From positions 124,001-188,000 of the forward strand of contig NC_091273.1 of NCBI RefSeq assembly GCF_042100115.1: a DNA stretch of 64,000 nucleotides, given 5' to 3'. Each line of letters opens with the position of its first letter. Positions within the stretch are counted from its first letter, which is position 1. The position numbers were made by a program, and so were the translations under genes. The stretch is from Alternaria dauci (Eukaryota; Ascomycota; Dothideomycetes; Pleosporales; Pleosporaceae). Below the pieces are notes generated by a model. That model had not been told where the DNA came from, did no database searches, and saw nothing but the letters and a program-made list of their open reading frames with translations. Positions 1 through 64,000 of this stretch are shown piece after piece.

Positions 1-330
1 GCGAGCAAGCAGTCATGAGGTCAAAACAAGCATTAATATATCAAGTCTAGAAATCTCGAATTGGATCCCCCATGGCGCTCGGAGCAGCACGACTCTCAGG
101 GAGATCCGATACTCGGCCAAGCTATCCAACAACTAAAATTGCATTCGCAATTGCAATACCGAGCGATCATGTTGAGATAATCACCCTTTCTGCCCTTTGA
201 CTGCTCCCATCGTTGAACATTTTGGGACACAATAACATGCTCATCGCACTGCATGAACCGTTAGTAAATTCCAACCTCGTGTCCTTCATATCAAGCACAG
301 GACTCCAGACTTACCAGGAAGTTGCCACTT

Positions 331-625
331 CTAGCAGGACGTGCCGGCGCCATCGTAGTCGCAGCAGTCCGCATCAATGCAAGTGGACAGGACCTTTTCA
401 GAGCAGTGCGTTCGCGACGCACAGTATTCGTTTTGAGTCAGGAGCTATCTTCCGCGGTTGTGCGAAGCACAAGCGGCATGGTTTTTGTAACAGCATCTGG
501 CAGGGTCGCAATCCTAAGTGCCTGTTAGTACTTTCTTCGGGGCTCAAAGAAGATGGAAGTGGGATTTCACTCACGGCCATGGCCATGGCGGCGAAGAGGC
601 TGGCGATGACGATGAAGACCTTCAT
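331..625 (-). pseudogene. small secreted cysteine-rich protein, interrupted copy
   Basis: Exon 1 (about 575-625) encodes a 17-residue hydrophobic signal peptide starting MKVFIVIASLFAAMAMA. It is followed by a short phase-0 intron with a GTGAGT donor and a TACTAAC branch, ending at a CTTAG acceptor. Exon 2 starts DCDPARCCYK, matching the CDPADCCYK start of the intact gene at 1217-1503, and its end contains VLSTC and a DCC pair at the same places as that gene. An in-frame TAG at 445-447 cuts the copy in the middle, and there are a few extra codons at the break. No GT-AG intron removes it convincingly. Seen: shared exon structure and cysteine pattern. Inferred: a decayed paralogue of a candidate secreted effector-like protein. 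It could still be expressed as a truncated peptide of about 40 residues. Confidence 0.55.
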
Positions 626-1216
626 GTTGGATGGGTTGGTGGAAATTGGAAGTGGTAGTGAGTAGTTGAGTTGTTGAGGTGATGAGCAGTGAAGAATGAT
701 AGTAAAAGCAGAGTGCAAAGCCCTCTTATATACACCTGTGAGAGATCAACAGCTTAGCTCTGGACTCTTGAGTTAGTCGTATTCGATGTTATACTACATG
801 GTCAAAGATCATAATCTGCAAGGAGAAAGATCATGTGTTGGCATTTTGATAGCCCATGACTCCCGTATGGTCGAACTCCGGTTGCATCAAGGCCCCATTA
901 CGGGTGTTTGTCGCTGTCTCTAGCAGGCCATGTAGAGAGATCAGCGTAAACCGTTAAGGTCGTGTACACCGCTATGCTACGGCTTCTCTATGGATTATCC
1001 AGAGCTCTCTTTGCGCCGACCGAAATGCCCGACACGGACTGATATCCCTTCACTTGCGAAGTTTTTCATGTTGCATAGACTATCACCAGCCTGAAGACAG
1101 GTATAAGAAGGTGTCTGTTCCCTTCTCTCTAAGATGCATCAGAGCACTTCTCCTTCACTTCGGAATCGCAAACCATTCACCAACACAACACTCCTGTCGT
1201 CGACAAGTCCTTCAAT
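626..1216. other. shared upstream region of the two small secreted genes
   Basis: This 591-base region lies between the divergent starts. A TATATAAG-like box at about 723-731 (minus orientation) suits the broken gene. No other coding region is seen. Confidence 0.4.
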
Positions 1217-1503
1217 ATGAAATTCGTCTTCATCATCATCGCAAGCATTGCTGCCACCGTTATGGCAGAGGTAAGAATTCTTGATTCCCCATTATAACGT
1301 AGTGATAGTACTAACACGAACGGTGACAGTGCGACCCAGCAGACTGCTGCTACAAGAGCGAGAGAACCTGCGAGAAACATGGGCGCGGCGCGTTTTACTG
1401 TAGTCAAATGAATCCCTGCAGTGAAAACGTTTTGTCGACCTGCACTGCAGACTGCTGCGGCACTCAGAGGGGAGTCAACTACGGCGCTGGAGTTGGCTGC
1501 TAG
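1217..1503 (+). CDS. small secreted cysteine-rich protein, 75 aa
   Basis: Two exons, 1217-1270 and 1330-1503, are joined in phase 0. The 59-base intron has a GTAAGA donor, an ACTAAC branch and a GACAG acceptor. Residues 1-17 form a signal peptide (MKFVFIIIASIAATVMA), so the mature protein is about 58 residues and is extracellular. It has eight cysteines, starting CDPADCC and ending ADCC...GVGC, a density typical of disulfide-bonded small secreted fungal proteins. I do not recognise a named family. The related broken copy lies head to head at 331-625. A TIR element starts 18 bases after the stop codon, so it must sit in the 3' untranslated region or terminator. Function unknown; an effector or antimicrobial role would be a guess. 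Confidence 0.7.
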
Positions 1504-1513
1504 ATTAGCGGAG

Positions 1514-1521
1514 CTGGCAGA
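1514..1521. repeat. left target-site duplication of the MITE
   Basis: CTGGCAGA, repeated exactly at 1869-1876. Confidence 0.85.
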
Positions 1522-1868
1522 CAGACTTGTCAACAATCAAGCTAGCTTAATTGCTATCAAGCTAGTGCATTAAGCTAGCTATTTAATTATACTAAGCTAG
1601 AGTAGAGGTATAAAATAATTAAGCTAAGCTAGCTTATAGTAGCTTAATTATTTAGCTTAATAAGCTTAATAGAATTAAGAAGGTTAGATAAAGTAAGATT
1701 ACGTAGAGATAAGACACGTAATCTTAAACCCTTTTCCTCCTTCTTTTCCTTCTCTTTTAGGATATGCTTTAGCTATTAAGCTAATTAAGCTTATTAATTT
1801 TAACCTATTAAGCTAATTAAGCTAAGCTAGGGTACCCAGCTTGCTTGGCTTGATTGTTGACAAGTCTG
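1522..1868. mobile_element. hAT-type MITE with 21-bp TIRs
   Basis: The ends are a perfect 21-base inverted repeat: 1522-1542 begins CAGACTTGTCAACAATCAAG and 1848-1868 is its reverse complement. The element is flanked by an exact 8-base direct repeat, CTGGCAGA, at 1514-1521 and 1869-1876. An 8-bp target duplication with termini starting CAG is the signature of the hAT superfamily (established knowledge). The 347-base interior has no ORF and is full of short palindromic AAGCTAGCTT/TTAAGCTAA motifs, so it is non-autonomous and could fold into extended hairpins. It inserted just downstream of the stop of the secreted protein gene at 1217-1503. The perfect TIRs and TSD suggest a fairly recent insertion. 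Confidence 0.88.
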
Positions 1869-1876
1869 CTGGCAGA
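1869..1876. repeat. right target-site duplication of the MITE
   Basis: CTGGCAGA, the partner of 1514-1521. Confidence 0.85.
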
Positions 1877-3239
1877 GGTATGTCAAAAAGCATTCTTTCT
1901 TTGAACCGATCTTGGAAGATGCAACGCCTAGTCTCTCATGCTTTCCTATGCTAACAATGTTCTGTAGGCTCAACCGGGGCCCCTCTTTCATCCTTTGTGT
2001 CGCAGTTTTACCGGTGATGCTGTCCCAAAGAGAGAACGTGACTAGGAACAGTGCTACTCGACATCCCCTGTATAGACTGAGCTTGAATACTTAAGATACC
2101 TAATATAAATATTCACTCTCTCCTGATTACGCCTTCCTGATGCCCACACATGACCGTGTGATGTCTAGAGGTCGCTGATCTAGCTGTTCAACAGATAGAA
2201 TGAACCTGTGCATACTCTTACTCACGTCAAATACAGTCACAGTGGTACCCTGGCTAGTGTGTCGTTCGTGTTTCTGTGCTTCCCCTGTAGGATCGTAATG
2301 TCCTCTCACCGCCATATTTCATGCGTTACTAGCTGCAATTTTTACCCCCTCAAGGTGCTTACCACTCTAAGGGTAATTACTACGGTGTGTCTATCGGAGT
2401 TGCAACGAACATATCTGCGTATACCGTTGTGGTACGTTCTCAGTGCCTCAGACTTTTTCGTTTGTTGTTAGTTCTAATGCGTGGGAGATTTGGTTCACTT
2501 ACATTGTACACCAGAAATCATCCGACGATACAAGTCTTCTCGAAAATCTGCAAACACTAAAGCAAGGCGTTTGGGAAACGCACCTCTACCGCGACAAAAA
2601 GAACAGTGAATCTCAACAATGTTGTGCCTGCGTCCTGTTTACCGATCCAATCGAAGCTTGCTTTCAGAAGGGGGAATATTATCCCACTTTTTGAATGGCG
2701 GTGTATCATCAGGATAAGATACGCGACTACTTCCCGATACACAACAACAACAAGCAGTATAAGACCTAGAAACATCCTCGAGTGGTTGCAGAGTGCGACA
2801 CAACAAGATCAAGAACACGTCAATGTCAACCAGAAGCTTGAAGCCGAAAAAAGCGCATTGAAGCGGAGATTGAAACGCCATCAACCCATTATCCAAAGAG
2901 CGCATGTCCATACCCATCCCTTGGCCTCAGCCATCCCAAACCCAAAGCACACATGATCCCATGCAAGTGCCTTACCAATACCCTGTTCCAACCCAAACAA
3001 AAAGAAGAAATCAAACAAGATCTATATGCCGCAAACCGCGGACCGAACACGCATACACAATGCTATGCTACACAGTCTATAACTCTATGCCAAGTGTCAA
3101 ATACCCAAACAGCATCGCATGTACAGACAAGTATAGAGCCAGTCATCGCAGTATGCATCGCTCGACGAAAACCGGTATCGGCGGACGGGCGGGCGCGGGG
3201 GTATCGAACCGTTCGCCGAACCGCGAAAAGGAGAAAGAT
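1877..3239. other. intergenic, no supported gene
   Basis: Only short overlapping ORFs on both strands, with no recognisable protein. The right part is probably the 3' flank of the gene at 3240-3656. Confidence 0.4.
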
Positions 3240-3656
3240 CTAGACGATGAGAAGCTTCTCAACGTTCTCGCCCGCGCTGCGCTCGCTCATACGGTTCCAC
3301 AGCGCATACGTAAGAACACCGGTCGCAGCCCACATAACCGGTACAGCGGCTTCGGCGCCAGCTAACAAAATATCAGCACGTGTCCTCTTCATGTATGCGC
3401 GCATATTTGCTTTGTTCGTGACGTGGGTAGGTACGTGCATGCGTGCGCAAGCCCTCGTAAAGAAATGGGTCATGTGGAGTGTGGGGAAGGAAGAAAAGAA
3501 ATGGAGTGACGTACTGGGTCGCTCGGCTTGTGCGGCCATCTCCATGACGCGTGCTGCGCTGCTTGTTGAGCTGGATGAGTTTGCGCGGATGCTGGCGGGT
3601 GTGAACGCGATGCGCTTGCCGGCGAAGGCGGCGCGGGTGGCGATGCGGGAGAACAT
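3240..3656 (-). CDS. small mitochondrial-type membrane protein, 87 aa
   Basis: Exon 1 (3515-3656) and exon 2 (3240-3361) are joined across a 153-base intron (GTACGT donor, TTAG acceptor) and add up to 87 codons plus stop. The N-terminus (MFSRIATRAAFAGKRIAFTP...) is rich in Arg, Ala and Ser and lacks acidic residues, as in a mitochondrial presequence. After the junction a single hydrophobic segment (AAVPVMWAATGVLTYALW) looks like one membrane span, followed by a charged tail. A small subunit or assembly factor of an inner-membrane complex is possible, but I do not recognise a specific family. The start was chosen because it gives the presequence; upstream in-frame residues are low-complexity and lack a better ATG. 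Confidence 0.6.
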   Translation of the reverse strand: MFSRIATRAAFAGKRIAFTPASIRANSSSSTSSAARVMEMAAQAERPSTSLHFFSSFPTLHMTHFFTRACARMHVPTHVTNKANMRAYMKRTRADILLAGAEAAVPVMWAATGVLTYALWNRMSERSAGENVEKLLIV

Positions 3657-4414
3657 GTTTTGTGGATTTGTGTTGTTTTGGCGGTATGTGTGTGTATTCC
3701 AAAGAGTGCGAGTCTCGAGGCGAAACGCAAGTTTATGTAGCGACAAGTGGCGGTACGATTGTGTCGGTGCGTGAAGAATCGACACGTATGTTTAAACGAC
3801 TGTTGACAATCAACGAAGAGCGTCTCTTGAATGAGAGTGCTGAGCGCGAGGTATGTGCGTGAGAGAATGCGGGGAAGAGAGTCAGAAAACAGACACGGAC
3901 GCTGTTTATATATAACGAAAGTGGGCCAGCGGGAAAAGGTGTTGTTGTGGGTCTCCGCCCTGAGTCGAGGGCGAAAAAGGGAAAAAGAAGAAAGGAGGCG
4001 TCGCCAGCAGAAATTTCAGGGGCGGTGAGCGATCCGTGCAGGGGTCGGCTTGGTCGAGATAGGCTTGGCGAGGTACTTGTCAGTGGGTACCTGTCAAAAA
4101 TAGCAAAACCTGGAGTCTGGGGTAACGTGTCACTGTTTGTGATCTGCGATGACGATGCAGAAAAACTCTAGCCGTGCCTTTTGTCTGTCGTGTCGTAGTT
4201 GGAAGCCAGATCGATTGTGTGTGCTGAGATGATGATGACCGGCAATGAGGCTCTCCGAGATCCGTCCGGCTCGACCTCGCTCGCATCGGGCCACCAAGAC
4301 CCTGGCTGGGAGATCGGCACATCCCCGGCCTTCTAGACTAATCTACCGAGAATCATCCTCCTCGCCACGTCCAGCCTCAACAACATTCCAGCAATGAGCT
4401 CTAGGTTCGGTTGC
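3657..4414. other. intergenic between the small mitochondrial-type gene and DUF6604 gene
   Basis: GA-rich stretch upstream of the gene at 3240-3656, with a TTATATATAA element near 3905. No gene seen. Confidence 0.4.
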
Positions 4415-7012
4415 TCAAGCACTCTTCCATAGAAAATCTTCCACTGTTCTCCCTTTGCATACCTCTGCCATCACGTCTCGCATAATGACCACTGGTGTCA
4501 TACTACGCACTACAGCCTTCATCTGCTTACGGTCTTTGTCGCGCATTTTCCGCTTTCTAATGGACTCAACATCCCAACGAGAATCAACAATCCGCATTGT
4601 TATGCAAAGAAAATAATTGGCCCACTCGATGCTGACTTCTTCGATTTCGAGGGGGACTAATTTGATCCCTGGTGGCCACGCTGCTGTGCCGAGTGCCTTG
4701 AAGCGAGTCACGATTCCCAGCAGTATGTCCATACAAAAACCAAGGACGGCAAAGCAATTGACCCGGCCTAAGGAGAATTCACCTTCGTACTCGGGTCGGA
4801 CAACATCCCGTGCGCGACGGATGAGCTCTGATGGCAGGCAGCCGCGTGAGCTCCTTGCTTGTCGCTTCGTTCTCTGATCTCTTTGTTGCACTTCGGTATC
4901 GCTGTTGAGCCGATCCAGGAATTCCGGTGTGAACTGATAGAGTTTGTAGAAACTCTCGAACGCTGCAAAAGACATCTTTGATAGGGAAAATCTTGCGTTT
5001 TTGTGAAGGCCGCGACCGATTGTCTTTGGTCTTTCTCGGCCGAGAATGCAAATGCCAGCTTCTTGAGCTCTGTAGATCTTCGCTTCACCACAAAATAGCT
5101 CAAACATGTTTGCGAAGCTTCTTCGTGGTTCGTGATTGCACACGAAGACTTGGGACTTGAAAAGAGTCTTCAAATGCTCCAGTATCGGAATCTCCGCACG
5201 TTGAGCGCCGATTTGCTACAACATGTTATACAAATGTATGAAAGCTCCGAAGCAGTCCTGGTCATTCAGTACCTCGAGCCCAACGAAGAGTGAAAAGTCG
5301 GACATGGCGGACGTTTGGTTTCCCGCAACCCACGGAGATTGAGAGTAGAGATCGAAGGTCCTTTCGGACACAAAAGTCTCAAGCTTTAACAAGAGTCTTT
5401 CCAGGAGCACTAGGGATGTCTCTGTGAGGCCAACTTCAGGCCGTCCCTGTTCAAGATCCTTGATCGCGCCAATTGCCTCGTTGGCGCGGCTCAGAACGAT
5501 GATCCGACAATTGCGTGGGGGTTCCTCTGTCTTCTCGAACTCGTGGAGGAAGCTACGACCGCTTTCCACAAGCATATGCGCTGCTGCAAGGGTTAGCACG
5601 TCTAAATAATTCTTCTTAACATCATACAGAAGAAGCATAGCCTCGGGACGCTATATATGAAAAGATTCAAAAAAACAATATATGCTTTTAGAATTCATCC
5701 GACGAAAATAGTAGTTCACATCCTTCGTAGGGTGGTTGCCGAGAAATGCTCTTGATCATGGATGCGAGCAGGAGTACATCGCGGCCGTGACGGTCCTCGC
5801 AAATGACTGCCATCTCTTTGGGATGGTCCCCAGACGGCCATTCAGTGTCATCGCTAGCGGGAATCTCCGTCGGATGGCAAGATACCCAGTCTACGACAGA
5901 TTGCGCAAAGCGTTTCTTAGCCGCGCGCTCTTCGGAAGCGCTCCGGAAAAAGCTCTCGAACCGGCGAGGTCTTTCCTTGGGAAGATCTGGAAGCTGTTGT
6001 GTTTTTAAAGAAGGTATCCAGAAGATCCCATGGCCAAACTATGCCGAATCCATGTGTCAACTCGGTGAACGATGAGGCAGTGGCAATTTTGCTAAACTCG
6101 ATCGTTTCTAGTTCGTCTGGAGTGACTCCAGGTCGTACAGTACCGGATGTTCCAGGAGGACACAACGAAAATCTTGATAGGTCGACACTGTTACTGCCTT
6201 CCTGATTTAATTTTATGATGAGATTCTGTGCCATGTTCGTCAACCACCCCGCAGCCTCCAGGGTCGTGTCTCCAGCTGCGAAGGATGCCCAGATCGTCCT
6301 GATGGTCTCAATGATAGCTTGCAGTTCATCAATGTATACTTCTAGCGCAATGGAGGTTCCAATGCAGTCTTCTTTGATGGCGGAAGGTTTGGCGTCGGTT
6401 ACAGTTGCGTCCTCTTGCCAAAATTCGAATGCGGAATGGTCAAACTCCTCCTCCAGTTCGATCAATCCTGCGAGAACCTCAAAGCTATTTGTACAGCTCT
6501 TGATTGATGGTTTGGCCGATTCGTCCGGTATCTTCTTGGCATTCTTCGGGCTCTGTTTCAGCTTCGGAAAGAGTAACCTGTATGCCTGTGGAGATGAAAA
6601 TCCGACGTCAGCGTATGTCTCCTATGCATTTGGTACAACCACAACGTACCTCAGCAAGTGTCTCGTTGAAGACTTTGTGGCTTTCCGTCGAATCCTGAAT
6701 ACTTGGCGACGATGATGATAGTGACTCGTAGTGCTTGGTTAGCCTGCTGCGGTTCACGATGACCATCTTGAAAGCAGTCTCAACATCCTTCGGTGGCCTG
6801 GGTCCCGTGCTTGCGGCCTTTCGAGCGCGATCCGCGATCTGGCGTACAGTCAACTCGTACAATGCTGACTTCCCATCATTATTGGCGTCGCCAGCTGTCT
6901 TATCAAATGATACGAGCCAGTTGATGACAGTCGATGTCTCTCGTTTGTACGTTCGATAACTGCTAAATAGGGTTGGAGGGAGCGGTCTCGGCGTATCTGT
7001 GGAGGAAGACAT
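4415..7012 (-). CDS. DUF6604-type fungal protein, multi-exon
   Basis: The N-terminus (LPPTLFSSYRTYKRETSTVINWL, seen here with a prefix MSSSTDTPRP) is typical of the DUF6604 domain found in large, uncharacterised ascomycete proteins. Exon 1 is 6650-7012 (121 codons). A 64-base intron (6586-6649, GTACGT...CACAG) leads in phase 0 into exon 2, which continues through a region starting AYRLLFPKLK and then IELEEEFDHSAFEFW. Near 5990-6010 the reading frame shifts, explained either by a 47-base intron with a weak GTTTGG donor or by an indel. Another unresolved junction lies near 5610-5710. A 57-base intron at 5216-5272 (GTACTG...TTGTAG) removes an in-frame TAG and joins LFVGLE to QIGAQRAEI. The last exon runs to the stop at 4415. 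No catalytic motif is seen and the function is unknown. Because two junctions are unsettled, the gene may be intact or damaged. Confidence 0.6.
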
Positions 7013-8123
7013 GGCCTCCTTGAGGCGGCGTTGGAAGAATTTTGAGCTGGCGACGGTGCGAAAATCGATGTGCTCGCACAAGAGGAGCGTGCTGCCTTTC
7101 TCAGACCTGGTTTTGTAGCGATGGAAAGAGCACGGATTTCCAGAGATAATTTCCTGCGATAAAACCAAAGACACCTTTATAGACGACAGTGTTCGCAGAA
7201 CTGGGAACGTATTCTTGTAACGGTATGAGCTGCTCGCTACTTTCAAAACTTAACAAGGCAGCAAGCTTTGAATCCATGGTACAGTAAAGTTGCTGCCTGG
7301 TTCACCACAAGCTTCAGCCTGGTTGAACTCCATCCAGCTGGCTGTCGACTAAAACGCATCATTCGCTGTTGTTTGGGCGACTGTAAGATTGCGCATCTGA
7401 AGCCGTAGTCACCACACGCCGGCGACAACCATATAGGAATCGCTGATGAAGCAAGCAGCAAATTCCGGTAAGACCTGCGCTGGACGAGAGTCGACTACTC
7501 GTCCTGAGGACTGGTGGCTGTCAAGAAAACACTAAGCGAGAATGACGATACTCTGGGTCGCTAATGCTCGAAGCGATCATCGTCCGTGGGGAAGCGATCA
7601 AGAATGCCTTGATGCACGATCGCCAACATGGTTCTTATGATCAGTGTACCCGTAACAAATAGCTGTGAGGGTTTTCATTTGAGGGTCCGCTTCGGCATAG
7701 ATATTCATTGGATTGCGAAACGTCCAGGTGACTTGCTGGTGGATGCAACCAGATCAGCTTCGAACAATCATCGCCAATGTGCATGATTGATCCATGACTT
7801 CCTCCGAAGAGTGGAGCGTGACGACGGTAACATGAGGGTACGATGTGATCGCATAGGTCTAGATGGAGAGAAAGAAAAGGCTATCGCAGCTAGATTAGTC
7901 AGATCGCGGTGGTGTTTGGACTGATGGAGAAGCCAGAGGACGCGAAGCGATTAATTCTTAGTGGCACGGTGGAGTGGGGCAGCCCGGGATTACCGAAACA
8001 GACCTAGCGTGGCAAGAGCCACCTCATGACATCATAGCCTCGCTCCATCAGCCCTCAGCACCATGCTTCCTCGCTACTCAGTGTTGCTATTTGCAGAGTC
8101 CTGTATCGGAAGAGTGGACACAC
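7013..8123. other. intergenic, no supported gene
   Basis: Upstream region of the DUF6604 gene and 3' flank of the hydrolase. No coding region or repeat was recognised. Confidence 0.4.
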
Positions 8124-9344
8124 TCAATGCTTTCGAAGCCAACTGACGACTCTCTCCGCAATCTCCAAGCTGTTCTTCTCCATGAAGAACATGTGCCCGT
8201 TGCCGTGTATTCCTGCTTCGCCCAACTCGAGATGCTCCACCCCTACACCCGCCTGTCTCAAATAGTCCACGGTACAATGGTCGTACATGGCGTGATAGCT
8301 CGCCTCCGAAGTCACCGTCAGCACCGGTATCTGCCCTAGGTTAACCAACTGCTTCGCCGGTTCGTCTTGCATGATACACTCGCTATGATTTGCATCCTTC
8401 GCTGGAAGAACGACAGTCTGGATGTACGACGCATTGGGCCCTGCAGGCGGTTCATACGCGACTTCCAGCTCTGTAATACCATACGGCCTGGATGCGGGGA
8501 AAGGAAGTCAGCATGTCTCATATTTAGTCTGCACGGGTGTATCACTGACCGTGCAGCACCTGTGGCAAAGATACGGCCGATGAAAGGTGGACCAGCAGGT
8601 TCGAGCGCGACGATACTCTTCACAAGCTGCGGTCGCAAGTCTCCAACACGCCATCCATAAGCACCAGCCTGGCTATGCGCAATGACATGGGCTGGACCAA
8701 TCTTGTCGAGAAGTGCAGTATACGCCTTCGCATTTTCGGCTTCGGAGATGATGTTGTCGGCTTGGTATTGGACCTGAGCTGCGTAGAAGGCGTCGAAGAT
8801 GGGGTCGCCAACTTTCCCCGTGCCTGGCCATTGGGTGTGCAGCTTTGATTGGGGCCAGATGTCGTGCGACGAGGGTGAGGTGAAGAGTCGTTCGATCAGG
8901 GCTGTGCTGGAGCTTGCCATTGTGCCGGTAGTGGTCAGCCACGGGGAGCGTCCGCGCGATGGCTGATCGCTGAGGTAAACGGTGTAGCCGCACGACAGAA
9001 AGAAAGAAGCCCAGCCTTTACGCCCGTCTGGTGTTTCGAGGAAATTTGTCCCAGTCTGACCCGTTCCATGCATGAAGACGAGAGGATATTCTTGGGTTGG
9101 ATTTGGTGGAGTGAGCTTTTCGACGTAGATTTGGTTCAACATGTATTGCGCGGTCGTATTTTCGACCTTCAAGCTCAGTAAGATTCTACCGGGGAATTGT
9201 ACGGCTTACCACGACATCCTTGTACTCTCCGCCAACGTAGAAGAACTCTCGTTGTGGTGATGCTGGATCCCTGGATGGACCTGCCGAAGTGCCACCGCAC
9301 AGTAATCGCGCGAACAACAACGCCAAAACCTTGAGCGAAAACAT
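8124..9344 (-). CDS. secreted alpha/beta hydrolase (esterase-like), 371 aa
   Basis: Three exons, 9210-9344, 8550-9166 and 8124-8487, give 371 codons plus stop. Intron 1 is 43 bases (GTAAGC...TTGAAG) and intron 2 is 62 bases (GTCAGT...ATCCAG). Residues 1 to about 20 are a signal peptide (MFSLKVLALLFARLLCGGTS), so secretion is likely. The oxyanion-type motif FMHGTGQTG lies around H78, the nucleophile elbow AHSQAG around S210, and the GIHGNGHMFF motif near the C-terminus supplies the likely catalytic His (about H349). The block LHTQWPGTG..GDP.FDAFYA is typical of a fungal secreted hydrolase group. Substrate is unknown; a small-ester or lactone hydrolase is plausible. It stands alone, with no operon-like neighbours. 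Confidence 0.85.
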
Positions 9345-11014
9345 CTTCGACCTTTGGAAAGTTACTGTTCCGGGTCTGGTATACGCGATTACGATGGAGC
9401 AGGAAGTTTGTTGAGCAGATGGAGTGATGTGTGAGTTAGAGTGTGGCGGGCTTGGCGGCTGACATGCACCTTCCACAACAGACATGGGCGTACCAATCAT
9501 TTGGGTTTGCTTTCGCCAGTCAGAACCATGCGAATATCGCTGTCCATCCAGAGGTAGCGACGCGAATGTGCGCGATACGCTCTGACTCACCCACGTACAT
9601 ACCACCTACTCAAGATTGCGCAAGAGTCTTGCAACTCGACGTTTGCAGGATACCGTCACGCAGGAAGGATGCGACCTCCATCCACCTCCGCCACATAGTT
9701 GACAAAGTCTAAGCAGCTCAAGCCAGCCGCTCACGCCGTTGTGAGAACGCGAAATCTAGCTCTCAGTCTCGACTACTCATATCTCGTCAAGTCTAGATGT
9801 CGGCAACGGCACTGGAGAAGCCGCTCCAGGGCAGACCAGAACTCGTCGCAAATGTCGGTTATAGAGGTCCTTTCCTGCAACCATGTGCTGAGATATGCAA
9901 TAGCATGTATAGAGACGATGAAAATCAGTTGGCTCTATCATTCAAGGCTCCAGACAGGTACCAAGATACCTAGAGCGCGGCCGTTTTGTTGTGTCTGATC
10001 CATGCTGTCGACGCGCGAGTTGGGCTGTGGGCATCGAGCTTTTTAAAATCGGCCTTGACCGATTGCGCTGGCTCAAAACTGACACCTGTCGTCACATTGT
10101 AACCGACTGGCCAGGTAACATCGGACAGCTCCCTTTCTGGTGCAGTCGGGGACAAAGGGCGCACCAGTCGTTCCGACTACGTGCAGGCGGAGGAGTAGCG
10201 CTCCGGGGAGCTCTGGGCGACTGCAAGGGTACGATAAGAGGAGAGTATTCGCACAGGTATCTGTCTGGGATTTGCGTGGACAAGAGTGCTGCGGAAGTCG
10301 TCAGCTCGTCTTAAAAGACGGGCGCACTGAGAAAGGGGGCAGCTCTGGAAAGAGTCGGGTCATACGTTTCCTTCATCCGACACGGACAAAACAGCCCCCA
10401 TGACCCACATGCGGTCCGCCTTTTCGGAGCCATGAGACGCGGTTGCGGCAAAAAACCCAATGGCCTCGGTCGCTTGCCGATGGATTTCATTGGACAATGG
10501 ATCTTTTGGCTTCTTTCGGGGAAAACCCCACGGCGCACACAGCACACTAACGTCGAGATATTCCGCACTAGCATCGAGACGTTCCACGTAAAAAACAAGA
10601 TATTGCACGCGAACGTGAGAAAATGGACCAGCAGTATTGGCAGCGTGAGCCCTTGGGCTCCATAAGTCTTGACAGTTGTGACAACATATCTTGGGCAATG
10701 ATGTTCTTCACGCACGAACAATCCGCATTCGGCATGTCGCGCATCCGATAAACACAGTTCGGCGCTGAGCAACACTCAGATGTGCAGAGATCAACGTATC
10801 CACCTTGTTCGGTTGGAATCTGTCTCGATCATCCGGACCCTGAAGCTCAGTATTTAGATCAATCTCCACCGTCACGATCACGGCCCACTATCGGACAAGC
10901 TGATTTCAAGGTTTCGTACAAGACTCTTTCCACGTATATATAGTTTGTAGCAAACGCTGAGTGGAAGCAGGAAGACACATCTTATTTTTCATCTCTACAC
11001 AACACTCCTATCCA
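9345..11014. other. intergenic, 1.7 kb without a supported gene
   Basis: Only short overlapping ORFs. A TATATATAG box near 10935-10945 lies about 75 bases upstream of the monooxygenase start and is its likely promoter element. Confidence 0.4.
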
Positions 11015-12414
11015 ATGTCTAACACACCTTTCAAAGTCATCGTGGTTGGCGGTGGACCTGCTGGACTAACGGCTGCCCATGCACTCCATTTGGCCAATAT
11101 TGACTTCGTTGTCCTGGAACGTAACGACGATGTTGCTGTCGATGTCGGTGCCAGTCTTGTACTTGGGCCTCAGAGCATGCGCTTCATGCAACAACTAGGC
11201 CTGCTCGACAAGTTGCTTTCCATTGGGCAGAAAATGATGAAGAACAAGTCGTTTACGAGAGAAGGCACGAAGTTCAACGACGGTACTTCCATCCAGCTGA
11301 TTCGAGAAAAGTAGGTCAACCCTTTTCCTAGCCTGATGAACTGGCACGATGTGGTTGAACCCTAGCTGACTTATCAATCAGTTTTGGCATGGAACTTATT
11401 GCATTCCACCGAGCCGAGCTTGTACGAGCTCTTCTAGACGGACTGCCAGAAAGCGCAAGACAGAAATACCACCTTAGTCAGAAGGTCGTCGACATTACAA
11501 CTAGCGAGACCGGCGTGACCGTCACTTGCGAAAACGGAAAGACATACTCCGGCTCCATGGTAATTGGTGCCGATGGCGTGCACAGTCAAACACGCAAGAT
11601 CATGCACAGGCTCTCAGCCGAGAGCAAGTATGCAGCTAGCAGAAATCCAGAACCGCCATTTTCATCCAATTACAGATGCCTGTGGTCAAACTTCCCGCGA
11701 CCATGCGCTGCTGGGCAGGGTACCGACACGCAGAGCAAAGATCGCTCTGTCATGTTCCTTACCGGCCGTGACCGTGGTTGGATTTTCTTGTACGAGAAGC
11801 TTCCAGAGCCAACGCAAGAGTCCCCTCGATACACAAAGGCAGACAGGGACGAATTTGCAGCGAGCTTTGCAGATTGGCCCGTCAATGAGGACTTCACGGT
11901 CAAGGATGTTCACAACAGCGAGACGGCAGGCATGTCAAACTTAGAAGAGGGCATACTCGAGCACTGGAGCCTAGAAAGGATCGTGCTTGCCGGCGATTCA
12001 TGCCACAAGTTCACGCCGAATGCCGGTCTCGGTTTCACAAACGGCATTCAAGATATTGCGTTGCTCTGCAACTTGTTGCATGATGCAGTGAGTTCGAGTG
12101 GGGGCTCAAACATGAGCGAAGATGCACTCCAGCGACTCTTTCTAGAGTACCAGACTACGCGAAAGGAGGAGCTCGCATTTGAGTGGGGAGTATCATCGGC
12201 AACGACTCGGGGCCATGCTTGGGCTAACCCGATTTACTGGTTCTTCTATCGATTTTTGATGCCGACGTACTTTTTTCAATGGCTCATGCAAACATATCTT
12301 GTTGGTCCGAAGATGAGCCAAAGCAGGGTTCTCAATTATGCCTTTGGCGAAGACCGTATCAAGGGTCGCATTCCATGGGCGAACCCAATCCTTGCCAAAG
12401 GGAAGGAGCTTTAG
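11015..12414 (+). CDS. FAD-dependent monooxygenase, PaxM-like, 442 aa
   Basis: Two exons, 11015-11310 and 11382-12414, are joined across a 71-base intron (GTAGGT...TCAG) and encode 442 residues. The dinucleotide-binding motif is VIVVGGGPAGLTAAHAL near the start. The FAD/NADPH DG motif is GADGVHSQTRKIM (about residue 160), and the GD motif is VLAGDSCHKFTPNAGLG near residue 300. The C-terminus has a hydrophobic, aromatic pair of segments (WFFYRFLMPTYFFQW), as in membrane-associated FAD monooxygenases of meroterpenoid and indole-diterpene pathways (family knowledge). No prenyltransferase, cyclase or PKS lies nearby, so a cluster role is not supported here. Likely an epoxidase or hydroxylase acting on a hydrophobic substrate. 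Confidence 0.88.
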
Positions 12415-13128
12415 GCGTACTGGGAGTGTTTTCATAGACTCACAGTTATAGAAGGTTATTTGGGTTGGCGTTTCACGGTAGTTACTCATGGTATATACAA
12501 CCTTGGTTAAACTTTTGCAGCTCAGTACAACAGTGGCTTGAAATGTTGAAGTCCATCTATTTAACCATGGTATGGCAGTGACCCATGAGTCCATGACCGA
12601 CAGCGAGCCACTCACAACTTCAAAACCCCATGTACTCTCTACCTAAAAGGGGCTCTAACAAAGAGACGTACCCCGCCTCAAAGAAGTGGAAGGTTGATGT
12701 ACGAGGCTAGTGTTTGCCATAGATGCGGTTCGTACATCCGGCCAAGTCCTACTACTCCATGTATCCTTGAACAAAAGCCCCTGCAGTCGCTATCGCTGAG
12801 CTCGAAGGCGCGGTAGATCGCCACGTCAGCATCGCGCTCCTCTCTGTCCGACTTGCCGAAGGTCTCAGTAGTGTAGCAGTTACAATCCTCACCATGAGCG
12901 GCTGCATGTACTAGGAGCGGTTCCGCAAGGAGCCAGGAACCGCCATCTGGAGTAACTCTGAAGTGGCCATAACCATCTCATCGGCAATTCGACGTCGCGT
13001 GGATGATACAATGGAAGTGCAGTGGTTGCAGAACTTGAGCACGGCAATGCAGGAGTCAACGTCTATCATCACCACTTCGTCGCCGCTGGAGCATCCCAAG
13101 GTCACGCATACATATTCTGGGTCGGCTG
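12415..13128. other. intergenic, no supported gene
   Basis: No recognisable coding sequence or repeat. Confidence 0.35.
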
Positions 13129-14222
13129 ATGGACTCCAGAGGCGACCTAAACAAATATGTAGCCTTACCCACAGTTCATCCAGTAGCCATTTTTGCCTAC
13201 GGACCTGAAAAATCAGGGCTTTTACACGCTTACAGCATTGTATCCACCACAAATATTCTAGCGATGTATCTTTGCATGAGCACCTTCATCAAAACCTCGA
13301 AGGCCAGGTTCAACCAACGCAGGAGGCGACACGAGCCGGATCAGCGCTTACAAAACTCTTCGAATACTGGAGCTCTCCAGGATACCGGGTTTCCTAGGCC
13401 AGTGAGTGCCGCTTCAACACTCACCGATTTGTCGCACGATGACGAAGATCCACCGTCCTACGAGCAAATTCAGTCCAGAATTCCTAAGACTTCAGATTTC
13501 TTCGATGCCCTGCCTGGACGTGGAGACACGGTATATTTTCAGCTTTGCGAGCACAAGACCTGCATCGTCCGTCAGCTGCATCGCTTGGTTGAAAAGTACG
13601 GGGAGATTTTATGTCGATGCAGCCATCACAGTCCCGCCGCACGAGCCGATATTGCACCCAATATGAAGTTTGACATGCTCTCGAGGCGCGTGACTGCTAC
13701 ATGGGCGCTTTTTGTCATGCAGGTCCCCCCCGGCACACAGCGTTCCCTACAAGACTACCAAAACGCGCTTGTTGCTTTAGACAAGAGCGTTTGCAAGCAT
13801 CTCAAAACAAGTGACCGAAGGGTCATCCAGGCACTGACAAGGAGCAAATGTTCAGGGAGCGAAACCTTCATCCAAGACGAAGACCCGGTCACTACGCATA
13901 GTACCGATACCCCATTAACAACAGAAGAGGAAGGCTTGCTATTGAGGCAGAAAAGGCTCTGTAAGGAGTGTCATACAGACCTAAAATTGAGGTGGTCGGT
14001 TCACGGTGGATCAATCAGGCTGTGGGTCTTTCGAGTCGGAACGATCTACGCCCTCTAGGCTGTTAACATGCCGACAATGCGCTATGCGTCTACCTAACAG
14101 TTCAGTTCGGCAGCTTCAAGGTACATAGTCAAGCCCAGGACGATCTACGCCGCCACGAAGCCGCTGCATTCAAGAGATACGACCACTTTGACGATACGAA
14201 CATACCTAGGTACCAAGTCTAA
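13129..14222 (+). CDS. hypothetical protein with Cys/His pairs
   Basis: A long reading frame runs from 13129 to at least 14034. Its first ATG is at 13129 but 13264 is an equally good start. It contains a DDEDPPSYEQIQ segment, a CEHKTCIVRQLHRL segment and a late LCKECHTDLKL pair, suggesting metal-binding Cys/His positions. The frame appears to continue after an intron at about 14035-14105 (GTCGGA donor, CTAACAG...TTCAG acceptor) into an exon reading FGSFKVHSQAQDDLRRH and ending at 14220-14222. The splice is inferred from coding character, not proved. No known family recognised. Confidence 0.5.
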
Positions 14223-14364
14223 ATCGGATACGATGCACGCCCGATGATTGAACCATACAATCCCTCTGAGTCCGCGTCTAGTTTCAACTGATTTCCATTC
14301 TAAAACCTACTTGAATCGATGGCACACATAGATCACTACTACGAAGCCTGTTCTATCCTTGGAT

Positions 14365-14561
14365 ATGGCCAGCACACCATATCTTGACTGTGAACGACTC
14401 AGGAGCAGTTTAAAAGCCCTCGAAGCCGCCCTTCCCCGCTTCTCCACAACCATCACCCGAACTACAAGTCCTCAAACAGAAGCTGCCATCGAAATCATAA
14501 CAACAGAGCCTGTCACACACCACGAGTACCAAAAGCAAAAATCAAAATCACTAGTACAAAG
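14365..14561 (+). CDS. possible short hypothetical exon
   Basis: A short open frame starts MASTPYLDCERLRSSLKALEA and is rich in Thr, Lys and Gln. A GTATCA donor follows at 14562. If the intron ended at 14664 the frame would run directly into the small cysteine protein at 14666, so this may be a 5' exon of that gene. I have no family evidence. Confidence 0.25.
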
Positions 14562-14665
14562 GTATCATCCGTAGTCGATCCCAACCTGGAAACCTACTTA
14601 CTACAGTACAGCCCCCAGAAAAGCAGCTCGGAATCTTAATATCTTCTCCTGTATAAAACAACAGT

Positions 14666-14818
14666 ATGTGCGACTACGAGAAGGTTGGATATCTAGGCTG
14701 CGGCCACACCAAAAACGAGTTTCTTCGGAGTTGCCGGGCTAGCAGGAACGGGTTCCAGTGCTCAGACTCGAGGGTCGTGAGTAGGAAGACTACGACAGCG
14801 AGGTGCGGACTTTGCTAG
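14666..14818 (+). CDS. small MCxY-type cysteine-rich protein, 50 aa
   Basis: A single exon encodes 50 residues beginning MCDYEKVGYLGCGHTKNEF and ending ARCGLC, with six cysteines and one histidine. Its start resembles that of the protein at 16729-16987 (MCESYTVEFSCGC...). The M-C-x-Y, hydrophobic/aromatic, CGH or CGC layout suggests a small metal-binding intracellular protein: there is no signal peptide. I know of similar short fungal proteins but not of a function. A TATAAAA box lies only about 12 bases upstream of the ATG, so the true 5' end may differ, possibly with an upstream exon at 14365-14561. Confidence 0.5.
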   Translation: MCDYEKVGYLGCGHTKNEFLRSCRASRNGFQCSDSRVVSRKTTTARCGLC

Positions 14819-15120
14819 ATCGTCGGTAACCTGAGGAGAGATTTTAGCGGTATAAGAAAGCAAGGGAGCGAGAAATGCTAGGGATGCGAGACGTGTGGGA
14901 AAGGGAAAGGAGATAATGTACGAAATGAGATTTCATGAATAAGCCATGGATAAGTGACCCCGAAGTGATGCAATCTACGTTATCCACGTGGAAGCTGTCT
15001 GAGATGCCGATGCAGTATTCTAAACCCAGTATGTGACTTGACAGCCAATAACTAGAGACTGTCTACAGTATATTCCCTTCCAATTGCGCACGCCACTTTT
15101 TGTCACTTTCTCTTTCCAGT

Positions 15121-16024
15121 CTACCCAGCTTCCTTGTAATTTCCAAGTTCACACCCCCAATCGTGGCGTTCTGTGCTCACCGTTGTGTCGCACATCTCGC
15201 AGTGAACCAAAACACACAAGGAAAATCTCGATTTACTGTCGTCGAATACTTCGTGCCGAATATTTGGAGAGTTCTTTATGATACTGGCGTCGCATGTTGT
15301 CATGTGTGGACAAATTCGATAATCGATGCTAGTCAACGCGTCTCGAAGCTCAGCCACGAAGATTGGACGATGATGGGGCAGGTTCTCGAGCAGTCGTATG
15401 TAGCTTTCGCAAATAAACTCTTTGTCGGGCCAGTTTCGATAGATGACTGGAGCCAATAGGAAATGGATGCGAGGGTTGTGCCTACACAGACTGCAATAGA
15501 AGTATTCCTGCCTTTCTGGGTAGGGATTGCGATAACCTTGCTGGTACCGTGCTACCAAGTTTTGGATATCGCGGAGTCGAAATAGACCGTGTTCGCATGC
15601 GCGAAAATCGCCATTGGTGGCTGCGAAACATCGGCGCTCTCACTGGGGCTTGGAGGTGACGCTGTTTGGGAAATCAGAGCGGCAATGCAGGCGCGCGCAA
15701 GGGGCGCACCAGGTTCTTAACATCATAAAGTCAATCACCGCGCTGAGTTCATCCCTTCTATAGTAGTCATCTCGCAACAGTCTTTTTCGAACGGCCAGGG
15801 TGTGTTGGCTAACGAACTGCACAGGCGCAGTGGGGACAGGTACAGCGAGGATGGAACGAAATCTGGTGCAGGATTTTGCGAAAAAAAATCTTGTCTTCGT
15901 CGTGCAGGTAGGCCAAGACAATTTCGATCAGCTCGTAGGGAATATCGAATATGCAAATGTCGCGTGCGGTGAAGGTGCGGCCGCTTCTAAACCACCTAAA
16001 GCGGGCACGTCGTGTTATCTCCAT
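15121..16024 (-). pseudogene. F-box-like protein, broken twice
   Basis: The N-terminus (from 16024) has an F-box-like helix pattern, IPYELIEIVLAYLHDEDK. The frame ends early, but a second frame begun in the eight-base T run (plus strand A run near 15881-15890) continues with FFAKSCTRFRSILA, the expected rest of an F-box. That frame then runs through RKRLLRDDYYRRDELSAVIDF to an in-frame TGA at 15640-15642 and continues, in the same frame, to a TAG at 15121. The downstream part has CxxC pairs (CAPCARLHC, CSLCRHNPRIHF) and CPHM, as in small fungal F-box proteins. Two independent lesions, a homopolymer frameshift and a nonsense codon, make decay likely. A sequencing or assembly error in the homopolymer is possible but would not remove the TGA. 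Confidence 0.65.
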
Positions 16025-16728
16025 CTGCTAGGTACTGTGATGATGCAACCGCGAGTGTTCTCGACTTCGATCGTGGGTGGAATGACGGATTCGTGATAAA
16101 GGTGTGCTGATCGGATAGTGAATGCGAAATTCGTGAAAAGTACAGACATCTGCATTGTGATTATATATCTCGGCTAATCATTTCAATACCGTGGTTGCTA
16201 TCTAGTTCAATCGTGGTACTGCAATCACACATACGGTCAAGCCAATTTACCCTGAACGTACATGACGTCTCACTGCAACAGTTGAGAAGGTTGCGCGCAT
16301 TGAATAGTTGTCGGACTGCACATGTCGCTTCTTCACGCAAGACGTGTCACTGGATGGAAGATGCATTCGTCTTCCCACTATCCAACTCCAGCTATGGAAC
16401 CGACAAGCAGGCTTATGACAGGCAGTCATGTGTCACAGTATCTAAGTCAACAGTAGTCATTGATGAACGGCAGAGGAATGTGAAGGGCGCACGATGTTGC
16501 GACAGACATGTTCTAACGACGGCTACTCACCTCAGTATAAGAACCGCAGATATCTGCGTTGATATGCGCATTACATACAGATCTACAGCCGTCTCTGCAT
16601 CAGTGACAGCGTCCTCATAATTGGCAGCTACGAAGAACACCAGATACAGTCTATTTCCTCCAGTTTCGGAAGTTTCACTTCGAATCCACCTTCACATGTA
16701 CAAAGAAGACTTCATCATCACTCCCACC

Positions 16729-16987
16729 ATGTGTGAATCCTACACAGTAGAGTTCTCATGCGGCTGCACCGACGTCCACTTTATATATAGGTGCAAACCC
16801 CATTGTCCCGGCTCTTCGATGGTCAGGCATAAGGATACCACGCAGGTAAGAAGTTCCGCTCAAGCATATGTGTGAGACACGCCCTGACGTTGATGCTTCC
16901 ATATTTTAGCTGCCGCAGAAGTGCGATTTCCATGGTGGACCACACACAAGTCAGTCTCACTACAATTACAAATTTGGCCAGAAGTGA
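16729..16987 (+). CDS. small MCxY-type cysteine-rich protein, 64 aa
   Basis: Exons 16729-16845 and 16910-16987 are joined in phase 0 over a 64-base intron (GTAAGA...TTTTAG) and give 64 residues. The start, MCESYTVEFSCGCTDVHF, with six cysteines (two before and one after KPHC in exon 1, one in exon 2), parallels the 50-residue protein at 14666-14818, about 1.9 kb upstream. There is no signal peptide; a small zinc-binding fold is a reasonable guess. The C-terminus is His/Tyr/Lys-rich (GGPHTSQSHYNYKFGQK). Function unknown. Confidence 0.55.
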
Positions 16988-17307
16988 AGAGGGCAAGGGT
17001 GTAGCAATGGCAAGATGAAGTCGCAGGCGGGACAGGAAGAAGTCGCTGCAATTGTATCTATACGCGTTGGGCTAAATTACTAGTTGTCGCTTCACAATCT
17101 CCTACATGCTTCCTGCATCTTGGTTAGGCTTGTTTGTTGTGACGAAACTTCGAAGTAAGAACGGAGTGCTATTCCAACAGAACTTCCATCCGGGTACAAA
17201 AGCTGGTTTCTGTACCGCCATCTTCGTCTCTTCCATATCTTTAGTGCCTTCTCGCGTTACTTTCGCAAACGTTTTTTCCACTTTACATATACCTATAGTA
17301 GCCTAGC

Positions 17308-17550
17308 ATGGCTGAAACATGTGCATGTGTAGCAGCCTGGACGCTGCACAATTTTTACGAGCTTGCCGGCGTCTTCGCATGCATCTTCGCCATGATTACT
17401 CTAGGCGGATACATGTACTTCGAAACTTCTCAAACACAACGCGAAAAAAGCTTCTTGGAGTATACCACAAACCAGAACAAAGCATACACTCGCGACCATG
17501 TCCAACGATTCAATAACAATGTAAATGAGTGGCAAAAGAACCGTGATTGA
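17308..17550 (+). CDS. small single-pass membrane protein, 80 aa
   Basis: A single exon starts MAETCACVAAWTLHNFYELA. Residues about 19-38 form one membrane span (AGVFACIFAMITLGGYMYF), followed by a charged, Gln/Asn-rich tail. No family recognised. Supported only by an uninterrupted frame with a convincing membrane segment and a sensible ATG context. Confidence 0.4.
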   Translation: MAETCACVAAWTLHNFYELAGVFACIFAMITLGGYMYFETSQTQREKSFLEYTTNQNKAYTRDHVQRFNNNVNEWQKNRD

Positions 17551-17693
17551 AACAGCACTGATTTGACTCAGACCATCGGTATCCTCAAACAAGTCAAACT
17601 CTCTGCCTACCTGCCTTCAACGTATTGGCTGTGCGGCCGCTCTAGCGGTACCAGCTATGTCCTGCCTTCTCGCCTGCGTATGTCCTACCCGTC

Positions 17694-18456
17694 TTGCGCC
17701 GGTGGGAATCGAGATGCACCTGGTGTCTCAGCAAGGAGGCCAAGCCCAACCGCGAGGCAGCTGCCCATACTCGCGCAAACTGCCCCACCGGCAGTGACCA
17801 GATCAGCCTCGTCACAAGCCAACGAGAATCGGCGCTCCGCGAGGCGGACCCCAGGGACCCTTGGGGCCGCGGCTTCTGCTTCAGGTGCTTTTTGCCAGGC
17901 CACCTCTGCTCGGTCGAGCGCTACCGATGGGGCTGTGGCGAATGCTGTGCCTACGTCTATGTGGTCAGGGACACGTGGATCATGTTCCGGGAGATGAACC
18001 ACTCAACAGCATCAAGCGTGGCAGTCACTCCCAGGACGCATGTGAGCAAAGCCGTGGCTTTAATTCAGTTGTTACGAAGCCTCTGGACGAAGCCCTCCAC
18101 CGTGTGAATCCTCGGCACCCATACGGTAGAACGTTTTGTTAGGATTGCCGCTGTTCTGAAATACTTCACGTACTTTGCTTTCGAGTTGCGCCGGAACAAG
18201 CGTCGACATCGTCTCCCGTCACACAACACCAAGCATGCCCGCCGCGAGCTCGCTCCCGACCACAATCAATTCGGCGTTGCTCAGCGTTAAGCCGGCAACG
18301 CCTACCATGGGCGCATCTTCGTCCGCCGTAGATCAGGCATTTTCTTCCATCGATCCCATGTTACTTGGAATAGCTTCGTCGTTGCCAATGTCGGATCCGG
18401 CGGCGGCCCAGTCTGGGCAGTCGTGTATGCCTGGCGATTGGGACTTTTTCGAATGA
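17694..18456 (+). CDS. uncertain gene, cysteine-rich N part and acidic C-terminus
   Basis: Two frames look coding. The first (17694 to about 18041) holds cysteine pairs such as CTWC, CFRCFLPGHLC and GCGECC. The second (to the stop at 18454-18456) ends SSIDPMLLGIASSLP...DWDFFE. The PTMG, IDPxLLGI and terminal W-D/acidic pattern also occurs at the end of the Gln-rich protein at 51712-52750, so the two may share a transactivation-like tail. I could not find a clean intron linking the frames; a GTGAGC donor exists at 18042. Either a multi-exon gene or a relic. Confidence 0.3.
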
Positions 18457-19212
18457 TCAAAAGGGCGATTGAAGATCGGATGGGACACGCAGAGTAAGAA
18501 CAAGACGCATAAGTTTGCAGTGCGCAGAACTAATTGCAATAGGTTTCGAGGCTGCGAAGGATGCTTTGCGAAGTTTAGCTTACTTATCATTTATACGGCG
18601 CTGGTAGGAACGGAAATGTTTAAGAGTCAGGAGTTGAGGCGAGTCGCGTTCTTGGTTTAGAATTTCAGCCCTGTACATCATTCCGATCGGACACGCGCCG
18701 ATTCTGCATGTCGTGATCGCTACAACACCATGGGTTTTGCCAAAGGTGATGATCGTAATGCGAAATTAGTGACGTCGAACGGGCAAAGCGCGGTGGACCG
18801 ATCTTTAGTGCGATGACGAGTTTTGAGGGGGCACTGCCCGCTAAGTGGCAATCTGCAGCGTGATGACCGAGTGTATCTCCGCGCGATGCCGATGCCGATG
18901 CCGCGATCGGCTGGCGATATTGTGTAGATGTTGCGTACAAGTGAATGATGAGAGATAAGAATCGGGGTGCAAAGTGCGAGTATACGAAGTAGATGTCGCA
19001 GAGGGTCAATGTGCGACCATGAGCGCCCCAAACGCCAGAAGAGGCTCGCGATCAGGGTGCGCGCGCCACGTGATAGCGCGCTTGGCGTTGGGGCGGAGCG
19101 CTCGGACGGTGGAATTAGCGACGAACCTCTTTCGTGCCAGCCTCTCCCGTCTCCGTCTCCTTCCATTCGCATCCAAACCCCATCTTCCAGAACCCCCAAT
19201 GTCTCGACGTCG

Positions 19213-20275
19213 ATGGTTACCTCGCAAAGTGATGTGGGTCTCATCACCTACCCGGCCACGGTCAACATAGCAACGCTTGTCATCTTCTTCCTCTACCTCG
19301 TCATCTCCCTCTGGCTCATCATCCGCCAGGGCCTGGGCCGCAGCTCCCCCTGGATATGGCTCACCTTGTTATCCATATGTCGGCTTACCCAGGTGGCGCT
19401 CGATTTGGCGGCCACGACCATGTTTCCAAAGGGCGAGTCGTCAAACACGAGTCTTGAAAGTGGTGTTGCGATCCTGACCACCATGGGCCTGACGCCCTTG
19501 TTCATGGCTACCAGCAGCTTGCTCAACGCGACGACGCGCCCCAAAGGACGACGCATGCAATGGATCCTGCTCATGGTCCACATCCCACTCATCATCTCCT
19601 TCATTCTTATCGTCGCTGGCGGCATCGATCCGGATTCTCGAGATGGACCCACTTTTGCTGCTACGGAAGCCACAAAGGCCGGTGTTTCGCTTTACTTGGC
19701 GTGTTTCCTCGTCCTGGTCTGGTCCACAACGGTCATCTCAGCGCGTCTCTACCTTGCCGATAGAGATGAGGTCCGGATTCTTACCACTGTCGTTATGAGT
19801 CTGCCGTTCTTTGTCGTCGATGTTGTTTACATGATGTGCTTCGCCTTTGAGAAATGGAAGAGCAATTCCGGCAACGACGGCTGGCAGACTATGCGTTTCA
19901 ACGTCATCAGTGGTGATGTGACGCTCCAGTTGTGCATGTACGTATCACCCATGACTTGAGCTTTATGTTACATCTTGCCAATGCGACATCTGCTAATGAT
20001 TGTATAGGCAAATTATCATGGAATGGGTTATCGTTGGACTGTATCTTGGTTTGGGTCTCGAGCTACCAACCAAGGCTGTGAGATTGCGAAGACAGATGCA
20101 AGACCAGATGGACCAAGCTAGGAACATCGACGTGGAAGCATTGCAAGAGACGGTACTGTGGAAGCTTCATGATGGTGTGTCGCGGCTCGTTGCAGCCATG
20201 ATCATGCCGGCCCTGCAACTTGCGCATTGGATGTTAGGAAAGATACTGCGGTCTGGTCAACAAAACACGCCTTGA
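19213..20275 (+). CDS. multipass membrane protein (DUF7702-like), 330 aa
   Basis: Exons 19213-19937 and 20008-20275 are joined across a 70-base intron (GTACGT...GTATAG), giving 330 residues. Hydrophobic segments recur throughout: ATLVIFFLYLVISLWLII, the LLSICRLTQVALDL region, LLMVHIPLIISFILIVAGG, LYLACFLVLVWSTTVI, MSLPFFVVDVVYMMCFAF and MEWVIVGLYLGLGLEL, consistent with about seven spans. The layout resembles fungal seven-span proteins annotated DUF7702; I give that family only moderate weight. The C-terminal cytoplasmic tail is charged (KAVRLRRQMQDQMDQ). No ligand or pathway can be proposed. The start was set at MVTSQSDVGLI because upstream in-frame sequence is Pro/Ser/Arg-rich and unlike a conserved N-terminus. 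Confidence 0.75.
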
Positions 20276-21796
20276 GAGCTGTTGTCGCGGATGATCAACA
20301 CCACACCGAACACGACTCCCACATATGGCATTTCCTGGCATGCGCACATCAGGATCTCGCGACGATTCCAATAGTCAATACTGCTGGCCCTTTCTGAACT
20401 GCAGCTGCGGGATACGGCTCCAAAACTACCCGTGGATGCCCGATCATGGAACTATCAGACCGCGTTGTGTTTCCAAGGACATTGCATCGAGGACACGCCT
20501 GTCTATCGCATTCGGACTAGCCCTCTTGCCGCACTTGCCCGTTCGGGGCGATGCACCACCCGGACAATGCGAACACCGAAAAAGCCGCGGTGCCCTCTCC
20601 AAAGTCCGCAACACGAACACGAATGCGCAATACGTGTTCAATCCTAAATTGCATCACGACTATAGCACCGTCGACTGGGCGACTGAATAGGCTGGGTAGA
20701 GGACATGGGAAGCATGGGAGAGCACCAGGGTCGCGGGAACACCGGGCGCGATGAGGAAGAGGAACACATTGTTAGACGACATACATAATCCTAGCTAGTA
20801 CCATATCAAAACGTTTTACTAATGCGCAAGCACCAGTCTCCAAAAGTGCACATGTGGTGACTCTGCTTTGGCCGGTTCGCTGCTGTATGCAGCGTCTTGC
20901 GTCACGCTGCTAGGACTCCATGTCAAGATCAGTGCCTTATGTCCGTACCGAGGGCTCTATAAAGCCACCGCTGTACTTCCCTCCCTGCTTTGTATCACAC
21001 ATACCCAAATCATTACTCCTTCCATCAAATCCGAACAATAAATTCATGATGCCGAAAATATGACGATCAAAAGATGTTCATGATTGATTCATGAATGAAC
21101 CTCCAATTCTGTTTCCATGCCACAAAACGACTGCAAGTGCATCTCAAAAGTCGAACATACCATTTGTGTATGTGCGAGAGCAAACACCGAAAAATCGATG
21201 ATATAGGCGACATGTCGGCCTTGATTCCTGCGACAAAAGACTCCACTGCCCGTTCTTCTTCTCGACCTTTTACAACGGATGTCATCTTTCACCAAAAGCT
21301 CGCGCATACAACCTCATGTGTGCGCGCTCTCGTCGAGTCGACCAACCAAAATGCCTCGAGCAATACCTCCATGTTTGAGAGAAGCTTTCGCGACATACGT
21401 TATATTACTTCCTCCGGAACATAGTACTATTCATGAAAAGGATATTTCCAAGCCGTATGCGGACTTTGCCAAGTCTTCAGAGTGCATGCTAAAAAAACAA
21501 TGCGGCTGGTAGACATGGTTACGAAACCTATACATGAGGGCGGTAAAAGGACCGCAAGTGCTTTGAATGTTTGAAAAATCTCAACGTCGGCATCTAGTGG
21601 ATATGGCAGTCTGCTTCCAAAAACCAGGGACTACATCATGTACAGCAAGCTGTTTGTCTTGCCTCTCTTATATTTTATTATTCCAACATCAAAGTTTCAT
21701 CCAGGATTTTGTATGGAGGCAAGAAAGCCTCCCGCTCTGAAAAAGATATTCATACGTGCTCTCAAAAACAACCGTCGTTCCCATGAAGCGCTCCAC
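20276..21796. other. intergenic, 1.5 kb; orphan promoter-like stretch
   Basis: A CTATAAAG box near 20956-20963, a pyrimidine-rich stretch and a leader-like segment end at an ATGATG near 21046-21051, after which the frame closes within four codons. No gene follows. The rest has only short ORFs. Confidence 0.35.
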
Positions 21797-23458
21797 CTAC
21801 AACGTCCCCAACGGATACACACCAGGAACATTCCCCTTATCCGGCGTAACAACCGGCACCTCCTCATACCTCTTCCCCTCCACCCCTTCCCTCACCCAAA
21901 CCGGACTCTTCCTCACCTTCAACAGCCTCTCAACCGCATACCCAATCCCCAACAACTTCTCCTCCTCCCACGGCCTCCCCAAAATCTCCATGCCAATCGG
22001 CACACCAACCGGCGCCTCTTCGCTCGACTCCGAAAACCCCGCTGGCACAGTAACGACCGGTGTTCCCGTCAGCGCCGCCAGAATACCATTCCTACCCGCC
22101 TGCGACGACGCGCCGATCTTGACAACGAGATTCTTTTGCTCGGGGTAGATAATAGCGTTGAGACTATTCGACGTAAACGTATTGAGCAAAGCAAGTGTCA
22201 AGTTACGAATCCCAGCTTGTCGATCGTGATACGTCGCGTTGCTTGTAGAAGACACAAGAGCCGTGTTGACATACTCGTACTGGCTCGGCAGGACCAGAAA
22301 CTCCCCTTGCGTTCCATTGCCCGCGCGACGGGCGTACAGGTCCGCGAGGGTGGGCGGGTGCACGCCGCCGAGCGAGGGCCGCGCGAGATATGCGTCCATG
22401 AGCTCGCGGTACTCGAAGCGCTGGACGTCGTATGCGGACTGGATGGCAGTAGCGTTGTAGATGGGTTCGTCGATAGGGACGAGGGTTACGCCAGCGGCTT
22501 GTAGGCGCGACATGACGGCGTCCATGGCGTTATTGACGGGCGTGACTTCGGGCGAGTCTGTGCGGTTAAAGAAGCCGTTTAGTACGCCGATGCGCAGACC
22601 TTTTAGCTCGGTGGTATGCAGCGAGGAGGTGTAGTCGATGTTGCGGATGGGGCTAGGGACGAGCGCAGTGTCGTTGTCTGCGGCGTCGTAACCCGTCGTC
22701 GTCATGACTGTCAGCGCTGTGGCGACGTCTTTGATTGTGCGCGCGATGGGTCCAATAACATCGTGGGTGGTTGATATAGGCATGATTCCCGTTCGAGTAA
22801 TTAGCCCACGCGTAGGCCGGATACTGCATAGCGAGTTGGCCGAAGCCGGACTGCGCAGTGAGTTCACGGTATCCGTCCCGGTGCCGAATACACAGAACGA
22901 GGACGCGACTGCTGCACCCGTGCCCCCCGAGCTACCGCCTGGTGTGCGAGTAGAGTCATATGGATTGATAGTCTGGCCACCGAGCGAAGATACGCTGATT
23001 CCTTCTAGGGCAAGCTCGTGCAGATTCGCCTTGCCAAGGATAATAGCACCCGCTTTCTTGAACGCCGTCACACTCGGTGCATCTTCCAGAGGCTGGGAAT
23101 GCGCAAGAGCGAGGTTGCCACCGGTGGTGGGCATGTCTGCTGTGTCGTAGTTGTCTTTGAGCAGTATCGGGACGCAAAAGAGAGGGCCGGTGGCATTCCC
23201 AGACGAGAGTTGCTCGTCCATGTCGTCAGCAATGGCCAAGGCATTGGGATTCAGGGTGATGATGGCGTTCGTTCGGTGGTTGTGTGCATCGATGTTGGCG
23301 AGGAAGGAAGAGACTACTTCGCGGCATGTTGAGAGTCCGGAGTAGAGCGCATGGTGCACCGAGTCGATGGTTGCTTCACGAGCATCAAAGGGCATGTTTT
23401 GCCCAGCCACAGCGTGGCTACAGAGCGCAACGAGTGATAGGCGTGTAAACTGAACCAT
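21797..23458 (-). CDS. secreted amidase-signature family hydrolase, 553 aa
   Basis: A single exon of 553 residues. An N-terminal signal peptide (MVQFTRLSLVALCSHAVAG) predicts secretion. The amidase-signature triad is visible: Lys101 in VPILLKDNYD, the cis-Ser in TPGGSSGGTGAAVA (about S176/S177) and the nucleophile in GTDTVNSLRSPAS (about S200). The usual GTDTGGS is here GTDTVNS, a form I have seen in fungal extracellular amidases. Several N-glycosylation sequons (NAT, NDT, NRT) fit secretion. It would hydrolyse an amide to acid plus ammonia, or act as an aryl/peptide amidase; the substrate is unknown. Length is normal. It stands alone, with a 1.5-kb and a 2.2-kb empty flank. Confidence 0.9.
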   Translation of the reverse strand: MVQFTRLSLVALCSHAVAGQNMPFDAREATIDSVHHALYSGLSTCREVVSSFLANIDAHNHRTNAIITLNPNALAIADDMDEQLSSGNATGPLFCVPILLKDNYDTADMPTTGGNLALAHSQPLEDAPSVTAFKKAGAIILGKANLHELALEGISVSSLGGQTINPYDSTRTPGGSSGGTGAAVASSFCVFGTGTDTVNSLRSPASANSLCSIRPTRGLITRTGIMPISTTHDVIGPIARTIKDVATALTVMTTTGYDAADNDTALVPSPIRNIDYTSSLHTTELKGLRIGVLNGFFNRTDSPEVTPVNNAMDAVMSRLQAAGVTLVPIDEPIYNATAIQSAYDVQRFEYRELMDAYLARPSLGGVHPPTLADLYARRAGNGTQGEFLVLPSQYEYVNTALVSSTSNATYHDRQAGIRNLTLALLNTFTSNSLNAIIYPEQKNLVVKIGASSQAGRNGILAALTGTPVVTVPAGFSESSEEAPVGVPIGMEILGRPWEEEKLLGIGYAVERLLKVRKSPVWVREGVEGKRYEEVPVVTPDKGNVPGVYPLGTL

Positions 23459-25679
23459 CCTGATTAGCTAATGCGCAGTCCTTCTACCGCAGGTATGACA
23501 TGCGGACAGTTACCAATGTGTCGGAACTGTCATTTATACATCGCTCGGGGTACGGGCTTGTCATACATCACGACGGGTAGTTATCTGTATGATTATTGAA
23601 CCCAGAAACCCATGTCTCCGGGTAGTCACGTCGCTTGCTAATGCTCGAATCCTCATCCCGATCTTATCGCGGGGAGCCTTGTTCAGGTACCGAGCATCGG
23701 AGTGACGTAGTTTGCCAAGACAACATATACCTGCCTCTTTGGTCGAACATAGCTGCAGATGGTGTCTCCAAGAGCTTCACGAGTGGTCCTTGGATCACTG
23801 CAGTCCTTGAGCAGACACTGCTCTTGTCACGGTGCGTTCGAAGGCGCGAGGACTATCTGGACCGTCTTGGATGTTGCAGTCAGAGCAATTCCATCCCAGT
23901 ATACATACATCAAGCAAGGACTGTGGGATCACCATTGCTCAACAGAGTCTCATCACATTGCCCTTCCTGCGCCTCTTCTATTTTCCTTCGTCCGTCGCCC
24001 CGCGTTCCGAGCGAAGGCAGGCGGACTGCTATGGACCTCCTCGCGTTCGGGGAGAAGTATCGAGCGCATGCGGCACCGTGTTCACCGACACTCAAGGCAG
24101 GATGATAACTGTGAATACGTGCGTAATAGTGTCTACCTCATTCTAGGCTCGAGGCATATGTGATTGCCAGATTGCCATAGCTGTTAGCCCTCGTCGCTGC
24201 CAACAGGATGTATCAGGATGCGCACCTACAGCCTGCCACGACGGCAGTGGGATTACCTGCAGCAGTGGATTACAGGTGCATGCGAAGTGAAACCTCAGCC
24301 GCCGGCGACAGTTGCTCGTGAAGGCGTGGTGGCACAGGCTGCGATGTTTGCCGATGATGTTGCGACGAGAGCCTGCAGACGGGGCTGCCAAGACCATGAC
24401 TAAGCGCAGGCTTAGCCGTCCGCCCTGCGCCTCAAAACAACTCCTAACCCTCACCTCACCCTCCCACGCCTCACAAGTGCCTCATCGCAAGCACTACTTC
24501 CGTCCCGACTCCGCACTAGCAGCCACAAACGGTACACTCAGGCCGGATCATGGTCGTGCCGGAGGCAGAAACTTCCCCAGATGCTGAACCATTGCTCGTG
24601 AAACCGACGATGCGCCACTAGAAAACTTTGATCTCAAAACGGAACACGGAAACTTCCTGTTGACCGCTCCCACGCTTCATGATATCGAAACACAGCCTTG
24701 ATCTGGCCTGTACGAGACCCTGATGACCCTGATCGTCACTGCAGAACAGATGTGCATTTGCTTGATGCCCTGGCGCACATCTTAGCTGTGACCGGCGTCG
24801 TCTAGTTTACAGCTCTACGGGATTGCGCCATGCATCTCAACATTGCTTATAGCGAAACTACATCACATAGCCCCTTCGAGTATACCATCAGCATGTCGGC
24901 CTGAGATGCGCTTCGGGAAGCTCTCGCCTGATGTACTCTCAACTTCCCCGGGACGGCGCGCATGAACCTCCACGACCTCAGCCGCTCTCCGTTTCATGGG
25001 ATCCTAGGGTTCATTTGTGTTCACTGCCAAGTTTGAAACCTCGGCTTCCGAATGCTTAGCTCGAGCTACACGTGCATTTGTCCACCGGTAAACTATGGAC
25101 GACTCGTGCGTACTGCGCGACGGCTACCACTGGTAAACGAAACTCTTCATCTCGCAACATCTTCACCGGTTCACTATGTCGCACTCTCAGTAAGCCTTGT
25201 TACAGCCTACAGCAAAATGGTCCGTTATGCTTGCACGATGAGAGCCAGATCAGCTCAAAGTGACCCTCCAGACACCGTCAGCCGGAGCTGTGGATTTTTC
25301 ATACATGTTTCTGGGGTTGATGTTGCCGCAACCGCGTTTCGTACATTTTCGCCTAGTGGCTCCTCGCCCTCATGCAACGTTTCTGCAAGACCACTACAAG
25401 TTTGAAACCTCATTCTACCAGGCTCTCACGTCTTGGCCAAACCGGAACACCTCGCCACCTTGGAACTAACCACAGTCGATGCGAGTCACGATGCCGAACG
25501 TCTTCTCTCGGTATCAGTCTGTTGTATAAAGACGACCGTCTTCGCAACCGAAGAAGGGCATCCAGCATCACAGGTTCCCAACCAACAACTACATTAATCC
25601 CTACTTCTCTTCTCTTCTACTTAATACCTCTTCACTTTATTACCTAATCTTCCTCTGACCGGTTCAGACAATAATCAAC
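23459..25679. other. intergenic, 2.2 kb without a supported gene
   Basis: Only short overlapping ORFs. Pyrimidine-rich sequence directly before 25680 is the likely leader of the gEgh16-type gene. Confidence 0.4.
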
Positions 25680-26852
25680 ATGTACTTCTCCAAGACCACG
25701 CTTGTTTCCTTCAGCCTTTTGGCTTCCTCCTCTCTCGTGGCTGGCCACGCTGCTATTATCGGCGCCACCGGTGACGCCGGCGGCAACGGCACCGCCATCG
25801 GCGTCGACCCCAACACTCCTCGTGACGGCACCGGCCGAAACCCATTCCAGCAAGACGCAACCCGCTTCAAGGGCGATGCCGCAGCCATCTGCGGCGAGAC
25901 GCTCGGCGGAGGCGACAACGACATCCAAGCCGGCACTGCACAGGTCATGGCCCTCAGCGGCGCCACTCTCCCCCAGGTCTCTGCTGGCGGTCAAATCATG
26001 ATGACAGTGCATCAAGTCAACTCCGACGGTGCTGGTCCTTATACCTGCATGGTCGACCCGACTGCCAACGGTACCAACTGGCAAGCTGCGACTGTCACCA
26101 CCAACCTTCCTGGTAACGACCGTGGCCGTAACCGCGATACTCAGATGCAGGATCTTCCTCTCACGGTTGCTATGCCCGCGGGTATGACTTGCACGGGTAC
26201 GGTCGCGGGCCAGACCAATGTCTGCATGGTTCGTTGCCAGAATCCTGCTCGTGCTGGTCCGTTTGGTGGCTGTGTTCCTGTGCAGATGGCGGGTGCTGCT
26301 GCGGCGGCCCCAGCTGCAAACGGCGCTGCTCCTGCGGCGGCGGCTCCAACTGCCAACGGTGCTACGGGTGCTACCACGGGCGCAACTGGCGCAACTGGTG
26401 TTAACACAGGCTCTGCCACTGGCCAGGTCGCAAACGGTGCGGCCCCTGCTGCGAACGCTGGCGGTGCTACTCAGCAAACGGGTTCTACTCAGCAGACTGG
26501 CGCCGGCGTGCAATCTGGTGCTACCCAGCAGACCGGAGCCGGCGTCCAATCTGGAGCTACCCAACAGACCGGTGCTAACCAGCAAACTGGCTCAACTCAG
26601 CAGACTGGCGCAACTCAGCAAACTGGCGCTGGCGTTCAATCCGGTGCTAACCAGCAAACTGGCGCTACTCAACAGACCGGAGCCGGTGTTCAATCTGGAG
26701 CAACTGGCGCAACCGGTGCTACCGCCGGCTCAAACACCGCTATCAACGGTCCCTCTGCTCGCAAGCGTGAGGCTGCCCGCAACCAGCCTGCCCTTACCAA
26801 CGACGACCAGGAGGAGGAGATTGATCTCCTTGGCGACGAGGTCGACAACTAA
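25680..26852 (+). CDS. gEgh16/Mas3-type secreted protein with QQTG-repeat tail, 390 aa
   Basis: A single exon of 390 residues. The signal peptide (MYFSKTTLVSFSLLASSSLVAG) probably ends just before His23, giving a mature start HAAIIGATGDAGG. The following region (CGETLGGGDNDIQAGTAQ, VHQVNSDGAGPYTCMVD, CTGTVAG...CMVRCQNPARAGPFGGC) matches the Egh16-like family of appressorium- and infection-associated secreted fungal proteins (gEgh16, Mas3; PF11327 as I know it). From about residue 205 there is an Ala/Gly/Thr-rich stretch, then about ten imperfect copies of QQTG(A/S)-type units, often as ATQQTGAGVQSG (26460-26720), and an acidic tail. The family is studied for plant infection in Magnaporthe and powdery mildew; the molecular activity is not settled. 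Repeat tails of this type vary between strains. Confidence 0.85.
   Translation: MYFSKTTLVSFSLLASSSLVAGHAAIIGATGDAGGNGTAIGVDPNTPRDGTGRNPFQQDATRFKGDAAAICGETLGGGDNDIQAGTAQVMALSGATLPQVSAGGQIMMTVHQVNSDGAGPYTCMVDPTANGTNWQAATVTTNLPGNDRGRNRDTQMQDLPLTVAMPAGMTCTGTVAGQTNVCMVRCQNPARAGPFGGCVPVQMAGAAAAAPAANGAAPAAAAPTANGATGATTGATGATGVNTGSATGQVANGAAPAANAGGATQQTGSTQQTGAGVQSGATQQTGAGVQSGATQQTGANQQTGSTQQTGATQQTGAGVQSGANQQTGATQQTGAGVQSGATGATGATAGSNTAINGPSARKREAARNQPALTNDDQEEEIDLLGDEVDN
26460..26720 (+). repeat. coding tandem repeat (QQTG units)
   Basis: Imperfect repeats of CAGCAAACTGG-like units within the gEgh16-type gene, encoding ATQQTGAGVQSG and shorter TQQTG/NQQTG forms. Copy-number change would keep the frame in several unit lengths. 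Confidence 0.75.
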
Positions 26853-28185
26853 GTGCTTCACGACGACATCATGAGCGATGGGGAGGAGAGAGAGTGGTAG
26901 GGATACATACACACGGATGATTTGGGTTAATGAACGGGTTGTATATACCTCGAGGATTGTTTTGGGATGAATAGGATAATATTGTATGGGCGATTGGGGT
27001 TTAGGGTGGAGATATTAGGGCTCTTCTTTTCTTTCCATCTGGTCGGCGTCTGTGACGCGCGGATGGGAAGGAGAGATAGCCTTATTAATACTGGGTATAT
27101 CATGTATAAGACGGTGGATGGAGGCGGAGTAACGCGGTGGATTGTGAAGTTTACTTGGGCTTGGGAACCCTGGTCTATTACGCTCTTTAATTACTACAAT
27201 GGAATAAAGAGTTCTGATTCAGATATCTTCTTCACGGGTCATGTTCGAGTGTTTGGTTTTGATGCCTTGAACTTCAGGCTTGCAGTCTAACTAAGCTTTT
27301 GGGATCAGCACTAGCTGGTTCAGAGAGATGTTTGGCGCGTTCTGAATGGCTATTATTGTTCTGGCGTACGAGGTTTCAGTCGCGTTTCTGGCTGCAACTT
27401 CATTGCCGTTCACACCCCTGTAGTAGCCGGGTGTATCTTTCCCGATGCGGTTAGTGAGACGTTCAACCCAAGCTTCAACGTCACCCCCAACAATATTACC
27501 TCTGCCATCACGAGTATGCCTATGCCATCCTCACCATGGCTCATCCGCCTAACCTACAGTACTGTATGCAGCACTGCGCGTTCGATTCGAGGAGGCTGAA
27601 GCCGTCGCGTCCCGAGCGAGCCAGGCAGCGTTGACAGCCGAATTGTCCACTCCACCACGGACGCGACACGACGCGACGCGACGGCCTCGCCGCGACTGCG
27701 CATCGGTGGCTTGTAATGGCTTGCGATGGGTCATTTGATACTAGGGGTTACGAGCGCAAGAATAGGGTACACACATCCACAGGCCAACACCTGGCTCAAA
27801 AGCCGTCTTTAGCAGACCCAGCGTCAACCGGTAAATTTTGTTTTACCGGACAACCGACACTACCACTGTCAACAGCTTCAGGGCTTTTGTCTCTGCCACC
27901 CGGAACTCCCCAAAGCTCAACCCCAATGATTATCGCGATACAGTAAGCCTCCACCGAGACCGAAAAGCGACTCTGCACTCTCGCTGCCACTCGGAATATC
28001 GTTGTGGATACAAGCAAAGCCCTTCAAAACTATACGCTCGAAGCGCTCGATGCCGATGTTGCAACCACCATATACGCAGTGCATCCCTATGCGACGTCTG
28101 CACGCATGCGCCACGCATTACAAGCCACCATTCGAGCAGTGATGGATATAAACATGCGATACAAGGAGCGTTGAGGATATATTGT
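26853..28185. other. intergenic with a transposon-like fragment
   Basis: Includes the 3' flank of the gEgh16-type gene, an 8-bp inverted repeat CCGGTAAA/TTTACCGG around 27829-27850, and a stretch at 27908-27985 that resembles 58028-58105. No gene is supported. Confidence 0.45.
27908..27985 (+). repeat. dispersed repeat fragment, copy A
   Basis: Aligns by eye with 58028-58105 (copy B): both contain AAAGCTCAA and AATGATTATCGCGA, followed by CAGTARGCCTCC and a run ending GAAAA.GCG..CT. Copy B continues into the RIP-mutated block, so this is probably a detached end of the same transposon family. Confidence 0.5.
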
Positions 28186-28824
28186 CTAAGCATACACATC
28201 ATGGGATCTCATGCCGCTGGTCTCGATGGACTTTTGCCCCGAACCGGCTATTTCGCCCACCGCCTTCTCTTCCTCATCTTCCGAATCATATGCTTCCAAC
28301 GTGAACACCTCATCTGCGGGACCAGAGCGATTGTGACCCACTGATGACAGTCTTGTGTATTGCGTTTGGCGCTTGCGAACAATCACTGACCCAGCCACCA
28401 ACGCAGCTATTTCGATGCCACAAAGCACTCCGAAGATCGCAGTCGGTGTCGAGCCATGCCCTGCCAACTTCAAGCCAGTTACCATGGTGAACCACCCAAC
28501 GAAGAGTATAGAGAATCCCAGGCCTGCATGCGCGATGCCGACATATTCCGACGAGACCGTTTTCGAAGCGAAGCCGAGAACTTGCTGGATGAGTGCACCG
28601 CCCGCCACCAAAAGCCCCAGAAACTGGTGCTTCTGCGATATACCGCTGCTGTTGGACAGCCCGATGACTACTGCGGTGATAAGCACGAGTACGCCAAAGG
28701 ATTGGATCGACCAGTGCGAGAGGGAGCAAGGGCCTTTCTTGGTCCAGTATCGCATGATTCCGAGGGGAAAGATGATCGAAAGGGCGATACATGCTAGTAC
28801 GCCGTGCAGGAGCCAAATGTTCAT
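28186..28824 (-). CDS. cytochrome b561-type membrane protein, 212 aa
   Basis: A single exon with about five membrane spans. Four histidines at H7, H37, H66 and H99 sit at the ends of successive hydrophobic segments (LLHGVLACIALSIIFPLG, HWSIQSFGVLVLI, KHQFLGLLVAGGALI, IAHAGLGFSILFVGW), the pattern of the two-haem cytochrome b561 core. The usual extra N-terminal DOMON domain of fungal relatives is absent. The C-terminus is a cytoplasmic acidic tail (YDSEDEEEKA). It would carry electrons across a membrane. It is divergent from the RiPP precursor gene, with 571 bases between the starts, so it could supply reducing power or copper/iron reduction for the oxidases. That link is inference from position only. 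Confidence 0.75.
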   Translation of the reverse strand: MNIWLLHGVLACIALSIIFPLGIMRYWTKKGPCSLSHWSIQSFGVLVLITAVVIGLSNSSGISQKHQFLGLLVAGGALIQQVLGFASKTVSSEYVGIAHAGLGFSILFVGWFTMVTGLKLAGHGSTPTAIFGVLCGIEIAALVAGSVIVRKRQTQYTRLSSVGHNRSGPADEVFTLEAYDSEDEEEKAVGEIAGSGQKSIETSGMRSHDVYA

Positions 28825-29395
28825 TTCAGTAAGGGGTGGAGTTGTGAGCCCGGAGCTTGCCGTCGAAGTCGAGGTGGTGTGTAGATGCGCAGCTCATATT
28901 GGATTCTTACATGCTCACGGGTGTCTACAGACTGCAGAAGAACTGGAACATTGCTTCTTGACGGAGTTATCAACTGCAGGAACGGATCTGCTGTTTGGTC
29001 GCTATGTTCCACAGCCATACCACCCGGAAGACGGCTAATTCATGATTACCGTCGGAGGCTACCGCGTTCCTCTATCAATTTTCCGTTCCAGTTTCTACCG
29101 CAGGCGGATAGTCACCCCAGCCACACGTTTCCGCTCGTTGATACGGCTAAAGGTCACTTGGATGATTTTCCGCCCGCGTTTCGATGGGGATACAGCACAT
29201 GCACGGCTGATAGGAAAACGAAACAGTACCCTTTGCTGGAGCAGTACTCGCCATCCCGCCAACAACATATATATATACCCAGTGGCAGTGAAAACACAGC
29301 ATCCATCAGCGATACAGCAGTCTCCTCCTCCACAATCATCACCAACACCGCCATCTCCAAGACTAGACGTCTACTCCGCTACCCAACACATCACA
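28825..29395. promoter_or_regulatory. shared upstream region of cytochrome b561 and RiPP precursor genes
   Basis: Divergent promoter of 571 bases. A run ATATATATATAC at about 29266-29277 is the likely TATA region of the precursor gene, about 120 bases before its ATG. Confidence 0.4.
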
Positions 29396-29928
29396 ATGAA
29401 GGTCACTTCCATCGCCACCATCACCGCCCTCCTCGCTGCAGCCCACGCGCTGCCACAGCCAATCCAAGCCGTAAGTTCCACATCGCGCACTCTGCCCCCG
29501 CCAAGTGGTTCGTGTCCTAACAGCCATGGAAATGCTAGGTCGCCGAGCGCGACGCCGCACCCAACCCGGACCCCTGGTTCGCGTACAACACGATCCGACT
29601 CGCGGAGACTGACAAGGCAACCAATGCCGAAGTTGAGAAGAGGGACGCGCAGCCTGAGGCAGAGGCTAAGCCGTGGTTCGCATACAACACCATTCGCTTC
29701 GCTGAGCGAGAGGACGCAGCTGAGGCTGAGATGCAGAAGAGGGAGGCTGAGGTTAAACCGTGGTTTGCGTACAACACCATCAGGTTCGCTGAGCGGGAAG
29801 ACGCAACCAATGCCGAAGTTGAGAAGAGGGACGCGCAGCCTGAGGCAGAGGCTAAGCCGTGGTTCGCATACAACACCATTCGCTTCGCTGAGCGAGAGGA
29901 CGCAGCTGAGGCAGCCAAGAGCGAGTAG
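29396..29928 (+). CDS. dikaritin-like RiPP precursor with four Kex2-separated repeats, 154 aa
   Basis: Exon 1 (29396-29470) encodes a signal peptide, MKVTSIATITALLAAAHA, plus LPQPIQA. A 68-base intron (GTAAGT...TGCTAG) leads in phase 0 to exon 2 (29539-29928). Exon 2 holds four repeats with the constant core PWFAYNTIR(F/L)AE at 29572, 29671, 29758 and 29857. Lys-Arg Kex2 sites separate them (EKR at about 29635-29643, QKR at 29734-29742, EKR at 29821-29829). After each KR come dipeptides such as DA-QP-EA-EA or EA, as removed by Ste13-type dipeptidyl peptidases. A 110-base block, 29617-29726, is repeated exactly at 29803-29912. The layout matches UstA/PhomA-type precursors. Tyr and Trp in the core are targets for UstYa or tyrosinase oxidation. 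No cysteine, so not a classical alpha pheromone. Clustered with UstYa and tyrosinase genes. Confidence 0.82.
29617..29912 (+). repeat. exact 110-bp repeat inside the precursor gene
   Basis: 29617-29726 and 29803-29912 are identical, with an offset of 186 bases (two precursor repeats, 62 codons). This indicates a recent in-frame duplication of a two-repeat block. Confidence 0.8.
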
Positions 29929-30604
29929 ACTGCGGATGATGCGGAGGGCGGTATGCTACTGCTGCTGTATGGAATTCCTTGCAATAGATGGAAGGTTTAA
30001 GCTCAGCCGGCTTTAGCAGGGATCTGTATAAGGTGGAGTGTTGGCTTATTCGTAGTTGGACGTGTATCATGTAGGAAGATAGGGAGTGTGTTTGGCTTAT
30101 GGTGTTGCTGCGAGGTGGTGAGAGTGGTGGTTCGTTGATTGGTAGCTGAATTTGAGTTTTGACACTGTTTTGTTCTTTGTCGCTTTGTGATTGCCATAAC
30201 CGCCGAGCGGTCTGATACCACATCTCTTCATGCTGAGAAAATCATCTCGCTCCTTTGCGGTACACCATTGGTGACACTCTTGATTTACGCATATCTCTTG
30301 CTACCTGTAGATCTCATATGGCATGTTGAGTGCGATTTATCCCAGCTTGTGACGCGGAAGATTGCAGAGTCCAACGTGGCCTTCATCCCGTATCTGGATC
30401 AGCATTCACTTTTGCTATATAGGTCCTGCATCATCTACTTTCGCCTTTTGGCAATTTGATCCCATCTTCGCCATGACGATACTGCGACAACACATCACCA
30501 CCGTCAATCAGGCACTCACTCAATAGCCTAGCTACCTACATACGACACACTTCAAAAACATCCCAAAGTCAACAATATTTCTCTTGCAATTCCGATGCAC
30601 TATA
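29929..30604. other. convergent 3' region between precursor and UstYa gene
   Basis: Between two stop codons on opposite strands. No gene or repeat seen. Confidence 0.4.
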
Positions 30605-31458
30605 CTACTCATACTCCGGCAGCGCATGCCCATTCCCTTCCCCAAATCTGAACAAAGAATCTCGATTCGTACAAGTGTGTTTCTGCCCATTGGGAACCCC
30701 TGGCCATTTACTTTCCAATGGTATAAGAGTAGGGTCCATGAAGCACGCCAAACCCTGCCTCACAGCATCGACGCAATGCAACACATGATCCCAATCGAAG
30801 TCTCCGCCATGGTGCCACTCTATCGTACCGTTCAGATAATAAAGCGCATCCCGCAAAATATACTGTCAGACCATCAGCACCCTCTCACAAAACAGGATCG
30901 GAGCAATCTGACAAGGGAAGACGGACCGCGCAGTGTAGCTGGTGGTATCCAGCCATGAGGTAGTGCATTTTATCTTCACTGTCTTTGACAGGTGTACCGT
31001 TTCCTAGGTGGTGCTGTTTGGCAAAGTCTTTGGATAGCGCGACTGAACCGGCTTCTTTGGGTAACAGCCCTTCCCAACGATTGTCGCGGTAACGATGGCC
31101 ATCTGAGTCGCCCTCGAGACCGATCCAATCGTGGTCGAACGCTATTTGTGTGGTCGCAGGCGCGCCATCTATAAACTACTTATTAGATCTTCGTGCTCCA
31201 AGTGGCATTATTTAGCGACTTACAGTATGGCGTATGTTCTTCTCCGACTTGCGAAGATACGTGATGGTAACCCCAGTACCAGACGCTGTTTGTGACTAGC
31301 AACAAAGCTATTGATATCAGAGAGGGCGCCGAGCATCGACGAGATGTATTCCTTCGGCCATAAAATGGTATATCGAACTTGCTATTCTCGTTGGCGTCAT
31401 CTTGAAGCAGATTCTGCGCTTCGAGCTCAATGGTTGGCGATGAAGATTTCCCCATCAT
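30605..31458 (-). CDS. UstYa-family (DUF3328) oxidase, copy 1, 244 aa
   Basis: Three exons, 31224-31458, 30927-31168 and 30605-30862, are joined by introns of 55 (GTAAGT...TATAG) and 64 bases (GTCCGT...GACAG). They sum to 244 codons plus stop. The N-terminus MMGKSSSPTIELEAQ is followed by one membrane span, SLISIALLLVTNSVWYWGY, as in all UstYa proteins. Both signature motifs are present: HQLHC at H154-C158, and HVLHCVDAVRQ with H185, H188 and C189. They are separated by YILRDALYYLNGTIEW, and CFMDPTLIPLE follows the second motif. Family members are copper-type oxidases that cyclise or cross-link RiPP core peptides. Convergent with the precursor gene. Expected role: oxidation or macrocyclisation of the WFAYNTIR core. 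Confidence 0.88.
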
Positions 31459-31704
31459 GTCGGAAGAGTGACGAAAAAGGTCGCAGGAAGTTGTTGATAC
31501 ATGCCTTTCTACAAAACGCACTGGCGTCTCTTCTCCTCGACAAAAGTGTACAGATCTGCGCGTACTTTCAGGCACACGTCCCGGAGATGTTTCTAGTACC
31601 GAAGTCACCCCTTCGAGCAGCGGTCTTCGCAACATGACACTTGCACGAGTAATCAGAACGAGAAAGACAGGTTGTTGTACATTCAAGCTATATACCACTC
31701 CAGG

Positions 31705-32543
31705 CTACGACATCAAAGCACTTTGAGCGTCATCGACTCTATTCGCCTCCAGAAAGTTCTTCACAGCATCACAATCCTTGCACTGGTGCGGCGAACCTTG
31801 CCCGTCGGTAAGATACTTGGTTTCATTCCCTTCAACAACTTTCTTTGGCCACTCGATAGTCGTGTCGGCAGCGCAGATAATGCCGTGCCTCAGATAGTCA
31901 ATGCAGTGAAATATATGATCCCCTTCAGCCCAATGAGACTTGACGCCGATTCCATAATCGATTAAGACTGTCCTGAGAATCGCGAGGCAGTGGAGCTGGT
32001 GCGTCACGGATACTGCGTATATCTCTCCTCCTTGAGTTTCGTTCACGACAGGCTCACCAGGAGGTAAGCCATACTTGTCTGCGTTTGCTATCAACACGCG
32101 GCCGTTTCCGACTGGCATTAGCTCGTCCCAGAAATGGTCCGACTCCCTGTTGCCGACGGCGTACCGGAAGTCCTGATCCCATGACCTTTCTGTTAGAGGT
32201 GCTGTGGAGCTATTAGTTGTGTGCGAGACGACCATACGGACGACGAACCGTCTAGAACGAAGCTCTGACTTGCTGAACGTGGTTGGTTGCGGTTCTGATC
32301 AGTATAAAGCTCAGTCTGCTGGTGACCTACTGGTTGTACTTACGCATGGGTCGCGAACATTATTGCTCCAACAATGAGACCGAACCAGAAGCTTGTGACA
32401 GTACCAACCAACGGTATGTACAACGTTCGCAAACGTGACTGGCTCGAGACCTTGGTACGAAAGGCATTGGACTGCTCTTCCGCGGCATCCTCGTGCGTAG
32501 CAACAGCATGGTATGCAGATCGCAAAATTTGGGTCTTTGGCAT
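31705..32543 (-). CDS. UstYa-family (DUF3328) oxidase, copy 2, 255 aa
   Basis: Exons 32344-32543 and 31705-32272 are joined across a 71-base intron (GTAAGT...TTCAG) and encode 255 residues. A single N-terminal membrane span (IPLVGTVTSFWFGLIVGAIMF) precedes the catalytic region. The motifs are HQLHC around H158-C162 and HIFHCIDYLRHGI around H186-C190, with CAADTTIEW after the second. Several NxT/S sequons (NSS, NET) fit a lumenal or extracellular domain. It shares an upstream region of 394 bases with the divergent tyrosinase gene, suggesting co-regulation. Expected to act on the precursor peptides together with copy 1, as UstYa and UstYb do in ustiloxin biosynthesis. Confidence 0.88.
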
Positions 32544-32937
32544 CTTGTGGAGGTATTTGGAAAATGTGCGAACGAGGTAATGCTAGTGAAGCTTGTGGTG
32601 TGATGTTTTGGGAGAGGAAGTAGGCAATCGGCCCTTTACCGTGGAGTCAACCGCTGCCATCTCGCCAATCGAGGTAGTCGGATAGAGAAACTTACTACGG
32701 CAAATATCGGTGTTATCGGGTCTGAAAAATATTTTATCAACTTCCTGTCGCATGTATCGTAGACAGACTCCGCTTAAATCTTTCGCGATATACTGTTAGA
32801 CCGCGAAATTTGCCGAAAATGGGAATTCCATACACTGTCTTAGCGGCTTTGCGGTTATTAGTCGCAAAGCAAGCCATATCGTCCTACTGAACACAGCGAC
32901 ACGACACTGTTCTAGATCGCGTCCGTTTGATGCGAAT
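32544..32937. promoter_or_regulatory. bidirectional promoter, UstYa copy 2 / tyrosinase
   Basis: Contains the inverted repeat TTTCGCG (32781-32787) ... CGCGAAA (32802-32808), 14 bases apart, plus several CGG/CCG triplets. These are the kind of elements bound by fungal zinc-cluster regulators. Binding is inference. Confidence 0.4.
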
Positions 32938-34060
32938 ATGTATTCCACGCTTGCACAACGACTGCTGGCTGTCTTCGTTTTCATGTCCTCCCTGCTCTCT
33001 CTCTTCACAATTTCTCCGAGCATCGGCACTTCCCGAATCACCCGCGTTCAATGCAACAAGCCGGTGCGTCGGCGAGAGTGGCGTACGCTAAGTAAAGAGG
33101 AAAGAAGAGGCTTCATCGATGCTGTGGTGTGCATGACAGAGACACCGTCGGACAGAGAGACTGAAGGTTCTTTGTACGATGACTTCTCGCTCGTGCATAT
33201 GATTGCTGGCTCACCTAGTAAAACGCCTCATGCGCTGCTTTGTGTTCGACTGCTGACTTCGTAAGATCATGCTGCTGCGCCATTCTTCCCATGGCATAGG
33301 ATATACCTGCATCTGTTCGAAGAGCAACTCAAGAAACGTTGCGGCTATCAGGGCTCCTTACCGTGAGTTTAGCGCTGGACGATGAGGAGATATAGTTCTA
33401 AAACTAACATCTTAGCTACTGGGACTGGACGCTCGACAATCCAGACATCCACAACGCCCCAGTATGGGATAATTTCACCGGATTTGGTGGCAATGGTGGC
33501 GGCGTCACTGGAACAGCGCTGCCAAACGCGACTTGCGTTTCGGACGGACCTCTCAGCAGCATGAAGCCTCTATACTTCAATGCAAAACGTATGCCGCACT
33601 GTCTCTCCCGGGCATTCGTACATCTGGATGCTGAAGGCGTGTATGCGCAGGCTCTGGGACCAGAGGCTTGGTTGAAAATTTTGAACCAAACGGACTACGA
33701 TTCCTTCCGTCGCGACATGGATGACACCGTACACAACACCATCCATGGTGCAGTTGGCGGAGACTTTCTTGACATCAACTCTTCTAATGGTATGACGACA
33801 CATTTCTGTCAAGCTAAGCACTACTGACAGCTTCAATAGATCCAATCTTCTACCTCCACCACGCACAACTTGACAGGCTGTGGTGGATATGGCAGAAGCA
33901 GCGGACACACAGAGCTTTTGAGTACCGTGGTCTACGATCCGAGACGAGCAACATGAGCGCAAGTCTCGATGATGAACTCAACTTCATGTATCTCCACCGT
34001 GGTGTGCCAGTATCGGATGCCATGAGTACGGAAAGTGGGATGCTTTGCTACCAGTATTAA
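32938..34060 (+). CDS. tyrosinase (UstQ-like), 323 aa
   Basis: Four exons, 32938-33217, 33266-33362, 33416-33790 and 33841-34060, give 323 codons plus stop. Introns are 48, 53 and 50 bases with good donors and branch sites. The N-terminus (LLAVFVFMSSLLSLFTI) is a signal peptide or anchor. The type-3 copper site is complete: CuA histidines H87 (SLVHM), H95 (NHAAAPFFPWHR) and H104, and CuB H232 and H236 (VHNTIHG) with the HH of DPIFYLHHAQLDRLWW (H257/H258). YWDW and the Arg-rich start (RREWRTLSKEER) are typical of the short fungal tyrosinases found in RiPP clusters such as UstQ. It would hydroxylate or oxidise Tyr in the peptide core. Sequons (NFT, NAT, NQT, NSS) fit the secretory route. Confidence 0.88.
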
Positions 34061-34469
34061 TGCTTCGAGATCACCGGCGTGGCTCGAGACCAAAGTTTAG
34101 TAGCACTTATCGCTGTGTGCATAAACAAATCGCATTCCTGGCGATGTCGCTTGCTGCGGGTTTGTTTGTGAATTTGTGCAAATCGTCTTCGTGTGATGAG
34201 ATGGTGGTCGTGGTAGCAGAAGGGTGAAGTGAAGTTGGCGGCTAGGATTTGTTGGGGACAGGGTTGGGCGGGGTCGCCCCACCTCCAGCCCCCAAATTAC
34301 CGGCACGTTTCGGGACAAACTGCTGTCACCCTGAACTTCACACCAGCGCAACAAAAGGCGAGGCATTGGTATCACGATACGCTCTTCGTCGCGCAATGTT
34401 TGATTCTACGCTGATGCAATTCGCTACTGACGGTCATCGCGACGATGGCTATTACGTTCATACTTTCAG
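34061..34469. other. convergent 3' region, tyrosinase/acyltransferase
   Basis: No gene or repeat recognised. Confidence 0.35.
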
Positions 34470-35972
34470 CTACGCCTCAGTTCTATCCACACCGCCTACC
34501 TCTTGCATACTCAAAAGTGGCTCGTCTGGCGATTCTTCTTTCCAAGAGAGACACCATCGCTCAAAGCTCTTGCCCACAGCTACCGACGGCTGATCCATAT
34601 AGCGTTGGAACAGGCCCGCGCAAAAAAGATTGATGATAATAGTAGGAGTCATGAACACTATGTACGCGACGCACATCTTCCTCCGATCATCCCATTCCGA
34701 GAAAGTAGCACCGCCATCAAGTCCAACCGCAAACACGATACGAATCCTCAGCGGCTCCAGCCAGGTACGCCACGGAATGTGGCAGAGGTATAGGCCAAAG
34801 GAGATGCGCCCAAGGTACTGGAACGGTCGCGTCTCTAGAAGACCTTTGAAGCAAGGCGTCTCCCCCACTCCAACTAGAGACGCCATGGCGGCGAGGCACA
34901 AAATGTACTCTTCCGCCTGGCGGTCTTTGTACAATCCGAGCCAGAACACTGGCATAGTAATCCAGTCAAAGCCAGGACGGGATTCAAGGGACTTGAGGAC
35001 TTCCGTGCCGTCGTCGTCGACGGCTACCTTGAGATGACCCCCTGGAAGCCCAGAAAGGTAAAAGCCCAACGGGAACAAGAGACTGAACATCGCGCTTCGT
35101 AGCCAGGGAAGATCTTTTCTCTTTTTGTGTGCTTCCCTGCGCGCTGCATGTTGTTGGCGGTCAAGCTGGTAGTCAGCAAACGCCACGCCCATGACGAACT
35201 GAGCAGATACCCAGTCATCTTTTGCGAAGCTCTGCATGACTATGCACAGCATTAAAATCCTCCGCATATTCGTATTGCGCACGTACGACACAAGGAGGAT
35301 GGTGGTAAAGACGCAAAGTGATCCGTAGTACTCCAGCGGAATAGTCCACGAGATGCCGCCGTCATATCGATTGTTCAAAGCCTCTGCTCGAGCAGGGTAC
35401 CGTAGCGGCAGCATCATATCGAGGATACTACCACACCAAGTTTTCAGCTCTTGGAGAAAAGTAGGAGCAAATTCGTATCCCTCGTTTGGCTTCGGGACCC
35501 CCAAATACCGGCAGACCAGCATCAAACCAAAAGTCTCAATAACTATCGGCATATACAGCCGGATTCCTCGGCGCAATAAAGCCGATGAAAGCGTGGCTAG
35601 CAGTTCTTCTTGACGCTTCTGATGCATCAGACGCAATGCTCGGTGGGACAGGACGTATCCCGAGATTCCAAAGAACAAGCATACAGCTGCGCCTCCGCCA
35701 TTGTAGAAAGTGCGGATCATGGGGAGGTAGTACCAATCGCGACGCTGATCCGGCAGGCTACCCCAAGCAGTGGTAGTGTCGATCCATCGCCAGGCGTAGT
35801 GATAGATGAAGACTTCGAAAGCGGCGAGACCACGCAAACCGTCTAGCCATGCCGTGCTTTGGAGCTCTTGATTGGTCTTTGGATAGTTGAAAGCGATGCG
35901 GAGAATACTGCTGAAGCCGAGCTGGTTGAAGGTTGACCAGGAACGACGGACGCGGACAGTAAGGGATTCCAT
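34470..35972 (-). CDS. membrane O-acyltransferase (acyltransferase 3 family), 500 aa
   Basis: A single exon of 500 residues from ATG at 35972 (an upstream in-frame region has no ATG). The family mark LDGLRGLAAFEVFIYH lies near residue 43, followed by about ten hydrophobic spans, including NGGGAAVCLFFGISGYVLSHRAL and PFQYLGRISFGLYLCHIPW near the C-terminus. Both are characteristic of acyltransferase-3 (OafA/YrhL-like) proteins. They move acyl groups onto sugars, peptides or small molecules. Its place between the tyrosinase and a UstYa-like gene suggests acylation of the peptide product. That is inference: the enzyme is not standard in published dikaritin clusters I know. The upstream region (36105-36165) has many CGG/CCG triplets. 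Confidence 0.82.
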   Translation of the reverse strand: MESLTVRVRRSWSTFNQLGFSSILRIAFNYPKTNQELQSTAWLDGLRGLAAFEVFIYHYAWRWIDTTTAWGSLPDQRRDWYYLPMIRTFYNGGGAAVCLFFGISGYVLSHRALRLMHQKRQEELLATLSSALLRRGIRLYMPIVIETFGLMLVCRYLGVPKPNEGYEFAPTFLQELKTWCGSILDMMLPLRYPARAEALNNRYDGGISWTIPLEYYGSLCVFTTILLVSYVRNTNMRRILMLCIVMQSFAKDDWVSAQFVMGVAFADYQLDRQQHAARREAHKKRKDLPWLRSAMFSLLFPLGFYLSGLPGGHLKVAVDDDGTEVLKSLESRPGFDWITMPVFWLGLYKDRQAEEYILCLAAMASLVGVGETPCFKGLLETRPFQYLGRISFGLYLCHIPWRTWLEPLRIRIVFAVGLDGGATFSEWDDRRKMCVAYIVFMTPTIIINLFCAGLFQRYMDQPSVAVGKSFERWCLSWKEESPDEPLLSMQEVGGVDRTEA

Positions 35973-36274
35973 ATGGTAGCGGCGTCTCTGATAGGAGGGA
36001 GAAGCCACGTCGGTACACGACCACAACTGTCGTAACCTTGCCTATATTGTATCGTTGTCGCATGCTCTGTGATACTGGCGATTTGCCTATCTTCCGCGCT
36101 CAATTTACCGTGGTTTACCGGTTACCGGTGGCGGACCGATTCCGTTGCAACAACTCCGGAACATTAAGAGCGAACATCACACCGAGGCGCACCTATGTTT
36201 TTTGATAAACAGATTAACGTTTTGGAAATTACTAGCTATACAACAGGCTTTGTACAACGATGCGCAAGGTCAAG
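35973..36274. promoter_or_regulatory. acyltransferase upstream region with CGG/CCG motifs
   Basis: At 36105-36165 several ACCGG, CCGGT, CGGACCG and CTCCGG units occur close together, a plausible zinc-cluster regulator target. Confidence 0.35.
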
Positions 36275-36925
36275 CTAATAACAAACTTTGGTATGGGAAG
36301 TGACGCGGATGGAGCGGTTCGTCAAAGGCCCATTGTAGCTGAAGACAAATTCTTCCAGGGCCTCGAGCGAGTGTTGAAGATGAAACAGATTGAGGTCTCC
36401 GATGCATTCGTGATTTCCCGTGGCGGTCGCGTCGACGTACCTCCTGAGAACGGCCACGCTGTGAGCAATATGATAGAAGTGGTCTACCTCAATCCATTGC
36501 CATGCGTCTTTGTCTGTAGCTTCGGCTTCTGCAAGAGCAACTGGGTTAACATGTTTGCCAGATTCGTAAAATTTTCGCAGTCCAGGGTAGCGTTCGCGGA
36601 ACCAATTTTGTGTGCGTTGTGTCTGCGGAAGCATGTTCTGTTTGGGCACGAAAGTGCTGTCTTCGATCCGGAAGGTGAATTGGGACATGTCATGTTGCTC
36701 GACCCACGATGTTGCGTTGTGAGATCTTAGTTCTTCCTGGCGGGGTGGTCCGCTCCCATAGTATTCGTGGGGAGCCGGCGTCTCGTCGTGATGATGGTGA
36801 GGGTGTCCGGTCGTGTCAGGGACTGTGATCAGGGAAATCCAAGCCCACAGAAGGCATGCCGCGAGCGTCGTGAACGCAACAGCCGCGCCGCATCGAGACC
36901 ATATGGGTGTTGAGAAGGCGCCCAT
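36275..36925 (-). CDS. divergent UstYa-like protein with HxxHS motifs, 216 aa
   Basis: A single exon of 216 residues from ATG at 36925. Topology is as in UstYa: a short N-terminus, then one membrane span (GAAVAFTTLAACLLWAWISLI), then a soluble domain. The first signature, normally HxxHC followed by LxxLR, is here HIAHSVAVLRR (H152, H155, S156). The second is HLQHSLEALEEF (H182, H185, S186). Thus both conserved cysteines are serine while all four histidines are kept. A HPHHHHDE run precedes the domain. It may be a UstYa paralogue with altered activity, as seen for helper members of UstYa pairs, or an inactive partner. Assignment rests on topology and motif spacing, so it is less sure than copies 1 and 2. 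Confidence 0.65.
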   Translation of the reverse strand: MGAFSTPIWSRCGAAVAFTTLAACLLWAWISLITVPDTTGHPHHHHDETPAPHEYYGSGPPRQEELRSHNATSWVEQHDMSQFTFRIEDSTFVPKQNMLPQTQRTQNWFRERYPGLRKFYESGKHVNPVALAEAEATDKDAWQWIEVDHFYHIAHSVAVLRRYVDATATGNHECIGDLNLFHLQHSLEALEEFVFSYNGPLTNRSIRVTSHTKVCY

Positions 36926-37718
36926 GATCCAATATTGAGCCTGTTCTTTCAATCTTGATATTATTCGGCTATGATGCACAGTCGACTAACAAGGCGTCGA
37001 GAAAGAGTAAAAATATTGCTGCGAATGCTTCTTTGACAAGGCGTGTGTAGGTGTATAGACTGATACGAGGGTTGAATGATAGAATGCGCCATGTTGATTG
37101 GAGAGATATACATGTGCAGACGGTAAAATTCCTAATTGCCGGATTGCGGGCATAGAAGATCAGACGCGTCGAGGTCAGGCCCATCCCCTACGTGTCGAAA
37201 GGTCTGGTGTTCCTTACCAAGGCCCAAAAGGCCGACCGCCGTCATGAGATCAGCAGCTGTATTTGATCCGAAGCTTGCCACCCAAAGGTTTTACAACAGC
37301 CGTACACGGATCTCGGTCACAGCTCATCAATTCGCTTCTCTTGGAATCATGATGCATCGCTGACATATTCTCTCTCAGCTCGTGATTGATGGTACTGGGC
37401 GACTTCTTCATACGAATTCATTCAATGGCTCCATGTCGTCCCTCTTCCGCTCCCAACACTTCAACGCCGAGCCGCTGTCCCATCGTACCGAAAAGCTTCA
37501 GCAACAACTTCATTGAACTTCTCAAAGGGAAGGCTCGAAGCCATGGAAACACGAGCAAAGAGCCCTAGCGCTAGGCTCATGTACTGTCGGAGAGCTAGTT
37601 TCTCGGGTGCCGTGCCAAAGAGGCAAGCGGCACTACAGAATGCTATTGTGCAGACCTTGATTATCCTCCTAGACCGAGATTAGCCTGTCGTGAGCTCTTC
37701 GTCGCGCGGAAACCATGC
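36926..37718. other. intergenic between UstYa-like gene and regulator
   Basis: Upstream region of the UstYa-like gene and 3' flank of the regulator. No gene supported. Confidence 0.4.
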
Positions 37719-39450
37719 TCACCAGTCGTCAACCATCTTGAGAGTATCCATATGCCCAATGAGACGAAGAATCTCTTGTGAAAGTTGTGCCAACATCTCT
37801 TTGGACCGTTTTGAGGGTTCTGTCTCTACAGGATTCGATAGACGTTCGGCATGGATGTAGAGGAACAGCTCGTAGTGGTCGATATGTACGGAGAGCTCAT
37901 GCGCTGTCGATAACTTGCAGTCGGAGCTACGTCCAGCCAAAGCCTCTTGCTTCCAGGCCTCCAACAGCGATTCAAGCTCTCCTGTCTCGTATTGCTGTTG
38001 ATCTCGCTGTAAATGACATGAAACGGAGCGTGATGCCCAGCCGTGCATGTGCTGTATCGCTTGCGAGCTTAGCCGTGCGAAGAGACATTGCCGGATAAAG
38101 CAGTTTTCCATGTGCTCCGTCGTGCGATCAAGGCCGAGAGGTGTATGATCAATGCATTCATCTGAAATGGCTGAAAACTGCCCATTGCGCACGCTGTGAC
38201 TTTTCTCTACCATGTAGAAAAGCCAAAACCCAGCTTTAAGATGAATTTCATCTTCCTTGTCAAAGCTTAGGGCGCTTATGCTGCTACTGCTATCGAGCTT
38301 GAGTATCTGGACGCATTCTACACATCGTGACAGTAGTTTCTGCACGCTCGTGGTATACCATTGTATAGCGTATAGAAGTAGGGTCAGCGCTGCCTTGAAT
38401 CTAGTCAAAACATCGTCATCCCCTGAAGAAGTCTCCAAAACGTAGACGGCGTATTCAAAAAACCTCTCAGGAGGAAGGCTCCGCTTCTCACGGGTCTCAA
38501 GATCGCAGCACTGTCGATGCTTGGCTCCAGTGGCGATTGCCCCATACACCAGCGTGGTCGACGCACGTTTCGCCGTCCGATCCGAAAGGACGTCTTGAAG
38601 AAAGCGGCGGAGTTGTTCTTTCTTGATGAAGCTAACTCCCAAGTATGGGTGCCTGCAAAACAGCGCAAGGCTCTCATGTAACCCGTCCAAATCGCCATCT
38701 TGCGGCAAGTCTGATGCCGGAAGGTATCCTGGAGATTGTGGTGTACTGAACACACAACGAAGGATGCCCAAGAGCGGATTCTCTAATGTCGTACGAAAGG
38801 ATCTACTATCCGCATGGTTCGCGACCATTCGTGAAACAACAGACGCGTTGGCATAATCGGGTCTGTTGAACTCTCGAAAGAGACCCTTCACACAAGTCAC
38901 TCCATGTTTATGGGCGTTGCGCGCGCTCTCAAACAAGTTACCGTCGATCGGCCCAGGAGTGAAAAGGGCGTCGGTCATTCTGCCGGTCGCATCCACTGCC
39001 AACGCTTCTTGCACGTCTAAGTCGCCAAGCAGATCGAACCCCGCGCTGTTCGTTTCGCATTGCTCATCGATGTTGCGGAAGAAGTCCGGACTCCAAACAC
39101 CGTCAAGAAATGTGTTCGTGGTGTCGTCCTGCCTTTCCAGTGAATTGTCGGTATCCTGGAGACTGATGGGTGACATGAAAGAAGAACATAGACTTTGTCC
39201 TTTAAGAGATGAGCTTTCACTGGCAAGACGGATACTGCGCGTACTTACGACGTCTTCCGCGCTTCTTTCCGGGAGGATAGTAGCACGTAATCTTGCTGGC
39301 CTGGCATTTTCGACACGTTGGTTTACCTCCGTCACCTGCTGGATATGAGTACGAGACAGCTGTTGTATCGATGATGTACATACACTTGGTCTTTTGTTGT
39401 TTGCAGCTCTCACACGCGCCAGGCCGGCGCTTATACATCCGTGTCTCCAT
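37719..39450 (-). CDS. Zn2Cys6 transcription factor, likely cluster regulator, 544 aa
   Basis: Exons 39384-39450, 39249-39335 and 37719-39199 are joined by 48- and 49-base introns and encode 544 residues. The first intron splits the zinc cluster. After splicing it reads CESCKQQKTKC-x6-CRKCQASKITC, i.e. C-x2-C-x6-C-x6-C-x2-C-x6-C, a perfect Zn2Cys6 motif near residue 10. A basic linker (PPGKKRGRRR) follows. The remainder is a helical regulatory region with a C-terminal domain similar in style to AflR-type regulators (LSVHIDHYELFLYI, LAQLSQEILRLIGHMD). The gene ends the cluster on its right side and probably controls the precursor and oxidase genes through CGG-type sites. The target genes are not proved. 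Confidence 0.88.
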
Positions 39451-42400
39451 GATGCTGCCAAGTATACGGAATAGGGTAGGCTGGAGACGTACAAGCAATT
39501 TCTACAAAAGCTCCAGAAGATATTCAAGACAAGATGGTTGTTGGTAATACGTGCAAATCACGTCGTATCGCCCAAGTATACCTCTTTTTCGCCGGTCAAG
39601 ATACTTAGTTGGGGTTATTTTCAATTCGTGGGCCTTTGTTCTTGTTAAATGGCGAGATCCAACGGTATCGTCTTTGATTCAAGTACACAATGTCGGTCCT
39701 TCAGATGCTCGATCTCGACTCGACTTGCGTCGTCTAGAAAGTGATTGGCGCATTTCGTGGTCTAACGTCGGAACTGGTCCGAAAGTGATACGCGCAAGCG
39801 ATGCGTGGCCCTCTCCAATCGATCAAATCGTGTGGGCTGAGATCGTCTCTGGGGAAGTTGTACATGGGCAATGAATCGCTATCGTGGTATCATGTGCGAG
39901 CCCGAGATCGGGTCTCGAAATTGGGTCCTCTGCCACTATTACTGACTTTGGCTCGTCGATCCGGCTTGATATGTCACCGATGAACTTTTCGTAGTGGTGG
40001 AAAAGATAGATTGCGATAGCGGACCATTTCTCAAACTCAAATTCATTTATGCGAACAGGGATCTCCTTGTGAAGAAGGCCCTCGTGAACTCTTGACGCAT
40101 AACATATCTGATTTGGAAACCTGGCAGGGCAATTCCTCGCAGCGGGAAGGTATGACTTGCATTAGAGTCCGGTGCGAAATGCGTAACATCGCAACGGAAA
40201 GACGTCAGCAATTAGCAGCACGCAGAGAATTGCTTGAGAGATATAACCTCTAACCTTCAACTGCGCCACAGAACGTCTCGCGACTCAGTGCGAGATCAAC
40301 ATTCGGCCGGTATTGCATCTGCTTTCCTGGCTCTGTCGACGATGCGCGGAAATGCTGCTAACTTACGGACAAGATAGGACAATGGCGGTGAAGAGCTGTA
40401 CAAGACGGTCGCTGTGTACTATACTAAGTTTGATGAACAAGTGGCGGAAAACGAACAGCGAAGTGCTGCTGTTATCGCTAATGCTAGCTCGTGGGGAATC
40501 TAAAATACCGCGCCCACCGCCAGGACCCGATGATAAGGGGCGGAAAAACACCCAACGCCGAAGTGCCGGTGGTCCTGCCTCGGCTCGAGGCGACCACATC
40601 CAGCTTCCTACCACAATTTCTGGACAACCCTCACAACGGTGCTAGGCCAAAACACCAGAGATGCCGTTGCAATGACTGCGGCTCTGTACTGGCTCGCGCC
40701 CACGTATGAACGAAAATGCAGGTAACAGCTGGCAAGTCGTGGCTAAGACCCTGGCGGATATTGCTTCCAACGGTACCTGATATGGACAAACGCCACATCC
40801 TTTCAGACCGGCTTGAAGACTCGGAAAACGGAGCGTAGCATGTACTGGAATATTTCTGCACGCCGACGTCCAGCCGTTGCAGCCCATGCCTATGTGGTAG
40901 AGTCAGGCGGTCTCCGCCGTTCATACGCGATAAGCATTTCTCCCGTCAACACATCGTCCTTATGGAAGCTTGACCGACGTGCACAGGTACTCAAGCCAGA
41001 ATTTGATAGGCATATCGTATATCGTGGCTTGGCCAATGCGCATTGGTTCCACATAACCGCGAAAAACTGCCGAATCGACGATACCAATATGCCAGAGGGG
41101 AAGGCCATGCGACGGGCCGTTTACTGTACGGGAACTAGCAAGCATATACCCCAACATGCCTACAATCCATGGATCCTGCCCCTCACAATGCCAGGCACGT
41201 TTTCCCTGCCCGCTCCTCCCATTGGCAAAAACCGCGGCCGAGAGGGAACATAAATGCTTAGCATTGCTTGCGCCCTTAGACTTCCGTCGGTGTATTCTTG
41301 TTCAGCATCCATTCCAGCACAGCTTGCACACGTGTTTGCGCGTACAGCGGTGCTTTTGACGATTGCAGGAACTCGATTCATGGTACCAAGCCTCTGGTCT
41401 GACTCTTACATGTGTCACTCTGCTATCGAGGTTACATCGATTGTTCAACGTCGAAGACCAGAATTTCTGGTTCATGCAACGGCGAGCAGCACTCCCCTAA
41501 TTAGCCGAATCTCCAGAGCGCGAGATAAGAGCTGGCTTTGTGAGCAGTGCTTGACTTGTTCTTGTTTACTGCCGGGACACGCAGTACAATTTTGCCGTTT
41601 GGAATGGCACATTATAGCAAATGGGGATATTGAATCGAAATCCACTCTGATATATCGGAGCATTATACTCGCGAACCCTACTGAGCGCGCACAGCGTCTC
41701 GCGACAATAGCTGCGCCCGGCTCTAGCCAAACGAAATCTGATTGGAGACAATAGGCCCAACACCTGATGCTTTTGAGAAGTGCCAGTTGTCTCACGCAAA
41801 TCCCTTCAGAAGCAACAACGTGACCTGACGCGTCTGGTAAGTTCAGGGGGAGTCCACATTTCGATCCGACTAGTGTTTCGCGATCCAGTCAAATCCCCAT
41901 CACAGCACGGCCAGCTTCCAGTTTTGTGGTAGCTCTGCGTCGACTAAGGCTCGGTCCGTTTAATCTGGAATGATTCAGCGAACGCAACTCGAGTACAAAG
42001 ATGGTACTCTCTTCATCACGTCATGCTTCACCCTGGCATTATCTCGGTACTGATGTAAAATTTGCAGATCTCCCCGCAGTTTCTGATCAGCTAACGATCA
42101 GTTAGACGTATCGGCTGACCTCCAGACGAGTACTAGGTACCTGAGTATGTCGGTGCATTGGTCCGCCAATAACAGACGGCGATTCGATGATGTCTTTCTT
42201 CTTTCTCTCCGGTCGAGATGGTTGAACTCACTGACGCCAATGACCGTATAGCAACAGCGCAACAAACCCACAGCTGTAACCAACTGGCCTGGCTATAGTG
42301 GATTTGAATGGCATAGGTAAGAAGGAAGCCTGATCACACGTCTACGACAATGCCCCGAAAGAGCGGCCAATATCCTAGTAGTTAGAAGTAACTGCTTGTA

Positions 42401-43051
42401 GTTGAAGACGATTTCGGCAATAGACATCTGGCATTGGGTCAAGTAGTATGGCCACTCGCTCAGTGTATGTAACGAAATTATCCGATGACTAGGCCATCTC
42501 AAGTACCTGATCTTTCACATGTCTCGCGATCTGCAGGAACACTTCTTGTTCTTTAGACCGAAAACCAACTAAAGCCATTCCAGGTACATCGCGATGACAA
42601 CGTCCTTGACCATCGTAAGTGATCTAGTACCCGCAGAATACCCTAAAACGGCCATAGATCCATGGATGACTCGAGCAAATGATGTACGAAATGGTAGTCC
42701 CACTGATATTCACAGAATATCACCAAATGAAGTGAAGTAAGTGCACAAGGCGTCGGTTCCCGATGAAACGCTTCCCAAACCGCATCCTCTAAGTGGCCGT
42801 CACTATACCGTTACAAGCGTTCGACGATGCTGCCACGAAGAAACCACGATGCCAACACGCCCAATATGTCCATGGAGATGGAAAGTGTCTCGTATCCCGG
42901 CAGGAAAGAGACGCTCTAAGAATTTTGACCCCACAGCTGCGATGGCCGAAATTTTTACATAAAGAGCGACGGTAGACACCTTCACAGCCATCATCCCGCA
43001 AACCTCCAACATCTCAACTCCAACCCAACAACCACCAACCCCTCCACCAAA
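39451..43051. other. intergenic, 3.6 kb without a supported gene
   Basis: Only short ORFs overlapping on both strands. This gap marks the right border of the RiPP cluster. Confidence 0.4.
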
Positions 43052-43503
43052 ATGAAGCTCATCACCACTCTCCTCGCTATCCTTGGCACTGTCGCCATCG
43101 GCCAAGCAGCTAGCTGCTCTGGTGCCAGGCAATGCCAGTGTCTCTTCCAAGACGGCTCGCACTGCTGTGTCTACGGCTACGTTAGTCACCACCCTTTTCT
43201 AATCCTCTTCTCCAAGCACCACATGATCTGACATTTTCGTTACACAGAATGCGCAAACAGGTGACACCTCGGACTGCACTGCCGTTTGCTCCGGTGCTTC
43301 TCGTCTCCTGCAGAGCGGCGAGAATACTCCTGCCAAGTGCAATGCTGGCGGATCGTTTTCTTGCGTTGGTATTATTACTGCGCAGGGACGTACGCCTTGC
43401 TATAACAATAACGAGGGTAAGTTGGTCGATGGGATTGCTGATAGGGCGTAGTTGCTAACGAACACCAGTTCCTGTTAAACTGGCAAGTCTGTCTGGGCAA
43501 TGA
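43052..43503 (+). CDS. small secreted cysteine-rich protein, 110 aa
   Basis: Three exons, 43052-43180, 43248-43416 and 43469-43503, give 110 codons plus stop. The last intron has an ideal GTAAGT donor and TGCTAAC branch before ACCAG. Without it the frame would read on to a TAG at about 43449. A signal peptide, MKLITTLLAILGTVAIGQA, is followed by ten cysteines (CSGARQCQC, HCC, then DCTAVC, KC, SC, PC), so it is extracellular and disulfide-bonded. The even number and spacing fit a candidate effector or hydrophobin-like small protein, though it lacks the full hydrophobin pattern. Unrelated to the pair at the left end of the window. Confidence 0.65.
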
Positions 43504-43696
43504 TTTAGGTATGGCTGAGGATGTGGTGTTGGATGAAACTGTGTTAGATATGAAATATACGAGCAATGACTTTGACATGTATACTCTATCATTTTAGATC
43601 GACAGTGAAAGGCCCCTATTCCTTGATCCATCGTCTCTTTCCATTGCCTATTGTAATCTCCATGAAACACCAGCTCGACCATCAATTATACAAGCT

Positions 43697-44908
43697 CTAA
43701 GTCAGGCTACGCAAGTCCTCCTCAGTCAATACACTAAACCATCTATAAGAGTATTTCAAACTGTATCCAAGAATCGACCTCCCATGCCGCATACCCAGGT
43801 CAACCATGCGCTTGCAGTCCCATATCGCGAACCCATATTTGCGCCACAGCCGAAAGGGGTACTTGAGCAGAGCCGGGCCCGCAGCCTCAAATGTATCGCA
43901 GATGGACATGATGTGTTGGAAATGGTATGACATGGGCACTGAGTTGAGGTTTCTTGGCCCCTGATTGAGCTTGTCCTCATTCCAGCCGAATGAGGGCAGC
44001 TCGGTACAAGAACAGCTCGACACTGGCCCTTCGGTCCGACGTATCGCTGGCAAGCTGTACGTATTGTCGTGAACGGCTTCCACAGAAGGAACAGCTCCAG
44101 AGGTGAATGCGTCGACAAAATCATAAGCAGTCAAAATCTGCTCCTTCTCAAAGTCGAACACGTCGTAAAAGCCATCTGGGCTACTTTCCGACAGAGCTTC
44201 GATCTCTTTTGTCGACCAAAGAGTGTCCAGTTGACCCTTGTTCCCAGCGCCCTGAAGTTCCATGAGAAACTGCAGTCGCCAGAATGCCTTGATCATCCGC
44301 TGCCCCTCTACCCACGAAGGCGGGCCGGTCCGCTGCGGAACATAGTCCTTACAACACTCGGCCTTTTCGAACATCTCTTTATACGTGCGTCCGGGCCCAT
44401 ACTCAATGAGCGTAGAGGGCCGCATCTCCATCGACCTCTCTATATAATAATCGAGACAAGCATGCGACCAGGCATGTACGTTCTCGGCAGCAGCGAGCAA
44501 GTATCGTACCGCAGCGGCGGCACGGTCTAGTCGCAACGAACGCATGTCATCCGTTCCAATAACCATATATGTATTCACTTGTGTGTCCACATCCCCCGTT
44601 GGCATGTCGTACCTGGACGGAACTGAGTCAGTGGCCGCCACCCTCTTCGCCTCCGACAAGGAAGCTGGAAAGCGCCCCAGCCGCGCTTCAAGAACCGCGC
44701 CCATGAGCCGACGAGTCAGCACAGGAACATCACGTTCCAGCACCCCGTCCAGGATCTCGAGCGGATACCTGTCGAGCACTCCGTCCATGGCGGGCGATGC
44801 ATGGGTCAGGTTGCGTAGAGACCAGGGGTCGGGCGAGAGCTTTATGATTTGGATTCGGAGTTCCTCGGGGAGGCGGGCGAATGCGTCGTGTGTGGTACTC
44901 GCTGTCAT
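43697..44908 (-). CDS. F-box-like protein, 403 aa
   Basis: A single exon of 403 residues. The N-terminal 10-50 region (FARLPEELRIQIIKLSPDPWSLRNLTHASPAMDGVL) is an F-box-like helix bundle, the part that binds Skp1 in SCF ubiquitin ligases. The remainder is helical, with no leucine-rich or WD repeats, as in many fungal F-box proteins, so the substrate is unknown. It shares the LP-x-EL pattern with the broken F-box gene at 15121-16024 but the two differ in the rest. Confidence 0.75.
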   Translation of the reverse strand: MTASTTHDAFARLPEELRIQIIKLSPDPWSLRNLTHASPAMDGVLDRYPLEILDGVLERDVPVLTRRLMGAVLEARLGRFPASLSEAKRVAATDSVPSRYDMPTGDVDTQVNTYMVIGTDDMRSLRLDRAAAAVRYLLAAAENVHAWSHACLDYYIERSMEMRPSTLIEYGPGRTYKEMFEKAECCKDYVPQRTGPPSWVEGQRMIKAFWRLQFLMELQGAGNKGQLDTLWSTKEIEALSESSPDGFYDVFDFEKEQILTAYDFVDAFTSGAVPSVEAVHDNTYSLPAIRRTEGPVSSCSCTELPSFGWNEDKLNQGPRNLNSVPMSYHFQHIMSICDTFEAAGPALLKYPFRLWRKYGFAIWDCKRMVDLGMRHGRSILGYSLKYSYRWFSVLTEEDLRSLT

Positions 44909-45765
44909 GGTTGCTTTGGTTATGTGGTCGTCGTCGCCGAGATGGGTAGATAGAGAGAAGATAGAGTTACGGACGTGACAGATGGCAGTGTTTTATCTGC
45001 AGTAAACACGTCCCAGAAGACGTCATGTGTTGGCAAAAGGGCTCAGAAAGGGCTGAAAAGGATTGAAAGGGGTCGAGAAAGATTTGAGTTCTCCACAGCA
45101 TGATTCACGGGCGAAGTAAAGATGTGGTTTAGTGGAGTGGATAAGAAGGATTGTGGCACAGCAACCACGCCGCAGGCTCATGACTGTCCGTTCATGAACT
45201 AATGAAGCAAGTAGGCCATAAGCGGGCTGCTCATCTACGATCACTTACATGCTCGTACACGCGCGCAATACTTATTACTACATCTCTCAGGCAAGCAAGA
45301 CACGATACGCAGACAATCTCCAATCACATCTTCACAAGAACAAACATCATACACACTAGTACATTCATTCATTCGTTCATTCCTACTCTACTCCCCACAC
45401 TCCCCAGAGTTCACCCACCCCAAAGCCGCAAAGTAAAAAGAGTGAGAAAGAAAGAAAGAAAGAAAGAAAGAAGAAAAAAAGATCCTCAAACCAGGCGCCC
45501 GATGTACTTTCATCAACGCCGCCGCATCATGCTCCCATACATACATACATACAGTCTCATCAATCATCAATCAACTCCACACCCATGCACTCTATACACC
45601 AGCAGTGCTGCCATCGCACCACAAAAGGAAAAGTGAAAAACTCGCTCAAATCGGGGGACTGTCATCCTTTACAGCCTGGCTCTTCTCTCTTCTTTCTCTT
45701 CTCTTTTCCCTTTTTCACAATCTCGGTCTCTGGTACTCTCCAGTAGTGGTGGGGCCCGAGTGTAG
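44909..45765. other. intergenic with microsatellites
   Basis: Contains a (GAAA)n run at 45446-45473 and a short (CATA)n run near 45538-45556, otherwise no gene. Confidence 0.5.
45446..45473 (+). repeat. (GAAA)n microsatellite
   Basis: Seven tandem GAAA units within the intergenic region between the F-box and dehydrogenase genes. Confidence 0.85.
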
Positions 45766-47385
<1,620 letters not shown>

Positions 47386-48056
47386 CGTGATAGCTTTTCG
47401 TGTATGTGTATATAATCAACAAGTCGATGTTGATGCAGCAGTCTAGTTAGCAGAAGAGAGGTACCTCGAAGTTATTTAAATAACACCACGTAGTGAGGGG
47501 AAAACCCGAGCTATTACAGATAGCTCGAGCGGCTCCGGTAGCTTTTTGATTCGGGAAAAGGCGCGTCGTGGGTGGGGTCGTACAGTCGTCATGGGCTGCC
47601 CCTCCATTGCCCCTCATTCGGCGGAGACGGCTCGGGCATTAGCGATACGCGTGAGACTCGCGAGACGTGAGGCTCAAACTTGGAGCTGGCTCGGGATACT
47701 TCGCCGTTGGCGTACCAAGGCCTTTCTTTCCACGGCGTTTCTGGGCGCGCCTGTCGCTATCATTGGTGAATGGCGAGGCGTGGTCCGGGCTTGTTAGCTA
47801 CATGTGGAGAACTGGTAGGCTCTGGGCTCGTCATCGCTCTCGGCACTTGCGCGGCGGATCTACTTGCCCGTTTGGGACGACGGGTGCGACAGCGTCGTGT
47901 ATGTATATACGGCATTCAGCAATGCATCGCACGCACAGGAATCAACATGAACAGCTCTGATTCTCAGCAAAAGATGTCGCAAGTATAACGCCAGTAGAGC
48001 CATGCAACCCGACTTATCCAAGACGCCAGACACCCCCTTCCCTACCGTCCTGCGTA
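47386..48056. other. intergenic, no supported gene
   Basis: Upstream region of SFA1 and 3' flank of the AhpC/TSA-like gene. A short AT-rich stretch near 47470 (TTATTTAAATAAC) is palindromic. Confidence 0.35.
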
Positions 48057-49222
48057 TCATAACCCTGCCTCCATCTTCTTCGGATCCTCTTCTAAAATCC
48101 GGTCCGGCGTCGACCGCTTGCTCGAACCCCGTGACAAATCCGTGGCACCTGGAGCTTCTTTACCACCCTTACTTTTACTCCTCAGCCTGCCCCAGCTCAT
48201 CGCTCTCTTCCTGCCTTCTCTGTCTTTTTCCTTTTCCTTCTTGACGTCGTGACTCCATTTCCTGCGTGGCGGGGGCCGCGATCCATCCAGCCCAATCAAC
48301 TTGCGTAGATCCGATACTTCAGCGTGGCCGCGAGTAGTCTTCATGCGATGCGCCCAGGTACCTGGTTTCAAATTTCCTGATCAGTAAACGTCCTTTACAC
48401 AGCGTTTTCGCCGGGATAGAAGAATGACTCACACTCGCCGTCCTCGAACAAAAACTCTCCACCCACTTGCTTAAAGTCTCCGCCCTTGAGTGCCTTCTTG
48501 CCCGTGCTGAGACCCTGGAAGATGGACTGGACCGAGTTGATGAGCACGTTGGTCTGCATGTATTCCGGCTTCGCGCCGAGATTGAACGTGCGTGTCATGC
48601 CGAGATGGTCGTACAGCTTGCGACTCGGATCCGCGTATATCGGAAACGGACAGCCAGTGGTTTCCGTGTACATGGGAATGAGCTCAGGTCTCCCGCAGCC
48701 AATGACGGTGATGAAGGTGGGCGTGGGCAGCGAGAGGAGGTCGTCGGGCTTGATGGACGAGGCGAGGGTGCGCAGATATTCCTGGCAGTTCTAGAGGTAT
48801 GTCAGTATGGCGTGGATGCATGTCGGGAGCGGAAGACGTACGCCGCAGAAGAAGTGCCGTATGAAGATGATGAGCTGTCGCGAGGCGACGTGTGGTGCTT
48901 TGTACAGCTCCTTGAAAGGCCGGCTCTGCCCTTGCGCATCCAAGACTAGCAAGTCTTCTACCCTGGCCAGGTCCTGCTCGCTCGGAATGTCGTTGTTCAC
49001 GTCGACGGTGCCCTCAAATTCCTCTTGTTCCTTCTGCAGGACGGGTGTTGAGCTCGACGGCGAGAACGGCGGCGTCATGCTCTCTGTGGTGTCGAGCGAC
49101 ATCTTGGTGTCGAGGTCGGCGGGGTGGCTGCTTTGTGAGTGTGGGGGTGAGGGGAGTTGCGATGTTGGGGGCTGCGATGCCATGGGTGCGGTCATGGGCT
49201 TGTGCGTGTCTGACGTCTCCAT
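48057..49222 (-). CDS. AhpC/TSA-like thioredoxin-fold protein (AAED1/PRXL2-like), 347 aa
   Basis: Three exons, 48842-49222, 48433-48790 and 48057-48361, with introns of 51 (GTACGT...TCTAG) and 71 bases (GTGAGT...AACCAG), encode 347 residues. A disordered Pro/Ser/Gln-rich N-terminus is followed from about residue 80 by VLDAQGQSRPFKELYKAPHVASRQLIIFIRHFFCGNCQEYL, where the CxNC pair sits at the start of a thioredoxin-like helix, then an SLPTPTFITVIGCG strand. This layout matches the fungal AhpC/TSA-2 (AAED1) group; activity may be peroxide or disulfide reduction. The C-terminus is a basic tail (KKEKEKDREGRKR). Confidence 0.78.
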
Positions 49223-49924
49223 TCTGTCGTCCGGAAGCGTGCGATAGTATATCAGTGAGCCCGGGCGTGTTGTTGGCTATGTATGCTGTTTGTCGTGGGC
49301 GTTACTCAGCACCACGGATGCCAGCTGGGCCGGGGCTAGCTAGCAGTTGCGCTCAAAGGGTGACGGGTCAATAATTCGAGCGGGGGGCGCAGCAGCGTCG
49401 GATACGAAGACTGCGTCGTAAATAGGTCGTTGGATGCACTCTGTCAGGTGAGCAGCCAGGAGGAGATATGGCAGATTGTTGGAATAAAGAAGCCGAAACA
49501 CGGCTAGACATGCGACGCGGACGCGACATGTGAGACGCAGGTACGCACCGCACAAGACGTCAGCGGCTCATGAAACCTGTCTGTTAGCTCCCGCTGTAGT
49601 GTTAGCCAAGCGATCAAAAGGGACCGCGCTATGCCAGTCAAGCACTGCGACTTTGCTTTTGTAAGACGCTGCGGATGGATGCATGCGTGATAGTGGCGAC
49701 GCTGTGGCTCGCGATCCGTGGTGTTGACGTGGTGCGAGCCGTGTCTCGGGCGTATCGCAGGGGCGGTTGGTGGCGCTAGGCCACGAACGTCACACTGAGG
49801 ACTTCCTCTACCCACTGCTTCATTCTGGCTATCCCCATGCCGTACCTCGATGGAAGTAATCCCCAGCTTTAACCATGTAGTATCCGACAAACGCCGTTTC
49901 TCAGCCCCATGTCCACGCCCTTGA
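49223..49924. other. intergenic, no supported gene
   Basis: Upstream region of the AhpC/TSA-like gene, 3' flank of the SET gene. Nothing else seen. Confidence 0.35.
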
Positions 49925-51084
49925 TCACCGCTGCAGCGCGACCTTGGCCTTGATCCGACGAACCACATCCGCATACTTCCCATAATTAGGAAAATCCTCC
50001 CCCTGACAATCCCTCTTAACCTCCAGCGCCTTGATTGCCGCCACCTCCGCCATCCTAAGATCGCCCTCCATCTCGCAAACCAGAGCGATATCCAGGTACC
50101 TAGTTCAAGTCAGCAACACGTCCATATGTGAGCGAACAGCTCCAACCTACACAGCAGCCAGCCTCGCACTATAATCTCCCTCAGCCCTATGCAACGCCGC
50201 CAGCTCCAACAACTTCTTCACCACAAAATCGCGCTGCTGACTCCCCTGCCGCAACGCCGCGCCCCTAAGCACCGCCGTCTCCCTCTCCAACTCAAGTAGC
50301 CTAAACCTGCGCTCCGCGCTCTTAGCTCCAAAACTCTCTTCATCTTCTTCATCATCCGTACACGCAGGACAATCACAGACAAACCCATAGTGCCTCAGCT
50401 CATACGCACGCAGCCCCTTATCATGCATCATATCGACATAACTCAGCGTGATTTCAGCGCCAGCAGGGACCTAGATGGCTACATCAGCGTCTATCCCGCA
50501 CAGTAAGTGAACATATACCGCCCGGCCGCATACCGGATTCATGACATGGATATTTTCTTTGCCCGTAGAGTGGTTGAACGAGAAACACGCATTCGGATTA
50601 CACGAGTGATTGAACCGACTCGCGTGCACGAATACGGCGGCCCCGTCCCCCATTTCCATGCAGTTTGTTTGGAAGATACTAATCAGACTCGCGGCCGAGC
50701 CTGTTCGCGCGCCGTGCTGCTCGGCGATGCGAGCGCGTTCCCTGGGGGCGACCGAGTCGTGGATGCGGGTAGGCCAGTTTTTGGGGTCTTGGCCGTGGCT
50801 CGAGTGGAGAGTGTGGTAGAGGGCTTGTTGGGCGGGGGTTAGCTCCGCGAATGCTTTTTCGACGTCGGAGAGCATGTATTCGGCGATGGGGACGACAAGC
50901 AGGGGCGCTTCGGAGAGGATGCGGGTGCCGCGGGAGAGGTCGCGGACGGCGAAGCAGCCATAGCCCTTGTTGGGGATGGCGCGTATGGTGTAGTATGGGT
51001 TGTCTGCTGGGGTTGTGTCAGTTGGTGAATACGGTGGTGGTGGTTGCACTTACCTGGAGCAGAAGGGGTCGATGTCGTTGCCAT
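49925..51084 (-). CDS. SET-domain protein, 337 aa
   Basis: Four exons, 51054-51084, 50519-51006, 50151-50470 and 49925-50099, with introns of 47, 48 and 51 bases, give 337 residues. The SET domain begins YYTIRAIPNKGYGCFAVRDL and has the S-adenosylmethionine/active-site motif SRFNHSCNPNA near residue 145, then GAEITLSYVD and a post-SET zinc-binding FVCDCPACTDD. The insertion between the two SET halves (LISIFQTNCMEMGDG) is of the SMYD/SET-5 style. Probably a protein lysine methyltransferase in nucleus or cytosol; substrate unknown. The C-terminal part resembles a short TPR-like helical region. The start codon follows from the tiny first exon that is needed for frame. Confidence 0.8.
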
Positions 51085-51711
51085 GGTGTCGGTGGAGGAT
51101 GTAGGCGTGGTGTGGTTGGTAGAAGACAAAGGTGGGAGTTGGAAGATATAGAGAGCGTTTGCTATCTACGCGAGCGCCCACAGGTGAGAGCAAGCCCCAA
51201 ACTTACCGCAAAGACCAGCCTAGGATAGGTGAGAGCGCACCTCACTTTGACGCCGAGAGCAGACTCGTTGATATTGGTGACATTGACCACCCTGTATCTG
51301 TAGCACTACACCTCATTTTGGGAAGTCATCCGCGACCGCAAACTAGTGCGAGGAGGTCCTCAAGGGGTGAGATGCGTAACACGCCGGTAGTGCTGGGTCA
51401 ACGTAGCAGGCATGAGGAGTCGCAGCAACGTCTCAACACCATCATAACGTCCAAGTCGGCTTCTGAAGACATGGTAATCGCGCACTCTTCCAGTCCTCCC
51501 CTTCCTCCTCCCGTCTACCCCTCGTCCCCCAACCACGCTCTTCAAAGTCAGTAGCCCTTCTCACACGCACTTCTTTCATACAAGGAGGCGATCAACGGGG
51601 ACTGCATGTGTACTGCACGACAAAATGCACATTGCTCTTCCTCAGCAAGAGCCAGGACACGTGATATTTGGAGATGAAAATTGGTAGAGTGCTATCAAAC
51701 TAACTAAGACT
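51085..51711. other. intergenic, no supported gene
   Basis: Upstream of the SET gene and 3' flank of the Gln-rich gene. Confidence 0.35.
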
Positions 51712-52750
51712 TCATGCATCCCAGTTGAACGAATCGATCTCAAGCAATATGGGATCGATATCCTCCCACGCCAGTTCCACGTCAGTCAACACCAAGCCCA
51801 TGGTGGGCACCTCCGGCTCGATGCCAAGCAGCACCGGATCAATCGTGGTCGATACAGCGACCGGGGCGGCAGGCTCGCTACTTACCGGCGCGCTCTGCAC
51901 CAGAGCGTACTCGTCCAGCGGCGGAATATCTACCGGGAGCGATGCGTCAGCGGGGCCAGCGGACGCCCAGTTTGCGCCCTGGATGTCCTGGACGCCGCTT
52001 GTCCAGCTGTATTGCGGCTGGGGTGAGCCGCCGGGCATCTGCAGCTGCTCCATGGGCGGGTTGAAGCCGTCTATAAGTGAGGACTGTGTGGAGTCAAAGC
52101 TTACCGTTTGCGGCTGGGGCGCTGCCATGTAGGCTCCTGGCTGCTGCGGCATCGGTTGCTGCATCAGCATCTGCTGCTGCGGCAGCCGCCATGTAGGCTC
52201 CTGGTTGCTGCATTTGCTGTGTTTGCTGCGTTTGCGGCATCTGCGGCATCTGCAGCATCTGCTGCTGCGGCGGCGTCTGTTCCTGTTTCAGCATCTGCTG
52301 CTGCTGCATTTGCTGCTGTTGCTGCATCTGCTCCTGTTGCTGCATCGCGATGCAGTGTTCATGCTGTCGTTTCGCCCGATCCTCGATCCACCATCTACTA
52401 AGCAGCGCATTCATAATCGGTCTCCACAGTAGCGGGGGGCAGAGGGAGAGTTTGAAGCCAATATCCGTTTTCGGATTCCATCCGCTTACCATTTGGTTCT
52501 GCCTCGCCGCTCTCATCCATAGGAGAGGGAAACGCTCGGGCACAGGCATACCGTCGATGGAGGTGATGAGCAGCATGTGCTCGTTCAGGGCGTTGCGGAA
52601 CTCGATCTGCTGGTTCTCGGTGAAGCCAGTGTAGTCCGCGGCAGCGACCTCCATGCCTTTTGGAGGCACCAAGACGATTCCTGGTTGGCCCGGGGGGAAA
52701 CAAAGACCAGTCGGGATGTAGGGAGCTGACATGTTGGGAAGTTTGGGCAT
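51712..52750 (-). CDS. Gln-rich protein with acidic tail; frame switch inside the repeat region
   Basis: From ATG at 52750 the frame encodes about 140 ordered residues (FTENQQIEFRNALNEHML, WMRAARQNQMVSGWNP, SRWWIEDRAKRQHEH) and then a long Gln/Met-rich stretch of CAG/CAA codons (52205-52345). Near 52170-52200 this frame would run out at 52094. The neighbouring frame continues with QQPGAYMAAPQPQTVSFDST, then an acidic tail with IDPVLLGIEPEVPTMG and IDPILLEIDSFNWDA to the stop at 51712. The phrase QQPGAYMAA occurs in both frames, showing a local duplication. A one-base indel, a missed intron or a programmed shift could join them. The tail looks like an acidic/hydrophobic transactivation domain. 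Probable nuclear co-regulator; no DNA-binding domain seen. Confidence 0.5.
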
Positions 52751-54232
52751 CTACATGGTCGGTTAGTACAAGGCTACATGTAAGGATTCCAGGTATGTAT
52801 GTGACTTACTGTTGTATTGTGGGTGGCGGTCAGTTGCTAATACGGTTGTATTTGCTAGCTGTAGCTGTGAGAAGAAGATGAAGCTGAGTTGAAAACAGTA
52901 CTGATTGCCTAGTTTAAATACTTTCCTATCGAAATTCTCCACTCAAATCTCTCGATGCACAGCCTGGACAATATCGTCGACTGTGGGCAGTCCTATGGAT
53001 CAAGACCAAACCCATTATCACATCGACCGACCTTTACAGCGAGTCAGATGCAGCGAAAGAGGAAAACCCGCTCAAAGAGAAGACACTGTGACTATCGAAA
53101 CGAAGAAGTGGGGCTATCGTGACAACACCCTTTTACGATTCGTCTGCCAGCCACACCTCGACAGCCACTGATTGGAGCAGTAAGCGTGGATCGCGTCAAC
53201 TATGGTTGCCTCACCCCAGCTATTTTTATGCCTCATCGTCCCTCTCCTCATTCAATCGGATACCGGCACTGTCTCCCACGGAGCCCCCACGATGGCTGTC
53301 TTCTCGCTAAACCACGCCATCTTCAGTAAGGCACCAGATGTCAGAACCTGGTTTCCCTTGACTTCGACATCATATTACTCGGCGTACTTGAGTGGGGTCG
53401 ATGGGGGAGCCACTTTCCTCGCCAATGATAAATCGCCGATAATTCAGCCCTAGCGGGTCGGCTCGCTGTACCGTAGATCGCCAAATTTAAAAGCAACGAC
53501 GTTGCTGCTTTAAGCACAGGATGTCTGCCCGATGGGCTATGTCTGAACGATATGCTGAGTAAATTCTCTCGTCCAAGTTTGCAGAGCACCCATACTTTGT
53601 GACTCTCCCAGAGTTACGCATCTCGCCCGCGAAATCTCTCTAGTCGGGTTCTCAAGTCTGATATATTGGGTATACTAGTGAGCGGCGAGTATGCTTCGTG
53701 GGAAAAGCGGACCTTCTGAGTACAGTTTGCAAAGTATATGCTCGCGAGACTAACTCATTACGGCATAACTTGCTCGTTCACGCAACACATTGTGCGCGGC
53801 AATATCTTTGAAGAATCATCAGCTGACATAGTCGCGGAGCTCAGCACCCAAGGCATTGCGTAAATTTCACCTACCGCAAGCATCGCTAGGTTCACTAGTC
53901 AAACTCTGCAAGAGTGTGTCCGTTCAAGCACACTGGGTAGCCACCACTCTATGGCTCAGCTAACGGACCTTCTCCAAGGTTCCTCGTAACCATCCCGCCT
54001 CACAACAGAATCCGCTTCTACACGGCACAACGAGTTTTGCAAAACCCATATCCGCATACAAGCTATGCCGCCTAATGCCCGCGATGTGCATGCCGCGCTT
54101 CTCCGTCTCCTTGTCGGTAATCTGGCACCACACTTCGCTTCGCCCGCTGCTTTGCCTTTGTCGAATTTTGCTCGCCAAACTTCCACACCGCCAGCTCCCA
54201 CTCCTGCCTCAAAACCACCCCCGTCAAGACTC
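52751..54232. other. intergenic, no strongly supported gene
   Basis: A short frame at 53202-53453 has a hydrophobic start (MVASPQLFLCLIVPLLIQSD) but is otherwise unconvincing. Confidence 0.35.
53202..53453 (+). CDS. possible small secreted protein, 83 aa
   Basis: Single open frame with a signal-peptide-like start and no cysteine pattern. No homologue recognised; weak evidence. Confidence 0.2.
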   Translation: MVASPQLFLCLIVPLLIQSDTGTVSHGAPTMAVFSLNHAIFSKAPDVRTWFPLTSTSYYSAYLSGVDGGATFLANDKSPIIQP

Positions 54233-55223
54233 TCACCCAACTAACTCGTACCGCGCCAGCCCAGGCCGAGAAGTCCTGCACGGTAACTCGGTTTTGTTAA
54301 AACACGTCGCCATCTCTTGCCGCATCGTTCCGATGCCATTGAGTTCGTGTGCGTATCGCTTCCTTCCGGCTTGTGCTTGTGAGTTCTTGGTGCACATTGA
54401 TCGGTACGCTCCTGGAGTTCTATTGCGTTTCCAAAGCAGGTACGTGCCCGCACCTGTGACGATGAAGAAGATTAAGCCACACGGAATACCTACTGCTAGC
54501 CCGATTTTTGTGCTCGGTGAGAGCCCTTGAGGGCGGCTTCCGGTCGGCCGTGGACTCTGCTCGGTACTCGTCGCGCTGGACCTTGAAGAAGCAGACGCTG
54601 TTGGTCTGCTATCCGGGGCGTCGGTGGGATGCGCCGAGGTTTGTGAATGAGACTTTACCGTACTCGGCCGTCTAGAATCAGAGGCTTTGGATGTCGATAC
54701 CAGCGATGCTGAAGCGGCTACCGAAGAAGACACGCTGGACGCTACTCGTCCAGATTCGAACACCACTGTAGTTAGATACTCCGTTACATACGTGGTCGAA
54801 GGTGCACTCGCAACCGCCGTAGTCGTCGCAAACACCGGTCTGCTCAGAGACGCAGTAGCTGCTCGCAACATTAGCTGAAAACACGCTGAGCCCAAAAAGT
54901 AAGCCCATACGATGGCATGGCTCGATGAAACGATCCCAAGTGTCTGACCTCTCTGAAGAAGTGCATTTGTCCTGGAGGCAGGCATCGATAGATGGTATTT
55001 GCTGTGGCGAATAGTTGCACATGCAACTATTTTCTTGCGAGCCGCATATAAAGTAATTGGTGTTGGTCATAACACATAGTCGCTAACAGCGATCAGCTGC
55101 ATCGAAGCCAGTATCGGGGCGGTCAAGGCTTACCGCGCATTGAGACAGATCTGTGAATTGGACCGCTTGTGCTCTTGCTTGTGAGGCTATTGCGATGAGG
55201 TGCAGAATTAGGAAGGGGAACAT
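54233..55223 (-). CDS. CFEM-domain membrane protein, 295 aa
   Basis: Three exons, 55134-55223, 54911-55082 and 54233-54858, with introns of 51 and 52 bases (the second has GTATGG...GCTAAT...AGCAG), give 295 residues. A signal peptide, MFPFLILHLIAIASQARA, is followed by a CFEM domain with eight cysteines: CARLC, FIC, CMC, AC, KC, PC. Then comes a Ser/Thr-rich stalk (TTAVASAPSTTYVTEYLTTVV, SSVSSSVAASASLVSTSK), a membrane span (IGLAVGIPCGLIFFIVTGAGTYLLW) and a short basic cytoplasmic tail. CFEM proteins act in haem/iron uptake, adhesion or as receptors (Pth11-like). The single span and stalk favour a surface sensor or iron-binding protein. Confidence 0.8.
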
Positions 55224-55524
55224 GGCTAATTAGTCGCCATCGCGTGGAAGGAAGATGTTTAGGGGATGAATGCTCTGGCTTAATACATAGACAAAGGAGC
55301 AGCCGCAGCTCAGTTGTTGAGAAGGCTGGAATGTGCAAGGTAGCGTGGCGCAAGAACACTTCCGCATCCGGCTGGAAACGACGCCCGGACTTCAGCCTCA
55401 CCAACGCTATCAGTGACAAGACAAAGAGACGGTTCGTTGCAGTCTCAACGTCCCATAGTCATGATACAGACTAGATTTTCACGCACCAACGCTTGAGCTT
55501 CGTCGTGGATATATCATCGACAAC

Positions 55525-57906
55525 TCAAGCAAGCCTAAACATATCTCCGTTCCACCCATAAGTCCGTGCCAGCCGTCGTCCATACCGCCTCGCTAACAGT
55601 ATCGGTAATTTGCTGCTCGGATGCGGTTCATGAAACTGAATACTTCTCTCCACCCCAACGTCGATTGTTTTCGGAGTGAAATGCCAAGCAGAACCATGCA
55701 TCTTCTCAGCCGAAAAACCCATCAACACCATCGCATGTAAAAATTCTGACCACGGAACCTCGCCTGGTAGATCCGTGTTGTATGGCGAGTGAAAGAGCGA
55801 CCTGAAGACCTTGTGCGCACGCTTGTCGACCGTGAAGATTGAATGTGACTGTGTGCCTTGCGTAGCGGTCACAGGCGCAGTGGGTTCGGCAGGTTGAGGC
55901 GCATTGCTGCGGGTCTTTGGTTTGACAGTGAATTCGTCGAGAGCGGTGCGATCGAACGCGCCAGTGATCTGTTTTGTCGCATCATGATATACGCTTGAGA
56001 AAGGCTGATAGACGTATTCAATGGAGGCTGCGCTCGCAGACTTCTTAGTCCTACCGGGCTCTTCCCAAGAAGGCGTCCGCTGGATAGCGCGGTCTTTACT
56101 GAGGAGGTGCGCAACTTGATCATGTTGAGAGCCAGCACTTTTAGCCTTGTGGTGTCGGTCCACCGCTTCCCAGAAAGCATCCAGGTTAGCCTCCGCTTTT
56201 CGCATGATCTCCACGTTCTGCTTGTTGCGGCGGCGATGTGCCGGGTAGTCAAACTTTCCATCCGTGGGATCAGCGTACTTGTAGACTTGCGAGCCCTCAA
56301 AATTGATAGCCATGGTCTTCGCCCAACCCTTGAACGTTTGAGAATACTGAGATGACAGCTCGTCTTTCTTCAAGTTCATGCCGTCTTCTATCTTTCGTGC
56401 CCAGGGTTGGAAAAGGTGTAGCTGGTGAAGGCATTCAGATACCACTGACAGCGAAGATATACGCCCTGCGATACGTGGCGAAATCAACGCAGCAACGGCA
56501 GGATCCATTCGAAGAAGGCGGCCAATTTCGTCAGTCACCGTATGAGGTCCGAACAGAAACAGCTGTTGTTCGTCGAACAAGATGTTGAAGAGAGGTATGA
56601 GACGTTTTACAGCATGATCCTGACGTGGAGATCGACACATGAATCGGATTTTCGAGTCGTTAGATTGTGGAGGCACGCTTACGCAGAATCGGCGCATCGG
56701 CGAAGAGGCAAACAAAAAGTTCCTGAGTTCAAGTACAAGATCTGTCTTTGCTGCATCCAAGAGGAATCGGAGATTTTGGAACGAGTCAAACAGGTCTGTG
56801 GGCAGATCCTCTTCTCCACTTAGGCTTTCCTTGCATGCTTCATACTTTGAAGCTACTTTCTCGACCTGCTTCACGATCTCGTCGAAGGTCGCAAAGCCAA
56901 AGTAGGCTGACCCAACTGCGTCACCCAACACTCGATTCCAGAATAGCGGACGAGCCGCCTCTTTCAGGGTAGGGTGCGCCTTACCTCGAGTGTCTAAGAG
57001 CATCTCTTGTCGGTGTTCGGATAATTCTTGCATCTCTTCAGCAAAATACCCAGGGTCTTCACGCATACTCCATAGATGGTCTTCTCTCGAATTGCGTTCT
57101 GCGGAAGCCAGAGCTTTCAGACGGTTGAACTCGACACGAGCGGGTAGCCGATATGGCGCTTCAAGAGAGACAACTTCCAGCAACACAGCATCTCCGTCCT
57201 GCGTAGCTGGCGGCCCAGGATTGGGAAAGACCTCAGACTCGATTGTCGAACCGATGTCTTGCAACAGGATCTGGCAGCACTTGACGAGGAAAGCCCAAAT
57301 GCGTTGCTGTATCTCTAGAGCCTGCAGCCCATGCCCAGGGTGCATGCCAACGCCGTTGATCATGTTTTCGAAAGCAGCATCATCATCACCCCAAGACACT
57401 AGCTCGCCGTACGTTTCGGGTATCGTCCGGTCAACGAAGAGCATCGTGTATTCGTTGAGGAAGCCAGGCATGGTAGTACCGCTGGTTCCACCAAGCCGAG
57501 CTTGCTCAAGATCAGAGTGCACAAACTCGTACGGCTGATGTCTGCCTCGATAGTGTAGCATCAGCAATAGAGGATTTTTCTTGGTCAAGTCCTCTAGGTT
57601 GATGTATGGCCACATGTATGCTTCCTTTGTCTTCAAATGGCGGCGCCACGCCGCTATATCAGGCCGATGTTGTGCAGACATGCCGGGCCATGCTTCCACT
57701 AAAATTTGCTTCTTTTGAGCGTTGGTCTTCTTGCTCCAACGTTTGCGGATCGTCTCCTCATGGCGCTCGATGGTTCTCTTAAGGCTGTCGTGGTCTTGAA
57801 AGAGCTTAGTCGCACGTTCTCGAGCTTCTTGTTTCACCCTGGCGGGCTCCAGAAATTCCGAGGGCATTGGTAAGCCGCTAGGTAAGTTTTGAAAGAAGGC
57901 TGACAT
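55525..57906 (-). CDS. large uncharacterised fungal protein with Ipa-like C-terminal domain, 793 aa
   Basis: A single exon of 793 residues, coiled-coil-like at the start (KQEARERATKLFQDHDSLKRTIERHEETI). The middle has a conserved fungal fold (PLLLMLHYRGRHQPYEFVHSDLEQARLG, WAFLVKCCQILLQDIG). The C-terminal 95 residues read VPWSEFLHAMVLMGFSAEKMHGSAWHFTP...IQFHEPHP...RRYGRRL.RTYGW, a domain common in fungal proteins sometimes called Ipa. It has GSxW and HEPHP motifs at positions similar to the GSH and PxH motifs of HicA-type dsRBD folds; that resemblance is my inference. Cellular role unknown. It is the last gene before the RIP-mutated block. Confidence 0.7.
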   Translation of the reverse strand: MSAFFQNLPSGLPMPSEFLEPARVKQEARERATKLFQDHDSLKRTIERHEETIRKRWSKKTNAQKKQILVEAWPGMSAQHRPDIAAWRRHLKTKEAYMWPYINLEDLTKKNPLLLMLHYRGRHQPYEFVHSDLEQARLGGTSGTTMPGFLNEYTMLFVDRTIPETYGELVSWGDDDAAFENMINGVGMHPGHGLQALEIQQRIWAFLVKCCQILLQDIGSTIESEVFPNPGPPATQDGDAVLLEVVSLEAPYRLPARVEFNRLKALASAERNSREDHLWSMREDPGYFAEEMQELSEHRQEMLLDTRGKAHPTLKEAARPLFWNRVLGDAVGSAYFGFATFDEIVKQVEKVASKYEACKESLSGEEDLPTDLFDSFQNLRFLLDAAKTDLVLELRNFLFASSPMRRFCVSVPPQSNDSKIRFMCRSPRQDHAVKRLIPLFNILFDEQQLFLFGPHTVTDEIGRLLRMDPAVAALISPRIAGRISSLSVVSECLHQLHLFQPWARKIEDGMNLKKDELSSQYSQTFKGWAKTMAINFEGSQVYKYADPTDGKFDYPAHRRRNKQNVEIMRKAEANLDAFWEAVDRHHKAKSAGSQHDQVAHLLSKDRAIQRTPSWEEPGRTKKSASAASIEYVYQPFSSVYHDATKQITGAFDRTALDEFTVKPKTRSNAPQPAEPTAPVTATQGTQSHSIFTVDKRAHKVFRSLFHSPYNTDLPGEVPWSEFLHAMVLMGFSAEKMHGSAWHFTPKTIDVGVERSIQFHEPHPSSKLPILLARRYGRRLARTYGWNGDMFRLA

Positions 57907-58110
57907 GTCAATGTTGTCGGTTCCGGGTGTCTAGGGTGAAGACTTTAACTTTTAGGCTGAGAGAAGTTGCTAACGAACGAATGTGGTGTTTGGCTTTAAG
58001 AGGTATTTGTCTTACACAATCAACCGTTCCCTAAAGCTCAAAACTAATGATTATCGCGACGCAGTAGGCCTCCCAGGAGCCTGAAAAAGCGGCTTTACGC
58101 TCTCTCGCTC
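57907..58110. promoter_or_regulatory. upstream region of the 793-aa gene and edge of the transposon block
   Basis: Normal base composition to about 58027, then a transposon-like head (58028-58105) shared with 27908-27985. Confidence 0.4.
58028..58105 (+). repeat. dispersed repeat fragment, copy B
   Basis: Counterpart of 27908-27985. It directly adjoins the AT-rich block and could be its 5' end. An ATG at 58046-58048 lies in the shared part and a TAG follows six codons later. Confidence 0.5.
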
Positions 58111-61100
58111 TTGAGCTGAAGCTTCTAGATTAGCAGATCTTAAGAGTCTTCATTGTGCTAGCAATATGACCTAGGTGTCAACTAAGTATAAGTCAAAAGC
58201 ACATAATAATAAGTACGCTAGCGAATTATGATAGGCTCGTGAGAGCTATAAAAGTATAATAATAGTTGTGAAGATACAGGCGGAGGAGACGCGATAGCGC
58301 GATAACGTGATAACGCAGTAGAGCGTGCGCGCTTATAGTGCCTATACGCGTAATAAGCTAGTTTACATAATAAGCTACCTTAATAAGATTAGATAATAGT
58401 AAATATTTAAATAATAAATATGCTAGTAAAAGACGTAAGTATAACACTATTAAAAGATACTATAATAAATTATAATAAAGGTGTATTTCCTAAGTACCTA
58501 GTTTTACTATATATAGCTATATATATTTAATAATAGATAGGTTAAAGCTAAAGCCCTAAACTTTAGGAGGTTCTAGAAAGTTATAGTAATATTAGGGAGA
58601 AGAGGAGTTTAGGGGGAAAAGGAGTTTTTAAACTATAGTCTATAGCTTATATCTAGGCTTATAACTATAGTACTTAAGAATAAAGAAATATTTAAGTAAC
58701 TTAAATTTTCTTCTCTTAACTCCTACACTTTAATATATCTAGTAACTCTAGTAACTTTAGTAACTCTAGTATCTCTAATATAAAGTATAAGGGGTAGTTA
58801 TAAGTAATAGTATTTACTTTATACTAGAAGAGAATAGTAAGGGATAGCTTTATATTCTAATAGTATACTAGGGAAAGTAATAATAATAATTCTTACTAGT
58901 CTTCCTACGCGAAAAGTATAAGTTAAGAGTAAGTTCCTTATCTATAAAGATAATAAGAGAAGTAACTATATTAGGACCTTAGTGTAGTAGAGTATTTCGT
59001 TACTAATTCTCTATTAGGAATAGGTACTTAATATAGTAAATAGATATAGAAATATTAAAAGGAGTGCATATCTTATAGTTATTATTTTATAGCTAAATAC
59101 TATTTAGCTAGTTTCTATAAGGCCTCTTTTTCTTATACTATCCCTAAGCCTAATAGTTCTTTAACTACTTATACTTCCCTTAGTTTCTCTACTATATCCC
59201 TCCTTTACTTAAGAAGAAGGCCTCCTCTTCTTTAACTAGAATAACTCTTAGACTTACTACTATATAATAAAACCTATATATAACCCTAATAAGTAGACCT
59301 ATAAATCCTAAACTAGATACTAAAGTCCTCCCTCCTAGTATAATTTACTAACTATCTATCCTATACCTTCTTATACTATATCCCCTAATTCCTATTATAA
59401 TTTTAATTCTTCCCTACTATACTATCCCTATTCTCTTCCTCTTCCCTTATAATTCTTAGGATAAACTACTTTATCTTCTAAAAGTCCTTTAGGATTTATT
59501 AGAAGTTACTTTATATTTTTAACTAAGTTCTTATAGCTATCTACTATTCTTTTTATCTAATTCTCTTCTTACTCTTACTTAGCTAACCTCTAGACTATCT
59601 AGAATACCTCTACTTCCTTTAATAGTACTATATAGATTACCTTTTATATCCTAGGTATATTCTAAATATCCTTTAGTACTAGCTATAAGACCTACTTTTT
59701 CTATAGACTTTAATATTACTCTAGGTCTATTTATTACTAAAGGCCTTTTAGTGCCTAGTAACTAAATACTAAATGATAATAATACTACTTCTACTTACTT
59801 CTACTTACCCTACTTCTTCTTTCTCTCTACTACTTTATTACTTTATTTATACTACTTTACTAGCTTTATTACCCTCTTACTATTCCTCTTAACCCTACTA
59901 CACTTTTATTATAATATTCTTTCTTACTATTAACTCCCCTAAGAAACTAAAGCGCCTTTATATTTAGTATAGTACTAGGTTACCTAAGGAGTAATCTACT
60001 ACTATATTTACACTACCTAATTCCTTTACCTTACTTACTTATATACCTCTACTAGCTATTACTAAAGATACTATTATAACTAAGAGGGCTTTAGTATTAG
60101 GCTCTAATAGTAAGTCTAATTCTATTTCTAATTCTCTACTATATTACTTAGCTTTACTTATTTAAGATCTTAATAACTAATCTTAGGGAGAGTAGGATTC
60201 TAATAGCCTAGTCTTTAACTAGAATATTTAGGATCTTATCTTTATAATACCTAAGGGTCTACCTATACTACCTAAGAATACTTTAGTAATAGACTATAAT
60301 ATCCTAGATTCTCTCTCCCTTTACCTATTTTACTACTACTATATAAAGCCTTCCTTAATTATTACTAAGGCTATCTTAGGGTAAGAATAAGTAAGCGCTA
60401 CTAATTAGGCTACTATTACTTAGCTCTTTAAGTAAGATAATAATGTAGATATCTATAATTCTACCCCTACGCCTATAGACTTAGTAAATATCCTTTAGAC
60501 TATACCTTCTCTTATCTAGCCTAATATTAGTAAAGCTAAACTTATCTCTCCTTTAAAGAGAGTAGTTCCTAGTAGTAGAGGTTTTATTAATCTTAAGCTC
60601 TTTATATATCTATCCTTTAATTCTAGTAATAATAAGATTATAGAGTACTATAAGTTTTAAATTCTATTTATTATCCTTCTAAGTATCCTTCTAATATCCT
60701 ACCTTATATAGTTATTAATAATACTAATAAAGTCCTCTCTTCTAATTAGATTAGATCCCTTTAGCTCTACTTCTAGAGACTTAAGTATACTAGTTTTACC
60801 CTTAAACTTTTACTCCTAGTATTTATAATTTACCTTAATAATAAGTTTTTAGACTTTTAAGTTAACTCTAAGAGGCTACTTAATTATCTTCCTAAGTTTA
60901 GGGCTATTAGTATATACTTCTACTTATCTAGCTCTATAAAGTATACTATTATTAATTTTAATATTAAGGCTTTAATACTAAGTATCTATTAGGGCGCTAT
61001 TATAATTAGTAGTGTTAATAACCCTAACTATATTAGTTATATATATAGCTACTATAACTCTAACTATTACACTAAAGTCTATAGCACCTATATTATTATA

Positions 61101-62446
61101 TATATTAATAGTAAGCTATATAAGAATAGTATCTATATTAATTATATTTATAGTAGCGCCTTAAATACCTATTTATTCTACTATAAGTACCTAATTATCT
61201 TTTAGATAGCCTCTTCTTTTCTTCTTTATAAATTTTACTAATTTAAACTTTTTCTAGGTAATATTCCTATTTATTATAGTATTACTTATATTAGTTAACT
61301 CTCCTCTATCCTTTCCTCTAATATCCTTAATACTCCTACTTTACCTCTCCTTACTTATACTAGCGCTAGTAAGGCTATAATACCTACTAAGAAACCCCTA
61401 TTTACTTACTCTTCCTTTAGCTAGGTTAGTAAGAAGTCTACTACTAGCTATAGTCTTTATTTAAGCTAGTTAAATAAGGGTAAGGCTAGTGACTTTAAGC
61501 CTAAGCTTAGCTTAGATACTAATAGTATTACCTCTAAGGATTTAGCTCTTATAAAGCTATCTTTAGTTAGGGAGTTAGGTAATAACTAAGTTATTACTCT
61601 ATCTAAGCTACCTAAGAAGGCTACTTATAAGATACTTACTCCTCTGAAGCGCACTACTACTTAAAAGCTAGTAATACTATTACTAATAAAGAAGAAGGCT
61701 CCTTATAAGAAGTCTTTTACTCTAGCTCCTCTAGCTTCTTCTAAGGCTTATTTAGTCTAGCGCTCTCCTTATTAGCTAACTATTAAGGCTCTAAAGGAGT
61801 AGGTTAAAAAGCGTAAGAAGGCCTCTTATTATAAGTATCTTCCTAGTAGCTAATATCTTATTAATATTAGGAGTCTTTATTATTATATAGAGTTAATTAA
61901 TTCTACTCTTTAGCCTAAAGTTCTTATTATTAAGCCTATTACTATAGTTAAGGACGCCTCTATTACTAAGTCTAGTAGTAATAGTGCTAGTTTCTAGTCT
62001 TTATTATATACTTCTCTAGGTTTTAATAGTAAGTAGTTAGCTAGTTATATTACTACTATCCTAATAGGCTTTTAGCTATAGTTCTTATAGAAATCTATAT
62101 CTAACTATCTTATTTTACTTCTTATTTATTTTAAAGATATTAGTATTACTTCTAATCTTCTTTTTTTATAAAGTATTTATACTACTCCCTCCCTTATTTA
62201 AGAAATTAAAGGTCCCTTCTTCTTTAAAATCTAGTTTCTAAAGAGTGTTTAGAATATAGAGTAGACTAAAGGATAAAGTAATTCTATATTTATTATAGGT
62301 TTTTAACTTTAGAGATTAGTAATAGCTACTTAATAGATATTTATTCCTAAGCTATAGTTCTATCTTTCTTAATTCTAGTTCCTAAACTTCCTAGGGTAGT
62401 TCTTAGAACTCTAGATTTATTTCTTTCTATTCTAAGTACGTGTAAA

Positions 62447-62464
62447 GGTTATCCTTAGATAACC
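62447..62464. repeat. 7-bp inverted repeat with 4-base loop
   Basis: GGTTATC CTTA GATAACC. It lies at the end of the first RIP-mutated frame and directly before a less depleted stretch (62465-62870), which may be a terminal repeat or intergenic part of the element. Confidence 0.5.
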
Positions 62465-62989
62465 TAAGAGTTAGTTCTTAGGAACGAGTAAGTGCGATAG
62501 ACGGGGTTAGTGTAATAGCACGATTAGAAGATTAATGTAATATTACGAGGGGGTTATATAAGAATAAAGTAGAATCCTTAGATTAACTACTAGAGTCTTA
62601 TACGAAGTTAAATATAATAAACTATAGGGGTTTATTACCTAAGCTATATACTTAATAAGCGTTATACTTATATACGAGCGTGTAGGTGCTTATAGATAAG
62701 TATCTACTTATAGGCTAGCGTCTAACTACTTACTAATAAGTAGTTACATAACTATAGTATAGTACTATACTATAATCCTTTAACTATACTACTTAATCCT
62801 TTAAAGTACTTACGCTTACCCCTAACTCCTCTTAGGCGTAGATTATAACACTATCCTCCTCCTATAGGGATTTATCCTTAAATTATATAATTAATTTATA
62901 GTTTCTATTAATAACTAAGGCTTACCCTACGTTATAAGTAAGGTAGTTGTTATATCCTCTTCCTCCTATTAACGTCGCTTACGCCTTAG

Positions 62990-63430
62990 TTCTAAAATTA
63001 TTTAAGCTAACTATCCTACTAAGACTCCTAGTAATTATTATTTCCTAGAAGGTAAGATTTATTACGTTATACCTAATTCTTATCTAAAGTGTACTAAGTG
63101 TACCTAGCTAGGGTATACGTGTATAAATATATCTTAGGAGTCCTTAGACCGTACTTATAATAAGTATTAAAAGAAAGTAGATAAAGATAAGAAATTATTA
63201 GTAATAGTAATTTCGCGTTTATTATAGAATAAGAAAATTCTAAAGTAGGTAGAAGAGCGGGCGCGTAAGAAGGCGCTATATCTTACTATAGATATAGAGG
63301 TAGCTAGTAAAACTAAGGTAGCGCAGGAAATAGATTATCCTATAGTATCTATTAGTATAGAACTCTTACCTACTATATAGGCTATAATAGGCTTAATTAA
63401 TACTTCTATTACTAGGTATAGTACTTCTAA
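62990..63430 (+). pseudogene. RIP-damaged transposon-associated zinc-cluster-like frame
   Basis: One frame contains KCTKCT, then LGYTC, then ESLDRTY, then SRLL and later KKIL and VEERARKKAL, with stops (TAG) at the gaps. The Cys spacing and basic/coiled region recall small Zn-binding proteins often found next to fungal transposons. I give the reading in pieces only; no intact protein exists. Confidence 0.45.
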
Positions 63431-64000
63431 AGGTGTAGTTAATAGTTCGTAAGGTTCGTGTCTAGTTCCTATATATTTTTACTACTTAGATAGCTTAACT
63501 ATTTAACTAAGTATTCTATATTATTATTACTATTATAGTATATAAGAATCTTCTTAACTTTAAAGATATTATCTTCTTCTATTTTAAAATAAAAGGTTTT
63601 CTAGAGTTATATTCTTAGGTCTACTAGTTCTAATATATTAATATAGAAATATAGGTAGATTTTTATATTAGCTAGAAGGTTAAGTATATAAGTAACTAGT
63701 CCCTTTTAGTCTAGAATTAAAAATAGTCTAACCTTAATATTATTAAGGCCCTTACTTAGTTACTTAGTATAGAGATTCTTTATAAGTAAATAAACTTTAT
63801 CCCCCTTCTTTAGCTAAGGTACTATTTTTTATTTCTTATTAATATATAAGATACTTTAGTGTTAAGCCTTCTTAAGTACTTACTTAAGTTACTTATATAC
63901 TATCTTTAGCTTATCGGCTATAGTAATAGCTACTTCTATCTTCTAACTAAGAAACGTTCGTATAAAGAGATTTATTTATCTTTTATAATTTATATAATAT

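What the first reader, a model, noticed from the sequence alone, without database searches (positions are those of the whole stretch)
28186..39450. Compact dikaritin-type RiPP cluster with a new core sequence
In 11 kb the sequence shows a Kex2-repeat precursor, two canonical UstYa oxidases, a third UstYa-like gene, a tyrosinase, a membrane acyltransferase, a Zn2Cys6 regulator and a flanking b561 gene. These are hallmark parts of ustiloxin/phomopsin-type RiPP clusters (established knowledge: UstA, UstYa/UstYb, UstQ, UstR). The core WFAYNTIR does not match the cores I know (YAIG, YVIG, YVIPID, FYYTGY), and no peptidase, P450, methyltransferase or transporter is present. It therefore looks like a new, minimal family member with an added acyltransferase.
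Basis: partly seen in the sequence, partly recalled or inferred. Interest (0 to 1): 0.95.

Follow-up and report, generated by a model that had tools for sequence, protein, structure and literature searches.

The report
Fungal peptide cluster with pheromone-style precursor
A fungal chromosome carries a compact set of genes that most likely makes a small chemically modified peptide of the ustiloxin/phomopsin kind, but its precursor is laid out for trimming in the way fungal mating pheromones are, which has been reported as missing from the known members of that kind.

Summary
Window 28186-39450 has a four-repeat Kex2-type precursor (154 aa, core WFAYNTIR), two UstYa-family genes with paired HXXHC motifs, a tyrosinase, an Acyl_transf_3 protein and a Zn2Cys6 regulator. 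A third gene resembles UstYa by motif only; the b561 call is weak. The core looks selected: across the four copies 5 of 8 codon columns vary, all without changing the amino acid. No precursor relative was found in the protein database or elsewhere in the genome, and no held paper text matches the core. The class is well known, so a new core alone is ordinary. This genome has a second, plainer precursor-UstYa pair and another UstYa locus with an acyltransferase. Ste13 would make Trp the N-terminus and could stand in for a cluster peptidase. The third UstYa-like gene has HxxHS at both motif positions, kept in a 74-75% identical relative. New variant of a known kind; product undetermined. No related fungal genome was available, so synteny and expression are untested.

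The parts
29396..29928 (+). Precursor gene (exons 29396-29470 and 29539-29928; 154 aa; signal-like start, four repeats)
   Evidence: Gene model; codon table; no homologue in database at E <= 10 nor elsewhere in genome. TATATATATA at 29268, 128 bp upstream of the ATG.
29575..29598 (+). Core WFAYNTIR, copy 1 (followed by LAE)
29674..29697 (+). Core WFAYNTIR, copy 2 (followed by FAE)
29761..29784 (+). Core WFAYNTIR, copy 3 (followed by FAE)
29860..29883 (+). Core WFAYNTIR, copy 4 (followed by FAE)
29551..29574 (+). Ste13-type ladder DA-AP-NP-DP before copy 1 (after a monobasic ER)
   Evidence: Sequence; counts
29644..29673 (+). Ladder DA-QP-EA-EA-KP before copy 2 (after KR)
   Evidence: Sequence; counts
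29743..29760 (+). Ladder EA-EV-KP before copy 3 (after KR; EV breaks it)
   Evidence: Sequence; counts
29830..29859 (+). Ladder DA-QP-EA-EA-KP before copy 4 (after KR)
   Evidence: Sequence; counts
30605..31458 (-). UstYa-family gene 2 (244 aa, three exons; HQLHC and HVLHC)
   Evidence: PF11807 61.1 bits; motifs
31705..32543 (-). UstYa-family gene 1 (255 aa, two exons; HQLHC and HIFHC; one hydrophobic segment 41-59)
   Evidence: PF11807 94.1 bits; motifs; hydropathy
32938..34060 (+). Tyrosinase (323 aa, four exons)
   Evidence: PF00264 144.2 bits; relatives in PDB are hemocyanins, catechol oxidases and tyrosinases
34470..35972 (-). Acyl_transf_3 membrane acyltransferase (500 aa, one exon); membership of the cluster likely, not shown
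   Evidence: PF01757 74.3 bits; a paralogue sits beside UstYa genes on C4
36275..36925 (-). UstYa-like protein with HIAHS and HLQHS in place of the two HXXHC (216 aa)
   Evidence: No Pfam match; motif; relative P0001
37719..39450 (-). Zn2Cys6 regulator (544 aa, three exons)
   Evidence: PF00172 34.6 bits; best paralogue about 17 kb from a UstYa match on C6
28186..28824 (-). b561-like membrane protein sharing a 571-bp divergent upstream stretch with the precursor; membership unsure
   Evidence: PF03188 18.5 bits, below cut-off 23; five hydrophobic segments, His at 7, 37, 66, 99

Best explanation
The locus is a dikaritin-type ribosomal peptide pathway. The precursor enters the secretory route and is cut by Kex2 at KR; Kex1 removes the basic ends; a Ste13-type dipeptidyl aminopeptidase strips the X-Ala/X-Pro ladder so that Trp becomes the N-terminus of each WFAYNTIR(F/L)AE... 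peptide. The two UstYa-family oxidases, with the tyrosinase, then oxidise the Trp/Tyr/Ile-containing core, most likely into a side-chain cross-linked or dehydrogenated peptide. The Acyl_transf_3 protein may acylate it, the HxxHS UstYa-like protein may be a partner without the usual metal site, and the Zn2Cys6 protein may regulate the set. Shown here: genes, families, repeats, ladder, synonymous-only change in the core. [quoted passage not shown]
For: Precursor with 4 repeats and KR sites; 5 of 8 core columns vary, none changes the residue, against 7 of 8 columns before and 7 of 11 after it; two UstYa genes and a tyrosinase within 4.2 kb of it; 16 of 17 ladder dipeptides X-A/X-P, 1 of 17 in the other register; Kex2-type and DPPIV/Ste13-type genes in the genome; a second precursor-UstYa pair in the same genome; acyltransferase beside UstYa again on C4. 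In print: UstQ, UstYa, UstYb give the first cyclic ustiloxin intermediate (PMC6514808, passages).
Against: No transcript, peptide or synteny data. Homologue searches for precursor and UstYa 1 found nothing. No methyltransferase, transporter or peptidase found. The ladder test is post hoc, the copies are related, copy 3 has EV and copy 1 follows ER, not KR. A Ste13 ladder is in print a mark of linear pheromones (PMC6339444, passages). The path-averaged substitution count in the core is 20 synonymous and 2 non-synonymous, the 2 arising from Arg codon paths. UstYa 2 has no hydrophobic segment over the threshold used, nor has the precursor's signal-like start. No shared promoter motif stood out.
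Confidence: 0.72

Rival explanations
1. The precursor gives a linear secreted signal peptide (pheromone- or hormone-like) trimmed by Kex2, Kex1 and Ste13; the UstYa and tyrosinase genes beside it act on something else.
For: The ladder; Ascomycota Ste13 signatures are generally those of alpha pheromones (PMC6339444, passages); 10 other UstYa loci of this genome scanned here mostly have no repeat precursor, so UstYa genes do other work too; one sits by a frame that I read as an NRPS.
Against: The core has neither the two Cys nor the PYG(L/M)P(I/V)G of Dothideomycete alpha pheromones (the class of this fungus is not established). Almost no annotated pheromone precursor has DUF3328 neighbours (3 exceptions, PMC7329392, abstract). 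UstYa genes and tyrosinase are the next genes to the precursor.
Confidence: 0.15
2. The working unit is narrower: precursor, two UstYa genes and tyrosinase; acyltransferase, HxxHS protein, regulator and b561 are neighbours with other jobs. This does not exclude the main reading.
For: b561 and HxxHS proteins fail Pfam cut-offs; no shared promoter motif stood out: the best of the spaced CGG-type motifs tried was 6 found against 1.2 expected, in 3 of 6 stretches.
Against: Paralogue of the acyltransferase within 3 kb of a UstYa locus on C4 (random placement about 0.010) and of the regulator within 20 kb of one on C6 (about 0.013), distances chosen after the fact.
Confidence: 0.3
3. A silent or decaying locus, or wrong gene models.
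For: No expression data; window starts 124 kb from a contig end and an AT-rich block (27-30% GC) begins near 58 kb.
Against: Nine introns of 48-71 nt, all GT...AG, restore open frames with intact domains; synonymous-only change in the core; the C7 precursor has the same signal-exon/intron/repeat-exon layout.
Confidence: 0.06

Closest known systems
Ustiloxin B cluster (ustA, ustYa, ustYb, ustQ, ustR; Aspergillus flavus)
   Same: Kex2-repeat precursor, two UstYa proteins, tyrosinase, C6 regulator (PMC6514808 and PMC4740483, passages)
   Different: Core YAIG repeated 16 times; 15-gene cluster with methyltransferase and flavin monooxygenases; precursor reported without Ste13 signature; no acyltransferase that I know of (recalled)
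Phomopsin cluster (phomA, phomQ)
   Same: Repeats with KR, tyrosinase needed, several UstYa-type genes, zinc-finger regulator (PMC6514808, passage)
   Different: Eight repeats, core YVIP(ID), five DUF3328 genes, methyltransferase and S41 peptidase
Asperipin-2a cluster (aprA, aprY, aprT, aprR)
   Same: Small cluster, aromatic core, UstYa-type oxidase, no peptidase
   Different: Core FYYTGY; one UstYa-type gene; transporter and reductase; no tyrosinase among its four genes
Ascomycete alpha-pheromone precursors
   Same: Kex2 site followed by X-A/X-P dipeptides (PMC6339444 and PMC9769878, passages)
   Different: Linear, unmodified peptides; known Dothideomycete core motifs absent here; UstYa neighbours almost never
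Second precursor-UstYa pair of the same genome, C7:307.5-310.6 kb
   Same: Signal exon, intron right after it, Kex2 repeats, a PF11807 gene and a UstYa-like frame beside it
   Different: Two repeats with ATYIDLF, no ladder; none of the 35 listed tyrosinase matches is near it

Membership tests
Dikaritin cluster (2021 sense: DUF3328/UstYa is the class-defining enzyme; PMC12048977, passage) | UstYa-family protein with two HXXHC motifs | tested here: met
   Two genes, PF11807 above cut-off, both motifs
Dikaritin cluster | Repeated cores separated by Kex2 sites | tested here: met
   Four cores, three internal KR
Dikaritin cluster | Signal peptide on the precursor | tested here: inconclusive
   Start MKVTSIATITALLAAAHA looks like one by eye; no 19-residue stretch over the hydropathy threshold; no signal predictor at hand
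Dikaritin cluster (2016 list of five, as told in PMC12048977, passage) | Tyrosinase | tested here: met
   PF00264 144.2 bits
Dikaritin cluster (2016 list) | Methyltransferase | tested here: not met
   None among the 8 gene models; only a SET domain at 50471-51049, 11 kb off
Dikaritin cluster (2016 list) | Transporter or peptidase | tested here: not met
   None among the 8 gene models or 30 further ORFs, a selection. Asperipin-2a and Ustilaginoidea clusters also lack a peptidase (passage)
Dikaritin cluster | Oxidatively modified peptide product | not testable with these tools
   Needs LC-MS/MS
Ascomycete alpha pheromone | Ste13 X-A/X-P dipeptides after the Kex2 site | tested here: met
   16 of 17 dipeptides
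Ascomycete alpha pheromone | Known core motif (two Cys, or PYG(L/M)P(I/V)G in Dothideomycetes) | tested here: not met
   Core has no Cys and no such motif (motifs)
Ascomycete alpha pheromone | No UstYa/DUF3328 gene nearby | tested here: not met
   Two next door
UstYa family (gene 36275-36925) | PF11807 match | tested here: not met
   No Pfam family at E <= 1; HHalign 0.3-2.1%; positive control, leave-one-out of a divergent member, 76%
UstYa family (gene 36275-36925) | Two HXXHC motifs | tested here: not met
   HIAHS and HLQHS
UstYa family (gene 36275-36925) | Two HxxH motifs in register and at family spacing | tested here: met
   30 residues apart against 28 and 31; the looser paired pattern with C or S is in 6 of 712 ORFs, the other 5 UstYa-type; 1 (strict) and 8 (loose) of 200,000 shuffles. 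Letting S stand for C was decided after seeing the protein
Cytochrome b561 (gene 28186-28824) | PF03188 above cut-off | tested here: not met
   18.5 bits against 23; segments and His pattern agree with the fold (pattern recalled)

The most novel reading that the evidence does not exclude
A UstYa-modified pheromone-type peptide: a precursor matured by the general Kex2/Kex1/Ste13 route with no cluster peptidase, whose N-terminal Trp is exposed by Ste13 and then oxidatively linked by two UstYa enzymes and a tyrosinase with the help of an HxxHS UstYa-like partner without the motif cysteines. That would join the two halves of the Kex2-repeat world, linear signals and cyclic products, in one pathway.
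Probability: 0.25. Interest if true: 0.75.

Novelty: new variant of a known kind. Interest (0 to 1): 0.5.

Why it matters
For ustiloxin, the proteases that remove the sequences on both sides of the core were stated to be still unknown (PMC6514808, passage). A dikaritin-type precursor with a Ste13 ladder gives a concrete candidate for the N-terminal side, testable by one gene deletion and mass spectrometry. It also questions the use of the Ste13 signature to sort such precursors into linear hormones and cyclic products. A paired Ser-for-Cys UstYa-like protein kept in a relative would help to ask what the Cys of HXXHC does. A Trp-led core is of chemical interest, although Trp in UstYa-linked precursors is not rare (20.5%, PMC7329392).

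Tried and rejected
Precursor homologues in the 5.8-billion-protein database: none at E <= 10 among 995 candidates. UstYa 1 homologues there: none at E <= 0.001 among 554 candidates, although the family is large, so that database seems poor in such intron-bearing fungal genes and the absence says little. Solved structures for UstYa 1: one chance match at E 0.73. Shared promoter motif: none convincing over six intergenic stretches. NCBIfam: nothing for three proteins. Reading the HxxHS protein as an ordinary UstYa was dropped after Pfam and HHalign failed. One HHalign value (100% for the C4/C7 UstYa-like pair) is circular, since one of the two was also in the target, and is not used. The window tyrosinase has no close paralogue: its best whole-genome matches are on C1 (35-36%), not the one in the C2:4.21-Mb UstYa locus, while among fetched loci that one ranks first by a little (30%); I draw nothing from it. 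The L036 repeat frame is low complexity and was discarded. My first, stricter repeat scan missed the C7 precursor; the relaxed one found it. Paper searches; no held text has WFAYN or AYNTIR, and supplements, where precursor tables sit, could not be searched. I did not survey the 1647 Ascomycota precursors with DUF3328 neighbours of PMC7329392 for ladders, so 'not seen before' rests on the statements quoted, not on a count.
Full report
What is there. The window lies in a 34.9-Mb genome held in 10 contigs (G000, C2:124001-188000). No tool names the organism; that it is a filamentous ascomycete is my inference. Gene models were made by joining exons at nine GT...AG introns of 48-71 nt: precursor 29396-29928 (+; intron just after the signal-like exon), UstYa 2 30605-31458 (-), UstYa 1 31705-32543 (-), tyrosinase 32938-34060 (+), Acyl_transf_3 34470-35972 (-), UstYa-like 36275-36925 (-), Zn2Cys6 regulator 37719-39450 (-), b561-like 28186-28824 (-). 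Pfam supports UstYa 1 and 2, tyrosinase, acyltransferase and regulator above cut-off; b561 is below cut-off and the UstYa-like protein has no match. One donor, GTCCGT in UstYa 2, is unusual.

The precursor. The 154-aa protein has four WFAYNTIR copies (window 29575, 29674, 29761, 29860) and three internal KR sites. Codon comparison: of the eight core columns 3 are invariant, 5 vary synonymously and 0 change the residue; of the eight columns before, 7 change it; of the eleven after, 7 do. The path-averaged count over pairs is 20 synonymous and 2 non-synonymous changes in the core, the 2 coming from paths between Arg codons. Copies 2 and 4 have the same codons there, so about three copies are independent. 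The conserved block runs P-WFAYNTIR-(L/F)AE. This points to selection on the peptide. No relative was found in the protein database or elsewhere in the genome.

The ladder. From the cut site (KR; in copy 1 the monobasic ER) to Trp the spacers read DA-AP-NP-DP, DA-QP-EA-EA-KP, EA-EV-KP, DA-QP-EA-EA-KP. 16 of 17 dipeptides end in Ala or Pro; in the other register 1 of 17 does. With each spacer shuffled, 0 of 200,000 rounds reach 16 for the four copies, and a share of 6.5e-5 reach 11 of 12 for the three distinct ones. The test was made after seeing the pattern and the copies are related. In print (passages of PMC6339444): the signature is XA or XP after the Kex2 dipeptide, generally confined in Ascomycota to alpha pheromones, and absent from the precursors of the toxic cyclic tetrapeptides and of epichloecyclins. 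PMC9769878 (passages) reports that Pichia removed such dipeptides from a mushroom precursor and that peptides consistent with this were found in mushrooms. PMC7329392 (passage) says that 17 of 76 precursors homologous to putative Basidiomycota pheromones do have DUF3328 neighbours, so ladder-type precursors near UstYa genes may not be without precedent. The genome has one P_proprotein match (Kex2 type) and three DPPIV_N matches (Ste13 type).

Comparison inside the genome. PF11807 gives 18 matches, a lower bound: two in this cluster and 16 in twelve other loci. The relaxed repeat scan (264 kb) found one more true precursor: C7:310279-310583, MHKSLFLLIALVGLSAAAAS, then after an intron two KR-ATYIDLF repeats, about 2 kb from a PF11807 gene, with a UstYa-like frame (HVAHC, HIRHC; no Pfam match) between them. 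It has no ladder. So 2 of 11 UstYa loci looked at, window included, have a repeat precursor. At C4:336-343 kb a P450, a UstYa-like frame with both HXXHC, an Acyl_transf_3 gene and a UstYa gene lie together; at C2:4.21 Mb UstYa genes and a tyrosinase do; the scan found no repeat precursor at either. The best regulator paralogue (C6:2.628-2.630 Mb) lies about 17 kb from a UstYa match, with a 2059-aa frame between them that I read as an NRPS without a domain search. Random placement gives the acyltransferase co-location (1 of 5 other loci within 3 kb) 0.010 and the regulator one (within 20 kb) 0.013; the distances were chosen after the fact.

The UstYa-like protein 36275-36925. Pfam and HHalign fail, while leave-one-out tests find three known members at 76-96%. 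Yet HIAHSVAVLRR and HLQHSLEAL stand where UstYa 1 has HQLHCLAILRT and HIFHCIDYL, 30 residues apart against 28 and 31 in UstYa 1 and 2. The paired pattern with Cys or Ser occurs in 6 of 712 ORFs of the window and the 20 stretches, the other five UstYa-type. Its one database relative, P0001 (74-75% identical, one 1257-base contig, source unnamed), has Ser at both places. It has no paralogue found in the genome. I read it as a UstYa derivative that has lost both motif cysteines; catalyst, partner or something else is open.

Literature setting. Dikaritins are RiPPs from Kex2-repeat precursors cyclised by UstYa homologues, five reported as of 2022 (PMC10512285, passages). UstQ, UstYa and UstYb give the first cyclic ustiloxin intermediate; asperipin-2a comes from a four-gene cluster with one UstYa homologue (PMC6514808, passages). 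Of 7878 precursors 1758 have DUF3328 neighbours and 341 tyrosinase genes were counted near precursors; 65.6% of the repeats with DUF3328 neighbours contain Tyr and 20.5% Trp (PMC7329392, abstract, passages, one section whole and one in part). KexB is needed for ustiloxin B, and expressing ustR turned its cluster on (PMC4740483, passages). A UstYa cluster with GNAT acetyltransferases, another family than Acyl_transf_3, is described from lichens (PMC12048977, abstract, passages and one section). PMC10885120 gave only reference entries.

Verdict. A real, intact-looking dikaritin-type locus: new member by its core, new variant by the Ste13 ladder and the HxxHS protein. The enzymatic steps and the product are inference. 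Relative genomes, transcripts and mass spectra are needed.

Noticed in passing
G000 C7:307.5-310.6 kb (L022, L023): Second repeat precursor of this genome (two KR-ATYIDLF repeats) with a UstYa gene and a UstYa-like frame beside it.
   Followed up: partly
G000 C4:336-343 kb (L033): P450, Acyl_transf_3, a UstYa gene and a UstYa-like frame with both HXXHC motifs lie together; no repeat precursor found.
   Followed up: partly
G000 C2:4212-4217 kb (L020, L021): UstYa genes next to a tyrosinase with no repeat precursor found by the scan.
   Followed up: partly
G000 C6:2628-2648 kb (L039): Paralogue of the regulator, a 2059-aa frame that reads like an NRPS, and a UstYa match within 20 kb.
   Followed up: no
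window 25659-26852 (+): Egh16-like protein (PF11327, E 7.8e-62, named a virulence factor family) with a repetitive Gln/Thr/Gly tail of 36- and 72-bp DNA repeats.
   Followed up: no
window 28186-28824 (-): b561-like protein divergent from the precursor; a role in supplying electrons to the oxidases would be a guess. One weak paralogue in the genome, on C3.
   Followed up: partly
window 58000-64000: AT-rich block, 27-30% G+C against about 50% elsewhere, gene-poor by ORF length.
   Followed up: no
window 55525-57930 (-): 801-aa open frame without a Pfam match.
   Followed up: no
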